From contig JAQMRL010000006.1 of assembly GCA_035578175.1 (NCBI GenBank), positions 66,324,001 to 66,388,000 on the forward strand: a DNA stretch of 64,000 bases. Reading direction: 5' to 3'. This document shows positions 1-64,000 of this stretch, piece after piece. The stretch is from Catonia carolina. Lineage: Eukaryota; Arthropoda; Insecta; Hemiptera; Achilidae. The notes below the pieces were generated by a model. That model saw only the letters and a list, made by a program, of their open reading frames with translations. It made no database searches and had not been told where the DNA came from. The position numbers and the translations under genes are program-made. Position 1 is the first letter of the stretch; each line of letters starts with the position of its first letter.

Positions 1-1553
1 TTTGTAAATAATTCTTACTGTTAAAAAAAAAAAATTATGTTATATAAAAAAATTAATTCTTATACCTTAGGTTTATCGATATCTCTAATAGATTTTTCTA
101 GATTTACAACAAAATATGGTTGGAAAAGCCAATTATTTAGGAATTTAATTTTTGTAAGTTCTCCTACTCTATATGAATATATAGGTAAGGAAAATACTGT
201 TTTATGTCAATTTCCTGAAGTAGAGTTTTCACCAAAAATACACGTTTTCAGGCCCCGTGAATTCAAATGACGTGTTCTTTTGCGTTTGTTCTGTGTGCCT
301 GTGTGTGATAAAAACATCTCAAAAACGGAGGAGTGTAAAAAATTGAAACTCGAAACTTAAGCTCGGTACTATAAAATAAATATTTTAATTACAATTGGTA
401 AACCAGAAGTATTAATTTAATCGTGCGATTTTTCACTTCGATGAAATACGGCACCTACGACTTTTTTAAAATCCTCTCAATTACAACTTTTTTGTTTGCT
501 ACAAGGTTGAGTAAGCGCAATGTCTACTGGAATTGTGTGAGGCCCTGAAGGTTCTTATTATAAAAATTATCCTTTTTAAGATACCGGCCTTATTATGCAT
601 TTTAGGGAAAAAATGTATTCACAAAACAGATGTAGAATATTAAAATCATTAAACTTTCATTTCGACAATATTTTAAAATACTTATTTTAGTGTCAATTAT
701 GTATTTTCTGTATTATTCACATCCAAATCGGCGAATAATGGCATTTTTTTTTGAGATTACGCGCATTTTGATAATTTAAGTGTAAAAGTGCATTAAATTA
801 AAGTTATAAGAAATAAAACAACCTACAATTTTTAGTTCAAGCATTTTTTATATACGGAGGTTTGCTTAGAGTCAATTACTGATTTACGTACGTTGAGGAT
901 GATTCTAACTTTGCGTCATTCTAATGATTTAGATTCGACAGTTTTTCATTTTCATGGTTTACTTAATAAAAAAATTGGGGTTGAGAATTCGAGTAGTGTA
1001 CGTCAGTTTAACCCCTTTCAGCAAAACAGCTGTTACGGAAAAGAGGAGCTGATATGTGTTGAGAAACGCTGTGAGTTGCCACAACTTATGAGCTGTTATA
1101 ATAACTATGACTAAATTCTCTTCATTTCTAAACATAACACACATGTATTTTCCTTCCAGGAAAGTTAAATAAATTTTTTTATTTGACTTACGGTACATAA
1201 TTTGAATCCTCAACCCCTTTTACGACGAAACATTGGTTTAAATTCAATTATTTACATTGGAAAGAGAAAGTCATGTGAGTTTTTCACACCACTGTGTGAA
1301 GTTTAGTTTCTAAATTTTACGTTTGTAATAACATATCTGTAATTAATCTCGTTATGTAATTCATTTGTAATACACAGTAACGATACAAAAAGTACTAATT
1401 TATTACTGAGTTAATTAAATATTTGTTATAAATCTAAAATAAGTTTTCTATAGTTTATTATAATCAGATTCCGAAAGACGTTTAAAGAAATGTTACAATA
1501 TACATATACAACCAATAAGTTAGATTTTCATTTTTGGGTTGACTACCCTATTA
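1..1553. other. AT-rich non-coding stretch
   Basis: No supported gene. Several short open frames exist on both strands but none shows a recognisable domain or a splice-consistent structure. It lies downstream of the Cys-rich terminal exon at 1554-1934 (-). Confidence 0.5.
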
Positions 1554-1934
1554 TTATTGTGTGCCTTCATTTTTTGAATTTATTAGGCAGTCCACGCATT
1601 TATTAATCCATTCCCATTCAGCGCAATTAATGTCCTTAACAAATTTCCAAGCACCTTCCATTAATCTAGCCGCAAAGTTTCCAATCTCTGTACCACAAAA
1701 ACATGAACATATCGTGTCATCGTCAAATTTACAACAACCATTCAAACAAAATTCTTCACAAAAACATTTGCAACATATTCTTCCAAATAGGTAAACGAGT
1801 ACACATGTAAGCGAAACTAAAATCGCAAAAGGAACCGTTATAAATAAACCAAGTATTGTACCAATAAAATGTTTTACTCTAACTTTGTGATTATTTTCAC
1901 CTTGTTTTGAAACAGGGCGCCCGGAAACTCCTTC
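1554..1934 (-). CDS. Terminal exon, Cys-rich membrane/secreted protein (family copy 1)
   Basis: I do not recognise the product. On the minus strand a pyrimidine-rich tract ending TTTTTCAG sits just before 1934. The open frame runs from there to a stop at 1554 and gives 126 residues. It begins with Glu-Gly-Val, has a polar lead of about 25 residues, then a hydrophobic segment of about 25 residues. A cluster follows with the pattern RICCKCFCEEFC, then a tail with scattered Cys and Trp. The exon has the same acceptor phase (0), the same first-residue pattern and the same architecture as the exons at 24855-25226 and 29267-29662, and an AWK-like motif recurs in the tail. This similarity makes it a real exon rather than chance. 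The probable first exon is at 11414-11482 (-), which implies a 9.5 kb intron containing the BEL element. Membrane orientation and function are unknown. Confidence 0.62.
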   Translation of the reverse strand, partial: EGVSGRPVSKQGENNHKVRVKHFIGTILGLFITVPFAILVSLTCVLVYLFGRICCKCFCEEFCLNGCCKFDDDTICSCFCGTEIGNFAARLMEGAWKFVKDINCAEWEWINKCVDCLINSKNEGTQ

Positions 1935-2583
1935 CTGAAAAATAAACCAACAGCCTTACTGTTTTTATAACTTCTGTTTATGCCATAAAATAAAATATCA
2001 TAAAGGTGACCCAATTTTTAAAAAAATGTGTTATACGGTGTTATGCGATTTGTAGTTGTACATATTGTTATGTGAAACTTAGGTGAACGATGAATTATTT
2101 AATTTCAATTAAACTATCTTTTAATCAAATTAGATTATTTTAATATCATGTTTGTTTAAAAGTTATATGTATTTTTTTGTAAAATTTTTCTGTTATAAAT
2201 TTTTTTTAATATCGATCTGTATGCTTTAAATGCTGATTGTCCAAAATGTATATCTTATAAGAAGAATAACATTTAAAGAAGGCAAAAGACCTAAAAGTGG
2301 AACAGTTTACTTGTGGTTTGTTTTATAAGAACGGCTAAAAGCCTAGAATAATTAATATAAAGTTACCAAGGTAAATTATAATAATTATATAACATACAAA
2401 GTATAATAAAATTTAATCATATCAATTATTCGTCTGGAATCAAAGAAAGGATAAGTATCATAAACATAACGTATTTATTAAGCTGACTCTACCTTTTACA
2501 AGTTTCCGAAAAGTAGTAATGTGTTTATATTACTCTTTCGGAGCGGAATGATTCTTTCAAAAAGAAGTTTTTGGTACTAAGGG

Positions 2584-3343
2584 TGTTAAGGCCGCTGATT
2601 AAGCATGCCTTGAAGTTAATCCAGTAGTACTGAATAAAACGAATTAGGTGTCCGGAACGGATGAGACGATAGAACATTAAGTAACTACCCACGACGAATA
2701 ATTAATTAATGTAAAACGATGTAGAAAACGACATAGGCAGAGGACCAAGCTAGATTTAAAGAGGCCTCCAGCTAAGGCCGGCTCGATTGATAATAAATGT
2801 ACGAAGGTAATTGAATGCACAGCTAGCAACGAAGAAGGAATAGAAACAAACGATTTGGGAAACATACACAAATATGGGGATACCCTGACACAAAAATACA
2901 ATATATAAATAATTGTGCTTACCTGAACTTAGCAGTGAAGAGACAGTGGCAACCACGTGCAACATAGAATTAGAACAGCGCTGTAACTAACAGTAATTGA
3001 AACGACGCAACACATGAATGATCGCAAATTAGTTCAGAACAATAAGACATGAAAAACGAACAGTTTAGACTTGAATATCACACACACATGCATAGAACGA
3101 CAGAACGCATAATTTGTAACAGACCGGCGCCATTAACGGCCGGAGCGATAGATATGCACAACCTTACATAATGTAGTCCTGTATCAGAGTGTAGAAGAAG
3201 GAAGTGAACTGGAGCGGAACTCAGGGAAGAGGGGGAAGAAACGTCACGAGATGAGGTCACTGAAGGAAACAAACAGAGATTAAGCGGGATACAATTAGCG
3301 GGAAAAAATGAATTACTTGACGGGGGTGCGAGTGGCCTTAACA
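2584..3343 (-). repeat. 3' LTR of the BEL element (minus orientation)
   Basis: It is 760 bp long, starts TGTTAAGG and ends CCTTAACA on the plus strand, and matches 7723-8482 almost base for base. A purine-rich, polypurine-tract-like run (AGGCGGGCGG on minus) lies immediately inside at about 3346-3356. A splice-donor-like GTAAGC lies within the repeat on the minus strand, downstream of a short ORF. Confidence 0.9.
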
Positions 3344-3390
3344 TACCGCCCGCCTAAATCGATGAAGGCGATTTACAGAGATACTTGCAG

Positions 3391-3520
3391 CGAAGAACGA
3401 AGCCGCCCGCCCTGAAACAACCAGGGAGCGGAAAGCGCAGGAAGAAGACGAAGAACGAAGCCGCCCGCCCTGAAACAGCCAGGGAGCGGAAAACGCAGCA
3501 AAAACGACGAAGAACGAAGC
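3391..3520. repeat. 58-bp tandem repeat inside the BEL element
   Basis: A unit starting CGAAGAACGAAG recurs at about 3391, 3449 and 3508; the third copy is partial. It lies between the end of the gag-protease ORF and the 3' LTR. The first two units share the block GCCGCCCGCCCTGAAACA. Confidence 0.75.
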
Positions 3521-3816
3521 ATCGACGACGGTAGTAGAAGTAGAAACGAACGAGGTGAAGAACGGACACATCTTGATGTGGCGTGACAAACGCACGGGTT
3601 TGCCCGGCCAACGACGTACGGAGCATTTTCCACGGCTTGCGCGGAAGCCAACGAGTAAACGGAGTATCTTGATGTGATTGTCAACGAGGGTTGACAACCA
3701 GAAGCGAAGCAGAAGAAGAAACGAAGAACAAGACGATGAACGAAGAAAACAGACGAAGAACGAAAACGAATGTAGATGAAGTATGCGGGAAACGAAGTGA
3801 AAACGGCGGAGAAAAG

Positions 3817-6800
3817 TTAGTTGCCCAAAGGCAGAGCTAACTGGTAAGCGGGTTGCGGAACGAATTGACGAGTAGGCGAACAATAGCGAGAATTGAGAAT
3901 TGCGGTACGGCGAACTTCACTAACTTGCTGAGAGTGAATCCGTGATTGAGATTGAAGCGACGAGAGAGATGTGCGAAGATTACACCAAGCATTGAACGAA
4001 CGATGAGAGTTGAAATTACAATCATTCACCGGTTGTGAATATTGTATACGACGAGTGGGGCCCCGCCCGCCAAGAGGAGCTAAAGGCGCGCGAAGAGCGT
4101 TAGTAGAGCATGAAGCGACTGAGGAGGGCCGATTGCCCTTTGGCGAAGCGATTTGTAGCGGTTTGTCAGCAGAGTGTGCGAGTGACGACGAGAAGCGATG
4201 ATTCGAAGTGAGCTGGTTAGCCGTAGAATCGACTAAGGCGAGAGTAGCGGGTTTTGTCTGCGAAGTATCGATGATGGAGGAGGACTCGAAGCGGTTTGGC
4301 GAAGAGTGGATTGGAGGCGACTCAGTGGAAGCCTTCTGCGAGGACTTGAAGTGATTAGACGGGAAATTGATTGAAGACAACTTGGAGGGAGCCTTCAACG
4401 TAGAATTGGAGCGAGGCGTAGACTTGAAGCGACGATTTGACGAAATACCAGCAGCAAGATCGGTCGAGATACTGGCGGAGTCGGTAGACGAAGCGAGACG
4501 AGAGTCAACAGCGATGATCTCGGGTGAAGCGGCGAATTGAATAGAAGGCGAAGAGACTGAAGTGTTACGAAGACGATTAGTTGAAGCAGCAGGGCGACTC
4601 GAAATGTTGTTGGAAGCAGGTGAAACAAGTAAGCAGTTAGGCGATTGAATATCAGAAACGATAGATTTGTTGAGCTCGGGGTTTGAGGTGACATCGGGGT
4701 CAATTTTCGAATTAACAGTGACACAAGTTTGATGATCAGCGGCGAGAATTTGAGGCGAGGTTGAATTTGTATTTAACGTGCGATTTTCTACAATAGATGA
4801 TGCGGAGTCAGAAGCAGTAGCAGTTGACGAGGATGTAGCGTTGTTCGAGAAGACATATGTTAAGAGCGAATCGTTACTTGTAGCGGAATTAGGTGGTTGT
4901 ATGTCGGGTAACTTGCCGAACAATACATAACCGAATACAGTGGATAAAGCGGATGGAGTGCCTTTAATTAAAGGCGTTTTACTGAAATCTAATATTTCTG
5001 AGAAGCAGTCAGCACCAAGCAGTAGGTCTACTGAATTGGGGCTGCGAAAACGAAAGTCGGCTAGCAGATGTTGAGAAAACTGTTCACCAACGGACTTATG
5101 AATGCGAGTACTAGGAAGGCGGTCTGATATTTTCTGAATGACAGTAGCCTGAATCGGTAGGCGAAAATTAGAATTTTGCGGCGACAGAATTGTAAGGTTA
5201 GTAGTACCTTCGACGGAGGTGACTTGAGATGAAATGCCTTGTAGGCGCTTGGTGGTAGGCGCGATATCGAGTTGAAGAGAACGAGCGGCGTTGTAGGTTA
5301 AAATGCTGGACTGAGATCCGTTGTCAATCACAGCGCGAAGTGGAACAATTTTGCCGGATGAGTTGACTGCGTGAACGATAGCGGTGCCTAACAGCGCGGT
5401 TTGGCCGTCAAGGCGACAAGAAAGTGAATAATCAGTGGGTTGGTTAACAACAATTGACGAAGACGATGAATTTTTAGTAGCTACCGGCTTATCAGCAGAA
5501 CAGGTAGCGCAGGAATCGATTGACGGAGTTGCGATAGTAGTATTTTGAATCGAAGATGAAGAATTCACAAGTAGGCACCCGGTAGATGGTGGGTCGTTAT
5601 CCGGATGTACGGCAAGATGAGACGAACTAGCAGTTGGCGAACTATGCGGGTTGACAACAGAAGCGGTGGACGAACTCGATTGTTGAGCGTTGCGGTCGAT
5701 ATGTAGCAGCGTATTATGCGATTTTGACTGGCAGATACGACAACGTTTATTTGAGTTGCAGTTACGGCGGTCATGGTGTCCAAAACAGGCGAAACAGAGT
5801 TTGAGACGAGAAATAATTTTGTAACGATTATCGACAGTTTGCGACAGAAATTCACTGCAGTTGTGAAGCGAGTGAAGGTTAGATTCGCACGAAAGACATT
5901 TGATTGAGTTTGATTTAACGAAAAATGAAGGTACATTATCAGAATTAGGAGACGGCAAAATAGGACTACGATGACTGTGTACAGAATTGAAATTATCGGT
6001 TACCGGGTTAGCTGAGTCCGGTTGATCGAGGTTTGAATCGCTGGAGTGCGAAGAACTAGCGTTATCTGTAGGTTGAGAAGAATTCAATAATTCTAAAGAA
6101 TGCATTTTAGCGGTAACGAATGACATTAAGGCCTCGTATGTAGGCACGGCTGAATTAGGATTTGAATCCTCGAACGCTTGCTTTGTTACAGGATCCAAAT
6201 TAGAATAAGCTATCTCAAAAAGCAAATATTCAAGTAAATTTATATTTAGCAGACGTAAGGCTCCGATTGATGATTCGTGGATGTTAAGAAAACTTTTTAA
6301 CGATTGATAAGTAGGCGCGTCCGATTTGACAAAATTAAATACTTGGTTTAAATGAACGTTAGCTATACGACGTGCATTTGAGTAACGCTCGAGAATTAAA
6401 TTGTACGCTAACACGTAATTGTCAGGCGAAAGTGGTAGGTGTTCAATTAGATGAAGCGGTTCACTAATTAATGAACAACGCAGGTAATGTAGTTTTTGAA
6501 CAGGAGATAGCTCACTGTTATCGTGAATTAAATCATTGAATAGACTAATAAAGTTTTGAAACTTAGTTATGTCTCCGTCAAAAGAAGGCAAGCGAATTCT
6601 AGGAAGTTGAACCAGTTGAGAATTATTGGTTTTGACTTGATTCGGTATAATTACCGTAGTGTCAAGAGATTGAATTAATTTTTGTGCACGATCGATTAAT
6701 TGAAAATATTTATTTTCGAATGAAATGCGTTCTGATTCGAAATCGGTTTCAGGTTGTATTAATTCAATGTTGGTTTGGACTTGTTCGAAGTCGCACCACA

Positions 6801-6930
6801 GGTCGAGAAATTTTTCTAAACGTAACTTGACTTGATTAATTTCAACATCAGATTGAAGAAATTTGTCAAAGCGAGATAAATGATTATTGACGACGTCGCG
6901 TTTTTTAATCAAAGACTGGAAATCATCCAT
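3817..6930 (-). CDS. BEL/Pao Gag-protease polyprotein with Ser-rich tail
   Basis: The ORF encodes 1037 residues. A DUF1759-type Gag core begins near residue 108 (RLPSFDGD followed by the LHYLRC-like segment). Cys/His-rich zinc-knuckle-like motifs lie at about 340-410 (CLSC, CFACFGHHDRRNC, CRIC). A retropepsin-like domain follows, with the active-site motif AVIDNGS near residue 535 and an LLLGADCF motif near 640, as in BEL proteases. In a full-length element the reverse transcriptase would follow. Here the frame continues about 340 residues as low-complexity Ser/Asn/Thr-rich sequence and stops 470 bp from the 3' LTR. Gag should form capsids around the RNA and the protease should cleave Gag. 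Loss of pol while this long frame stays open suggests a non-autonomous, helper-dependent element. The start is the first ATG after the leader. Confidence 0.88.
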   Translation of the reverse strand: MDDFQSLIKKRDVVNNHLSRFDKFLQSDVEINQVKLRLEKFLDLWCDFEQVQTNIELIQPETDFESERISFENKYFQLIDRAQKLIQSLDTTVIIPNQVKTNNSQLVQLPRIRLPSFDGDITKFQNFISLFNDLIHDNSELSPVQKLHYLRCSLISEPLHLIEHLPLSPDNYVLAYNLILERYSNARRIANVHLNQVFNFVKSDAPTYQSLKSFLNIHESSIGALRLLNINLLEYLLFEIAYSNLDPVTKQAFEDSNPNSAVPTYEALMSFVTAKMHSLELLNSSQPTDNASSSHSSDSNLDQPDSANPVTDNFNSVHSHRSPILPSPNSDNVPSFFVKSNSIKCLSCESNLHSLHNCSEFLSQTVDNRYKIISRLKLCFACFGHHDRRNCNSNKRCRICQSKSHNTLLHIDRNAQQSSSSTASVVNPHSSPTASSSHLAVHPDNDPPSTGCLLVNSSSSIQNTTIATPSIDSCATCSADKPVATKNSSSSSIVVNQPTDYSLSCRLDGQTALLGTAIVHAVNSSGKIVPLRAVIDNGSQSSILTYNAARSLQLDIAPTTKRLQGISSQVTSVEGTTNLTILSPQNSNFRLPIQATVIQKISDRLPSTRIHKSVGEQFSQHLLADFRFRSPNSVDLLLGADCFSEILDFSKTPLIKGTPSALSTVFGYVLFGKLPDIQPPNSATSNDSLLTYVFSNNATSSSTATASDSASSIVENRTLNTNSTSPQILAADHQTCVTVNSKIDPDVTSNPELNKSIVSDIQSPNCLLVSPASNNISSRPAASTNRLRNTSVSSPSIQFAASPEIIAVDSRLASSTDSASISTDLAAGISSNRRFKSTPRSNSTLKAPSKLSSINFPSNHFKSSQKASTESPPIHSSPNRFESSSIIDTSQTKPATLALVDSTANQLTSNHRFSSSLAHSADKPLQIASPKGNRPSSVASCSTNALRAPLAPLGGRGPTRRIQYSQPVNDCNFNSHRSFNAWCNLRTSLSSLQSQSRIHSQQVSEVRRTAILNSRYCSPTRQFVPQPAYQLALPLGN

Positions 6931-7700
6931 GTTGAAGTTAATGAATGAATACAGTGAACAACAAAGCAGGATAACACAATGTAAATAGACACAGCTGATA
7001 AAACGAGGTTAGTTGCGACGATGACGTAGACAGCAGACGACAAGTAAATGAACAGAATGGCCCGGTCTAGACTGGAAGTTAAACCGGTCGACGAGATAAG
7101 GGAGAGAGCGACTGTGGGTGGGGCGAGCATGCGCCCTGAGATAGCACGACCAGTTGATGAAGGAGCGAGAAAAAAATGGCGACTGTAGCTGAATCGTTGG
7201 TTATGTCGTAGCGGGCGACACTAGACTGGTTAACAATGACGTCACGATAGCGTTGGTTGAAATACTTGTATTGAATAAGCGCGTCACAATAGAAGTTTGT
7301 GATGTGTTGCATATATTACGCAACCAGACACCGAATTTTTTTAACAGATGAATAAATGTTTATTATGTTATTAATATTTTTTATTAATATTTTTATTAGT
7401 ATTATTTGAACGTTTGAGGTACAAATTTGTATTAAATATACTAAATTGTACATATGCGACAACAACAGAATTTGTAAACGATGTAAACAATGTAAACAAT
7501 GTACAGACCAATTGTTTTATTAGATAAATTGAACACATGTAAAGCACGAAACACAATATATAGTAACGAGCACAATGAATGCACAATGAATAACACAATG
7601 AATGCAATGTAACACAATATGTAACGACGAATTGAATAAGATACTGAAACGATTGAAACGATTGACGATTGACTGTAAGTCCAAAAGGCACTGATATATC

Positions 7701-7718
7701 CGAAGCCCGGACGGACCA
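7701..7718 (-). promoter_or_regulatory. Candidate tRNA primer-binding site of the BEL element
   Basis: Four bases inside the 5' LTR on the minus strand lies TGGTCCGTCCGGGCTTCG. Its position and its TGG start are as expected for a primer-binding site. Which tRNA it matches was not determined. Confidence 0.5.
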
Positions 7719-7722
7719 CTTT

Positions 7723-8482
7723 TGTTAAGGCCGCTGATTAAGCATGCCTTGAAGTTAATCCAGTAGTACTGAATAAAACGAATTAGGTGTCCGGAACGGA
7801 TGAGACGATAGAACATTAAGTAACTACCCACGACGAATAATTAATTAATGTAAAACGATGTAGAAAACGACATAGGCAGAGGACCAAGCTAGATTTAAAG
7901 AGGCCTCCAGCTAAGGCCGGCTCGATTGATAATAAATGTACGAAGGTAATTGAATGCACAGCTAGCAACGAAGAAGGAATAGAAACAAACGATTTGGGAA
8001 ACATACACAAATATGGGGATACCCTGACACAAAAATACAATATATAAATAATTGTGCTTACCTGAACTTAGCAGTGAAGAGACAGTGGCAACCACGTGCA
8101 ACATAGAATTAGAACAGCGCTGTAACTAACAGTAATTGAAACGACACAACACATGAATGATCGCAAATTAGTTCAGAACAATAAGACATGAAAAACGAAC
8201 AGTTTAGACTTGAATATCACACACACACGCATAGAACGACAGAACGCATAATTTGTAACAGACCGGCGCCATTAACGGCCGGAGCGATAGATATGCACAA
8301 CCTTACATAATGTAGTCCTGTATCAGAGTGTAGAAGAAGGAAGTGAACTGGAGCGGAACCCAGGGAAGAGGGGGAAGAAACGTCACGAGATGAGGTCACT
8401 GAAGGAAACAAACAGAGATTAAGCGGGATACAATTAGCGGGGAAATATGAATTACTTGACGGGGGTGCGAGTGGCCTTAACA
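7723..8482 (-). repeat. 5' LTR of the BEL element (minus orientation)
   Basis: This 760-bp partner of 2584-3343 has the same termini. The differences I noticed include g/a near 3017/8156 and a short cluster near the end (GGGAAAAAATG against GGGGAAATATG). It should carry the element's promoter. Confidence 0.9.
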
Positions 8483-8483
8483 A

Positions 8484-8525
8484 AGGGATAGTACGGATAG
8501 TATGGATAGTAGGATAGTATGAAAA
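8484..8525. repeat. GGATAGTA-type simple repeat
   Basis: Imperfect iterations of GGATAGTA lie immediately next to the right target duplication of the BEL element. Confidence 0.7.
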
Positions 8526-8673
8526 AGTGAGAGTGCTGTTACTCTTTTGGCGTGGAATGTTTGTTTTTTTATACGAGGGTAGTTTTAATTAGTGAGGGTA
8601 TGTGATTCTTAAACAACCAAAGGTGGAATATCACGTTGTTGGCCCCAATGATATACGTGTTTTATACAAATTA

Positions 8674-8916
8674 AATGGAGAAATCTTTAAGATCTGTTCG
8701 GGTGGTATGTGAAGAAATTGCAACAGAAATGCCTGCATGGTATGCGGCGTTTGCAGAAGAAGGAAAAATTACACGGCAGCAAAGTTAACAAGTTTAACCT
8801 AAACAGCAAAATATGCAGCAAATTAGACTAAAACAGCAAGAAACCGAAATTATAAACCACACTGACAACAAAATGGATGGTTTGGTAGCAAAGCTAGTAG
8901 GATTTAAAGAGCGTGT
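8674..8916 (+). pseudogene. Decayed ORF, possibly a retroelement Gag N-terminus
   Basis: An ATG-initiated frame reads about 35 residues (including PAWYAAFAEEGKITRQQ), hits two close stop codons, then continues in the same frame with Gln-rich, coiled-coil-like sequence. The composition is reminiscent of retroelement Gag N-termini, but I recognise no domain. Treat it as an unidentified relic. Confidence 0.25.
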
Positions 8917-11407
8917 GTGTGTATTTAAAAATAGGTTAGAGATGTTTCTTAATTGCATATCGAATCTTTGTCGGAATGAGTAGTTATCTCGGAAGATACA
9001 TTACTTTCATTTAAAAATGAAACCGATGTTTTATGACAAATAAAAATATAAACAATTGAAAATTGTATATTTTTTTATGCTATAGCAATTTCACGGCAGT
9101 CCGGTACAAATATGTTTTCCAAGAGTAACGATATGTTGAAGCCTGAATCAGAATCTAAATTTAATTGAAATAGTTCAACTTATATGAAAGATTTTAAAAA
9201 TGAACGTGATATATTGATGTGGTTAGGCTTAGTTTTAATTTTCAAGGAGAAAAGAGAGCGTTATTATATCTAACGTTCTATTAAATTGTTTTGATACCTA
9301 TATCAGCCGGACAATGGGATCAAAATTTATACAAATATTATTATGTTGAATTCTGGTTGGCTCTCTAAGACAAATTTGTTACGTAATGATGGTGATATTA
9401 GCAATGATTATTTTCCTAGTCATCTAATTGATGATTTGTTTAGGGCATTATTAGATTCTAAAAATCGTTTGTGTTTTAGTGGTAATAACTTGCCGAAGTT
9501 ATTTAATAATAGGAAATTTTAACTAATTCCGATAAAATAAAATTGCAAAAAGGTTCTTCTATTGCAGTTGGTAGGTTTGGAAAAACTTACCTTGAGATAC
9601 GAAACATTCATTAACCAGTGAGTTCGGTGACAGAGATCACAGCATCAAGGTAGAACCACATTTGAATGGAACTTTGTTCTTAGAAATTAACTTTTATATG
9701 AAATTTGCGTGACAGGAAATGTTAAAAAGTGGAAAAAATATTTTTAGGGAATATTTTGCTTCTGTGAAACCACTTAAAGCTTAAGAAAAATATCTATATT
9801 CTGTTAAAGTACTGTGTGCTTAAAGATCAAGCTGATTAGCAATACTGTAAGGAATTGTTTCAAGTTGGAATGGATGAATCGAAATTTTGCTATAATGATG
9901 AATAATTTGAATTTTATGACTAATATTTTATCGATTTTTTAAATATTATTACTTTCGTAGGACGGTTCAGTTTTTCAGTCCTTAATAGCACACATTTGTA
10001 AGAGGCTTTTTCAATTTATTTCTGGAATTTAAGAAAGGCTAAGTAACATTACCTGCCTTATTCATTAATATTACTATATTTTATAAGTTTCAGATGAGGT
10101 GTAATATTATGTGTTTCTAATGACCAACAATAGCGGAACAGCACAAATTCTAATTCTACAGCGATTGTGTTAGTCTTTGAGTCGTTTTTTAGGAATTGCC
10201 TGAGGTAAACCTGATATTGATTCCAAAAACGAACGTCTTCGACTCAACAACACGCTAAATTTCTCTGACAGGTATACCGGCGGCTGCTATTCATATGCTG
10301 TACGTGAAAAGCCTCTTAACCTATTTTTTGAGAGCACCAAAATTGATTCCCTTACAAAGTAATATAGAGAAAGTTGGGTGGAGAATATTGTTGCAGTAAA
10401 TCTTATGAAGCAGTAAAAAAACAATGTTCAAACCTAGAACTATCTGGTTGAGTACCAATGTATCACTCCCAAGGGTGGCGAAAAAGGTTAGGAAAAAGTG
10501 AGTTCCCAGAAGATATATATTGATTAATTAAGTTTATTAAAGCTGCTTAATCAAAGGAACTTTGTTAAAACTAATACAATGTAATTATTTTATTTTAAAC
10601 GAACTCAGTTTATAAAAATAATTATATAGTTTTATCACATATAAAACATGAATGAAGTTATTTATTATAAAAAAGCTGATATACGTGTTCCACGTGTATT
10701 GCTCTCTGTTCGCATGGCTAATCTAAATCTACACATATACACACATACATGAACGTAGGCCAATGTCCATTTTCATTAGTATCTTAATTGTGCATTTAAC
10801 CATATATCGGTAAAATAAAACATTATGGAGCAAGGAGCACAAGTTAGAGAAAGTTAAAGTTAATAGAAACTTTAAAATGAAACTTTGACAAAGGGTAAAA
10901 AGTGTATAATTGTCTTGAAAATATTTAAGGAATAATTTCTTTGTGCTGTTTGATTTCCTTATAACAATAATATGCGGATGACTTCTTTAACGGAAATAAA
11001 AGCGTATCATGATCTGTATTATGATTCCTATGTACCTCCGCACTGCATTTTTTATTATACAGACTACATAGTGTTTAAGTAATGGTTTTCTAAAAATAAG
11101 GAAATTAATAGTATTTATTATTACAATACACGTTTAGCTACTAATAGCTCAAGTTCTAGTATGCTAAAGCTTGGGTGATTTAGACCAAAACAAAATAAGC
11201 CATGTACGCACCTCTCAGCTAACGGGAGTTAAGATATGCCTACGTTAATTATTTTCTTTAGCATAGTTTTTCTATTGTCTTATCGTAGTATTTAACAATG
11301 TTGGACTTAAGTAAACAGCTGACAGAACTTATTTCTTAACATGGTATAACTTTAAAAATTAAAATTACAAATTTTATATAACATACTAGGAAACATAAGC
11401 GTATGTA
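8917..11407. other. Non-coding, AT-rich; contains one copy of a two-copy relic
   Basis: No gene is supported apart from the relic at 9330-9700. If the copy 1 gene model is right, this whole stretch is intronic on the minus strand. Confidence 0.45.
9330..9700 (+). repeat. Relic repeat E1, former coding sequence
   Basis: It is similar over about 350 bp to 14690-15020, sharing LRNDGDISND and, in a shifted frame, the motif SIAVG.FG.TYLE. It reads as about 45 codons after an ATG, then a stop and frameshifts. Both copies decay at different places, which suggests a former protein-coding mobile element or duplicated gene. The family was not recognised. Confidence 0.5.
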
Positions 11408-11413
11408 ACTCAC

Positions 11414-11482
11414 CACAAATATGAAGATTATCAGGACTAAGAACAGAAAAACTGTTTCTCTTTTCCTTGATTCCACAAACAT
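11414..11482 (-). CDS. Signal-peptide exon (probable exon 1 of family copy 1)
   Basis: A 23-codon exon starts with ATG at 11482 and ends in phase 0 at a GTGAGT donor (11413-11408). It encodes a basic N-terminus followed by about 15 hydrophobic residues (VFLFLVLIIFIFV), a textbook signal sequence. The terminal exon at 1554-1934 on the same strand also needs a phase-0 partner and has no start of its own. The same exon design is seen at 31070-31123. Linking the two exons across 9.5 kb is inference; RNA evidence would settle it. Confidence 0.5.
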
Positions 11483-11544
11483 TGTTTTAGAGTAATGCGT
11501 CAGTCTGAACCTTAAAAATAAAACAATAATTAATTTGCAAATTG

Positions 11545-11925
11545 GAAAGGAGACTGGATGCATTTAAAATGTGGCTGTACCGGCGAATTCTGAGGATTTC
11601 ATGGGTGGAAAAGATGACGAATGTGGAGGTGTTGAGACGTATGCATAAAGAAAGAGAAGTACTATTAACAGTGAAGAAAAGAAAATTATTGTATATGGGA
11701 CATGTCATAAGGGGAGAAAAATATAACATATTACAAGTGATTGTCCAGGGGAAAATCCAAGGAAAGAGATCCTTTGGAAGAAGACGAAAATCCTGGCTGA
11801 AAAACCTAAGAGATTGGTATGGTTGCAGCAACAACGAATTGTTTAGGGCTGTGACATCAAAGATAAAAATCGCTCTGATGATTGCCAACCTTCGAAGCGG
11901 AGATGGCACCTGAAGAAGAAGAACG
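11545..11925 (+). pseudogene. LINE reverse-transcriptase C-terminal fragment
   Basis: The frame encodes the distal end of an insect LINE endonuclease-reverse transcriptase ORF: MWLYRRILRISW, then EVLRRM, the YMGHVIRGEKY block and a basic GKRSFGRRRKSWLKNLRDW block, ending near a GAAGAAGAA tail typical of this group's 3' end. Only the last 123 codons are present, so it is a 5'-truncated insertion. It lies just upstream (minus sense) of the signal-peptide exon. Confidence 0.8.
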
Positions 11926-13163
11926 AACGTCCGATGTATGGGTGTGCCAAAGGTCACGCTGAAGTTATAGCGTCCAATCTGCAAGAAGTTTAATATAAGT
12001 TTGTAAAACTTATTTAAAAAAAACTTTTTTTATGATTTAAGATACTTATCATTATAAAATAAAATTACTCAATTTGCTTAAATACGAGTACAAAATAATG
12101 GTAAGATACAGTTTGAGAAAAAAAGACGCTGTAAAGAAAATAAAATTCTCTGAAGCAAAAATTTAACAAAATGTGCTCAACTTTTAGGAACCAGATATTT
12201 TAACCATAATGAAACAAAAGAAATATCTTACCTACGTTTCAGATTCTTGTCTTTCGATGATTCTGTGCTAGGTGTTTTTACATAAATACAGTTCAGAGAA
12301 GATAATGTCTAAAGCACTCATGAAACCCGGGTTAAATATCAGTCATTCTTAAATTATTCTATGGGTACGATAAACAAACAATTTTTATTCAAAATAGTTT
12401 TCTAAAATTTTACGCTTCACTTAAAAATTAATTAGGCAACTTGATTTTTTTATAATGTTTAAAAAATATCCAACCATCAATATCGATCGTATATCGCATA
12501 AAGCTGGCTTATTCACACATCGTACTGTTTTAGAAGTTAACTTTTTATTATATTAAATTGTTTAAATAAATATTAATTTAAAATAAATTGGTCTTTTCTG
12601 TTAATTAACAACCGTACAGTTTTCTGTCTATAAATCAATAATCACAAATAATTTCACACATTTTGTTTCTAAAAATCATTTTGACGTTTTTAGCAATATA
12701 AGCGTAAAACCAAACCTAAACTAACCTAAATACCAACAATACAATACTACAATATCCAATATTGTATTTGTATTTTTATCGGTCAGCGATAATAATAAAA
12801 GCCTGTATTAGACAAACGGTATCGCAAACATTACGATGGGTATTAAACAAAAGGAAATAACAAAATTATATTAACGTAGTATATTAACGAAATTCACGAT
12901 ATATTGAAGTGGTTGTGAATTAACGGAAAAGGCAAAATTTTTATTGATGTTAGTAAATTCTCTTAACCCATTCATTCACCTTGGCTACAAAAATGTACAT
13001 AAAATTTTACCTATTCTTATGCACTAAACTGCGCACATATTATCGCTTTGCGTAAAATTGGCCTCATACATGAACAAATTCTTTAAGAGTCCAGCAAGTG
13101 CTGTAATCTATTAAGAATTTTCAAAAGTTCTAATAATAAAAAAAAAAGTACTTTAAGAATATA
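11926..13163. other. Non-coding stretch
   Basis: AT-rich, with only short random frames. Nothing recognised. Confidence 0.5.
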
Positions 13164-13498
13164 TAGTATATATACTTTTTTTAATTCCTAGTATGTGTAC
13201 GTTGTAATCTGTTCAATTCAGAACAATAAGCAACCCCATGACCCAATGAGATGAGGATGATATGTATGACGTGTAAATGAGGTGTAGTCTTTTACAGACC
13301 CAGGTCGACTACGCCTGAGAGAGTATGGTTAATTGAACCCCAACCATCAAAATACACCAGTAACCACTGTCCAGCATTCAAATCCGTATAAAAGTTACTA
13401 CCTTTACTAGGATTTGAACCAGGAACCTTCATCTCCGAAAATCACCTGCTAAACAGCTGATTTTGGCGACGACTTTACCTCTAGACCAACCCGGTGGG
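13164..13498 (-). mobile_element. tRNA-derived SINE
   Basis: On the minus strand the element starts near ACCCACCGGG and carries a pol III A box (TGGTCTAGAGG) and a B box (GGTTCAAATCC) at tRNA-like spacing. It is bounded by the 10-bp direct repeat TAAGAATATA (13154-13163 and 13499-13508). The length of about 335 bp fits a tRNA head plus a unique tail. Confidence 0.75.
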
Positions 13499-15153
13499 TA
13501 AGAATATAATAGTTTTTTTTTAAATTCTAAGATAAAAATTCGTGACTGAATGGGTTAACAGCAAAAAAGAAAATTTCAAGTGATAGGAAACATAATTATT
13601 ACTGTGTACAGTAAGTTAACGTGTGACCAGGCAGCTATCGAGAGATTTACTAGTAGTTGCTAGCTAATAGTCAACTAGCATCTATTACGAGCGTCCTGAA
13701 AGTAGGCGTTAAGGGTGGCCGCAAGTATGGGAAAAATGTGTTTTCGTGCATAAGGATTTTCAAAAAAAATTTAGTCGTCATAAAATTTACATTGCACCGA
13801 ATTCAATTTAAAAACTGTTCGTTAGAATAAAACGAAAGATAAAGCTAATGTGTTAAAACTAGTATAATACATAAAAAAATATATTTATTTCATTTAACCA
13901 CGTCATAGACGTTAAATTTTATTTAGAAGCAAATAATAGTAAGAGGTTCATATATGGATAAAATTTTAAAAAAAGGAAAACATATTTTTTAATGGTTTGT
14001 TTCGTACTTTTTTGGTAAAGTAATAAAAAAATACAATTTTGCGTCACGAGTATTTTTTTGCAAAATGTTCATCGAACATAAAATGTAATAAGGATAAAAC
14101 TAAATATCATTAGAATGTTTTATAACTGACTTGTTTGTTTCTACTGCCCAATTAAGGACTATTCCTACCATTATGGTTCTGAGTTATACTCATTCCAAGC
14201 ACAGGTTACCAAACTTTAGTGTAATAAACATTATTTTTACTACAAGTAAAAAAGCTTGAGAATAAAAGTTTTTCCAAAAATATTGGCTTCTAATTAACCC
14301 ACCCAATGATGTCATCTAGGGAATTTTCATTAAGACAATTGCCCGGTTAATATGATAAAATATTTCTAACTGCAGCTTACGATGGGTTTAATATTATCTC
14401 ATATGTTGTATGCCATAATTAGTTTGAGATAATTCACTACGGTATAATATGGAAATAATTTTATAAAATTCAAAAAAAAAACTTTTAGCTGGAACTTTGC
14501 AGGAGATTGATTTGGTAAGATCAACGACTGATCAGCAGAGTGATATTTCTACAGAAGCCGATATTTGTGTTTTGGCGTAGAAGATGGCCATGGCTTCCGA
14601 TGTGAGTGTCCAAAGATTGGTACTGAAGATGAGTAAATTCCAGTATCAGTAAATACGGACAAACATTCTATTATGTACTGCTACTGATTTTTACGTAATG
14701 ATGGTGATATTAGCAATGATAATTTTCCGAGTGATCGCGTTGACAGTTTGTTTTTGAATAATTAGTTTATATTCTGAAAAAATCTGTATATATGGTTATA
14801 AATTCCCGAAGTTAATTAATGAAGGTGAAATTTTAACAGATTAAGATGAAATAAAATGGCAAATAGATGATTCTATTGCAGTTGGAAAGTTTGGATACTT
14901 ATCTTGAACCTCGAAACATTCATGAACCAGTGAGTTCGGAGGCAGATTGCATCATCAAAGTAGAACCATATTCGAATCGACCGTTGTTTGTTGAAATTAA
15001 CTTTTTATATGAGGTTGGTGTATTTAAGCTTAAAAAATAATTACATAAGTTCAAAAATTTAGAATTTAAAATTTTTCACTAAAATCCGACATCTAACTTT
15101 GTAACTATTCCTCATACAGTTGTCTCTATCATACATAAAAAAGTATACATCTT
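13499..15153. other. Non-coding, contains relic repeat E2
   Basis: No gene beyond the relic at 14690-15020. Confidence 0.45.
14690..15020 (+). repeat. Relic repeat E2, homologous to 9330-9700
   Basis: It shares ACGTAATGATGGTGATATT and the downstream block around GAACCAGTGAGTTCGG with E1. It carries more stops in its first half than E1, and the two copies are equally unrecognisable as a known family. Confidence 0.5.
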
Positions 15154-15157
15154 TAAC

Positions 15158-16146
15158 CTTTCAGCACATACGTGTGTAAAAATCACGTTAGTACATATGT
15201 GGGGTGCTGCTAGCACCCCAAGCTATTTTATTGGTTGTGTTCAAGTTAACTGGCTAATTTAATTACAACACATTATCTGTAACTCCTTGAAAGTATATTT
15301 GGTCATTAGGTTAAAATATAATAAAAACCTTCACGTTTACAAAGAAATTATTTAATGTAATCGCAAAAAATATCTGAGAACAACAAAAATGTATAAGAAA
15401 CAAGTTTATAGATACAAATTCTTACAGTTTATTAACAGTGGTACCAAATCACATTAAAATCATTACAAGTAGGTTCTTAATTAAATCATTATAAGTAGTT
15501 TTCATTGTCCATTAAAATTAAAATAGTTTTAACTAATCTTCAACTTTATTCAAACTAGTCGTCTTCACTTGAGGAATCTTGAGGGCTTTGTCTATTTCCA
15601 AACATTGCTGACAGATGTTTTTCATGTTTAAGCACATAAATTGTTGACAAACGCAGCAAGAAAATTTGGTTTTCTTGTCTGATTTTGTATCACTGTTATG
15701 TACTGCGTCTTTGTGTTCATTATTTTCTTCCCCATCTGAAGAATCAGCAATCCCGTCACAATCATTTTCATCTTTACTACGCTCCATTAAAATATTACAT
15801 ATAAATTACGTTGTGTGTCTAGATTATAATTAGCCATAGTCATTTGAAAGAAAAAAAACACTATATACCGGTAAAAAAATAAAACTTGTAAATAAAACTC
15901 GTAAAATTAACGTTTAAAAAAACTTACAGAAGAACATATGTGGGTGCTGGTAGCACCCCAGAGCACAATTTCACTAATAGAAACGACAAACAGTGTCTAT
16001 TACCGCTAAAATGGGATTGATCACAAAGACTGACCTTGAGTGGAAAGGTACTGAGCGGCACAGCAGTGCGGTCAACCTCTAAACCAAAATTTCCCTTATA
16101 TTTCGGGACTGGGGTGGTGTAAGCACCCCACATATGTGTTTAAAGG
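15158..16146. mobile_element. Short piggyBac-like transposon
   Basis: It is 989 bp long and bounded by TTAA on both sides (15154-15157 and 16147-16150), the target site of piggyBac. The ends are inverted: CCTTTCAGCACATACGTG on the left and CCTTTAAACACATATGTG on the right (reverse complement). Sub-terminal palindromes around GGGGTGC...GCACCCC occur at 15201-15219, near 15940-15960 and 16111-16130. No full transposase is present. The only notable frame is 15533-15787 (-), 84 codons, acidic then Cys-rich (CCVCQQFMC...CQQC), unrecognised and perhaps a transposase remnant. Probably non-autonomous. Confidence 0.8.
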
Positions 16147-16150
16147 TTAA

Positions 16151-16690
16151 GACCGTCATACTGCAGCTAACCCATTTTCGCCTAAAATGTTAATTAGCAC
16201 CTTCTTACAAAACAGGGTCGATATATTACAGGTAAGTAAAAATCGATATAATTATAATTGGATAATATTGGGTTTTTGTGTGAAGAAAAAATACATTGAA
16301 TTAAAATATTATAATAGAATAGAAAGAAAACTTGTGACTATTTGTCTATTCCAATATTAGGTATAATTACACTGGTCTGCATCAAAAATTCCCCTTGAAC
16401 TTTAATATGTGATCTTTATGTATTTTGACTCCCTGAATCCGAATCTGACCTACGTTTTACTCCATCACCCACCATTTTTAGGGGCGGGCCACTCCCCCTT
16501 ATTTGGGAAATTTCAACTGTTTATCAGTCTTGTGTAACTATGATATGAAATTGTGCAGTAGTATCACGTTTTTATGGTTCTTCAAGGCCTACCTAACACT
16601 GGAAGAGTACAATAAGAGAGTACTGATGTATTGATACATTTTGTGCATTATTACTTCTACAATTTTTCTGGTTCAAGATACTTGTCATTA
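16151..16690. other. Non-coding stretch
   Basis: Nothing recognised between the piggyBac-like element and the pseudogene on the minus strand. Confidence 0.5.
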
Positions 16691-16696
16691 AATACA

Positions 16697-17850
16697 AATA
16701 CTAAAAGAGAGTGGTTTTACTTGGAGGTAGCTTTTCTCTTGCACTGATCTCTGGGAGTTTCACGTAAGAGTGACCAGCAGTAGTCTGCTAACATACTTGA
16801 GTTCCACTTCCCAGAGAACAGTTTTTCGAAGAGTGCAATGACTTAATGAAACCTTTCTCCGTGTGCATCGTAAACTACTTCCAAGTTTTCTGGGAAAAAG
16901 TCCAAATGCGCGGGTAAAAGGTGTAATTTTAATAACATGTTGCAATCCATCGACTCGTATGCAGATATCAATTCTTCGACGAATTCAACATAATTTTCAC
17001 TCTTGTTAAATCCTGAAAAATTTTCACACACGTCATTAAATCCAGCCCAAGGTCTTTTTTCTTTTCAATTTTAATAATTGATGAACACTGAATCTTTAAA
17101 AAGCTCTATAATTTGTGGACCAACAAAAATTCTCTCTTTAATTTTTTCTTCACTCAAACGTGGAAATTTGCTCTTCAAATACTGGAATCCGTCTCTTGTT
17201 TTATTGATAGCTTTCACGAACTGTTTAATAAAACTGAGTTTGATACGCAAAGGATGGAAAAATATGTTTTCACTGGGGACTAAAAGCTCATTGGCAACAG
17301 TTTTTTGATCGGGAACTAAATTGTTGCACGAGGGCCAATTTCGAACGGTATATTTTTTATCGCGGGCTTGACTATCCCACTCACACAGAAGCAACTATAT
17401 TTGGTGTAACCCAATTAAAGTCCTGTAAGTAAAGCCACAACCTTAAAATCAGCACAGAGCTTCTGGGTATGATCTTTATAACCAATTTTTTCAAGGATAC
17501 GGCTGATATTTTCGTATGTCTCATTCATGTTGACCGCATATGCAACCGGAACTGAGAGCAAAACAGCTTTTAAACTGGTTTTCGATGAGTCGATGAATAG
17601 GCGTCAATTTCTGGATCATCTAGAATGTTAGGTTCAATCACTAGTCCAGTTATATTATTGCAGTACACTAAGTCACCGTCCTCCAAAAAAAATTGCTTAA
17701 ATTAAGCTAGCCGGGATCTAGAAACATAAATTTTCACTTTTTTTCCAAGAGGTTCCATTGTTGAAGCTGAGACCCGAGCAGTTGGGTTTTAGTTTTTGGG
17801 AGATTTAAATCCCGGATGAGATCATTAAGCTCCTCTTGTGAGACAAGATG
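16697..17850 (-). pseudogene. Decayed arthropod repeat-borne protein gene
   Basis: Read on the minus strand, successive broken frames match in order the conserved blocks of a large, functionally unnamed protein family I know from arthropod genomes. They are a DLNLPK..T.LLGSRLQ.WNLL block (about 17830-17760), a frame at 17071-17394 with LLCEWDSQARD, FHPLRIKLSFIKQFVKA, FP.LSEEKIKE and FVGPQI, then NYVEFVEELISAY..M.CNMLLKLH and AHLDFFPENLE (16843-17031), HGERFH, and finally GKWNSSMLADYCWSLLRETP with its own stop near 16697. Several stops and frameshifts separate the blocks, so it is a pseudogene. The family is usually multicopy and probably transposon-borne; I cannot name it. Confidence 0.75.
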
Positions 17851-17880
17851 AGGCTCTAAGCGTAAAAAATGTACCGGAAA

Positions 17881-19215
17881 CGTTTAATCGTCGCTAAGTT
17901 TATCACTTGGTTCGGCTTCCCACCTTGGCAGACATCCACCCTGCTAAACAAAAACAGCTGAGAAGTTGCAAAAAATCGAGATAAACTAAAAAGTGAAATC
18001 TCACGGATACTAAAAAGTATCCGTAAGACTCCCGAGGGTAAAGCAAAGTAAAATACATATATGTACACAGTTTATATGTATGTGTGTTTACGTTACATAC
18101 AGCGTGCCACACAGTGTTAAAATTTACCATAGAAAGGAAATAAACCATGTAACACTGCAAAAAAACACAACTAACGTGCACGTGCATAGATCACGTAGGT
18201 GCAGTAGCTGGTCGACCCGTCGTAATGTATTCACTATTCGTGGACGGGTGGGCAGAGTTCGGCATTTATATTTGTTGCTAACATATCTGTTGTTTTAGCT
18301 ACCCGCTTGCACTGGAGCAGCGGCGCCACCTGTCTATCTCTTCTCCTAAGCATTTAATACGTATACATTAAGGCAATTACAATATAATTTAAAACATTAG
18401 AAAGCGCTTTAAGCAGGTACAACCATCTAAGCAGGCCAAGCAGTTTCAGGTTCTTCATTTTGTCTCCACCATATGGCAACATTAAGTAGCGAGTTGAAAC
18501 CGTTACATTTTTTGTGACCCTGAAAATAGTCGTCCAGCGGAGACATCATCTTCTTCCTTCGCTGTAGTGCGTCGATGGCTGCTTCGTCAAGTCCGATGGG
18601 CGTAAGCCTGGTTGAGGGACTGCTGTGGGCGTCGCTCGCGTCATCGGGCGATGACGGTCCGGTCGACGGCTTACGGTGACGGGTCGGCGAGTAAAAGCAT
18701 CATCTTCTCTTTTGCGGGGTCGTTGAATAGTCTCTGCTGGAGTCCGGCAGCCGTTTACCGATGGTAGATGTCCTGTCGATGTATCTGGACTGGAACCGAA
18801 TCTCCTCGGCTTAGTGTAGTGCTCTTTATATAGTTGCCGAGAGCGCTGTGGTAGAGGGCGGTTACTCACTCGTCCTTGGCAACAAAGTCAGTACGCAGCC
18901 CAAATGTTAGTCGGTACGCCGCCAAAAGGCCTACTACCCCTCTCTGAACTATTGGCGGCTCCCCCTGTTGCTACGTCGGAAGATTTGATAGCTGGCAGCA
19001 CAGTACTTAAACAAAGGGGCGACGGTGAAAATTTGTTTTTTAAAAAACATAAGTTTAGCAGAAATTATACTTATTTGTGAATAATATGAATCTCGATACT
19101 CTACAGAAATGAGGTGAAGAGGCTTTTCACCTGTTTCGCTTGAATACTCGCCGCTGAAACACATAGATGTGCAGTAGTTCACCTTAAATGATATTAAAGA
19201 TATTGTAGTACAGTA
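17881..19215. other. Unidentified stretch with a GC-rich block (about 18460-18960)
   Basis: Most is AT-rich, but about 18460-18960 is clearly richer in G+C, like the coding or LTR parts of mobile elements elsewhere in the window. A 107-codon frame (18546-18869, -) is Arg/Pro-rich without a recognised domain. It could be an LTR-element remnant, but no matching second repeat was seen. Confidence 0.3.
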
Positions 19216-19447
19216 AAGGCGATATTTGATTGGTAATTTTTATTCCACCATGCCACATTGTGCCTTTCCACTGAGCCAGCAATATTTCCCCACCCTGTGC
19301 TACAAGTAAGATTGGAGTCCAACCTTTGGTAATGCGAACACTAAGAATATGATAGAGGGATATTCGGTTGGCTATTCCGCCCACCACGCCTTGTGCCAAA
19401 GCATTGTGCTTTCCCACTAGGACAGCAGTTATTCCCACCGTGCGCAA
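19216..19447. repeat. Dimeric direct repeat of about 95 bp
   Basis: Two diverged units (about 19216-19310 and 19352-19447) share the order CCAC.ATGCC.C / CTTTCCCACT-like / CAG.A.TATTCCC-ACC. The pattern suggests a dimeric short element. No pol III boxes were recognised. Confidence 0.4.
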
Positions 19448-19598
19448 CTAAAGATCTATGCTAACTTACATGAGATACCAAAGCATGCCAAAGGTACAAT
19501 AAAACAATAATTTTTTGTAATGCTATTTATTTAACATCAAATAGGTAACACATTATGTACTCAGAAATAATAAATCGTAAAAAAATTATTTAAGTTGG

Positions 19599-22500
19599 TT
19601 TGATACAACGCCGTCACGAAATAGAAGTATTTTTAAATGAAAATAAAATAGATGTGTTGCTTGTATCAGAAACCCATTTTACTGAACGGCACTATATGCG
19701 ACTTTTGAATTACAGCATATATGTCACCACTCATCCCGATAATAGGGCACACGCAGGAACGGCTGTGATTATACGAAATTCGATTAAACACTTTGAGCTT
19801 CCTAAATATAGAACAGATCATATTCAGGCAACAAGCGTTTGTATTACAGACTGGGCAGGAGATTTAACTTTAACATCTGTTTACTGCCCGCCTCGGCATA
19901 ACATTAGCAAAGATCAATTTCAGGAATTTTTCAACACATTAGGTGCAAGATTTTTAGCTGGAGGAGATTATAATTCTAAGCATACGTTTTGGGGCTCGAG
20001 ACTTATCAATCCAAGAGGCAGGGAATTGTACAAAACAGTTCAAATTAATAACCTTAACACTTTATCCTCTGGTGAGCCTACATATTGGCCGACTGATAGA
20101 CGTAAGTTACCAGATTTATTGGACTTTGTAGTTACCAAAGGTATTTCTAACAATTACCTTGCGGTACGCTCCAGTCAGGATCTGTCTTCAGATCATACGC
20201 CTATATTAGTCACGGTCAGCACAACAGTACTGTGTTCTGAAAAACCTTTTAAATTTTGTAGTAGGAGAACTGACTGGTGTAATTTTCGTAACTTATTACA
20301 ATCAGACATCCAACTTAATATTCCTTTACAAACATCAGATGATATTGAAAATTCTGTAGAAATCCTTAATGAGGCCATCCAGACCGCTTCTTGGCAGTCA
20401 ACACCTGAAGAAAAAGCTACGACCAAGTATTTGGACTATCCTACAGCGATTAAGGAGATGATTGTGCAGAAACGCCGATTAAGACGTTTATGGCAGTATT
20501 CTCGTCACCCGCAGGATAGAACCAACTTCAACAGAGCTGCACGTGAACTAAAGGAGATGATCCTGAATGTAAAAGAAGAAACGTTTAATGATTATATTCA
20601 GAATATAAGTCACACGGCTGATACAGATTACTCCCTGTGGAAGGCGACTAAAAGGTTTAAACAGCCTTACCGGCCTATTCCACCGTTAAAGATGGAGAAC
20701 AATGATTGGGCTAGAAGTGATGGTGACAAGGCGCTTCTATTCGCAGATCACTTGGAGCAGCGTTTTCAGCCCCATGATGTGCAATGTGACCCGGTACAGG
20801 AAGCAGAAATTTTAAGGTCGGTAGTAATGGACCCGCAGCAGCGGCAGCACCATTTGGAACGGGTTACAGTTCGTGAAGTTAAGCGTGCGATTTCTGAATT
20901 GCATCCTCAGAAAGCCCCAGGATACGATCTCATTACAGGGAGGATGTTACAGGAATTGCCGAGAAAAGCCCTAGTAATGCTTACTATGATAATTAATGCT
21001 GTGTTCCGCTTAGGATATTTTCCTAGCCAGTGGAAGGTAGCAAAGATTATCATGATATTGAAGCCAGGTAAATCGGAAAATGAGGTCTCCTCGTATCGTC
21101 CTATTAGTCTACTCCCGGTGATGTCAAAGGTTTTTGAAAGAATATGTTTGAAGCGGTTGAAACTAGTTATAGAAGATCGTCATCTTATTCCGGACCATCA
21201 GTTTGGGTTTCGGCAGCAGCATAGTACCATAGAGCAAGTGCATCGATTGACAAGCGTCATCCGTGAATGTTTAGAGGAAAAGAAGTACTGTTCGACTGTT
21301 CTGTTAGACGTTGTTCAAGCATTTGATAGAGTCTGGCATCCTGGTCTACTCCATAAATTAAAAGCTGTGTTTCCGGAGTATCTGTACAGTGTTCTGGTTT
21401 CGTATCTTAACAAGCGGTTATTTCAAGTCCGGGTTGGAAATCACTTAACAAGTTTGAAAGAGATCAAGGCGGGTGTTCCGCAAGGAAGCGTTCTGGGACC
21501 AATTTTATATGTTCTGTTCACAGCTGATTTGCCTGTCCTTGAAAATGTAATCATTGCCACCTTTGCTGACGATACAGCAATAATGTCATGTGATGCAGAC
21601 CCAACTATTGCGACACGCAGAGTGCAGATGTATTTAAGTGAGCTGGAAATCTGGCTGACAAAGTGGAAGATCAAGGTGAACGAGGGCAAATCTACGCATG
21701 TAACGTTTACTACCAGAAGGGCAACTTGTCCTCCTGTCCAACTGAGTGGCAAGAATATTCCACAGGCAAAAGATGTAAAATATTTAGGAATGTATTTAGA
21801 TAGAGGTCTGACTTGGCGCAAACACATTCAGATGAAAAGGAAACAACTGGATTTAACATTTAGGAAGATGTATTGGCTCGTTGGTAGGCGTTCTCAGCTT
21901 TCGATTGACAACAAACTACTTTTGTACAAATCCATGCTGAAGCCGATTTGGACCTACGGAATTCAGTTATGGGGAACAGCATCAACTTCAAACATCGAGA
22001 TTCTGCAACGGTTTCAATCAAAAGTTCTGCGGATCATACTGAATGCACCGTGGTATATTACCAATGCCGGTATACATCGTGATATGGGTGTGCAGACGGT
22101 ACGAGAAGAAATACGAAGTTTCAGTTGCAAATACATCGAACGTCTAAACAACCACGTAAATCACTTAGCACTGAATCTCTTAGACAACAGTAATGATGTC
22201 AATAGACTAAAACGTGCTACAGTAGCCTACTGGATCTCCCAGGGCGATTCTAATAGTGTGATTTTAAAGTGTTGTAAAAACTATAATATTAGTATTATGT
22301 AGATGACTGTCGTGTTTGAGTGTGAATGTTGTGAACAACTGAATGAACGTTTTAAATTATCTCCAGAAAAGTTAGGTGTACATATATTTCGAAATCATGT
22401 GCTTATTATTTATTACTTCTTACTTGTTTTTTCGTTTTACAGGAGGTTTTGTTTATTTTTTTTATTTATTTATTTTATTAATTTATTTAAAAAAGCACTA

Positions 22501-22680
22501 TCTAGTTTTGATTGTAAATATTAATTAAGAACGGTATAGTATGTTTTTAATGTTATAGCCTAATTCGTTAATTACACCAGTGAGTTGTAATTTTTCATGA
22601 GTTATATCTATTTGATACGTTGCATTTATTGTTAATTATAACAGATTATGCATTAAAAAAAAGTTATATGAAAAAAAAAA
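19599..22680 (+). mobile_element. 5'-truncated Jockey-type non-LTR retrotransposon
   Basis: The insertion starts inside the endonuclease domain at 19599. It runs through the reverse transcriptase, a 3' UTR of about 380 bp and a terminal A-rich run, and is bounded by AAGTTGG before it (19592-19598) and after the A-run (22681-22687). That is the signature of target-primed reverse transcription with 5' truncation. The remaining ORF has no stop in 900 codons, so the insertion is probably young. Confidence 0.85.
19600..22302 (+). CDS. LINE endonuclease/reverse transcriptase (ORF2, N-terminus missing)
   Basis: The frame opens with the Gly-Leu-Ile-Gln block that in intact elements follows the first endonuclease strand, so the original start and about the first 10-15 residues of the domain, plus any ORF1, are lost. 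The first codon used here is not an ATG. The APE-like endonuclease spans about residues 1-205 (VSETHF, GGDYNSKH, LSSDHTPI). The reverse transcriptase spans about 420-700, with KPGKSENEVSSYRPISLL, VLLDVVQAFDRVWH, GVPQGSVLGPILY and the catalytic FADD at about 655. The C-terminal region has the YGIQLWGTAS block. The family nicks target DNA and copies its own RNA there. Lacking a start, this copy is probably dead although its frame is open. Confidence 0.85.
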   Translation: MIQRRHEIEVFLNENKIDVLLVSETHFTERHYMRLLNYSIYVTTHPDNRAHAGTAVIIRNSIKHFELPKYRTDHIQATSVCITDWAGDLTLTSVYCPPRHNISKDQFQEFFNTLGARFLAGGDYNSKHTFWGSRLINPRGRELYKTVQINNLNTLSSGEPTYWPTDRRKLPDLLDFVVTKGISNNYLAVRSSQDLSSDHTPILVTVSTTVLCSEKPFKFCSRRTDWCNFRNLLQSDIQLNIPLQTSDDIENSVEILNEAIQTASWQSTPEEKATTKYLDYPTAIKEMIVQKRRLRRLWQYSRHPQDRTNFNRAARELKEMILNVKEETFNDYIQNISHTADTDYSLWKATKRFKQPYRPIPPLKMENNDWARSDGDKALLFADHLEQRFQPHDVQCDPVQEAEILRSVVMDPQQRQHHLERVTVREVKRAISELHPQKAPGYDLITGRMLQELPRKALVMLTMIINAVFRLGYFPSQWKVAKIIMILKPGKSENEVSSYRPISLLPVMSKVFERICLKRLKLVIEDRHLIPDHQFGFRQQHSTIEQVHRLTSVIRECLEEKKYCSTVLLDVVQAFDRVWHPGLLHKLKAVFPEYLYSVLVSYLNKRLFQVRVGNHLTSLKEIKAGVPQGSVLGPILYVLFTADLPVLENVIIATFADDTAIMSCDADPTIATRRVQMYLSELEIWLTKWKIKVNEGKSTHVTFTTRRATCPPVQLSGKNIPQAKDVKYLGMYLDRGLTWRKHIQMKRKQLDLTFRKMYWLVGRRSQLSIDNKLLLYKSMLKPIWTYGIQLWGTASTSNIEILQRFQSKVLRIILNAPWYITNAGIHRDMGVQTVREEIRSFSCKYIERLNNHVNHLALNLLDNSNDVNRLKRATVAYWISQGDSNSVILKCCKNYNISIM

Positions 22681-22798
22681 AAGTTGGCAGAGGGAAAAAA
22701 ATTGTTCGTTTACGAACCTTTGGAAAATGAATGTAAAATATTCATTAAAATAAAATAGTGTTGTTTAGCAAACATTAGTTCTTACGATACTTCAACGA

Positions 22799-22826
22799 TT
22801 ATTACTATTATTATTATTATTATTAG
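22799..22826. repeat. ATT microsatellite
   Basis: About nine ATT/TTA triplets in a row. Confidence 0.85.
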
Positions 22827-22849
22827 ATGAAACTCCCTTGAAAGGAAGT

Positions 22850-23330
22850 ATTCAATGATTTAATCTTCATCCCGGCTTGTCCTTTTAGCCCTGTTAGCCC
22901 AGTACTCCTTCATCCCCTGAGAGAATTTCCGCTTTATTTCCTCACTCAACTTACGTCTAAACTTTTTTGGTCGAAATTCTGAGAGAACCTCCCACTTTAT
23001 CTACTCTCTTTCCAAAGATACCCCTGTTTAATCTCCTGCTCGGTTGTATTCAGCCGTGTTAGATACTTTTTGACATGTTACACCCTTGGTCCTGAATCAA
23101 TTAGAGAGAACAAATATTTTAAAACTTTGTTAGTTAGTCGGTGTTCCGAAAGTCTGATAATGTAACCATAAAAATTTAGACGTTTCTTTTTCATACCAAC
23201 TTCTATATTAGAGTAAGTTTCCACAATTTGATTCTTCTGTAATCGGTATTCATCCTCTGTTTTCCTTGGTCCAAGAATTTTCCTGATGATTTTCCTGTCA
23301 TTCTTTTTTTCCTATTTTGGTTTTTTGGTT
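22850..23330 (-). pseudogene. LINE reverse-transcriptase C-terminal relic
   Basis: Minus-strand reading gives RKIIRKILGPRKTEDEYRL, then MKKKRLNFYGYIIRLSEHRL and a degraded tail with several stops. This order is typical of the ends of insect LINE ORFs. It is a decayed fragment with no usable start. Confidence 0.65.
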
Positions 23331-24124
23331 CATTACTAAAGTATTACTAGCATAAAATGCTGCTGGTTTATTCACGGTGTTATAGTGCCGAATTTAATTT
23401 ATTCTGAGAGGAATTTTTTATTGTAGAGATGCTGCACTATTATATACAGGGTGAAAGTTTCGTCAGAATTTCAGTTACCTCGTTGAAACGAAGCCTTACA
23501 GATATTTGCTGGGCGTTAAATTAAGCATAAATTTTACCGTATCGTATGTAAAATGAAGAGAAAAATTGAACGAAACAGGTTTCAGACCTGTAGCTGCAGT
23601 AATTGTTAAGATACCTGATGAAATACGCAAAACTTGGTCCCGAAAACCAAATAAGTTTCCTTTGGGTTTGATGTAGACGAACTTTGTTAAATGGATAATA
23701 AACACAAGAAATTATTATACAAAACTTGTAGAGAATTTAATTCTGAAGAGAATGATGTAAAGTAAGTCATTAATAAATTGGCAAACGCAATTTTTAAAAA
23801 AAATATTTTTTAATTAAATAAAAAAACGCATGAAAAATAGACAAAATCTGTCTCTTGTCTACGACTCGCCTGTGGATACCAAAGAGGAGTTGCTCACATG
23901 GATTATTAATGAAACTCAGAGGATACACCTGGGATCTTAGAAAGAGTTCGCCAGTCCATGAGAAAACGGCTGGATGCTTGTATTTTGAACGAGGGTAAAC
24001 ATTTTGAACATCTGTTGTGACGTGGCTATCTGGTGTATTTGCTGGTGCTATTTTTTTCAGTGGATTGTTCCGCATATTTTCTGAAATCAGTGAATCTTTT
24101 TGTAAGCATTTTAATTCTGCTGGT
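23331..24124. other. Non-coding stretch
   Basis: Nothing recognised. A TATACAGGGTG string at about 23443-23453 resembles termini of some short elements but has no partner here. Confidence 0.4.
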
Positions 24125-24129
24125 ATGTA

Positions 24130-24690
24130 ATGTTGCAACCTAGATACCGCGAAATGAATACCTGTTCAAAAATATTAATCTCTAAAACATTTTTGCTTCT
24201 GACTGGCTCCTTCCCCCTGAATGTCATTAATTTTGTCATCTTCATCGAAACTGTCTACTTATATTCTTTGCAGAATTTGTTCAGGATGAAGAATGCCCTC
24301 TGCAGGTCACCCTCATTCTCCTGTAGCACTATCAGGTCTTTGGAAAATAATAGGCAGTTTACAGCCACATCTTCTCTTGTGAGAATACGTGTGTATTTAA
24401 GTCTGCAATCACCTGATCATGTCATCCAAATAAATATTAAACAAAGTGGGTGATAGACCACACCCTTGTCTTAGTCCTATATAAATAATTACTTTTCCAA
24501 AATTGGAATCCTTCATTGCTTTTATCCCACTGGTTTTTTTGTACAGGCTTTGAACTACTTTTATAAGTTGAGAAGGATATACATTATCTCGAAATATTTT
24601 CCCTTAATTTTATTCTATATACTGTATCGAAAGCCTTTTGAAGACCGACGAAAGCTAAATGAGTTTTTAGATTAAATTTCCTTTTTTTCT
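24130..24690 (-). pseudogene. LINE reverse-transcriptase palm fragment (copy 1)
   Basis: Minus-strand reading gives HLAFVGLQKAFDTVYR (motif A region), then LRQGCGLSPTLFNIYLDDMI, ENEGDLQRAFFILNKFCKEY and FRGKEPVRSKN, each in the right order but with frameshifts. It lies in the presumed intron upstream of the Cys-rich exon at 24855-25226. A second fragment of the same segment lies downstream at 25500-25790. Confidence 0.75.
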
Positions 24691-24854
24691 TAACGATTTG
24701 TTTTATGATAATCTGTTTTATTATTTTGAATATTTTTACAATTATTTGACCTAAGTGTTCCTTCAAAATTACTGATCGCTACACATCATGATATCATAGG
24801 AAAATTAAACTGAGGAACAAAAATTGAAATTAATGAAAGTATTGTTTGTTTCAG

Positions 24855-25226
24855 GATGGTGTTAATGGAAATCTTATTCAAAATTCCATAAATAAGGAAA
24901 GTGTAAATTTTCTGGTGAAAACTTGCACAACTTTTGGTTTGATTCTAACTATTCCTGTTGCTTTCTTGATGACGTGTACCGGATTTATTTTGTGTTGTGT
25001 CCTGGGTAAAGGAGTCTGTATCAAATGCTGTGATGAATGCTGTTGTCGCTGCATTTATAGTTGGTGCAAAACCGATGAGTATAAAAATGGTATTTGCTAC
25101 AGATTGGGCAAAATTTTTGTGATTATTGGAACATACTCAAATAAGTTTGCTTGGAAATTAGTGAGGTGCACTAACTGCTCTAAATCTCAATGGGTTTGTG
25201 ATTTAGAAGGATGTTTCACACTATAG
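24855..25226 (+). CDS. Terminal exon, Cys-rich membrane/secreted protein (family copy 2)
   Basis: The exon follows a TTTGTTTCAG acceptor (AG at 24853-24854) and reads 123 codons to TAG. It begins Asp-Gly-Val-Asn-Gly, matching the Glu-Gly-Val-Ser-Gly start of the exon at 1554-1934. A hydrophobic segment (LILTIPVAFLMTCTGFIL) runs into a very Cys-rich stretch (KCCDECCCRC), then a tail with AWKLVRCTNCSKSQW. The protein is unrecognised. A single membrane span with a palmitoylatable or disulfide-rich tail is possible. I could not find its first exon upstream, where LINE debris sits; the frame itself is undamaged. Gene copies 1 and 3 lie on the opposite strand. Confidence 0.6.
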   Translation, partial: DGVNGNLIQNSINKESVNFLVKTCTTFGLILTIPVAFLMTCTGFILCCVLGKGVCIKCCDECCCRCIYSWCKTDEYKNGICYRLGKIFVIIGTYSNKFAWKLVRCTNCSKSQWVCDLEGCFTL

Positions 25227-25499
25227 AATAAATATACTTGTTATTAAGGGAACAAGGAAAGGCCTATCTCGGCAATATAATTTGACCTATGCTAAAATGA
25301 TATATTTTTTATACTCTTCATACAAATAACCTAGCAAATATTTTAGTATACCTATTTGTAATTTTTTATCATACTATGTAGGTGTACATGAATGTAGGCC
25401 TAAATAATCAGCATAAAGGTTTTGTGTTTTTTTTAAATCTTTTGCTCAGTTTCAACGTATATAGGAAATGAAAGTATTATTTTCATGTGTATCTTTCGA

Positions 25500-25790
25500 A
25501 TCATGTTTTCACAGGAAGCTGGCAAGAAACTGCCAACTTATATTATTTGCACAATTTGTTCAGCATGAAGTGTGCTCTCTGCAGGTCATCCTCATTCTCC
25601 TGTAGCAACATCAGGTCATCCGCCAATAATAGGCAGAGAAGAACCATATCTTCTCCTATGAGAATACCTTTGTGTATTTTAGACTTCCAATTTCTAATCC
25701 CGTTTTCCAAATAAAATATTAAACAAAGTGGGTGGTAGACTACACCGTTGCCTTACTTCTCTGTTAATAATTACTTCGTCAGAATTGTAA
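25500..25790 (-). pseudogene. LINE reverse-transcriptase palm fragment (copy 2)
   Basis: It is homologous to the YADD-region part of 24130-24690. Minus-strand reading includes LADDLMLLQENEDDLQRA and the HPLCLIFYLENG-like segment. The LADD motif is the polymerase active site. It is truncated at both ends and frame-broken. Confidence 0.7.
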
Positions 25791-26580
25791 TTATTATTGC
25801 TATTATCCTTCTGGTATTTTATAGAATAGCAGTCTATGTTTCATTGGATCGTTGATGTGAAGACTAAATAAATTAATTTCATTGGTGAAAAATTTAATAA
25901 ATTGTTAAACTGTCCATCAAAATTAATATTTAAAAAATAATTTAATGATATTTCTAATCAAGATAAATAATATAAACTAAAAAGTTTTAACGGATAATCT
26001 TAATCCAAATTTGTTACCAGAGGCTATAATATTAAAATTAAATAAAAGATAGGATTTCAAAATTAGAGAAATTACGATTCCGTATAAATATTTACAAGTA
26101 ATTAAACACATTAAAACGAAATAAGAACAGCATGCAGATAAGACTGAATTTTTAGACATGATGAAACAACAAAAGGATTTACAAATAAGGAATAAAGGAA
26201 TTAAAGTCCAGCCTCTTTTAGTTTGCTCACTAACTTAATAGGAATACGATATCCGCAAAGTCGCAGACTCTAGCGTGCATCCTGTAGTAGGTGGCTTTTG
26301 TTTGTTGACAGTAGGAGCAAACTAAGAACGGCTGAACTGTAAATAAATCTTATAAAACCAGATGCAACAATAACTCTAAGCCCCATTTCATGGATGAAGG
26401 GATAAAGAACAAGTATACAACGGACTGCAAGGAATATGATTAAAAACTATCATATCAGTTTAAATTGTATATTCAGCTCGTAAATACAATCCATTAAATT
26501 CACTTTATATTTCAAAGATCATTTATCATATTTAAAAGAATTTACAACATAATTTACTTTGTAATATCAATACTATGTAT
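25791..26580. other. Non-coding stretch
   Basis: Nothing recognised apart from AT-rich DNA. Confidence 0.5.
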
Positions 26581-26582
26581 AC

Positions 26583-27550
26583 ACGAGGTGTGGCTATTAT
26601 ATAACGTGACTGACGTTGTAAAACAAATTATTATTATTTTATACATGATCACTTATTGTCACCTTCAATATACACTCCTTCTCCATCCCTCCAACGCTCC
26701 ATGCGAATTTTCCATAGTTGGAAACAGTGCTGGAAATCATCTTCTGTCAGCTCCTTTAGCACACGTGCCGCTTTTTCTTTTACAGGTTACACAGGCTCAA
26801 TCCTTATCCCTTAATGCAGATTTCACCTTAGGCAACTGGTAGAAATCACATGGCGCAAGATCTGGTGAATAAGGTGTTCCAACACTGAGATGCTGTACTT
26901 AGCTAGTAACCTCTTGACAGATAACGCGGAATGAGCTGACGCATTGTCTTTGGTGGAGAACCCATAATTTTGTCCTTCCACATTTCGGGGCGTTTTTCCT
27001 TACTCTTTGACGTAATTTAGAAAGTACCTCATGGTAGCAATACTGATTAATTGTTTGACCTTCAGGAACCCAGTGAAGGTACATAATCCCATGGATATAA
27101 AAAAACAACAATCAATATTGCTTTAAATTTTTACTTGCTCATTCGAGCTTTTTTGGCTGTTGGTAAAGTACGGCGCTTCCAGTGCATGGATTGGCGCTTC
27201 GTTTCCGGATCATCAGTAAAAAACTACGTTTCATCGTATGTTATTGTCTTCTACCTTTTTCCTAAGGTGACATCTGCATTAAAAGAGACAAGATTTGAGT
27301 CTGTGGAAGCTGTAAAAGAGAAAGCGGCACGTGTCCTGAAGGAGCTGACAGAAGATGACTTCCAGACTGTTTCCAACAATGGAACATTCGCATGGAGCGT
27401 TGTAGGGATAGAGAAGGAGTGACAATTGTAGGCATTGTAGGGATAGAGAAGGAGTGACATTGTAGGTGACAATAAGTAGACTAATTATGTATAAAATAAA
27501 AATAACATTTTTTACAACGTCAGTCTTGTTATTTAATAGCCACACCTCGT
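26583..27550. mobile_element. Inverted double mariner
   Basis: Both outer ends carry the same terminal sequence, ACGAGGTGTGGCTATTA (left) and its reverse complement (right, ending 27550), next to TA. From 27250 down to 26583 on the minus strand lies the middle and 3' part of a mariner transposase, including FFDIHG, the DNASAHSA catalytic motif and PYSPDLAPCDF. From about 27262 to 27550 on the plus strand lies a second transposase 3' part (KETRFESVEAVKEKAARVL). Neither 5' half is present. Each copy has frameshifts. The result is two 3' halves joined back to back, which differs from a normal mariner whose two TIRs flank one gene. Confidence 0.85.
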
Positions 27551-27813
27551 ATGTGTACATGTATTGGTCTAGTATTTATTGATTTGTCATCAATAAACGA
27601 ATGAATCAAGTGAATAATCAAATTTTATAAAATTGTTCAATATTTTCAATTTATTTTATTTATTAAATATTTTCTGTATTTAATGTTATTTTAAAAATAA
27701 TAATAGTTTAATTTATTATCGTGTTATAATAATATTGAACATTAGCAGTCAAAATGAAATCCAACATCGGTAAAACTTAAGATTATCACAATTACATCGT
27801 GTTTGGACTCATC
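27551..27813. other. AT-rich spacer
   Basis: Nothing recognised. Confidence 0.5.
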
Positions 27814-27821
27814 TTTTAAAG

Positions 27822-28193
27822 CAAGGGTTCTCAACCTTTCAGGCTCTGTGCCTCCCATAGTAGACTGACTTTTCGTCACGCTTCCCCTGTACTATTGCAG
27901 GTAATACAATTAAATATTTGATAACTTTTTACAAAATGTTTAATACTACCTTCAATACATTTTTGAACATATAGTCAAATCACAGAACCAAAAAACTTAA
28001 AATATAATTGTTTACGAAATCTTCAAACTCTAACATTGAGTGTAGTACAATAAAATAATGGTGTTTGAAATACAAAGGCAGGAACTAAACTGGGTTAATC
28101 ATAGCTTTTTTTCTATTCTAATACGATGACGCCTCACTTGAAAATCTTCAACGCCCCCCTAGGGGGGCGCGCCCCCCAGTTTGAGAACCCCTG
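27822..28193. mobile_element. Non-autonomous hAT element (MITE)
   Basis: It is 372 bp long. The ends are inverted, CAAGGGTTCTCAACC on the left and CAGGGGTTCTCAAAC on the right (reverse complement), the form typical of hAT/Charlie-type elements. It is flanked by a perfect 8-bp duplication TTTTAAAG (27814-27821 and 28194-28201). A GC-rich palindrome (CCCCCCTAGGGGGG) sits just inside the right end. There is no coding capacity. Confidence 0.92.
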
Positions 28194-28201
28194 TTTTAAA
28201 G

Positions 28202-28646
28202 AATAATACTTAAATTTTGAAAACTATATACAATTTTGATAAAAGTAGTTACAACTAAAATCATAGTATTGCAGTCAAGCGCCTAGTAGGTGACTCACTA
28301 CTGGAGTATGTAGAACGCAGTTAAAGCAGGCTAAGGCAGGGAAGAGATTGCTGCGCGCGTGTGTTTGTATCTGAAGGAAGGTTTGTGATCTAGGTTCCAC
28401 GAGGCTGTAGACATATTATAGTTTTCGGTTTGAAACTAGGCTATCTATTTATGAATCTGAGAGCGGGCTCAGCTCGGTAGGTGATCATTAGGTAATGTCT
28501 GTACATGTAAGTTAATTTTATTGAATGGAATACAATGTAAAAATTGTTACAATGTTTCTTATTATCTACTATGTAGTAATATACTTAAAAGATGTTTAAG
28601 TTACCAACGTGGGATTTTTGTAAGTTACCGATATTAAGTTAAACTC
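28202..28646. other. Non-coding stretch
   Basis: Nothing recognised. Confidence 0.5.
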
Positions 28647-28808
28647 TCAATTTTTAAATATTGTGTGAAATTCTCCTTCTTCTTCTCTAGCCCTGTAAAA
28701 ATTATGAACCCAATAGGCTTTTCTTTCTCTTATTTTCTTGCGTTCTTCTTCTTGTACTAGTTCATATAAGCAGCAGACAAAAATTACGTCCTCTTCGTCT
28801 TGAACCAT
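28647..28808 (-). pseudogene. Harbinger (HARBI1-like) transposase N-terminal fragment
   Basis: This 53-codon minus-strand ORF starts with ATG at 28808. It has an acidic lead, then VQEEERKKIRERKAYWVHNF and YRAREEEGEFHTIF. The YWVH...R...GEFH pattern is typical of the N-terminus of PIF/Harbinger nucleases. It ends at a stop or exon edge directly after it. No DDE catalytic part was found nearby, so it is a relic or an isolated first exon. Confidence 0.65.
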
Positions 28809-29266
28809 GAAACTTAGTCTATAACTACGAACAAGAGACTATTGCACGGTAAGCAGTCGACAATAGCATCGACGTTCGGTAGGCGCACAGTACCTATTAT
28901 GTAAATTGAAACGGTCGAACATAGTAGTGACACAGTAGCAGCACGGTCCGCGCACATTCCTACATGTGTAAATCCAATTTTTAATGGTTCATCGCACGTT
29001 GAAAAACTGCTTAAGTGTTGCTGACGATTAACGTAATTTAAAATTAAGGTTAGAATTTAATTAGGGAGAATTATCTGAAAAACTGTTTTATTAGATAAAC
29101 ATATCCAATAATTTTACTCGTTTTAGAGTATTACATATTAATTTTGTGGTTGTTAACTTACGTCAAAGGATTTGAAAAAAATTGTATTTTGTATTAGCTG
29201 TAAAATCAGTTCCAGACAAAGGGTGCCCAGTTCTGAAACATTCTCCTTATGTCTTGGTTCGAAGTT
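28809..29266. other. Non-coding stretch
   Basis: Nothing recognised; probably 3' flank of gene copy 3 on the minus strand. Confidence 0.45.
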
Positions 29267-29662
29267 TTATTTTGAAACGGAATTAGTTTCTATGTACCAC
29301 TTGTCATAATAATTATCGAACTTAGCACAACCCCATGCAGAGGTGATCTTGTCGAAACTCCATTTACAAATTGAGGGTAAAAAGTATTTATCACAATCAA
29401 ACGCTGAATGGGAATATTCTTCTTCACAGCACTTGAAATATTGACAAAAAAAATCAACGAAGTCGCATATTAAATTGCAAAGTGTGCAAAATGGTATTAC
29501 AAACAATATTATTGGTATTGTTTGTAAAATGGCAAACAGATGGAATTTTTGTCTCATAAATTCCTTCTTTTTCTGAATTTTTTCTTTAGACGTTTGCGTT
29601 ATTAAAAATGGCTGTGTATTTTTCATATCTGCCAATGTTAAAGGTCTACTTTCAACACAGTC
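29267..29662 (-). CDS. Terminal exon, Cys-rich membrane/secreted protein (family copy 3)
   Basis: On the minus strand TTATTCCAG precedes 29662, and the frame reads 131 codons to a stop at 29267. It starts Asp-Cys-Val-Glu and has a basic, Lys-rich stretch (KEKIQKKKEFMRQK). A hydrophobic segment follows (FAILQTIPIILFVIPFC), then Cys-rich sequence (YFKCCEEE) and a C-terminal tail with ITSAWGCAKF. The acceptor phase and layout match 1554-1934 and 24855-25226. Together with the signal-peptide exon at 31070-31123 it gives a predicted 149-residue product, routed to the secretory pathway by the signal. The role is unknown; no homology to a named family is claimed. Confidence 0.65.
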   Translation of the reverse strand, partial: DCVESRPLTLADMKNTQPFLITQTSKEKIQKKKEFMRQKFHLFAILQTIPIILFVIPFCTLCNLICDFVDFFCQYFKCCEEEYSHSAFDCDKYFLPSICKWSFDKITSAWGCAKFDNYYDKWYIETNSVSK

Positions 29663-31069
29663 CTGGAATAAGATCAAAATAAAACGTTAAATAACACAAA
29701 TAGCAAGTTAAAACTCAAGAGAACTCACGAAAAACAGGTGTGGGGTAGTGATGGGGCTTAATTTAACATAAGAGGATTAATAACATTGTAACTGGATTGA
29801 GCCAGTTATCATAATAACAGGTTACTAAAAACGCCCTGTAATTTAATAACACCCTGTTAGCTGTCACTTTATAACACCGTGCTTCAAAGCCGTTAAATAA
29901 ACTGAAGTACGAATGACACTTGTCTGACTTAAAACAGTAAGGACCGTTATAACAACATGAGACTGTTAAAACTAAACCAAGTTATCAATAGGTAACCTTA
30001 TCGTTTAATACCGCTTCTAAGTTTAACTACGTTATAATACTGTTTTATTAATACAAAACATTAATTAATAGGGTGGCAAATCTCACTGAATCTTTCACGG
30101 ACATAAATTTAAGAGAAACAGTACTATTTCCTGTAACCAAATACAACCACAGAAAATCAAACGCACTTTTCCGCGAACACAAACGAGGCTAGTCACACTG
30201 AATCTTTCACGGACAAAGCAGTAAGGCACATTAGTTACTATACATTGTACACCGAGACGAGAAGTCTGCAGCTATGCATCCGTAAATCGTCGGTAGGATT
30301 AAAGCAATTCAAACAAACCGTCCAGCGAGTCGTGATGTCAACGCCGGACTGTTTGTTTTGACTACCATTTTCTGTACCAATAATACTTTGTTAAAAAAGT
30401 CTTCCTGTTATAGTGAATAATTTAGTTCACTTTTTTCCGCATATATCTTGCTATTACTTATTCATACATTGTATTGTAGGGTGAACGATAACATTATTAT
30501 TTTAATAACAGTTTATAGAATCATGTTATCGAAGAGGCTGTAATTTCAGTTATACGTTATCAAGAAATAGCTTTATTTTCTATCAATAGTGTGGGGCAGT
30601 TCGCGCTTTCTGAATTGTCTACATTTGCTCTCCGCTTTGCTGGAAGTATTGTCGGCAGTTGTCTATCAGTATTGTAGTAATCATTGTCGGTCGACACGAC
30701 AGTAGGCCTTACCTAATTATAATGAGTGTCGGGACAGTAGTTAATTGGAATCCATTAGTAGTAAAACTATAATAATTTATTGCGAGTATTTAATTTATTT
30801 ATAAGTAGTTGTTGTGATTTTAACAGTTAATTTTATTATTTATTAACCAACACATTCCGAAAAAACCTGGCTCAAACTTTTAAAAATATTATTACTTCAT
30901 CTAATTCCTCATAATATACTTGTTCTATTTCTTCCTCTGTGCGAAGACGTAGGCATGTAGACCTGCACTATAGTGATAGGCTTTGGTTTTGTATCTACTC
31001 TATCTATGATAATCCTATCATTATACAGCTGAGAAAAAAATATTAGACGAAAATAATCAGTTCACTTAC
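29663..31069 (-). other. Presumed intron of family copy 3
   Basis: It is bounded by GTAAGT at 31069-31064 and TTATTCCAG at 29671-29663 (minus). It contains a LINE endonuclease relic (30890-31045) and two short partial repeats of ACTGAATCTTTCACGGACA (near 30084 and 30198). Confidence 0.55.
30890..31045 (-). pseudogene. LINE AP-endonuclease fragment
   Basis: Minus-strand reading gives NDRIIIDRV, then VQVYMPTSSH and EEEIEQVYYEELDEVI in an adjacent frame, the order seen in APE endonuclease domains of insect LINEs. About 50 codons, frame-broken. Confidence 0.6.
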
Positions 31070-31123
31070 GAAGTGTAGCAGAAATACAACTGCGACGACA
31101 AACATCAAGCAAAGTTCTTTCAT
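31070..31123 (-). CDS. Signal-peptide exon of family copy 3
   Basis: ATG at 31123 is followed by 17 codons giving Lys-Glu, then a hydrophobic run (LCLMFVVAVVFLLHF). The exon ends in phase 0 directly at GTAAGT. It lies 1.4 kb upstream, on the same strand, of the phase-0 exon 29267-29662. This is the strongest two-exon model of the family. Confidence 0.65.
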
Positions 31124-31129
31124 ATTTCC

Positions 31130-32100
31130 AAATTCAGTAAAAATTCTTTTACAAAAGAATTAAGATTAACTGGACTCGGAAATGCCTCAAAATCTGCAAA
31201 ACACAAAACTCATTTACATGTAAATCTTGATTTTTGCACATTCCACTAACATATTTCTAAAAACATGAACACTTTCATGAGATATTTTTGGACATAAGAA
31301 GCAACAATATTCTTCAGTAGCTTATTAGTTCTATCTCAAACGTTTGATTGAATTTGACATTATATTATCTACTTATTCAGATCAGATAACATACGTTCTG
31401 AATACGTTTTGGCTCCGTACCTACGGAGGTTCTTACTTTATAACATCCTTTTAGAGAAGCTAAGCATACAATTTTTGTGATTTTAAATTTAAATATACGT
31501 AAGTGAATTGCAATTTTTAAAATATGTGTTCAACGAGAGACATGAAATTGAATAAAACGACTTTGACACAATTTTTAAAATCGATCAATTTCTCATAATT
31601 GAAGTGTCGTTAGAAAACAAGTAGATTAATTTTAGCCTACTAATTTACTTTATGAAACTGATAAAAAAATGTTAACTAACTAAATGTTAAGGGAATATTC
31701 TGACCTACGCCAGCTGAACGATTATGATATCAAATTTTATCTGTAATTTTTTTTCTAGTTACCTGTAATACCTAAATAAGAAAAATAATTTTTAAATAAA
31801 TGTTTTTTGAACTAATTTAAATAATATTTTGTTTTATACAGAAATAGCAGCTCCTTAGAGAACCCGCAATAAAAGTAATAGTTTATGTAACCACTTCAAT
31901 ATTCTTTGCTTTGGTTCAATATTGTTTAGTCTGTTGAATTCAGTCCGCAAGGAATGCAGATTTCGTTTTGTATTTCTTGTATGTAAGAAACTTATTGCAA
32001 CATAGTTCCTGATTAGGCTAGAAATGGTTAGCGTAGTAAATTGTTTATTTACTGTCGCCGATCGGGGCCGACGACACGTGGCAAAACCTTGTTTGGAAAA
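31130..32100. other. Non-coding stretch, upstream of family copy 3
   Basis: It should contain the minus-strand promoter of copy 3; no clear TATA box was assigned. Confidence 0.4.
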
Positions 32101-32105
32101 TTGGT

Positions 32106-32188
32106 GGACCTGAAAAGGGCCGTTTGATTGGTTGGGGGTCCTGAAAAGGACGGTTGTAGTTAGTGGTTTGGTGGCCCTGAAACGGGCC
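32106..32188 (-). repeat. Three histone-mRNA-type 3' stem-loops
   Basis: On the minus strand, three copies of a TTTC-loop hairpin follow each other at about 32173-32188 (GGCCCGTTTCAGGGCC), 32137-32153 (GTCCTTTTCAGGAC core) and 32106-32121 (GGCCCTTTTCAGGTCC). Each is followed by CC-A-CCAA-like sequence, as in the conserved 3' end of replication-dependent histone mRNAs. Two have a stem mismatch. No histone reading frame was found next to them. They sit in a GC-rich island (about 32050-32620) unlike its surroundings, so they are probably decayed tandem copies of a histone-gene 3' end. Confidence 0.5.
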
Positions 32189-32620
32189 GTTGAAGGTGGC
32201 CAGATGCGGCGAGCTGGCGTGTACAGAGTTTTGTCCGAAAGGGTGACGACTCGGCTACCGGTTTCAAGCCTAGCGTTCCCTCAGCGGCAGTTGGGTCACC
32301 ACTACAGCGTAGTAGTAGCCTCCAGAGCCCCAAAGTGTCGGGTCGGCGTAGGCCGTTGACCGATAGCACGGCCGAGGCGGTTCCCTCCGGGCCTGCGCTG
32401 ATCTCTGCCTTCACCGTGGTGTCAGCTGGAACGCACGGGCTTCCATTGGCTGACTGGTCCGGGCATGTGGCATTTGCCACCGTTAGTGTCGTCCAGAGAT
32501 GGCCTCGTCGGGGCTCAGCTTGACTATTCGTCTTCTTCTTGATTGGTCTTTTCAGTTTGCAAGTTGGCTGTATAATGTGCCTCGCGGTCCGATGCCGTCT
32601 CTTAACTGGTTGACTGCCAT
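32189..32620. other. GC-rich island, identity unknown
   Basis: Composition contrasts sharply with the AT-rich flanks. Open frames exist on both strands (for example 32160-32657, -) but show no domain I recognise. Confidence 0.35.
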
Positions 32621-32663
32621 GAAACTTATGAATATATCTCAGTATGAAATCCGTCACTGCTAT

Positions 32664-33120
32664 GAGACATCAATCTGTGTCTCACATAACGTTGCCACGG
32701 ATGCTGCGAGACATGAATTTGTGTCTCGTTTCTTTGAAAACCATGTTTCAAAATTTTTTAAATGTGAGCTTGGCCTAATTCAGTTCATCTTTTGTAAATT
32801 GTGTACAGTAAATTGTGATTAGGACTTTAATTTTTGAAAAAAAAAACCATAAGGTGTAGCCTATATATTTTTTGTGATTTATTTTGTGGAACTTTAAAAC
32901 ATTTTATTTCATTTTAATCAAGATTATAATCATTACTAATTAATATCTTTTGACCTGTAATTATGTTAAGTTACAAAATACTGCTTTGTTTTCTTACTAT
33001 TACTAGAGTAATAAATAACTTTGTGTGTTTTTACTCTTTCGTTTCAATTTGTAATTCTTTTTGAGACATGAAACCATGTCTCATCATCTTTGGTTGCTAC
33101 GAGACATAATTTCGTGTCTC
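32664..33120. repeat. Four 20-nt palindromes in two pairs
   Basis: Palindromes of the form GAGACAT-N6-RTGTCTC or close variants lie at 32664-32683, 32708-32727, 33063-33082 and 33101-33120. The two pairs are 44 and 38 bases from start to start, with similar intervening sequence (GTTGC...), so the unit palindrome-spacer-palindrome is itself duplicated. Confidence 0.8.
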
Positions 33121-36100
33121 AGCTATTTATGTGTATTTTTTATGAAAACTGAATGTAAATTAATTATAACACAATAAATATGTATTTAGGGTTGAAAACT
33201 TTCCCTTTTTATGAAAATTTTTTTTCAGCGCTGCTGGAAGTTTTTCATTATTTAGGCACAGCGGTCTTGGATAGTACTAATATTTTAGTGTGGCAGTCAA
33301 CCCAGTCAACCCCAGACGAGTCCACTTCAAGGTGGAGGGGAGACACTGCTTACAGCGCGTCAGCAGTGCTACTCACAGCTGGTTCTGGCACCGTATGCAT
33401 CGCTGATAATCGTGGGAGCCGCTGGCGATATAACGTATATGTTGCCATTAATGTTAAGATATTGTGTATTGTACGGGATGGAGTCTGTTGAACAAGGGTA
33501 GTGAATTGCGATAAATAAGATATTTTGAATAAGACTTCTTAGAAATCGATTATGGTAGAAATGTATGTTTTTATTTTGATTCATTCTAAAGAGTTCGAGA
33601 ATAACGGACTCCATAGAATAACGAACGGTTAGAAGATCTCGTACTTGTTCACAGGGTCTAAATTAACTATTAGACCGCACGCATGTAAGCACTTAGCGCC
33701 TTTGTAGTAGTCAGCCAATAACTGAATTATTGAATGAAAAGGTGTCATATCATTCCGTTCGAAATATATTTCGTTAGAAGAATCAATTCTGAAATATATT
33801 GATGGTGTAAGTGCGCGTTAATGGTATCAAGAGTTTATGGACAGGTAATCGATTTGTTTCGTAAGAACAATAATCTATGGTTACTAAAGTTGTTTCTATT
33901 AAGTTTTATTTCATGTAGTGTAGGTTTTTTAATTTATGTTATTGTAATTTTTAGTAGACTTACATTATCAATTAATTGTAATTATTAATTTTTAAAATAA
34001 ATAATGAAATTGTTATAATATTGTAATTAAATCTGTTCATTTCTTAAACCCAGATACCGAACAAACCTAAGCTATGATGTTACAGTATTTCCACAACACT
34101 TCACAATTTGTTTACTGTTGGATGCAGTTATTTTGTGCCATTTAAAAAACTGTTCAAATAACAGCGTAGCAAAGAGAAGACGGCAAACGCACAAACTCGC
34201 AAATATGAAATTGTATAGAACATGCAAAAGAAACAATTCAACTGAAACAAATATATTTAGTAATTATAATATTTTTACATGTGTATTAGATAACTACAAA
34301 CTGCAGCATTCATTTTAAAGATTCATTGTAAAATGACAAAAATGAAATAAAAGAAAAAAAATTGAAGAACAACTTGGTTTTCAAGAGAAAGTTTTTCAGA
34401 AGAACGACACACCGAAAAGGATCGAAGAATAATCGTCAGTATTTTTGGAGTAAGGAAGAGAAAAATATTTGAGAGAAAGAAAACGCAAGATTCAATGTAA
34501 AAAGGAAAGTAAGAAATTAAAACGAGTAATTTATATACAACTATCATAGTCGTAATTGGCATGTAATGAAAATATAGAAAAGAAATCATCAAATTAATCT
34601 GCAATATTTATTTGTGTAGCTACATACAAAGCAAAAGATATAAGAGCCACGAATTTTAATGAAACTAAACTGTTAGATATTGGTTGTTAAATAAAATATT
34701 CGCTTAATTCATCCACTAGGGATAACATTGGTAAAAACACTAACCTGCGTTTTGTTCCTCGATGAATCTACTGTAATATAAAGTAAGGCAGAAGAAGATC
34801 TGAGAAGTTTTGCCATATACATACCCAATATATATTATTCATGTCACCATGTTTAGTTGAAACGTGCCTTTTTTTAATAAGTTTATTACTTATTTTTTAT
34901 AATGCTTATAAGATTGACGCAATGAAACGTCACGGAAATTTACATAGAAAAAATACTTGACACCTATACAAATTAAAAGAATTTTTAATTTATATCTAGT
35001 TTTGTGGCGCTTCTCGCCTCAACTTTAACCATTTTGTGTTGCTCGATATTCAGTAGGTTAATTTCGTTGATGACTATACAAGAAATGGTGTTTTGCACCC
35101 ACACTTTGCCAGTGTACTTTACTATGCATTAACTTCATTCTACTGTACTGTTTCAACCATCTTTAGTACATTTCAGCCGGTTTTACGTATTTGAATAGCA
35201 AAAATGAACGTTAATCTTACCGTGTAAACGTTTAAGTAAAGCTGACACTGTCAAATAAACAACAAAAGTTCTGTTTCCAAAAATTATGATCGAACAACTG
35301 ATACAATGTCCATGGTCCCTGTGACCACTAAAAAACATCAGACATTGAATGAACGGTTTTGTCGGTACTTATATGTGTCATTGAATTTCAAAGGATTCAG
35401 TTATTATAACAAATTTAGTCTCTACATATGTAACACTTTTCTGTTCGATATTCACTCATATACAAAAATCTCCTTAAGCTTCATACATTTTCTTAATAAT
35501 ATATTACAATGGCCAATCCAAATTTTCACAGAAGGTTTAAAACCCAGGCACCTAACTTCCAGGTGTCCCTTATAAATATCCCTACAGAAACTTTGCCCTG
35601 AACCTTCGGTTCAGGGGCTAAGCCATCTCAGTCCTTCCTTTAGTTTCACATAACACCTTAACACCTGTAAGCAAATGATTTAAAAAACCCGTTACAATTG
35701 GCTTTTGAAGCCTTTACTATATTTTCTAAAAGTATCGTAAACACACAACATATTATATCAATCTCAAAACTAGTAAACAACTAAAGAATGTTCATATCCC
35801 CTTGTTATCTCTCTTCATCAAACTATTTAGTAGCACGCACAGATCAAACACTTCACAAAATAATATCCCACCTCCTTCACACTAAGAATTTGTGCAATTC
35901 TCTTTTGAATAATCAATTATATAAAAAAAAATTTTAGTACAAACTCTCTATATATATATTTCCGTACTTATTTAATTTTCTTTTCTAAACATTTAAGTAA
36001 ATTTTGTTATTTTTATTAAGAGATTCATTATAACTAATAAAAACAATTTTTTTTCAAATTAACAATACTTATTAATACGTAATATCTAATTATTTACTAA

Positions 36101-37060
36101 TTCGTCGTAATGTGTATCCATTATGAAACCTAAATAATTATACGCTTAACATTTTAGCTTCAAAACATTTCATTTAATGTTTACTTAAGTTTAAACAATT
36201 TTATCATTATTTTTACCTCGAAACAAAATTGTTTGAACTACTTGTTATTCTATCTAACAATTTAGAATTAACCTATTTTGATATGTTGTTGTTATTGTTT
36301 TAAGCCCAATATGTGTTTAAATTTAGATTCGCTAATTTAATTGTGGGTTAAAACAATTTAAAATTTTATCCTACATTTTATCTATATTTTTTCTAGATAC
36401 TATCTTCTTTTTAATTGACTAACATAATTTATACGATAAAATCAATTATTTCTTTCGCTTTCGTCTCATGTTTCAAATCTAAAATACTAGAGATTTTAGA
36501 ATTACTTTTTATTCAATCCTAAATGGAAACGGCACCTGTTACCACTGGTCAAACACAAATAGAAAGATAGACTGGCGATTTTCTTTTTAGACACACATCC
36601 GATCGCAACGCTTGTTACGGGCGTAAAGTAGGGGGAAAACCATTCACACTAGCCGTTTTGAAAACCGTGGACAAACCGGTGTAAAACAAACGCGTTAATT
36701 GTCCGCACAAAGTGCTGAAGAAGCCGAAGATCTCTCTACGAAAAGTACGTGAACCTAGACCAGAAAAGTATTCCAAGGGTCCGAATTGCAAGGAAAGGAT
36801 TTATTTTCTTAGCAGTGAGAACTGAAAATAAGTCCTTTAGGCATATTATTTTCCACGTAAAAGCACGATGTACAAACATCAGACACCATGAAATACAACC
36901 AACTTCAGTAAACTAAGTAAACGTGATATCATTATGAAATAATAAAAATTATTGAAAAGAGTTATGTTATACAAAATTACAAAGCTTTTAAAAAAATAAT
37001 GTTTCTTGTTTATTATCGAATAAAGAAAAAAACACCATTTTAATTTTTTTCAATAAGACC
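33121..37060. other. Long non-coding stretch
   Basis: AT-rich, with only random-looking frames up to 103 codons (33180-33491). An 8-bp-stem hairpin (CCCTGAAC...GTTCAGGG, 35596-35616) is the only distinct structure seen. No genes supported. Confidence 0.45.
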
Positions 37061-37269
37061 AAATTTGGTCAACTCTAAGGGTCTAGAAAGATTAGAACAG
37101 AAACATTTCCAACAAAAGTCGAGATTTGGAATTGTAAAGACTAAAAATTTACACTTCTTTAATAAAAAAATCATATTGTTAGAAAATGCCATTTCAATTT
37201 AGAAGCAAAATGGAAATTGTATTATGAACAAATATACAGTTAACTTATTTGCGAAACAATTATTCAAAC

Positions 37270-37436
37270 GCCTCTCATCATGCGGTCCTGGGTTCGAATC
37301 CCACTCAGGCACTGTATATTTTCATACGTTACAAAGAAAATAATTTCATCCTCCATTGTACAATAGTTACACCCCAACGTCGTCACTAATGACCGTTGTA
37401 GTTGATCAACGTTAAATAAATAAATTAAAAAAAACC
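37270..37436 (+). mobile_element. 5'-truncated tRNA-derived SINE
   Basis: A pol III B box (GGTTCGAATCC) lies in a tRNA-like context (CCTGGGTTCGAATCCCACTC), and the A-rich tail is TAAATAAATAAATTAAAA. It is bounded by the 9-bp duplication TATTCAAAC (37261-37269 and 37437-37445). The A box region is missing. It interrupts repeat D1. Confidence 0.8.
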
Positions 37437-37474
37437 TATTCAAACAATAAATACATGAAAATCTACAAAATAAC

Positions 37475-37650
37475 AAAAGTTACTGGATTTGAAAATTACA
37501 AATAACACTTTGTGATGAATTTATTAATTTTAAAATACCGTAATGGTCCTAATAGCAGTTCCCGCTTTTTTTGCAAAAAATAAAACGACAATTTCAGGTT
37601 CTTTTAAGGACCTGTTCGTTAATAAACTATAAAACATTTCCGTAAACCAT
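37475..37650 (+). repeat. Repeat D1 (homologous to 40860-41055)
   Basis: It shares AATAGCAGTT.CCGCTTT, CAGGTTCTTTTAAG.ACCT and further blocks with 40860-41055 in direct orientation. The core is a near-perfect palindrome. Confidence 0.55.
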
Positions 37651-37904
37651 ACAAAATAACAATTACTTATTGCAACAATGGCCTTGGTTAATTACGTTTT
37701 AAATAATTTACACCAAGTAGATTTCAAAATTTTATAACAACTACAAATTACGTTAATCTTAATTACAAATTAAATGAACAGTACTTCACAAAAACTATAC
37801 ATGCGATAATTTTATCAAGCCAAACCAAAAGTACACACCCTACTGTAATATAAAAATTTGCTACACTCGTAGGACGTTTAGTACTGAACTGGTTTCAATA
37901 ACTA

Positions 37905-40250
37905 GTACGCTTCAATCGCTTTCATTTTAGTGTCCAAAAACTGTCAATACAAACGTAAGAGTTGTTGTTTGCATATATTTCAGAGCAAACACACTAAAGG
38001 AGTGAACAAAATTTCAATGATTTATTATTAGAAAAGCAGAAAAGGACATTATTTTGTTCCGTCCTACGCTAGAATAATACAGAAAACGAAAAAGAAACAG
38101 AGATCACTTATATAGTCTAACCTCGATTATCCGGGATTCGGATTAACCGGGTCATGATCATCCGGGATCGAGATAATGGAAACACCTGCATTGGGGCCGA
38201 AACATAAGTAACGATGAGGTCGCGACTGGAAAAATATCTTTTTTCTTTTGATGTAACATAAATTGTAGGCGTGGCCGCAACTCTTGTATACCTGATTTTC
38301 TTGAAGGGTCATTATGTATGTTTGTATGTATAATACATATTAGAAAAACCCATAATATGGTGCAATCAGTACTGAATTTCTTAGGAATTTCCACGGTCTT
38401 ACAAAGATTGTGGGATTTGCGTGTCGTAAAATCATTACCGGCATTATGTGGTAATATCTGAAAGTTAGTTCGGCACATGCGTGCGCGCGCAAGTACACAC
38501 CTATATAACATACTTACTACATTGTTATTATATACATGGGCATTCATAGGTACATAATAATTTACTATGTAATACTGACTATTCAAATTAACCGGGATTT
38601 TGATTCAACGAGGTGGTTGTAGCCGGAGGTCACCCCGGATAGTCAAGGTTGGATTTTATAACACAAAAATAGAATAACTGCGTAAAGAAATAAAAAATAA
38701 AATGGAAAAGGTTGCATGTGAGGATATAATAGAATCAAACTCATTGTAGGCAACAATAGCTGCCTTTCGGACAGAAACTGCACCCGTCAAAAACGACTTA
38801 ATGGTCATTGTCCATATGTGTAGATACTTCATTCAGAATGAATCTATGTGCAAATAATTCTACGCTTACATATCTGTCCTGGTCATTATTACTGCAAAGA
38901 AGAAACTAATAGTTCATACTTCAATAAAGAGAATATTCAATAATTTTTAATATAGTAGCCTACGTTTTAACGAATACCAGTATTAAACACACAAACTTTT
39001 TAAATTTTGTGACAATTAGCTACATTTCAGTTTCAAAAACACGTCATTAAAATACTCTTCGCTACTGCATCGTAGTATAAGTAACAAATTTTTAATTAGA
39101 ATAATTAAAATTTATTTAATTTAATTTAATTTATTTTAATTAGAATAATTGGCGTATATGATATGCACATCGGAACGTAATGTACAAAATGAAAAACATA
39201 TTATTCTACTTAAACGTTGTTCGTGTAGATAGAAAGAACAACAACAGTACTTAACAATTTTTACGCTGTATTCCAAGTAATAAAATATAGATAGTTTGTA
39301 TAGGCATAAACTTAATAACCAGTTATCTGCTGAGTAAAGTTTCTCATATCTTTAAATAAAAAAGTTTAAAAGGAAAAACTAATATTCTCAGATAAATCCC
39401 TCTACTCACCATCTGATTGAAGGCCTGTTGAAATTGCCGTCAAAAAAATTCAAAAACTCAAAATTTGAATTCAAAATGAAATTTTAACAATTCTTCATTT
39501 AAATCAATATATTGTAAAAAAATTATAATTGTGGGAATGTGAACGAAGCTTATGAATAGGTATTGATAGGGCAGTTACTGACGAATGGCCGGTCTCTTGT
39601 CTTCCTACAATAGACAAAATTATTTGAACCCTATAGACTTGAAAATAAAAACAATGACAATAATGTAAAGGTTTTCAGTGGTCTGCTACTAGCAGTTCAT
39701 GTAACAAACCGATGCGTTTAGAATGCAAATTTATTTTGGTAACCTTGAAAACAGTCGCTATTGTAATCCCAGCCTGTTAAGATATCATCCAAAAAGATTA
39801 ATTAGGAGGGCGACTTAAACGTTCTTTTACACACTTCAGAACTTCTAAGGGTATCACTGTACCCAAGATTTTGCTTTTCGTTCTTTTACTCCCGATGACT
39901 CACGAACGTACTCAAGACTGTATCCTTATTCGAAAGAGTAGAATTAATTGAGATGTGTTAACTGCAACTCGGCTACTATTCTTTCGTAAGATTTATATAC
40001 GAAATAATTCTTAGGAATAAACACACCTTCGTGTATCAAAAAATGACATCGTTGACACAGTAAAGACGAAAAGAAACTAGAGTAGCACTAGAGCTCAAGA
40101 ACTTAATTGCAATGCTTATAAAATTTTATCATTAAATACGGTGTTGCCGACAGACATGTTAGGTGACGTGAAATTTACAAATACGTTACTTCTACCTTCT
40201 TAAAGTTATGATTGCTTCGTTTTTGGAACACCTGATACTGTTAATAGGGG
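37905..40250 (+). repeat. Large repeat copy A
   Basis: It is homologous to 41060-42780 in inverted orientation and, over about 38018-39945, to 47069-48391 in direct orientation. Without the pogo-like insertion at 38115-38656 it is about 1.8 kb. It contains conserved AGCTGCCTTTCGGACAG and TGAAAACAGTCGCTATTG blocks. No coding sequence was recognised. Confidence 0.75.
38115..38656. mobile_element. Pogo/Tigger-like MITE
   Basis: The ends are inverted: GTCTAACCTCGATTATCCGG on the left, against AATCCAACCTTGACTATCCGG on the right (reverse complement). Both sides have TA. Repeat copies B and C lack this 0.54 kb at the matching place (…TGACTT…GAACACAAAAATAG…), giving an empty-site proof of insertion. 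Confidence 0.82.
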
Positions 40251-40426
40251 CGACAATAGGCGTCTCTACAGATGGTCAGGCACTGCCAAATGAGTTGGTT
40301 GAGAGTGATTCCGATTTGTGCTCAGATAAGCTTTGGATAATGAATAATGAAGGAGAGAGATCGATAGTGTTGGATATTTGTGAAGCGTTTAACAAAAATG
40401 TGTGTGCTAAATATGTTGAAGACTGA
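40208..40426 (+). CDS. Weak ORF between the arms of the inverted repeat
   Basis: A 72-codon frame starting at ATG 40208 spans the inner edge of repeat A and the spacer. It is acidic with no recognised motif. It might be a chance frame; it is listed only because it is the single open frame in the spacer. Confidence 0.15.
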   Translation: MIASFLEHLILLIGATIGVSTDGQALPNELVESDSDLCSDKLWIMNNEGERSIVLDICEAFNKNVCAKYVED

Positions 40427-40859
40427 TAAGTAGCGGATCTACATTTTTTGGTGGTAAGGGTATTTCTATGATTGATATTTTATGTTTGGTGTTAATGAAA
40501 ATTTTAAGCACAGCTAAGGGTTCAAAAATCAACAGTTAAAGATTCTTTAAAATTATTACCCTACAGATGATAAGGTGTAATGTGAAACGGTAGCGATGCA
40601 ATGAGATCACTTATACCTTTCAACAAAGCTCATGACAAAGTTTTGATACGGACAGTATAAGACTCATTTATAAGTCAGGTGGAAGGATTTTATGGCTAAA
40701 TAAGTTATTACTTGCTTTAATTTTATGAATCATCTATGAAAACTTTTTTAATAATAAAGTCATAAATTTCTAAAACTGCCATTTCGATTGAGAAATTTAA
40801 GATTACAATTATTAAAAAAAACGTGTGGTAATTAGCGAAAAAATTCTTTAAGTTTTAAA

Positions 40860-41055
40860 TCAGGAAACTTTACTAAATAATACAGAGTTACTGGGCAAAA
40901 AAATTTCAATATTGACACTTCTTGATTAGTTATTAATTTAAAACATCCAAAATGATCTGAATAGCAGTTACCGCTTTACTAACAACAAATGCAACAACTC
41001 CAGGTTCTTTTAAGAACCTATTTTATAATTTTAAATTATGAAACCTTTCTTTCAA
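40860..41055 (+). repeat. Repeat D2 (homologous to D1)
   Basis: See 37475-37650. Here the palindrome AGGTTCTTTTAAGAACCT is perfect. D2 touches the inner edge of repeat B. Confidence 0.55.
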
Positions 41056-41059
41056 GCCA

Positions 41060-42780
41060 CCCGTTAACAGTATCGGGTGTTTCAAAAACCGAAGCAATCG
41101 TAACTTTAAGAAGGTAGAAGTAACTTATTTGTAAATTTCACGTCACTTAACATGACTGCAACACCTTGTTTTTTAGTGTTAAGATTTTATATAAATTGAT
41201 ATTTAGTTTTTGAGCACTATTACTACTCTAGTTTCTATTCGTATCTACTGTGTTGACGATGTCGTTCTTTGAAACACGATGGTGTGTTTAATTCTGAGAA
41301 TTATGTCGCTATAAGTCTTACAAAAGAATATAAGACAAGAAGCTGTTAATATTTCTCAAGTTAACTCATTCGGATAAGGATACAGTCTTGAGTATGTTCG
41401 TGAGTCATGGGGGATAAAAGAACGCAGAAAAAAAGTCTCGGCCACCAGTGATAACCATGGAAGTTCTGGAGGTTGTAAAAGAACGTTCGAGTCGCTCTCC
41501 TAATAAATCATTTTGGATGATATCTTAACAAGCTGAAATTTCAATAGCGACTGTTTTCAAGACTACCGAAATGAATTTGCATGCTTAATGCATCGGTTTG
41601 TTACATGAACTGCTAAAAGTAGACCACTGAAAACGTTAATATTATTGTCATTGTTTTCATTTTCTAGTCTCTATGGTTTAAATATTCTTACCTATTGTAA
41701 GACCGACAATAAAAGACCGACCATTCGTCAGTAATTGCCCTGTCAATGCTTATTCATAGGCCTCATTCACTTTCCTACAATTATAGTTTTTTTTATAATA
41801 AATTGATTTTCTTTAAGAAGTTTTGAAATTTGTTTTTTATAATTGACTTCATTGAATTTTTTGAATGGCAATTTCAAGAGGCCTTCAATCAGATAGTTTG
41901 TAGAGTGATTTATCTGAGAATATTAGTTTTTCCTTCAGAAACTTTTTATTTATAGATATGAGAAACCTAACTCAGCAGATAACCGGTTATTAAGTTCATG
42001 CCAAAAAAAATAACTTTTTTTTATTACTTGTAATACAACGTATAAAATGTGAAATACGGTTGTTATTCTCTCTATCTATTCGAACACCGTTTAAGTATAT
42101 ATTTTTTATCTTGTAGGTTACGTACGATGTGTATATCACATACGCCATTTATGCTAATTAAAATTTTGTTACTTATACTACGATGGTGTAGCGGAGAATA
42201 TGTTAATGGAATTTGTTTTTGAAACTGAAATGTTCATTAAAATTTATATAGGTTGAATTTTTAGTACTGATATTCTTTAAAACTAACTATGTTAAAAATT
42301 ATTGAATTTTTACCTTATTGAAACATGAATTATTAGTTACTTCTTTGGAGTAATAATGACAATTACAGACATTAAACGTTGATTTGTTTGGATGTAGATG
42401 CTTGATTCAGAATGAAATAGGAATGTTAAGTACAACATGACAATGGGCATTATGTCGGTTTCGACGGGTGCAGTTACTGTCCGAAAGGCAGCTAATTGTT
42501 GTCTACATTGAGTTTTATTCTATTGTATCCTCACAGCAACCTTATTTTATTTATTATTCCTTTACCAGTTATTCTATTTTTGTGTTCAAAAAGTCATATC
42601 TTTTGTTTTTCTTTTCTGGATTATTCTAGCGTAAAATGGAACGTAATAATGTTCTTTTTCTCTTCTCTATTAATAAATCATTGAAATTTCGTGGATTCTT
42701 TTAGTGTGTTTGCTCTGATATTTAAACAACATGGCTCTTACGTTTGTACTGTCAGTATTTGGAAAGCGTTAAAAGCGTAC
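41060..42780 (-). repeat. Large repeat copy B (inverted relative to A)
   Basis: Read on the minus strand it follows repeat A from its outer end (GTACGCTTTTAACGCTTTCC at 42780) to its inner end (GATACTGTTAACGG at about 41065). With A it forms an arm-spacer-arm palindrome with a spacer of about 0.8 kb. Confidence 0.75.
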
Positions 42781-42784
42781 TACA

Positions 42785-43440
42785 TTAGAATTCCGATAAT
42801 TCGTCACCTTCGGGACCGAGGGGTTACGAATTAACCAAAAAGATGAATTATTAAATAGCTTTTTTGATATAGTCAAGTCACGTAAAAATGAAAACTGTAT
42901 TTATATAACCGTTTTCTCTTTCATTACTAAATGTAAAAGAACTCATTACTAAATTAAAAGAACTTTTTTTAAGGCGAAAATCCAGGACGGTTACCATCGC
43001 CTGTTATTCTTTACAAGGGTGTAAAGGGGCCAAGTGTAGAACGTGCTTTTTTTATTATAATCGAAAAATATCAAAGACAATAAAACAATTAAATAAAATT
43101 TACATGTTTTTGTTTAGGTCATCAGCTAAAAGGCTGGTTTGAACCTGTAGAGGTTTTACTATGTAAAACGAAGAGTGTGGTGGTTTACGATTGCCTTCCC
43201 CAAAATTTACATAAAAACATTTTTTATTAAAAACTTATAGGATAAACATACCAACATAAACTTATGTAATATCACAGTCGGAATAAATAACATTTACAAC
43301 AACTTACCAAATTAAAATATACTATATAATACTAGTATCACAGCCACAAAATATAATTTTTATTAAAAGGTAATATCACAGATCTGAAGGATAAACAAAA
43401 GTTTGTAAAGGGCCACGAAAATAAATAAAAACATACACAA
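42785..43440. other. Non-coding stretch with a possible SINE scrap
   Basis: Around 43120-43200 the string GGCTGGTTTGAACCTGTAGAGG resembles a B box in a SINE, but no A box or duplication was found. 42790-42840 has pogo-like strings (CCGATAATTCG...GGTTACGAATTAACC). Confidence 0.3.
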
Positions 43441-43787
43441 ACACAAATGGTATAAACTTAAAATTAATATTATTATTATTACACTGTCAGACACTGTTAT
43501 ACACTAATAGATCTAAGACGTCTTAAAGTTAAATCCAAAACATGGCTTTCGTCGCCGAGTATATCCCATTACTCAAAAGGTATTTTAAATCGCCGACGCA
43601 GAACTGCGAACCCAATCTATCAAAACATGTTTGATTGTCAGAGGACAATTGCATCTGCCACAGATTGGAGCATCACCAGACGTCATGAGATGCCTTAATC
43701 TGGTGTGCCCAATTCTAAATCGCGCGATAACTACTTCTTCCCTTCTGTTCTTCCTCAGCGACGTAGGCCAGGGCTTAACATCATGTT

Positions 43788-46700
43788 TTATCTCACGTAG
43801 CTTGTTGCCATGAGAATCAGTGTCGCCTCCTTAGCGGCCAAATCAGCAGCCTCATTTCCCGATATTCTAGCATGACCCGGAACCCGGCAGAAAGCAACGC
43901 TTACTTCTCTATCATTCAGCTGCTTCACGGTGCCGTGGACTTCCGCAACTACCGGGTAGCGTGGATACACATCACAAATCGACTGGAGAGCACTGAGCGA
44001 ATCAGTGCACACCAACACCCAACGCCCACTTACACACAACACAGACAGAGTTTTGCTAATAGCATAGTGATCAGCCGTATAAACTCTGGTTCCCGCAAGT
44101 AATTCCAACAGATAAGTTCTCCCATTAGCAACAAACGAGCAACCAACTCCAGCATCCGAATTTGATTCATCAGTGTATACAAGCATTGAGGGTTTAATGG
44201 CTTCAACTAACTCACTGAAAATGCTATTAAATTTCACAGAGCTTGCGTCTGCATTTGAGTATTTAAAATCTCAAATTTAAAGTGTAACTGAGCAAATGTA
44301 CAGGGTGAAAATAGACAAGGATGACATGGGTAAACACGAGGAATAACAATATCAAGGTTGTAGCAGATCTCCAACGCTCTTATACCGAATGATGAAGGCT
44401 GTCGGGCGTTCATCACATGCAAATCAAGACTGGAGTTGTTGAGAATGATGTCATGCAAGAAACGGTAAGTTCTTGCTTTCAACTTGGCAACGTACCTCAA
44501 TATAAGCTGCTGGCGACGCCTGTGTAACGACATTTTTCTACTATCCACTAAGATGCTGACAACAGGGCTAGAACGGAAAGCACCTGTAGACAATCGCAAA
44601 CATGAATTGTGCATCGTGTCAAGCATTTTTAGCAAAGTGGGAGTAGCAGAAGAGTACGCTACAACGCATAATCTATACGTGATCATCCAAGAGCCTTGTA
44701 GAACTTAACATGCATGATCTATTAGCTCCCCAACCTGTTCCTTTAAGAACACGCAGATATCAACCATCTTTAAGGACCTAGCCCGTAGGTCTTTAATATG
44801 CGAAAGCCATGTAAGTCTTTTGTCGAATACAACACCTAGAAACCTGATACCAGTGCTAACTTCAATACGCTGACCCACTAAATACAGTCTTGGAACATTA
44901 TCAGTCCGTATTCGGCAAAACTGAATGCATTTATTCTTCTCAGGAGAAAAACTAAAGGCAGTCTTCGTTACCATTCCTCAAGACGGCATATAGTTAGCTG
45001 TAGAGCTCGTTCATTGAGACAACATTTCTAGATGCAACATATATTGCAAAATCATCAACAAACAGAGAAAATTTAATAGGGTATACGCCACATTTCACAA
45101 TATTGTTCATGGCAACCGCAAATAGAGTACAACTAAATGCATTCCTCTGCGGTGTACCATTTTCCAAAACAAGTCTGTCGGAGAGACACTGACCAAACCT
45201 TATACGGAATGATTGTTCATCCAGAAATTTCTTGATGAAAGCCAGCATGTTCCCAGCAACTCCTCACTTCTGCAAGGTATTAAGAATACCTCGTCGCCAA
45301 GTCGTATCGTATGCTTTCTTGAAACCAAAGAACACGGCAACAAGGCGCTGCCGCAGTGCTTATGTATTGCGGATAGCCGTGTCAAGGGCCACCAAGTGGC
45401 CTGTCAAAGACCTTTCCCTCCGAAAACCACTCTATTCAGGAGCAAGGAAGTTATTCTTTTCTAGGTACCACATGAGACGGCCATTCACCATTCCTTCCAT
45501 TACCTTACACACAACAATTGCCAAAGAGTTAGGGCGATAGCTGGAGGCGAACGTTTTATCTTTGCCAGGTTTGAGGATCGGAACAACAATTGCTTTCTTC
45601 CAAGTTTTTGGAAGCTTGTTAGTTCCGTATATTATATTAAAAAAATGTAGGAGTTGCCTTAAGCCAGAATCCAGTAAATGCACTATCATCGAACGTGTTA
45701 TTTCGTCTCCTCCAGGCGAGGTATTTCCAGAAACTTTGAGCGCTTTTTCAGTTAAGAAAACGAAAAAGAAAGTTCATCGGATCATTCGTGTCCCTTATAT
45801 CAAAACGGAAGATATTTAATGTTTTGAAATTTTATTGAATACGATTACGTAAAGGACGCTAATCTAAACAAAGAACCAATTGCATTCGCAATGTTGGATG
45901 GCGACGTGATCACGGAACCGTCAGTTTGCATTCTTGCAACACGGTGCGGAGATGTCTTTCTACACACCAACCGCAGTTTTCTCCACACCGTTGTCATAGT
46001 TGCTCCTATTAATACTTTCCTTTGACTTGTATAAAGCCCTATTCTAAGGCCGATGGATCTCCTATCATATCGTGGATCTTGGACCCAGACGAAGGAGATT
46101 TTAGAAATTTAGACGCATCCACTGGAAGCGTCTTGGGCAATGAAAGGGGTTTCCCTTTCGAGGTAGAGGCTCTTATTTGACAGCTGATCTTTTGTATTCT
46201 GCGTCGCAGAAAGGTTACCATTTTGAGGCACTGAACTCTTTGAACCAATTTCAGTTTGTTTGGTGCTTATAAACCTTTTAGTGCAAAGTCAAGGAAGCAA
46301 CCTGTTTAGTTAGGTTCTCGAGAGCACTCTACAACTCACCGCATGACGAGCACCCGTCAGATACAAGAGATTGGACACTAGTTGCAACTTTAAACGAAAT
46401 GTCAGACTGGACTGCATTTCGAATGCTATTTAGTTTTCTGTACTCGCTACATGCAGCGGGAAAGGAAAGCTTCTGTTCAGACGAAATTTTCTGATATTCC
46501 CGTTCTTCTTTATACTTGGGGCAATCCCTAGACCGTTCTGACTCTACACTTTGCGCATATCGCAGGTATCTTGCAGTTAGTTTTGGTATGTCCGTATTCC
46601 TGGCACTGAAAACAACGCAGAGGGTTTGGGACATACGGTCTTACTCGAACAGACATGTATCCCAACTTAAGACGATCCGGAGGTTGAGGGGTGGAAAAGG

Positions 46701-47060
46701 TTATGATAAGTGTTGGGGTACCGGCATCACTTCCATTTTCTCGATGCGTAACTTTTTTGACTTGCGTCACTCTCTGAAAGGTAAGCTTTTCCAATAACTC
46801 TGCCTCAGACATATCTTGTATATCTCGAGAGTAAATTACTCCTCGAGATAAGTTGAGGGATCTACGCGGTTCGACGGTGACTGTAGTACTTCCTAGTATC
46901 ATGTTAACAACGATGCTACTTTTCTTCGCAGACGTTGTTTCAATTAACAAAGTACCATTTCTCTGTTTCTTAATTGAATGTGGCGAGCTACAAACCGTGT
47001 ACAACTCTTTAAATGATGAAGAGGAAATTTTTGAGAGCAACCCTTCTTCTGCAATTCAAT
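43788..47060 (-). pseudogene. Decayed I-type LINE with RNase H
   Basis: Minus-strand blocks in order are as follows. A Gag with a CCHC zinc knuckle (CFQCQEYGHTKTNC) lies at 46528-47040. A long gap follows where the endonuclease should be. Reverse transcriptase comes next, with KPGKDKTFASSYRP at 45432-45689 and the active-site FVDD at 44994-45248. The thumb/C-terminal region is at 44234-44974. RNase H closes it at 43788-44237 (VYTDESNSDAGVG, CTDSLSALQ, GHARISGNEAADLAAKEA). RNase H after the RT places it in the I/R1-like group. Frames are broken and the endonuclease is deleted, so it is dead. Its 5' end abuts repeat C. Confidence 0.8.
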
Positions 47061-47068
47061 GAACAACG

Positions 47069-48391
47069 AATGATTTATCATAACAGAAAAGCGGAAAAGA
47101 ACATTATTACGTTCCATACTACGCTAGAATAATCCAGAAAAGAAAAAAACAAAAGATATGACTTATTGAACACAAAAATAGAATAACTAGTAAAGAAATA
47201 ACTAAATAAAATGAACAAGGTTGCTGTGAGGATATAATAGAATAAAACTCATTGTAGACAACAATAGCTGCCTTTCGGACAGAACTGCACCCGTCAAAAG
47301 CGACATTGTGGTCATTGCCATGTTATACCTAACATTCGTATTTCATTCTGAATCAAGCATCTACATCTAAACAATTCAACGTTTACTATCTTTGATGGTC
47401 ATTATAACCAACTCCAAAGAAGAGAATTATAATTCATATTTCAATAAAAAGAATATTCAATAATTGTTAACATAGTACGTTTTAAAGAATACCAGTTCTA
47501 AAAACTCAACCTTTGTAAATTTTTTGTACTATTCAGTTTCAAGAACAAATTCCATTAACATATTCTTCGCTACACCATCGTAGTGTACGTAAGAAACTTT
47601 TAATTAGCATAATTAGCGTATATGATATACCCATCGTAAAGTAATCTACATGATAAAAAATATATACGTAAACGTTGTTCGAATGAATAGAGAGAATAAC
47701 AACGGTATTTCACAATTTTTACGCTGTATTACAAGTAATAAAATATAGTTAATTTTTTTTGGCATGAACTTAATAACCGGTCATCTGCCAAGCTAGGTTT
47801 CTCATATCTTTAAATAAACAGTTTCAAAAGGAAAAACTATTCTCAGATATTATATCTTTCAACTCACTATCTGATTGAAGGCCTGTTGAAATTGCCATTC
47901 AAATAATTCAATAACCTCAATTATAAAATAAAAATTTCAAAAATTCTTAAAGAGAATCAATATATTATAAAAAAATTGTTACAAGGTTAACGAGGCTTCT
48001 AAATAGACATTGACGGAGCAATAATGGACGAATGGTCGGCTTTTCTGTCTTTCTTACATAAGGTACGATTATTTACACCCTTGAGACAAAAAAATGAAAA
48101 CAATGACAATAATGTAAATGTTTTCAGTGGTCTATTTTTGCAGTTCATGTAACAAACCGATGTATTAAGCATGCAAATTTATTTTGGTAGTCTTGAAAAC
48201 AGTCGCTATTGAAATCCCAGCCTGTAAAGATATCATCCAAAATGATTTATAAGAAGAGTGACAAAAACGTTCTTTTACACCCGCCAGAACTTTAAAGGGT
48301 ATCACTGATGGCCAAAACTTAGCTTTTCGTTCTTTTACTCTTCATGACTCACGAACAGACTTATGACTGTATCCTTATTCGAAAGAGTAGA
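47069..48391 (+). repeat. Large repeat copy C (flank of the adintovirus-like element)
   Basis: It is direct-orientation homologous to repeat A from AATGATTTAT to GAAAGAGTAGA. It is cut on the left by the I-type LINE and on the right by the adintovirus-like element. The right cut is sharp: copy A continues AATTAATTGAG where here AAGTAGGTATTT follows. Confidence 0.72.
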
Positions 48392-48414
48392 AGTAGGTAT
48401 TTACAAGCCTCAAT

Positions 48415-48640
48415 GCAGCCAAACTCATTAGTATTCATAAAAGAAGCCTATAGTAGCCTATAGTGGCCTAAACATTCGAACATGTTTAGGCCATTATAGG
48501 CCATTACCCGAATGCAGCCAAAACTCATTAGCATAATTGTGGCCTATGCAAGGTAGATAAGTCTGTTACCTGAAGGCAGCCAAACTCATTACTATTCATA
48601 AACGAAGCCTATGTTGAAGCCTATAGTGGCCTAAACACAA
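48415..48640. repeat. Left terminal repeats and hairpin of the element
   Basis: The block GCAGCCAAACTCATTA recurs at 48415, 48514 (with an extra A) and 48576. A hairpin with 19-bp arms and one mismatch (48456-48474 and 48483-48501, 8-base loop) lies between. Similar GCCTATAGTGGCCTAAACA sequence occurs again near 48620-48640. The position fits a terminal inverted repeat, to be confirmed at the unseen right end. Confidence 0.65.
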
Positions 48641-48846
48641 GTTCGTTTGTTTAGATAATAATATTCAATCTTGGAACCATCAGTATACATAAATCAATGT
48701 CATTTCACAAAAACAAGTCATTAATTACTCGGACCTCTCTGTTCTGTAGCCCCAAGTGAAATGCCATTGAGACTCACTGCAGCGTTCTAAAATATGGTGT
48801 GGATGTGTAACAATTTTTTACCCCCTCCACTTCTCAATGTAGTAGT

Positions 48847-49003
48847 CAAGTTAAACCTGTTTCTTAAATGTCAAGGTGAACTTGTATTACTTATACATAA
48901 TTCAAGTTTAACCTGTTTCTTAAATGTTAAGGTGAACTAGTATTACTTATACATAATACATGTTTATCCTGTTTCTTAAATGTCAAGGTGTACTAGTATT
49001 GTT
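48847..49003. repeat. 59-bp tandem repeat before PolB
   Basis: About 2.7 copies of a unit containing CCTGTTTCTTAAATGT.AAG and ATTACTTATACATAAT. The third unit supplies the first ATG of the longest PolB frame, so that ATG is probably not the real start. Confidence 0.75.
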
Positions 49004-49048
49004 GTAGTAATAGTTGAATCGAATGACTACACTCAACTATACAATAAG

Positions 49049-49069
49049 TATAAAAAACGTATAAATAAA
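49049..49069 (+). promoter_or_regulatory. TATA boxes of the PolB gene
   Basis: Two TATA elements, TATAAAAAACG (49049) and TATAAATAAAG (49060), lie 46-66 bases upstream of the ATG at 49115. This position favours 49115 over 48980 as the translation start. Confidence 0.5.
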
Positions 49070-49114
49070 GGAAACACATCTCTAAAGAATCATTTCTTGT
49101 GTATTCATGTAACA

Positions 49115-52100
49115 ATGTTTATTCCCAATGCCGAAGTTCTTCTCGCTCTTGAAGGTCGAGTCATTTCTTTGCGGTACACCTTCACTGATCAAGATGTCTG
49201 TGATCTATTGGTTTTCTTCGCTGATATGAAACCGAGCGTTATAGATGATCTGGTCTACTATGGCGTTCAATTAGCAAGTAACATTAAGTGGTATATTGCG
49301 GTGCACGTTGAAATGGAGAAAGTTGTTTACCATGAGGAGGGAGCGGAACCAACAACTATTGTTCAGACAGCTGTTTTTCACGGTAAGACTAGACAGTTAA
49401 TTAATGTTGAAGTCAACATCCCTGAAATGGACCAACAATACGAAGATGCGATTCAAAAAATTCATTGTAGTATTGAGTCTTATACATCTAGAGGCAGTGG
49501 CTGGAGAGTAAAGAGAATTGTAATGTGCGACATACACATTGTACAATATTGTCCACTCTACGGAGCCGGATCTTATTTACCAACCCCAAAAAAGATTCTA
49601 GACCGCCAAGCTGTTATAAACATTAAAAATGACAATGATAGCATGTGTTTTGTTTGGTCAATTCTAGAGTATATTTACCAACAACCAAACCGTCCCAAAA
49701 AAGTAGGTTGGTACAAAAGATATTTAAATTATCTAAACCTTGACGGTATCAGTTTTCCGGTTAAACTAATAGACATACCTAAATTCGAACTCATAAATCC
49801 CAATATTTCAGTTAACGTTCTCAGTTATGAATCTGACACTGACATATTTTATCCAGTTTACGTGACAAAATACAGAAACCGCCAACATGTAATACACTTA
49901 CTTCTCTTACCCGGTCCAACACGTGACTTATATCACTACTGCCTAATAAACACAAAAACAGACATCCGTACCGGTCATCAATACAACGGTCTTTCACGCT
50001 TATTAAATCGATCTCAAACAAATTGTCATCAAACAGTTTATTACTGTAACTTTTGTTATCATAGATTTTACACCAAAACAAACCGCGACAAACACATGTT
50101 AACCTGTCAAGAGTTTGGGTTACAACGCACAATAATGCCTGATCCCACTGACCCTGTTAAATCTGTAATGAAATTTAGAGAGTTTCGTAAAACTCTTAAA
50201 GTCCCTTTCACTATATACGCTGACCTGGAATCATTCATCACGCCTCTACATACCTCACACCCACGTCAAGTAGACGAAAACGGTCGCTCAGTAGCCTTCA
50301 ATCATCCCACTCATAAACATATTGCAAGCGGCTACTCTTACCTAATTGTTGATGAAGACGGTAATATATTCCGCGGACCCGTCACATACAGAGCTCAAAA
50401 CGATAATGATAACGTTGTTGAAAAAATGTTGGAACAGTTAATCAATGTTGGCAAAGAACTTGATTACAAGTTAAAAAATTGCATTCCTTTAAACATGACA
50501 CCTGACGATTACAGAAAATTCGACACTAGCGCACTCTGTATGCTATGTAGTGAACCATTTTCATCACCCTCTGATTACAAGGTCAGACATCACTCACACA
50601 CTACAGGTAGGTTTCTTGGAGCCGCTCACAATTCATGTAATTTCAAGGCCCCCTACGTCAATCACATCCCAGTTTTTTTTCACAATCTTCGCGGCTACGA
50701 CAGTCATCATATTGTTCATGCATTAGGTAAATTCAAAGATGTAAAGTTGTCATGCATTGCCAACTCATCTGAAAAATTCATGTCTCTCCAAGTGAACAAT
50801 TTACGGTTCCTAGACTCTTATCAGTTCCTAGACGACTCACTAGACACACTCGTGGAAAATTTAAAAAACCATTGTGTTGATGCATCAACCACATTTAAAC
50901 GTTTATCAACCCATTACCAAGACACCAACAAACGTGACTTACTGCTTCGAAAAGGTGTTTATTGTTACGAGTACATGAATGGTGTAAATCGCTTCCATGA
51001 AACTCAATTACCCCCTCAAGATGCATTCTTCAGCTCTCTTACACGTTCATCTATTAACGATGCTGATTACCACCATGCACATAATGTTTGGAACTCTTGT
51101 AACATACAGAATATGGGTGAGTATCATGACCTGTATCTGGAATGTGACACTATTCTTCTTGCAGACGTTTTTGAAAACTTCCGGACCCTTTCAATGCAGC
51201 ATTACAACTTAGACCCTTGCCATTTCTACTCTGCTCCCAACATGTCATGGTCAGCCATGTTGAAAATGACCAACGTTTCGCTGGAACTTTTAACTGACAT
51301 AGATATGCATCAGTTCATCGAAAGAGGCGTTCGTGGGGGAGTGGCTCAAATTCCAAAAAGGTTTGCAACAGCCAACAACAGTTCCTTCCCCGAACAATAC
51401 AATGCAGATGCTCCTACTACATGGATCCAGTACCTCGATTGCGTAAATCTCTACGGTCATGCAATGTCACAACCACTCCCCAGCGGTGATTTCAAGTGGG
51501 TGGATCAAGAAGAAATTCCCAAATTTGACTGGACCACAATCCCCTCGGATTCACCCACAGGTTATATTTTAGAGGTTGATCTAGAATATCCTAAACAACT
51601 ACACGATCATCACCGTGATTACCCGTTGGCTCCGGAGAACAGAGTACCACCGAAACTCTCCCCCTACCTTAAAAAACATTCAAAGCAGCTTAGCAAGCAA
51701 CCCAAACTTCTTACCACATTGTATGACAAAGAAAAGTATGTGGTCCATTATCGTACACTACAGCTCTATCTTTCACTAGGTCTGCGTTTAAAAAAAGTCC
51801 ACCGCGTGATCCAATTCAAACAGTCTGATTGGCTTTCTCCATACATCGAATTCAACGCGAACCTTCGAAAAAATGCCAGTAATGACTTTGAGTCCCGTTT
51901 CTTCAAGCTTCTAAACAATGCGGTGTATGGTAAATCCCTGGAAAACGTTCGCAAACATACTGATTTCAAACTTGTAAATAATTCAAAAAAACTTGATAAA
52001 TGGATCACCCAACCCCGCATGAAACGGTGGTTCACCTACAATCCAGAAGTTGTGGGTATTGCCCTAAACAAAGCACAAGTTACGCTGAACCGTCCAATCT

Positions 52101-52750
52101 ACATAGGGTTTACTATTCTTGACCTAAGCAAATATATAATGTTCAACTTTCATTACAATTACGCAAAGGCTAGGTACGGTGACAATATTCGCCTTCTCAT
52201 GACTGATACTGATTCTTTAATGTATGAGGTGCAATCAACAAACGTTTACGACGACATGAAAGATCATTTGAGTCTCTTTGATACCTCCAACTTTCCACCA
52301 TCTCACGATTGTTACAGCACAATTAACAAGAAGAAAGTTGGTACTTTTGCTGATGAAACGCATGGAGTACCAATCAAACAGTTTGTCGGGCTCCGTGCCA
52401 AGATGTACAGTTTTGTTACACAAGATGGTGAAAAGCGCGTCGCAAAAGGTGTCAACCGGGTCTGTATCAAAAAAGACTTAATACATCAGTCATACTTGGA
52501 CTGTTTATTACGCAGGAAACTGACTTACACAAAAAGTTCTTCCATTCGAAGCAGATTACATGAAATTTTTACTATAGACGTCAACAAGCTCTCTCTCTCA
52601 CCGTTTGATGACAAACGATACGTATTGGAGGACGGACTAGATACACTACCTTACGGTCATTATTCGCTCGACGAACTCCATTCATGCCCGCCTGCAAAAC
52701 GTGTTCGCACTGATCTTGACGTAGCGGGACCTTCCTCGCGACACGACTAA
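49115..52750 (+). CDS. polB: Protein-primed type B DNA polymerase
   Basis: The frame is open from an ATG at 48980 (1256 codons). I prefer the ATG at 49115 (1211 codons), because the upstream part lies in a tandem repeat and ahead of the TATA boxes. Numbered from 48980: a CxxC...HxxxxC zinc-finger-like motif at about 355-376, exonuclease motif YADLES at about 413, and an HNH-like CxxC...HHSHTTGRFLGAAHNSCN at about 519-553. Also FHNLRGYDSH, YLECDTILLADVFE, polymerase motif A YLDCVNLYG (Asp 820), motif B NNAVYGKS (978-986) and motif C TDTDSL (1076-1078). It would replicate the element from protein-capped ends. It is intact. The family is shared by Mavericks, adintoviruses and linear plasmids. 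Confidence 0.93.
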   Translation: MFIPNAEVLLALEGRVISLRYTFTDQDVCDLLVFFADMKPSVIDDLVYYGVQLASNIKWYIAVHVEMEKVVYHEEGAEPTTIVQTAVFHGKTRQLINVEVNIPEMDQQYEDAIQKIHCSIESYTSRGSGWRVKRIVMCDIHIVQYCPLYGAGSYLPTPKKILDRQAVINIKNDNDSMCFVWSILEYIYQQPNRPKKVGWYKRYLNYLNLDGISFPVKLIDIPKFELINPNISVNVLSYESDTDIFYPVYVTKYRNRQHVIHLLLLPGPTRDLYHYCLINTKTDIRTGHQYNGLSRLLNRSQTNCHQTVYYCNFCYHRFYTKTNRDKHMLTCQEFGLQRTIMPDPTDPVKSVMKFREFRKTLKVPFTIYADLESFITPLHTSHPRQVDENGRSVAFNHPTHKHIASGYSYLIVDEDGNIFRGPVTYRAQNDNDNVVEKMLEQLINVGKELDYKLKNCIPLNMTPDDYRKFDTSALCMLCSEPFSSPSDYKVRHHSHTTGRFLGAAHNSCNFKAPYVNHIPVFFHNLRGYDSHHIVHALGKFKDVKLSCIANSSEKFMSLQVNNLRFLDSYQFLDDSLDTLVENLKNHCVDASTTFKRLSTHYQDTNKRDLLLRKGVYCYEYMNGVNRFHETQLPPQDAFFSSLTRSSINDADYHHAHNVWNSCNIQNMGEYHDLYLECDTILLADVFENFRTLSMQHYNLDPCHFYSAPNMSWSAMLKMTNVSLELLTDIDMHQFIERGVRGGVAQIPKRFATANNSSFPEQYNADAPTTWIQYLDCVNLYGHAMSQPLPSGDFKWVDQEEIPKFDWTTIPSDSPTGYILEVDLEYPKQLHDHHRDYPLAPENRVPPKLSPYLKKHSKQLSKQPKLLTTLYDKEKYVVHYRTLQLYLSLGLRLKKVHRVIQFKQSDWLSPYIEFNANLRKNASNDFESRFFKLLNNAVYGKSLENVRKHTDFKLVNNSKKLDKWITQPRMKRWFTYNPEVVGIALNKAQVTLNRPIYIGFTILDLSKYIMFNFHYNYAKARYGDNIRLLMTDTDSLMYEVQSTNVYDDMKDHLSLFDTSNFPPSHDCYSTINKKKVGTFADETHGVPIKQFVGLRAKMYSFVTQDGEKRVAKGVNRVCIKKDLIHQSYLDCLLRRKLTYTKSSSIRSRLHEIFTIDVNKLSLSPFDDKRYVLEDGLDTLPYGHYSLDELHSCPPAKRVRTDLDVAGPSSRHD

Positions 52751-52787
52751 CTGTTACGCAACAGTCAGTTGACCTTGACCATAAGGG

Positions 52788-52817
52788 TATAAAAAGCGTA
52801 GTTTTCTATCGAATCAG
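52788..52817 (+). promoter_or_regulatory. Core promoter of the 105-residue ORF
   Basis: TATAAAAAG at 52788-52796 and an arthropod-type initiator TCAG at 52814-52817 are 28 bases apart, just before ATG 52836. This spacing recurs before other genes of the element. Confidence 0.6.
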
Positions 52818-52835
52818 CTCACTTCATTTTACATT

Positions 52836-53153
52836 ATGACGCAGTTAAGGACTGACATTTTAATGCAACGTTTCAACACGATTGCAGAAACTTCCTATCC
52901 CACCATTAAAAAGGTGCAAGAACTTTTACCCTCCATGCCGTACCGCATTGAGACTATGGAAAAATTAGTCACGCGATATGGTCCTACTTTATATTTAACG
53001 TTGTCCACCCCTATTGATACTGTAGCGTTCGGTGTTTATTTACCAGCTGTCTATTATAACCGGTTTACAGAGACTGAAGTGGCCGTTTTGGCTACATCCG
53101 GGTTGTGTCTCGTTAAAAACGATACAAACGATTTGAGACTGTCTAAAAATTAA
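52836..53153 (+). CDS. Small protein, possibly OB-fold DNA-binding
   Basis: 105 residues, unrecognised with certainty. The core PYRIETMEKLVTRYGPTLYL followed by a strand-rich segment and VAFGVYLPAVYYNRF resembles small OB-fold-like proteins encoded by arthropod mobile elements. In those, a V.TKYG strand is followed by L..R or V.LP. Its place between PolB and integrase would suit a single-strand binding or replication role. It has its own TATA box and initiator 20-48 bases upstream, so it is probably a separate transcript. The function is inference. Confidence 0.6.
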   Translation: MTQLRTDILMQRFNTIAETSYPTIKKVQELLPSMPYRIETMEKLVTRYGPTLYLTLSTPIDTVAFGVYLPAVYYNRFTETEVAVLATSGLCLVKNDTNDLRLSKN

Positions 53154-53166
53154 CCCAAATACAGAC

Positions 53167-53181
53167 TATATATAAAAAAAG
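53167..53181 (+). promoter_or_regulatory. TATA box of the integrase gene
   Basis: TATATATAAAAAAAG lies about 40 bases before ATG 53207 and 14 bases after the previous stop codon. Confidence 0.5.
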
Positions 53182-53206
53182 AATCTCATCATACTTTTTT
53201 AGAAAC

Positions 53207-54136
53207 ATGACTGACATTCGTTCTGGTATTGCAAACGAACTGCATAAGCAGGCGCGTAAAAATTTTCCTAGGAGAACAATAACGTTAAAAGGTAGACACG
53301 ATCTGTACCAGGCCGATCTTGTGGAAATGGGTAAATATGCAAAATTAAATAAAAATTTCAATTACATTCTAACCATTATTAATTGTTTTACCAAAGTCGC
53401 AGACGCAATTCCGATAAAAAGAAAAACGGGTGTAATGGTAGCAAACGCATTAAGACCGTTTTTAAAATCTCACCCGATGCGTAATTTACAAACGGATGAC
53501 GGTAAAGAATTTTTCAATGTTCATGTACAAAATCTAATAAAACAATTCGGAATCAATCATTACGCTACGTTTTCTGAGAAGAAGGCTGCCATAGTTGAAC
53601 GGTTCAATAGAACATTAAAAACACAAATGTGGCGTGTGTTCACCAAGCAGGGAACTTATAACTGGTTGAAAATATTACCCGGAATTATTGTCAAATACAA
53701 CAACACTTTTCACAGATCTATCGGAATGAAACCGAATCAAGTTAACCTTCATAATGAAAAACAAGTCATGGATCGGTTAAACATTGTACCTAAACGATGG
53801 GTGGGTAAGATAAGAAAGGAATTTAAAGTCGGTGATAAAGTACGCATTAGTAAACATAAGATGGTTTTTACTAAGGGATACTTACCTAACTGGACTAATG
53901 AGGTGTTCACCGTATACAAAATACAACCGACTTTACCCATAACGTACCTTCTCGCCGACAGTAGGGGAGAAATACTAAAAGGTGGCTTCTATGGTTACGA
54001 GTTGATGAAAACGAAATACGACGATGTATTCTTGGTGGAAAAGGTGTTACGACGTAAAGGTAACATGATATTAGTCAGATGGTTAGGATACGATACATCA
54101 CACGACTCGTGGGTAAAAAAAGGTGATATTTTATAA
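53207..54136 (+). CDS. Retroviral-type integrase with chromodomain
   Basis: 309 residues. The rve catalytic core has Asp37 (QADLVEM), Asp97 (QTDDGKEF) and Glu131 (AAIVERFNRT), the DDE triad. The core is followed by an SH3-like segment (FKVGDKVRISKHK) and a C-terminal chromodomain-like motif (LVEKVLRRKGNMILVRWLGY...SWV), which may steer insertion to certain chromatin. This is the Maverick/adintovirus integrase, which joins the element's ends to host DNA and makes a 5-6 bp target duplication. The frame is intact. No N-terminal HHCC zinc domain is visible. Confidence 0.93.
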   Translation: MTDIRSGIANELHKQARKNFPRRTITLKGRHDLYQADLVEMGKYAKLNKNFNYILTIINCFTKVADAIPIKRKTGVMVANALRPFLKSHPMRNLQTDDGKEFFNVHVQNLIKQFGINHYATFSEKKAAIVERFNRTLKTQMWRVFTKQGTYNWLKILPGIIVKYNNTFHRSIGMKPNQVNLHNEKQVMDRLNIVPKRWVGKIRKEFKVGDKVRISKHKMVFTKGYLPNWTNEVFTVYKIQPTLPITYLLADSRGEILKGGFYGYELMKTKYDDVFLVEKVLRRKGNMILVRWLGYDTSHDSWVKKGDIL

Positions 54137-54232
54137 ATGCGTGTTTTCACTTTCATTGTCATACAAGACCACTAAAAGGTTATATATTGCACGTACTTAG
54201 ATACGAACGCTTTGTTCCATTCCCGACTCAAA

Positions 54233-54931
54233 ATGGAGTGCATTCCACAAAAAGAAAAACTAGATTTGATTAATTTTGATAAGTACACCGAGCCTATGAA
54301 ATCTAAACAAAAAAACCGACATAGTAAACTCCTTCCCAATACGATTAGATGTATAATATGTGGACCCTCAAATTGTGGAAAGACGAACCTACTCTTCAAT
54401 CTCATCTTTGCTGAAAACGGAGTGAAGTTCAAAAATATATACCTGTTTTCTAAATCGTTAAACCAACCAAAATATCAGTTTTTATCACAGGTAATGAAGG
54501 GTATTCCAAAAGTTGGTTATTTCACATTTAATGAAAACGAAAGTGTTTGCCATCCGAGTAAAGCCAGACCTAATTCTCTGATGATATTTGATGACATTGC
54601 GTGTGAAAAACATGATAATATACGAAACTATTTTACAATGGGACGTCACAACCATTTGGATACATTTTATTTAGGTCAATCATATAGCAGGATCCCCAAA
54701 CATTTGATCAGAGACAATACCAATTTGATTGTTGTATTTAAACAAGACGATTTAAATTTACAACATATTCATTCGGATCATGTAAACTCAGACCTATCGT
54801 TTAATAAATTTAAAGAAATCTGCAAAATGGCGTGGAAAAATGATGGTGGCAATTTTCTCGTAGTTGACAAAGACAGTGACATCAATGAAGGACGGTTTCG
54901 CGTAGGTTTTGATAAGTTTATTCGGGTATAA
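54233..54931 (+). CDS. A32-like DNA packaging ATPase
   Basis: 232 residues from ATG 54233; the frame is open slightly further upstream but has no earlier ATG. Walker A GPSNCGKT at 44-51, Walker B LMIFDD at 116-121, then TMGRHNHLDTFYLGQSYSRI, a sensor region typical of the FtsK-HerA/A32 class. In this group it pumps the genome into the capsid. A TATATATT element precedes it (54181). Its stop codon overlaps the TATA box of the next gene, a sign of extreme compaction. Confidence 0.92.
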   Translation: MECIPQKEKLDLINFDKYTEPMKSKQKNRHSKLLPNTIRCIICGPSNCGKTNLLFNLIFAENGVKFKNIYLFSKSLNQPKYQFLSQVMKGIPKVGYFTFNENESVCHPSKARPNSLMIFDDIACEKHDNIRNYFTMGRHNHLDTFYLGQSYSRIPKHLIRDNTNLIVVFKQDDLNLQHIHSDHVNSDLSFNKFKEICKMAWKNDGGNFLVVDKDSDINEGRFRVGFDKFIRV

Positions 54932-54935
54932 ATAG
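54927..54935 (+). promoter_or_regulatory. TATA box overlapping the ATPase stop codon
   Basis: TATAAATAG; the TAA at 54929-54931 is the ATPase stop. The next ATG follows at 54973. Confidence 0.6.
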
Positions 54936-54972
54936 AAGCGATCTATTGGCTTTTCGGGTTTTTTTTTGTAAA

Positions 54973-55896
54973 ATGGATAAGAAACAGATGTCGATCGCGT
55001 TACAAATGCAACGCTTAAGGGACAATATTAAACGTAAACATAGATCGTTTACTACAGGCGTGATTGAATCGGATGAGCTTTTGGAGAAACGATTGAAACC
55101 GATTGTTGACCCGTTGAAAGAGTTTATCAAGAAATCTGACAACATGCATCCAAAAAAAGAAGAGGTGGTGGATAGTGAGGAGGGGAAACAGCCCTGGGAT
55201 GACACCGAGTTCCCATTCAAACGGTTTAATCCGCACCAAACCAGTACACCTACTTCACATAAAAATAAATCAAGGACGAACCAATCGTTACTGATCGATT
55301 CTTTGAGCGATGAAAACCCTACAAAACATTATCTTCACCTGCTCATCACAGACAAGAATAATACGATGGATCATGTTTACGGTGTATACTTGAAAGACGA
55401 CAAGTTGATGATTGGTGATAAACAAGTCAATTTCGGTCATATGAAATTGATAATAGGCAAAGAAAATTATGAGCTTACGGCTGGTCTGCACTCACTCATC
55501 TTTGAGAGGGAACCAAGCGCCTCGTATACAACTGATGACCTTGACATATATCGCAAAATATTATTGCAAACAAACGCCTATCGTCAAGGTTACGACCCGA
55601 AGCGACAAATAAACTCTAATCGTGGTTACAAATATATGCATATAATCAAACCGCTTTTTAACAAAACCACACCTCTTGTTCCTGCTGAAGGAAGTGGGAT
55701 GGTCATGACAAGTGATCGTGTTCAGTATGTGCATTGGGATGATGTAAACGAATTGTGTGACCGGTTGCGGTTGTTGTTAGCCTCCGAAAGGGCGGGAAAT
55801 TTTGGACATACAAATGAAATCCAATCTATTATAGAGGAGCTACGAGAAAGCGGTGTTATAAAAGGCGGTGCGTTGAAACGAAATCGACACTATTAA
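54973..55896 (+). CDS. Conserved adintovirus/Maverick protein of unknown role
   Basis: 307 residues from ATG 54973. A basic, coiled N-terminus ([13 protein letters not shown]) is followed by a disordered acidic/Ser-Thr region (about 60-110). The conserved C-terminal domain contains [65 protein letters not shown] and a final helix [15 protein letters not shown] know this signature from many insect Maverick-like loci and unannotated insect proteins, sometimes listed as a DUF. No function is established that I can state. Its place between ATPase and fibre suggests a virion or assembly role. Confidence 0.8.
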
Positions 55897-55903
55897 AAGA
55901 AAA

Positions 55904-57754
55904 ATGAGTATCGACAAGTTTGGTCACTCGAATAGATGGCGGGATGGCGGAAGCGGTGGGGGTGATCGATATCATCATATTCTAAGCCAGCCGGGGGGGT
56001 TTGCTTTAAAACTGACTAAAGATGGGGACTTAGACGCGGCGGGAAAACGATTATCAAATTTAAATTTTCCAATATCTAATACGGACGCCGTACGTAAAAT
56101 GGATTGTATCACACTCGATCCAAACTTGACATCCACCGTCGATATGAAAAAAAGAAAAATTATAAACGTAGCAGATCCTGAATCAGATAGTGACGCTATC
56201 AATTTGCGTGCCATGAAACGAGCCTGTCTAACAACAGATCTACAACTCGACGATCAAGTTTACAACGCAAACTTCATGAGAGTAAAAAATGTTGGAGAAC
56301 CTCTTGAAAACAACGATGTAGTGTCTGTGCAGTACCTTTCAAAAAACTATGCCACTAAGGCAGACATGCGATCGACACTAGATGTTGCATCAGCAGCAAC
56401 AGCTGCAGTAACAGCAAGTCTTGATACAACAGCCGCGGCCACAACAGGTGCAGTCGCAACAGATGTTGAGGGAAATCCAGTGTTCAACAATAGACGTTTG
56501 ACGCAGATAGCTGCACCAGTTGATGATCAAGACGCAGTCACCTTGAAATATTATAAAGAACATACTGCTTTAGATGTTGACTCGCAGGCGAAACAAATAG
56601 ACATGCATAAATACGTGATAAAAAATATAGGCTTACCTGACGACGACGATGATGCTGTAACACTAGGCTTTCTAAACTGGAAATATGCTAAACAGACGGC
56701 TCTAGAAAAGGCGATCTTGATTAATGAAGAAAATAAAATAGCGGACGTGAGAAAGTGCAGACTCATCAATGTGGCGACTGGGACGGGTAAAACAGACGCG
56801 GTTAATGTTAATCAAGTCAGGGACATTTGTAACGAAGTGTTTGAAACATCTGTGCAAATGGCGATTTATTTGCAAAAACAACAACGTGGTGAAAGAACCG
56901 CTTCAGGTGATGTGAACGAATTTAAAAAGCTCACTCAGTCGTTAAAAGACCGACTGCAAGAGTTTAGTGAAACTTTTTCGGTTCCAGGATTTCCAGAGAG
57001 GGGTGAAAGGGGTGAGAAAGGTGAAAGGGGTGAACCCGGGGCTAAAGGCGAACCTGGTAGGCCGGGACCGAGAGGTGCACCTGGTGAAGGTATAAAATTT
57101 AATTCAAAACTAGATGCATATGACATGCAAGGAAAACGCATTATTAACGTTCCACATCCAATAGGACCGACAGACGCCGTAAACAGAGATTACGTTACGC
57201 AAGCCTTAACAAACTTTTTGGACGTTGTAGAGAGATCGCAACGGCGTAAAATCAGAAGTATACATGGACCGGAGGCGCTTCCATTGACGGCCGGAGAAGT
57301 GGTGGACGACCCGAAAATAGATCAAATAGCGAACGATTTTTTGGACACGCTGATAAAAATTATACATCGACATCAACATTACAAGATGGGACCAGAATTT
57401 CTACCTGTAATAGGCCCTCAAGGACCTAAAGGTGATAAAGGCCCCCCTGGTCCGGCTGGTAAAGACGGAAAGACTGGTCCTAAAGGTCTTCCAGGGAAAA
57501 ATGGTGAACAGGGAAGGCCAGGGGAACGAGGACCTCCCGGTGTACAGGGACCCTCAGGTATAGGTTTCACCTTGGACCAAAACGGTGATTACGATATGAA
57601 ATCAAAGAGACTTACAAACGTAGGCGCACCATCGATTGGAAACGATGCAGTAATATTATCTTATTTAAACGATAGACTAAACAGTGGCAGCAATATGAAA
57701 ACTGAACAGCCCACTAGTGGGACTTCATATACTCTTAACATGGATGACATTTGA
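55904..57754 (+). CDS. Collagen-like fibre protein with repeated NV-P-DAV motifs
   Basis: 616 residues starting 7 bases after the previous stop. It has about eight copies of a motif of the form (K/R)(R/K)(L/I)xN(V/L)xxPxxxxDAV...(Y/F)(L/V), for example [20 protein letters not shown] and [16 protein letters not shown]. This motif is common in trimeric phage tail and fibre-like proteins. Two collagen-type Gly-X-Y blocks (about residues 366-392 and 506-555) separate the last copies. An Ala/Thr-rich stretch is at about 163-190. No signal peptide. The architecture suggests an elongated trimeric spike used for attachment. That it is a virion fibre is inference from fold signature and position among structural genes. 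Confidence 0.85.
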
Positions 57755-57797
57755 GATTAAAACATCATTTTTTCCTCAATATAGATGTAAAAAAAGA

Positions 57798-57806
57798 TAT
57801 ATAAGG
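57798..57806 (+). promoter_or_regulatory. TATA box of the PLA2-like gene
   Basis: TATATAAGG, 38 bases before ATG 57836 and 44 after the preceding stop. Confidence 0.55.
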
Positions 57807-57835
57807 ACGAATAAAAACTATAAATATGTGTGAGA

Positions 57836-58417
57836 ATGTTTGTAAAACGTCAGAAGGGAGCAGGACTGCTTGACGCAATCAGCGAGATCGGTGGTAAGAT
57901 ATTGAATCGTACCATCGACTTATTACCGGTAGAACTACATATTCCTGGTTACCAGTACTGTGGACCCGGTACTAAATTACAGGAGCGGTTAAGACGAGGC
58001 GATCAAGGGATAAATAAATTGGATTCAGCGTGTAAAGAACACGATATCGCTTACTCAAAGTATAGTGACAACTCGAATCGGGCAGAGGCTGATAAAGTGT
58101 TGATAGAGCAAGCGTGGAAACGAGCTAAAGCAGGTGACGCAAGTGTAGCAGAGAAAGCGGCTGCGTGGACAGTAACAAACCTTATGAAGCTGAAAACTAA
58201 ATTTGGAGGCAGCTTACGACGACATCGTCGTAAGATGACACGTCGCGGTGTACGCAAACGGAGTCGAAATACCCGTACAGCGTCCGGTCAAGGACTGTAT
58301 TTGAAAAATTACAAAGGACGCGGTGTATACTTGAAAAACTACAAAGGTCGTGGATTGCAGATACGTAAAAAAAAAAAACTTCCACCCGTTGCCACCGCGC
58401 GCGTTAAACGGACATGA
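57836..58417 (+). CDS. PLA2-domain virion protein with basic KGRG-repeat tail
   Basis: 193 residues from ATG 57836. The phospholipase A2 core shows the calcium loop (YCGPGT, 41-46) and the catalytic CKEHD (His69-Asp70), close in style to parvovirus VP1 PLA2 domains. An Arg/Lys-rich region follows, then repeats of LKNYKGRG/VYLKNYKGRG resembling adenovirus core-peptide-like sequence. In known viruses such a domain helps pass through endosomal membranes. The frame ends in a run of 12 A (58367-58378) that overlaps the start of the protease frame. Confidence 0.88.
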   Translation: MFVKRQKGAGLLDAISEIGGKILNRTIDLLPVELHIPGYQYCGPGTKLQERLRRGDQGINKLDSACKEHDIAYSKYSDNSNRAEADKVLIEQAWKRAKAGDASVAEKAAAWTVTNLMKLKTKFGGSLRRHRRKMTRRGVRKRSRNTRTASGQGLYLKNYKGRGVYLKNYKGRGLQIRKKKKLPPVATARVKRT

Positions 58418-58742
58418 ACTATTAAAATATGGCAGCCATGTTCCACATTTTCGAGGTGTTTTCATGTTAAACAGACTACCGTCACGGGTCCGCAAAAATG
58501 AAAGCGGTATAGTAAACTTGGATCAAGACAGTGGACATGGCACGCATTGGGTGTGCTACAAAAAATTTGGCGCCAAAGTTGTATATTATGACAGTTATGG
58601 TAACTTACGACCTCCACCAGAGTTGGTACAATATTGGAAAACAGGTGTGGACGGTCATAATATCACTATACAATTTAACTATAAAAAGGAGCAAAAGAAG
58701 GTGAATTGTGGCCATTTGTGTTTGAAATTTTTACACGCATAA
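58350..58742 (+). CDS. Adenain-like cysteine protease
   Basis: The open frame overlaps the PLA2 frame by 68 bases and has no ATG until 58464. Conserved adenain-like features are GTHWVCYKK (His), YYDSYGNL (Asp) and NCGHLCLKF (Cys nucleophile), in the C5/C48 fold order. Sequence before the ATG (NGHEL, GSHVPHFRGVF) looks like part of the same conserved domain. Either translation starts at a non-ATG codon, or the protein is reached by frameshift on the A run from the PLA2 frame. The enzyme matures capsid proteins. The stop codon shares bases with the next ATG (TAATG at 58740-58744). Confidence 0.85.
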   Translation: MDCRYVKKKNFHPLPPRALNGHELLKYGSHVPHFRGVFMLNRLPSRVRKNESGIVNLDQDSGHGTHWVCYKKFGAKVVYYDSYGNLRPPPELVQYWKTGVDGHNITIQFNYKKEQKKVNCGHLCLKFLHA

Positions 58743-59596
58743 TGTTTTCAATATCTGGACGAGGCTCAATTCTACAATGTGATGTGTTTCCACCCATTGA
58801 GCTCGGCAATGAGTATAACTGGGAGATTGGACTAGTCAATCTATCCACTTACAATACGATTCCCAATGTGGAAACGGACGTCAATGACACTTTTTTTTTT
58901 GGTAGTGTAAACGCCTCTTCCCATCAACTACCCGACGCAGAGGGTACAGTGAAAGTGTCCAACGAGCCACCAGATCTATTCAGTGGTCGAGCAACCAAAG
59001 TCTATTCGGAAGCAGAACAGCAAATATTGGATAAAGATAAAAACAACGCAGGTGTGACGATTGTCATACCCCAGGGTGCGTACGAGTTGGAAGATTTAGA
59101 ATCGTACATAAAAGAGACATGTACGCGATCTAACATCCCTTTGAAATTTCATTTAAAAGCTAACAATAATACTTTACATACAGAAATATTCTGTTCACGT
59201 CCCATAGATTTCACTCACCCAAACAATTTTTCCTCAATGTTAGGGTTTACAGAACGGGTGCTTGAGCCAGATAAATGGCATGTATCTGATAATGAAGTAA
59301 ACATTATAAAAGTTAATATTATTAGAGTGTTATGCAATATTGTGCAAGGTTCGTATGATAACGGCAAAGAAACGCATATTTTACACGAATTTCCGTTGGC
59401 CGTTGACCCCGGTTATAAATTGTTAGAAACACCTACTAATGTAATATATATGCCGGTAAATGTTAAAAGGTTGCAGTCTATTGTTATCCGCCTGGAGGAT
59501 CAAGACGGAAATCTCATAAACTTTGCTAACGAAGTAATCTCGTTGCGTTTACATTTACAACGTTCTAGAAATGGGACTAGTAATTTTTCCACGTAA
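58742..59596 (+). CDS. Penton-like minor capsid protein
   Basis: 284 residues, initiated by the ATG in TAATG, where a termination-reinitiation coupling is possible. It is rich in beta strands with no transmembrane segment, and has the ELGNEYNWEIGLVNLSTYNTIPN opening that I know from Maverick minor capsid (single jelly-roll) proteins (quoted pieces: NEYNWEIGLVNLSTYN). Position before the major capsid gene agrees. It would form the five-fold vertex of the particle. Confidence 0.8.
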   Translation: MFSISGRGSILQCDVFPPIELGNEYNWEIGLVNLSTYNTIPNVETDVNDTFFFGSVNASSHQLPDAEGTVKVSNEPPDLFSGRATKVYSEAEQQILDKDKNNAGVTIVIPQGAYELEDLESYIKETCTRSNIPLKFHLKANNNTLHTEIFCSRPIDFTHPNNFSSMLGFTERVLEPDKWHVSDNEVNIIKVNIIRVLCNIVQGSYDNGKETHILHEFPLAVDPGYKLLETPTNVIYMPVNVKRLQSIVIRLEDQDGNLINFANEVISLRLHLQRSRNGTSNFST

Positions 59597-59599
59597 AAC

Positions 59600-59635
59600 A
59601 TATAAGTATAATAAACACATGAGTTCATATGTCAG
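59600..59635 (+). promoter_or_regulatory. Core promoter of the major capsid gene
   Basis: ATATAAGTATAATAA at about 59600, followed at about 59631 by ATGTCAGTC, an arthropod-type TCAGT initiator, then a leader of about 80 bases to ATG 59715. Confidence 0.55.
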
Positions 59636-59714
59636 TCGGAAACAGTCCGTGAACCGGTTAAAACCACATAACTCACATTTTTTAAAATCTTTAGGCTTCC
59701 GTGTTTAAGTGACA

Positions 59715-60926
59715 ATGGATGTATTGAATGTTGAAGGAAAAGCTGTTTTTAATGATTTAATTACTAGCTGGGAGTATCATACCCACACTCCTTATGCATC
59801 GTCCACGTACCAAAATAATGATGAAATAAGAATTCCAATACATCAACAAGATGTGTTTACATTGCCTAGTGAGAGTTATCTCTACGTGGAAGGTACGTTA
59901 TTGGAAAAAGCCAACACGGTGGGAGCAAACTATAAACTAGTGAACAACGCCGTGGCCTTTCTTTTTGATGAGGTAAGATTCGAAATAAATGGAATAGAGG
60001 TGGACCGAATCAAAAACCCGGGAATCACTTCTACCATTAAAAATTATCTAACGTTAAATGCAAAAGATAACTCGTTAGATAACGCTGGGTGGAATCAATC
60101 GAAAGGTTCAATCGAAGTAAATGCAACAACCGGTAAGTTTACATTCTGTTATCCGTTAAAATTTCTCTTACCTGTCTTTGATGATTATACGAAAATTACA
60201 TTACCTGTCAAACAAGAACTGGTACTCTTACGAGCTCCCAATGATAATGATGCTGTCCTATTACCTGATGGAAAAACAAGTTTTCTATTGACCTTGACAA
60301 AACTTCATTGGAAAATTCCTTACATTCGTGTCAATGATGTTACACGTTTGAACTTGTTAAAACTTGTTGAATCTGACAAACCTGTTCAGATGCCCTTTAG
60401 GAGATGGGAACTCCACGAATACCCCGCGTTCCCACAGACCACGCAACATCTGTGGTCGGTGAAGACTTCTTCACATATGGAAACAGCTAGGTACGTTATT
60501 GTTGCGTTCCATACAAAAATAAAAAGCAATCCAAACGCTAATCCAACTCATTTTACAAGCGATGATAAATCAGTCTCGGTTCGTAACATAAAACTCTTTT
60601 TAAATGATCAATATTTCCCATACGATAATTTTCACGGTGACATGAATCTCTTTTTCGAAGTGTATTCACGGTTCAAATCTTCTTACTTGTGTGACATGAG
60701 TACAGGCCCCTTTCTAAGTCTGTCTGATTTTAAAAAAAACGGTGCAGTATATGTTATCGATTGTTCTAAACAGAATGAAACCATTAAAACGGGTGCTGTA
60801 GACTTAAGGTTGGAGATTGAAACGGAAAAAACGGTTCCCGCTGAAACCGCTGCTTACTGTTTGATTGTGTATGACGCCATAGTAGAATACAGACCATTGA
60901 CGGGAACAGTACGCAAACTTATGTAA
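59715..60926 (+). CDS. Major capsid protein, double jelly-roll type
   Basis: 403 residues from ATG 59715; a GTG two codons upstream is ignored. The N-terminal half has ITSWEYHTHTPYASST, NNDEIRIPIHQQDVFTLPS, SYLYVEGTL and FLFDEVRFEINGIEVDR, with KNPGITSTIKNYLTL after it. These are the hallmark segments of the capsid proteins of arthropod Mavericks/adintoviruses. Two jelly-roll domains are expected, about 1-190 and 200-403. It is intact. It would build hexon-like trimeric capsomers, processed with the protease and assembled with the penton. Confidence 0.92.
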   Translation: MDVLNVEGKAVFNDLITSWEYHTHTPYASSTYQNNDEIRIPIHQQDVFTLPSESYLYVEGTLLEKANTVGANYKLVNNAVAFLFDEVRFEINGIEVDRIKNPGITSTIKNYLTLNAKDNSLDNAGWNQSKGSIEVNATTGKFTFCYPLKFLLPVFDDYTKITLPVKQELVLLRAPNDNDAVLLPDGKTSFLLTLTKLHWKIPYIRVNDVTRLNLLKLVESDKPVQMPFRRWELHEYPAFPQTTQHLWSVKTSSHMETARYVIVAFHTKIKSNPNANPTHFTSDDKSVSVRNIKLFLNDQYFPYDNFHGDMNLFFEVYSRFKSSYLCDMSTGPFLSLSDFKKNGAVYVIDCSKQNETIKTGAVDLRLEIETEKTVPAETAAYCLIVYDAIVEYRPLTGTVRKLM

Positions 60927-60934
60927 TGACAAGT

Positions 60935-60968
60935 TATAAATTACGCTACCTTATAGAAAATACTTCAG
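60935..60968 (+). promoter_or_regulatory. Core promoter of the PC4-like gene
   Basis: TATAAATTA at 60935-60943 with TTCAG initiator at about 60964-60968, then ATG 60984. The TATA box begins 8 bases after the capsid stop codon. Confidence 0.55.
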
Positions 60969-60983
60969 TTATAACCAAGCAGG

Positions 60984-61583
60984 ATGGGATCACGGATTAC
61001 AACTTCAGAAGATGCAGAGGATAAAGAATTACTCCTACCACCATCACCAAAAGGTATGTTTTTCATATTTTTACCTCTTACATATACGCTAAACAAAAAA
61101 TTTGATAAACACGTAACGGTAGGCGTTGTTCATGATGAGCAAAACTTAAATACGGGTATCGTTTTTACATCGTCCCATAAACGGGTGACTTTATCATATC
61201 ATTTATGGAAATTACTGGTGCAGAACCGTGATTACATACAGCTTGCACTGGACAAGGGGACAAAAATTACGTGTCACTTGAAAGACATTGCAGATGGGGA
61301 GAGCTCATATGCAATAGTTGAGGTTAGACAAATTTTTGGTAAATTTTATGTACAGATTATAGACGTAAAAAAGAACAAAATTTCATTAACACCAACAGAA
61401 TGGTTGTACTTTGATAAATACATTCCGAACCTGTCGAATCATGTTCGTGAATTATGGTTCGATGAGCTAAAAATAGTGGAAGAGATAGAGGGGGAACGCA
61501 ATGTGACGTCACCCGGCTGGTGGTTGGATAGATTGCGTGATGAGATCAAAGTATATAATGCGATTTACACTTTGGAAGACTAG
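60984..61583 (+). CDS. PC4-like (p15-like) DNA-binding protein, possibly tandem
   Basis: 199 residues. Two segments have the order strand-strand-(V/I)xLxxxxWxxL typical of the PC4 coactivator/ssDNA-binding fold: residues about 52-85 (KRVTLSYHLWKLL) and 110-145 (GKFYVQIIDVKKNKISLTPTEWLYF). Such whirly-like proteins bind single-stranded DNA and modulate transcription. It would suit late transcription or replication of the element. The match rests on a short motif, so the assignment is tentative. It is followed 23 bases later by another small gene. Confidence 0.6.
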   Translation: MGSRITTSEDAEDKELLLPPSPKGMFFIFLPLTYTLNKKFDKHVTVGVVHDEQNLNTGIVFTSSHKRVTLSYHLWKLLVQNRDYIQLALDKGTKITCHLKDIADGESSYAIVEVRQIFGKFYVQIIDVKKNKISLTPTEWLYFDKYIPNLSNHVRELWFDELKIVEEIEGERNVTSPGWWLDRLRDEIKVYNAIYTLED

Positions 61584-61606
61584 TCAGTGGATTATCAACT
61601 ATCATT

Positions 61607-62197
61607 ATGTACGATTCGATAATCGAAGATTTAACGCTTCTGATCGGGGATGTGGTTGTTCCATTCTCTGCAAAGTGTAAGTTGAAACATAGTTATGTCA
61701 TGGTTGCTGATTTCTCTCTTCACAATTTCTTGGAACCGGCTGATGTTAAAATTGAAATTAAATTTAAAAATAAAACACACACCTACATTTGTAAATTTGA
61801 ATGTGGTGATTTTAAAAAAATATCTCTCGTTGGTTTGGATAAAATTACATTCGTTGGTTTCACTCGAGACCCACAGGATGGAAAGATACAAAAATTTATG
61901 ATAGATGACCATGTATGCAATAAACGATCGTCGGTAGCAGAAGGTGACAAGATGGTTCTGTCTTTGTCTGTTTTTGATACTATAGACAGACGAGAACCAG
62001 TATTTGACGTAACAGACGGACCTAGTTCTACCACAAGAACTGATTCGTGTAAACGGACCTTAGTAGGATTTGAAAGCGAAGAAAAATCTATCGAGTCGTA
62101 CAAATATTGTACAAGATATTTAAAAGATAATCTGCTTTTATCTGTGTATATAATTTTTTATATTGGTAGCACTGAACATTATATATTGCAAAAATAA
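61607..62197 (+). CDS. Unknown protein of the adintovirus-type element
   Basis: 196 residues; ATG 61607 lies 23 bases after the PC4-like stop. It is beta-rich (LTLLIGDVVVPFSAK, KFKNKTHTYICKF) with a hydrophobic C-terminus (SVYIIFYIGS), and no domain I can name. The acidic/polar middle is Ser/Thr-rich. It might be part of a paralogous pair with the previous gene by position, but I see no sequence match. Confidence 0.6.
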   Translation: MYDSIIEDLTLLIGDVVVPFSAKCKLKHSYVMVADFSLHNFLEPADVKIEIKFKNKTHTYICKFECGDFKKISLVGLDKITFVGFTRDPQDGKIQKFMIDDHVCNKRSSVAEGDKMVLSLSVFDTIDRREPVFDVTDGPSSTTRTDSCKRTLVGFESEEKSIESYKYCTRYLKDNLLLSVYIIFYIGSTEHYILQK

Positions 62198-62239
62198 ATA
62201 AATTGCTTCAACCGAATATTTTGTAATCATTGTAGCAAG

Positions 62240-63016
62240 ATGCATTCATCTAGTTGTATTTGTGAATTTCAAGCTTTTTATGATAATAATAGTGACTTTG
62301 TAATTAAAGAATTTGTTGTGTTGGACATTTCTAATCGATCTTTTATACATTTACATTTTAGACCACCTTACGAGCGTAGTGAACTGAATTCAGTTTACCA
62401 AAAAACAACACTTTGGTTAGAAACTCGTTTTCATAGTTTGCTTTGGGAAGATGGTGTTATTCCGTACAGTTTAACAACAATAAAAAGTATTCTCACCCAG
62501 TATAAAATTATTTATACGAAAGGTGTTGAAAAACAAAACTTTATAAAATCACAAGTGGGAGAAAGTAGTAAAGTTGTGAATTTAGATGATTATAAACATA
62601 TGATACCAAAATTAACAAATAAAAATAAAAAATATTGTCCTTTGAATTCAGGCGCGCATAAAAAAGATGATAAAATGCGGTGTGCTGTCTCAAAAGCTAT
62701 TCATCTTGCAAAGTGGTTATGTTGTGATTTTAAAAGAGAACACGATAGGTTAAATTCCTTTGTAGATAGAACTGATACAGTCGTTCAAGAAATTGCAAAA
62801 CGAGGGTTTTATTTTGACAAAAACAGCAATACAATACGTTGTAATTGGTGTAAAAAGTATTTTTATAACATTAACACTTTACAGGTGGAACATGATATGG
62901 TTTCACCATCTTGTGAGTCGTTGATTGGTTATGTCAATAATGTGCCACTTTTTTTAGAGAAATTTGTACCTCGTCATGTAAACATTAGACATCAATTGTA
63001 CGAAGAAGAGGCTTAA
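62240..63016 (+). CDS. BIR-domain (IAP-like) protein fused to an unnamed N-terminal domain
   Basis: 258 residues. Residues about 165-230 form a BIR-like zinc module: RLNSF, a GFYF segment, C201-x2-C204, H218 and C225 (H-x6-C). The C-to-H spacing is 13 instead of the usual 16, so it is a diverged BIR. No RING follows. The N-terminal 150 residues (FVVLDISN, TLWLETRFHSLLWEDG, IIYTKGVEKQNF, VVNLDDYKH, then a Cys-containing block) match a pattern I know from unnamed arthropod/viral proteins, perhaps RNase H- or DEDD-like. BIR proteins in insects and insect DNA viruses block cell death. That role here is inference. Confidence 0.65.
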   Translation: MHSSSCICEFQAFYDNNSDFVIKEFVVLDISNRSFIHLHFRPPYERSELNSVYQKTTLWLETRFHSLLWEDGVIPYSLTTIKSILTQYKIIYTKGVEKQNFIKSQVGESSKVVNLDDYKHMIPKLTNKNKKYCPLNSGAHKKDDKMRCAVSKAIHLAKWLCCDFKREHDRLNSFVDRTDTVVQEIAKRGFYFDKNSNTIRCNWCKKYFYNINTLQVEHDMVSPSCESLIGYVNNVPLFLEKFVPRHVNIRHQLYEEEA

Positions 63017-63487
63017 ACAGTCTAAAAACACAAGCTAAAGAACATAAAAAAAATGAAATTTCTTTAGTGTACCTCATAAAAATGTTGACATAAGCTCTGG
63101 AGGCTAGCTACCACCGTAAACGGACATCTTTGGACACTCTCTTTTTATAAGGGCGCTGATGGATAAGGACCGCCAAAGACAAAGTTACGGACACTCTTAT
63201 GTCACTAAAAATGAGTGTACGTGTGTATGTACTACTGGTGTTTAAGTTTAAGTAAAAATTATAGTGGCTAGCTATGATAAAATAAATAAAAACTTGGTTT
63301 TTGTTTTTTCTGAATGAATGTGTTAAGCGAAAAATTAAAAAAAAACAAATAAATATGATAGGTTGTGTCTTTTTTGATGAAAACAATAGTTTCTTTAGTA
63401 CAAAGTTTAAAAATGTAAAAAAATAATTAAAAAATTAAAAAAAACACAAAATGTCTAGGTTTAGAATGTGGTAGGGGAAATGTGTAG
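63017..63487. other. Non-coding gap inside the adintovirus-type element
   Basis: A-rich near 63400-63445. A direct echo GGACACTCT (about 63132 and 63191) and no supported gene. Confidence 0.4.
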
Positions 63488-63516
63488 TATAAATTGCAGA
63501 ACGCGAGTGGTCACTG
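63488..63516 (+). promoter_or_regulatory. Core promoter of the terminal ORF
   Basis: TATAAATTG at 63488-63496 and TCACTG at 63511-63516, 10-36 bases before ATG 63524. This is the same layout as at the other genes of the element. Confidence 0.55.
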
Positions 63517-63523
63517 TATCACA

Positions 63524-63826
63524 ATGTCGTCAGACCATGAAGAGAAGTATCATTTAGAGAGCTGCGATGGAGTTAGGCACTGGGTGTTTTGTCTTAGTCC
63601 TGGTCCATTTGAAAGATCGCAAGAGGTTTGTTGACCCTGTCCAGGACCAGATTGTGAGATGAGGAAGAGAAATGATCATATTGAACAGTATCATGTAGAA
63701 TACTGTAACGGATCAACTCACACATACAATATTTGTACTGCGTTAGACACTTGTAACGTAGAACCGTATGTTAGACAGTGTGAAGGAGATTGTTGGTGGT
63801 TAAGGAATAAAAATAAGGTTAATTGA
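63524..63826 (+). CDS. Small two-repeat Cys-rich ORF with in-frame TGA
   Basis: From ATG 63524 the frame runs 101 codons to TGA 63824-63826, interrupted once by TGA at codon 37 (63632-63634). Both sides keep the same frame. Codons about 7-24 (EKYHLESCDGVRHWVFC) and about 54-70 (EQYHVEYCNGSTHTYNIC) are similar, so it is an internal duplication. Many Cys and His residues, including Cys before and after the TGA. No signal peptide. Its own TATA box supports expression. The TGA may be a mutation, an intron edge or a recoded codon. Unrecognised protein. Confidence 0.45.
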
Positions 63827-64000
63827 GAAGGTGTGACTGAAAAAAAAAACAAAAAAAAATGAAAAAAAATATAAAAAAGAATTTAGGGTAAGCCTGAGTG
63901 GTTTGTAGGCCTCTGTCACAAGCAAACGTGACCTCAGCTTAAGTCTTGAGCTGGGGGGGAAGGAGTTGTTTATCATCAAACACTCTGGGTCCACTCATTA
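63827..64000. other. Distal, non-coding end of the window
   Basis: A-rich run (about 63840-63880), then unique sequence. No inverted copy of the left terminus is visible, so the right end of the element is beyond the window. Confidence 0.5.

What the first reader, a model, noticed from the sequence alone, without database searches (positions are those of the whole stretch)
48392..64000. Near-intact adintovirus/Maverick element with full virion and integration gene set
Sequence shows PolB, DDE integrase, packaging ATPase, protease, PLA2, fibre, penton and capsid frames on one strand with almost no stops. Known for the family: PolB + integrase + adenovirus-like structural genes. Inference: young or still mobile, capable of particle formation if expressed.
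Basis: partly seen in the sequence, partly recalled or inferred. Interest (0 to 1): 0.88.

Follow-up and report, generated by a model that had tools for sequence, protein, structure and literature searches.

The report
Complete, recently multiplied adintovirus/Maverick insertion
The window holds most of a 22.5-kb virus-like mobile element that has recently inserted many near-identical copies of itself across one unnamed 1.47-Gb genome, and the same genome carries related palindromic elements that look like satellites.

Summary
The element starts at 48392 and ends 6,926 bp past the window (frame 70926): 22,535 bp. The predicted 6-bp duplication AGTAGA flanks both ends; a paralogous empty site nearby holds one copy. 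Polymerase, integrase, ATPase, fibre, PLA2, penton and capsid frames lie on one strand without internal stops. The protease is recognised by motif only and has no ATG before residue 39. One accessory protein joins a predicted DnaQ-type exonuclease fold to a BIR domain.

The family is young: 40 scored capsid matches at 99-100%, 36 of 37 scored polymerase matches without stops, exact duplications in 8 of 10 copies checked. Particle formation was not tested.

In kind it is a new member of a known group (Polinton/adintovirus type). More unusual are related elements in the same genome: near-perfect palindromes of about 19 kb with a polymerase in each arm. Eight of eight with both ends read have exact 6-bp duplications at AGTAGT...ACTACT. 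No integrase or capsid gene was found in the two examined. I read them as satellites using integration proteins in trans; the helper is not identified.

The parts
48386..48391 (.). left copy of the 6-bp target-site duplication AGTAGA (right copy at L022:1927-1932, outside the window)
48392..48484 (+). left terminal inverted repeat, 93 bp, 90% to the right end; starts AGTAGG
48846..49013 (+). 56-bp tandem repeats; related copies lie inverted near the right side (window frame about 64132-64758)
48980..52750 (+). DNA polymerase B frame, 1256 aa (true start may lie further in)
   Evidence: no direct Pfam PolB hit
52836..53153 (+). 105-aa protein, paralogous to a 133-aa ORF beyond the window; function unknown
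   Evidence: E 8e-9
53207..54136 (+). rve-type DDE integrase, 309 aa, with a weak C-terminal chromodomain match
   Evidence: rve E 1.9e-7, Chromo E 0.0044; motifs by eye
54212..54931 (+). packaging ATPase (Pox_A32 family)
   Evidence: 33.4 bits, cut-off 22.8
54946..55896 (+). 316-aa protein of unknown function
   Evidence: no family at E<=0.1
55904..57754 (+). fibre: T7-fibre-like N-terminal match, collagen repeats, YadA-stalk-like
57830..58417 (+). phospholipase A2 domain with a basic tail
   Evidence: 57.8 bits; motifs by eye
58350..58742 (+). adenain-like cysteine protease frame, identified by motif only; no ATG before residue 39
58706..59596 (+). penton (minor capsid)
59709..60926 (+). [quoted passage not shown]
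60984..61583 (+). 199-aa ORF, no family
61607..62197 (+). 196-aa ORF, no family
62240..63016 (+). 258-aa protein: predicted DnaQ-type exonuclease fold joined to a BIR (inhibitor of apoptosis) domain
63017..64000 (+). start of the right part; the element continues to window frame 70926 with an F-box-like ORF (weak), a 133-aa ORF, a 161-bp x 9.3 array and a 486-bp x 2.8 array

Best explanation
A complete integrated copy (22,535 bp) of a Polinton/adintovirus-type DNA virus that recently multiplied in this genome. Shown: both termini, a 6-bp target duplication, open replication, integration and capsid frames, many near-identical copies with their own duplications, few amino-acid changes among capsid copies, and mosaic copies. 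Inferred: its polymerase copies the linear genome by protein priming, its DDE integrase inserts the product with a 6-bp stagger, and the capsid, penton, fibre and PLA2 proteins build an adenovirus-like particle that can carry it between cells. The DnaQ-fold/BIR protein and the weakly F-box-like protein may counter host defence or cell death.
For: Termini and duplication: exact 6-bp duplication in the window copy and in 7 of 9 others. Capsid: 40 matches at 99-100%, the window's own included; 40 of 168 candidates scored. Polymerase: 37 of 1141 candidates scored, window's own included, 36 without stops. Capsid codons in 12 copies (window and 11 others): no stops, 5 nonsynonymous of 15 polymorphic sites against about 78% expected without selection, P 2e-4 with sites treated as independent. 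Copies on contigs C122, C133 and C58 show no substitutions over 1,789 + 1,218 bp; the C133 copy differs from the other two by one gap column. Gene identities. A contig of 14,752 bp is listed for both a 64% capsid relative and a 63% penton relative, perhaps the same contig.
Against: No expression or particle data. The protease frame has no ATG before residue 39. One copy has mismatched flanks (ATGGTA / ACCAGT), one right end was not in the stretch, and one variant copy had no left match and was dropped. The part right of about 65.6 kb varies in several copies. One of 37 polymerase matches has two stops. Scored copies are the best candidates, so intactness is biased upward. Terminal repeats are short and only 90% alike in the window copy. 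Three scans of viral contigs found no relative.
Confidence: 0.92

Rival explanations
1. A transposon only: copies spread inside germline nuclei and the capsid genes are kept but no particle leaves the cell.
For: All copies seen are integrated. No relative was found in three scans of viral contigs. The protease frame lacks an early ATG.
Against: The capsid gene is open with few amino-acid changes in 12 copies. Capsid and penton relatives occur in other sources, mostly unnamed. Copies are mosaic, as expected if lineages mix in one replicating pool, though gene conversion could do this too.
Confidence: 0.3
2. An old family kept alike by gene conversion between genomic copies rather than by recent transposition.
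For: Left-end and capsid types are shuffled between copies; one copy has unmatched flanks.
Against: Duplications are still exact in 8 of 10 copies, window included, which is not expected after long decay.
Confidence: 0.08
3. An assembly or contamination effect: an exogenous virus or one repeat wrongly placed many times.
Against: The insertions have different flanks and different exact 6-bp duplications, and a paralogous empty site lies next to the window copy.
Confidence: 0.03

Closest known systems
Adintoviruses (Starrett et al. 2021, not held; definition taken from passages of PMC11071296)
   Same: PolB, rve integrase with a C-terminal chromodomain (weak match here), adenovirus-like hexon and penton; that paper also notes anti-apoptotic gene homologs in most mammal-associated members
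   Different: The OTU-like domain and a match to reference hexons were not established here; a BIR or DnaQ-fold protein and long right-hand repeat arrays are not described in the passages seen
Polinton/Maverick elements (PMC6431247 and PMC2836005, passages)
   Same: PolB, DDE integrase, packaging ATPase and jelly-roll capsid genes; PMC2836005 says Polinton integrases lack the N-terminal C2H2 zinc finger, and here the rve match starts at residue 32
   Different: Terminal repeats here are short and variable (93 bp at 90% in the window copy, 221 bp at 98% in two others)
Mavirus virophage
   Same: The penton model's best structural match is mavirus penton
   Different: Integrated in a 1.47-Gb genome in many copies; a link to a giant virus was not looked for
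Galileo/Foldback-type transposons (start of abstract of PMC3573991 seen in the listing), for the palindromic elements
   Same: Long terminal inverted repeats
   Different: The palindrome arms carry a DNA polymerase gene and end in AGTAGT...ACTACT with 6-bp duplications

Membership tests
Polinton/Maverick | family B DNA polymerase | tested here: met
   50% identity over 1,212 columns to a frame matching PF03175 at 70.7 bits; no direct Pfam hit
Polinton/Maverick | retroviral-type (rve) integrase | tested here: met
   rve E 1.9e-7, 31.7 bits, just under the curated cut-off of 32.6; DDE-type motifs by eye
Polinton/Maverick | packaging ATPase | tested here: met
   Pox_A32 33.4 bits over cut-off 22.8
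Polinton/Maverick | adenain/Ulp1-type cysteine protease | tested here: inconclusive
   no Pfam hit; motifs recognised by eye only
Polinton/Maverick | double- and single-jelly-roll capsid proteins | tested here: met
   DJR 304.6 bits; penton fold match
Polinton/Maverick | terminal inverted repeats and 6-bp target duplication (6-bp length recalled) | tested here: met
   exact in the window copy and 7 of 9 others
[quoted passage not shown]
   no OTU family reported; no structure was made of that region
Adintovirus | hexon recognisable by BLASTp against adintovirus hexons | not tested
   no named adintovirus reference was at hand; the few names among the 120 relatives listed are uncharacterised insect proteins
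Adintovirus | rve integrase with a C-terminal chromodomain | tested here: met
   Chromo match at residues 280-307 of 309, E 0.0044, 17.3 bits under its cut-off of 25.1; weak

The most novel reading that the evidence does not exclude
The genome carries a class of palindromic satellites of Polinton-type viruses: elements of about 19 kb made of two inverted arms of about 9.5 kb, each arm with its own open polymerase gene, with no integrase or capsid gene found, inserted with 6-bp duplications at AGTAGT...ACTACT termini that resemble the window element's AGTAGG...CCTACT. Both arms would be re-made from one another at each round of replication, for instance through a snapped-back single strand, so that they stay alike while elements diverge, and full-length viruses such as the window's would supply integrase and perhaps capsid in trans.
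Probability: 0.4. Interest if true: 0.82.

Novelty: new member of a known kind. Interest (0 to 1): 0.55.

Why it matters
A young, many-copy, gene-complete element gives a system in which to ask whether such viruses still make particles and move between hosts. The joining of an exonuclease-type fold to a BIR domain is a concrete candidate for interference with host defence. The palindromic relatives, if confirmed, would show that protein-primed DNA replication can sustain self-complementary satellites in a large eukaryotic-type genome.

Tried and rejected
Left end at the 56-bp repeats (48846): considered; rejected because homology to other copies runs out at 48392 and the duplication fits there.

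Assembly artefact for the palindromes: disfavoured because the outer flanks differ between elements and carry exact duplications in 8 of 8 elements with both ends read. Raw reads were not available.

Integrase or capsid genes in palindrome arms: none found. tblastn of 14 window-element proteins against L043-L046 gave for the integrase a best E of 0.43 and listed no match to capsid, penton or ATPase at E<=1; protease matches were at E 0.47 or worse. Pfam on 7 of the 9 ORFs of 100 aa or more in L043 gave no rve. Smaller ORFs and the other palindromes were not scanned by Pfam.

Host name: a cytochrome oxidase search was asked five times and never answered. Seven ORFs of the window outside the element were tested; those with a family are of transposon type.

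Intactness of the integrase in other copies: the search was asked five times and never answered (for this protein; it was also planned but not sent elsewhere), so four requests in all; not tested.

Relatives in viral contigs: three scans, none. Literature: for palindromic or non-autonomous Polintons, (44 papers, 15 listings seen; none; 34 papers, 15 listings seen; none); nothing on the point in the listings, which is a weak test. PMC11071296 holds neither 'palindrom' nor 'inverted repeat' in its main text. BIR/IAP in Polintons: two listings, not on the point.

Full report
What was claimed and what is there. The finding placed a near-intact adintovirus/Maverick at 48392-64000. The window lies at C101:66324001-66388000 of an unnamed 1.47-Gb genome. 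I fetched the right flank and found the missing end: the inverse of 48392-48484 (93 bp, 90%) sits at L022:1835-1926, followed by AGTAGA, and AGTAGA precedes 48392. L022:1 is window frame 69001, so the element ends at 70926 and is 22,535 bp long. A diverged inverted copy of the flanks at L022:3083-3489 (81-86%) spans the site with a single AGTAGA: a paralogous empty site.

Genes. The main frames are all on the + strand. Pfam supports the integrase, ATPase, fibre, PLA2 and major capsid protein. The window polymerase has no Pfam PolB hit; it is 50% identical over 1,212 columns to a PF03175 frame elsewhere in the genome. The penton was modelled from 29 sequences (pLDDT 84.9) and matches mavirus penton at E 1.7e-8, then adenovirus penton bases; TM-scores are modest, about 0.4. 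The protease is by motif only and has no ATG before residue 39. Beyond the window lie an F-box-like ORF (E 0.012, under its cut-off), a 133-aa ORF paralogous to the 105-aa ORF, a 161-bp array and a 486-bp array.

Age and mobility. Capsid DNA gives 40 matches at 99-100%, the window's own included (40 of 168 candidates scored). Polymerase protein gives 37 matches (37 of 1141 scored), 36 without stops and one with two. These are the best candidates, so intact copies are over-represented. I fetched ends of 10 other copies: 9 end at 48391/48392 and one variant has no left match and was dropped. Of the 9, 7 have exact 6-bp duplications, one has unmatched flanks, and one right end was not in the stretch. 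With the window copy that is 8 of 10. The part right of about 65.6 kb is diverged or different in several copies. In 12 capsid copies there are 15 polymorphic sites, 5 nonsynonymous, and no stops; the binomial P of 2e-4 treats sites as independent, which related copies are not. Copies on C122, C133 (minus) and C58 (60.6 Mb) have no substitutions over 3,007 compared bases; the C133 copy has one gap column. All four combinations of left-end type and capsid type occur (C122, C69, C58 at 116 Mb, C1), though the left-end types differ by only two substitutions. One copy (C133 at 41.5 Mb) differs from the others by 40-42 substitutions and 56-57 gap columns at the left but by 1-3 in the capsid from six of them, so lineages recombine. 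Gene conversion could also do this.

Palindromic relatives. In one search, 22 of 74 PF03175 matches form 11 plus-then-minus pairs 7-12 kb apart. Two were fetched, each in two stretches: L043/L044 match inverted over 9,512 bp at 99.97% (the element is 19,425 bp by its ends), and L045/L046 over 9,452 at 99.3%; the two elements are 97.2% alike. All four arms hold a 1198-aa polymerase frame, 50% identical to the window's, and a relative of the 133-aa ORF (35-36%). An ORF of L043 has a BIR match at 41.6 bits. Outer ends read AGTAGT...ACTACT with exact 6-bp duplications in 8 of 8 elements with both ends read (recounted). Of the other three pairs, two right ends were not found in the fetched stretches and one pair was not fetched. 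Outer arm ends are 99.8-100% alike in seven elements (358-900 bp compared). Against this, C69 at 89.6 Mb shows 82.9% with 52 gap positions in 362, C101 at 1.84 Mb showed no arm match in the stretches, and for C53 only 44 bp could be compared. Between elements the outer ends range from 83% to 100%, so some pairs of elements are as alike as their arms.

Frequency and lineage. With the polymerase DNA as query, 24 of 40 scored matches (191 candidates) are 97% or more: 10 pairs and 4 solitary; the other 16 are at 79%. The window-type polymerase shows no such pair among 37. Between L043 and L045 the polymerase has 6 synonymous and 3 nonsynonymous changes, P 0.004 against no selection, on few data. 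The 2.5 kb after the polymerase of two solitary copies and two relatives shows no match to the window integrase. The lack of an adjacent integrase may therefore belong to the whole lineage rather than to palindromes. I read the palindromes as satellites whose arms are re-made during replication; the helper is not identified.

Compared with what is known. PMC11071296 (passages) defines adintoviruses by an OTU-bearing PolB, a recognisable hexon and an integrase with a chromodomain; here only the last was met, weakly, and the others were not established. PMC11071308 (passages) describes polinton PolB as carrying terminal-protein and vOTU domains; not tested here. PMC6431247 and PMC2836005 (passages) describe Polintons, and the latter says their integrases lack the N-terminal zinc finger, which fits a frame whose rve match starts at residue 32. 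The element is best called a Polinton/Maverick of the adintovirus type.

I mended the count of elements with near-identical arm ends (seven, not six), the gap column in the C133 copy, the number of cytochrome oxidase requests (five) and the account of what was printed, and recounted the palindrome duplications.

Noticed in passing
L043/L044 (C133:13772000-13791999), L045/L046 (C1:397932000-397950999) and 9 further PolB pairs: Near-perfect palindromes (19,425 bp in the first) with a polymerase gene in each arm; exact 6-bp duplications in 8 of 8 with both ends read; no integrase or capsid found in the two examined.
   Followed up: partly
window 62240-63016: Predicted DnaQ-type exonuclease fold joined to a BIR domain; one short relative (P0124, 151 aa) aligns to the first part only.
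   Followed up: partly
window 52836-53153 and L001:2628-3029: Two paralogous small proteins on either side of the same element, the second also related to an ORF in the palindromes.
   Followed up: partly
L012/L027 copy: Unmatched 6-bp flanks, possibly a recombinant between two insertions.
   Followed up: no
L022:6025-6212 and 8797-8987: Another inverted repeat (97%) in the right flank, outside the element.
   Followed up: no
window 3817-6930 (-) and 19600-22302 (+): Frame with DUF1759 and a weak aspartyl protease match (BEL/Pao type by recall), and a non-LTR retrotransposon frame with endonuclease and reverse transcriptase.
   Followed up: no
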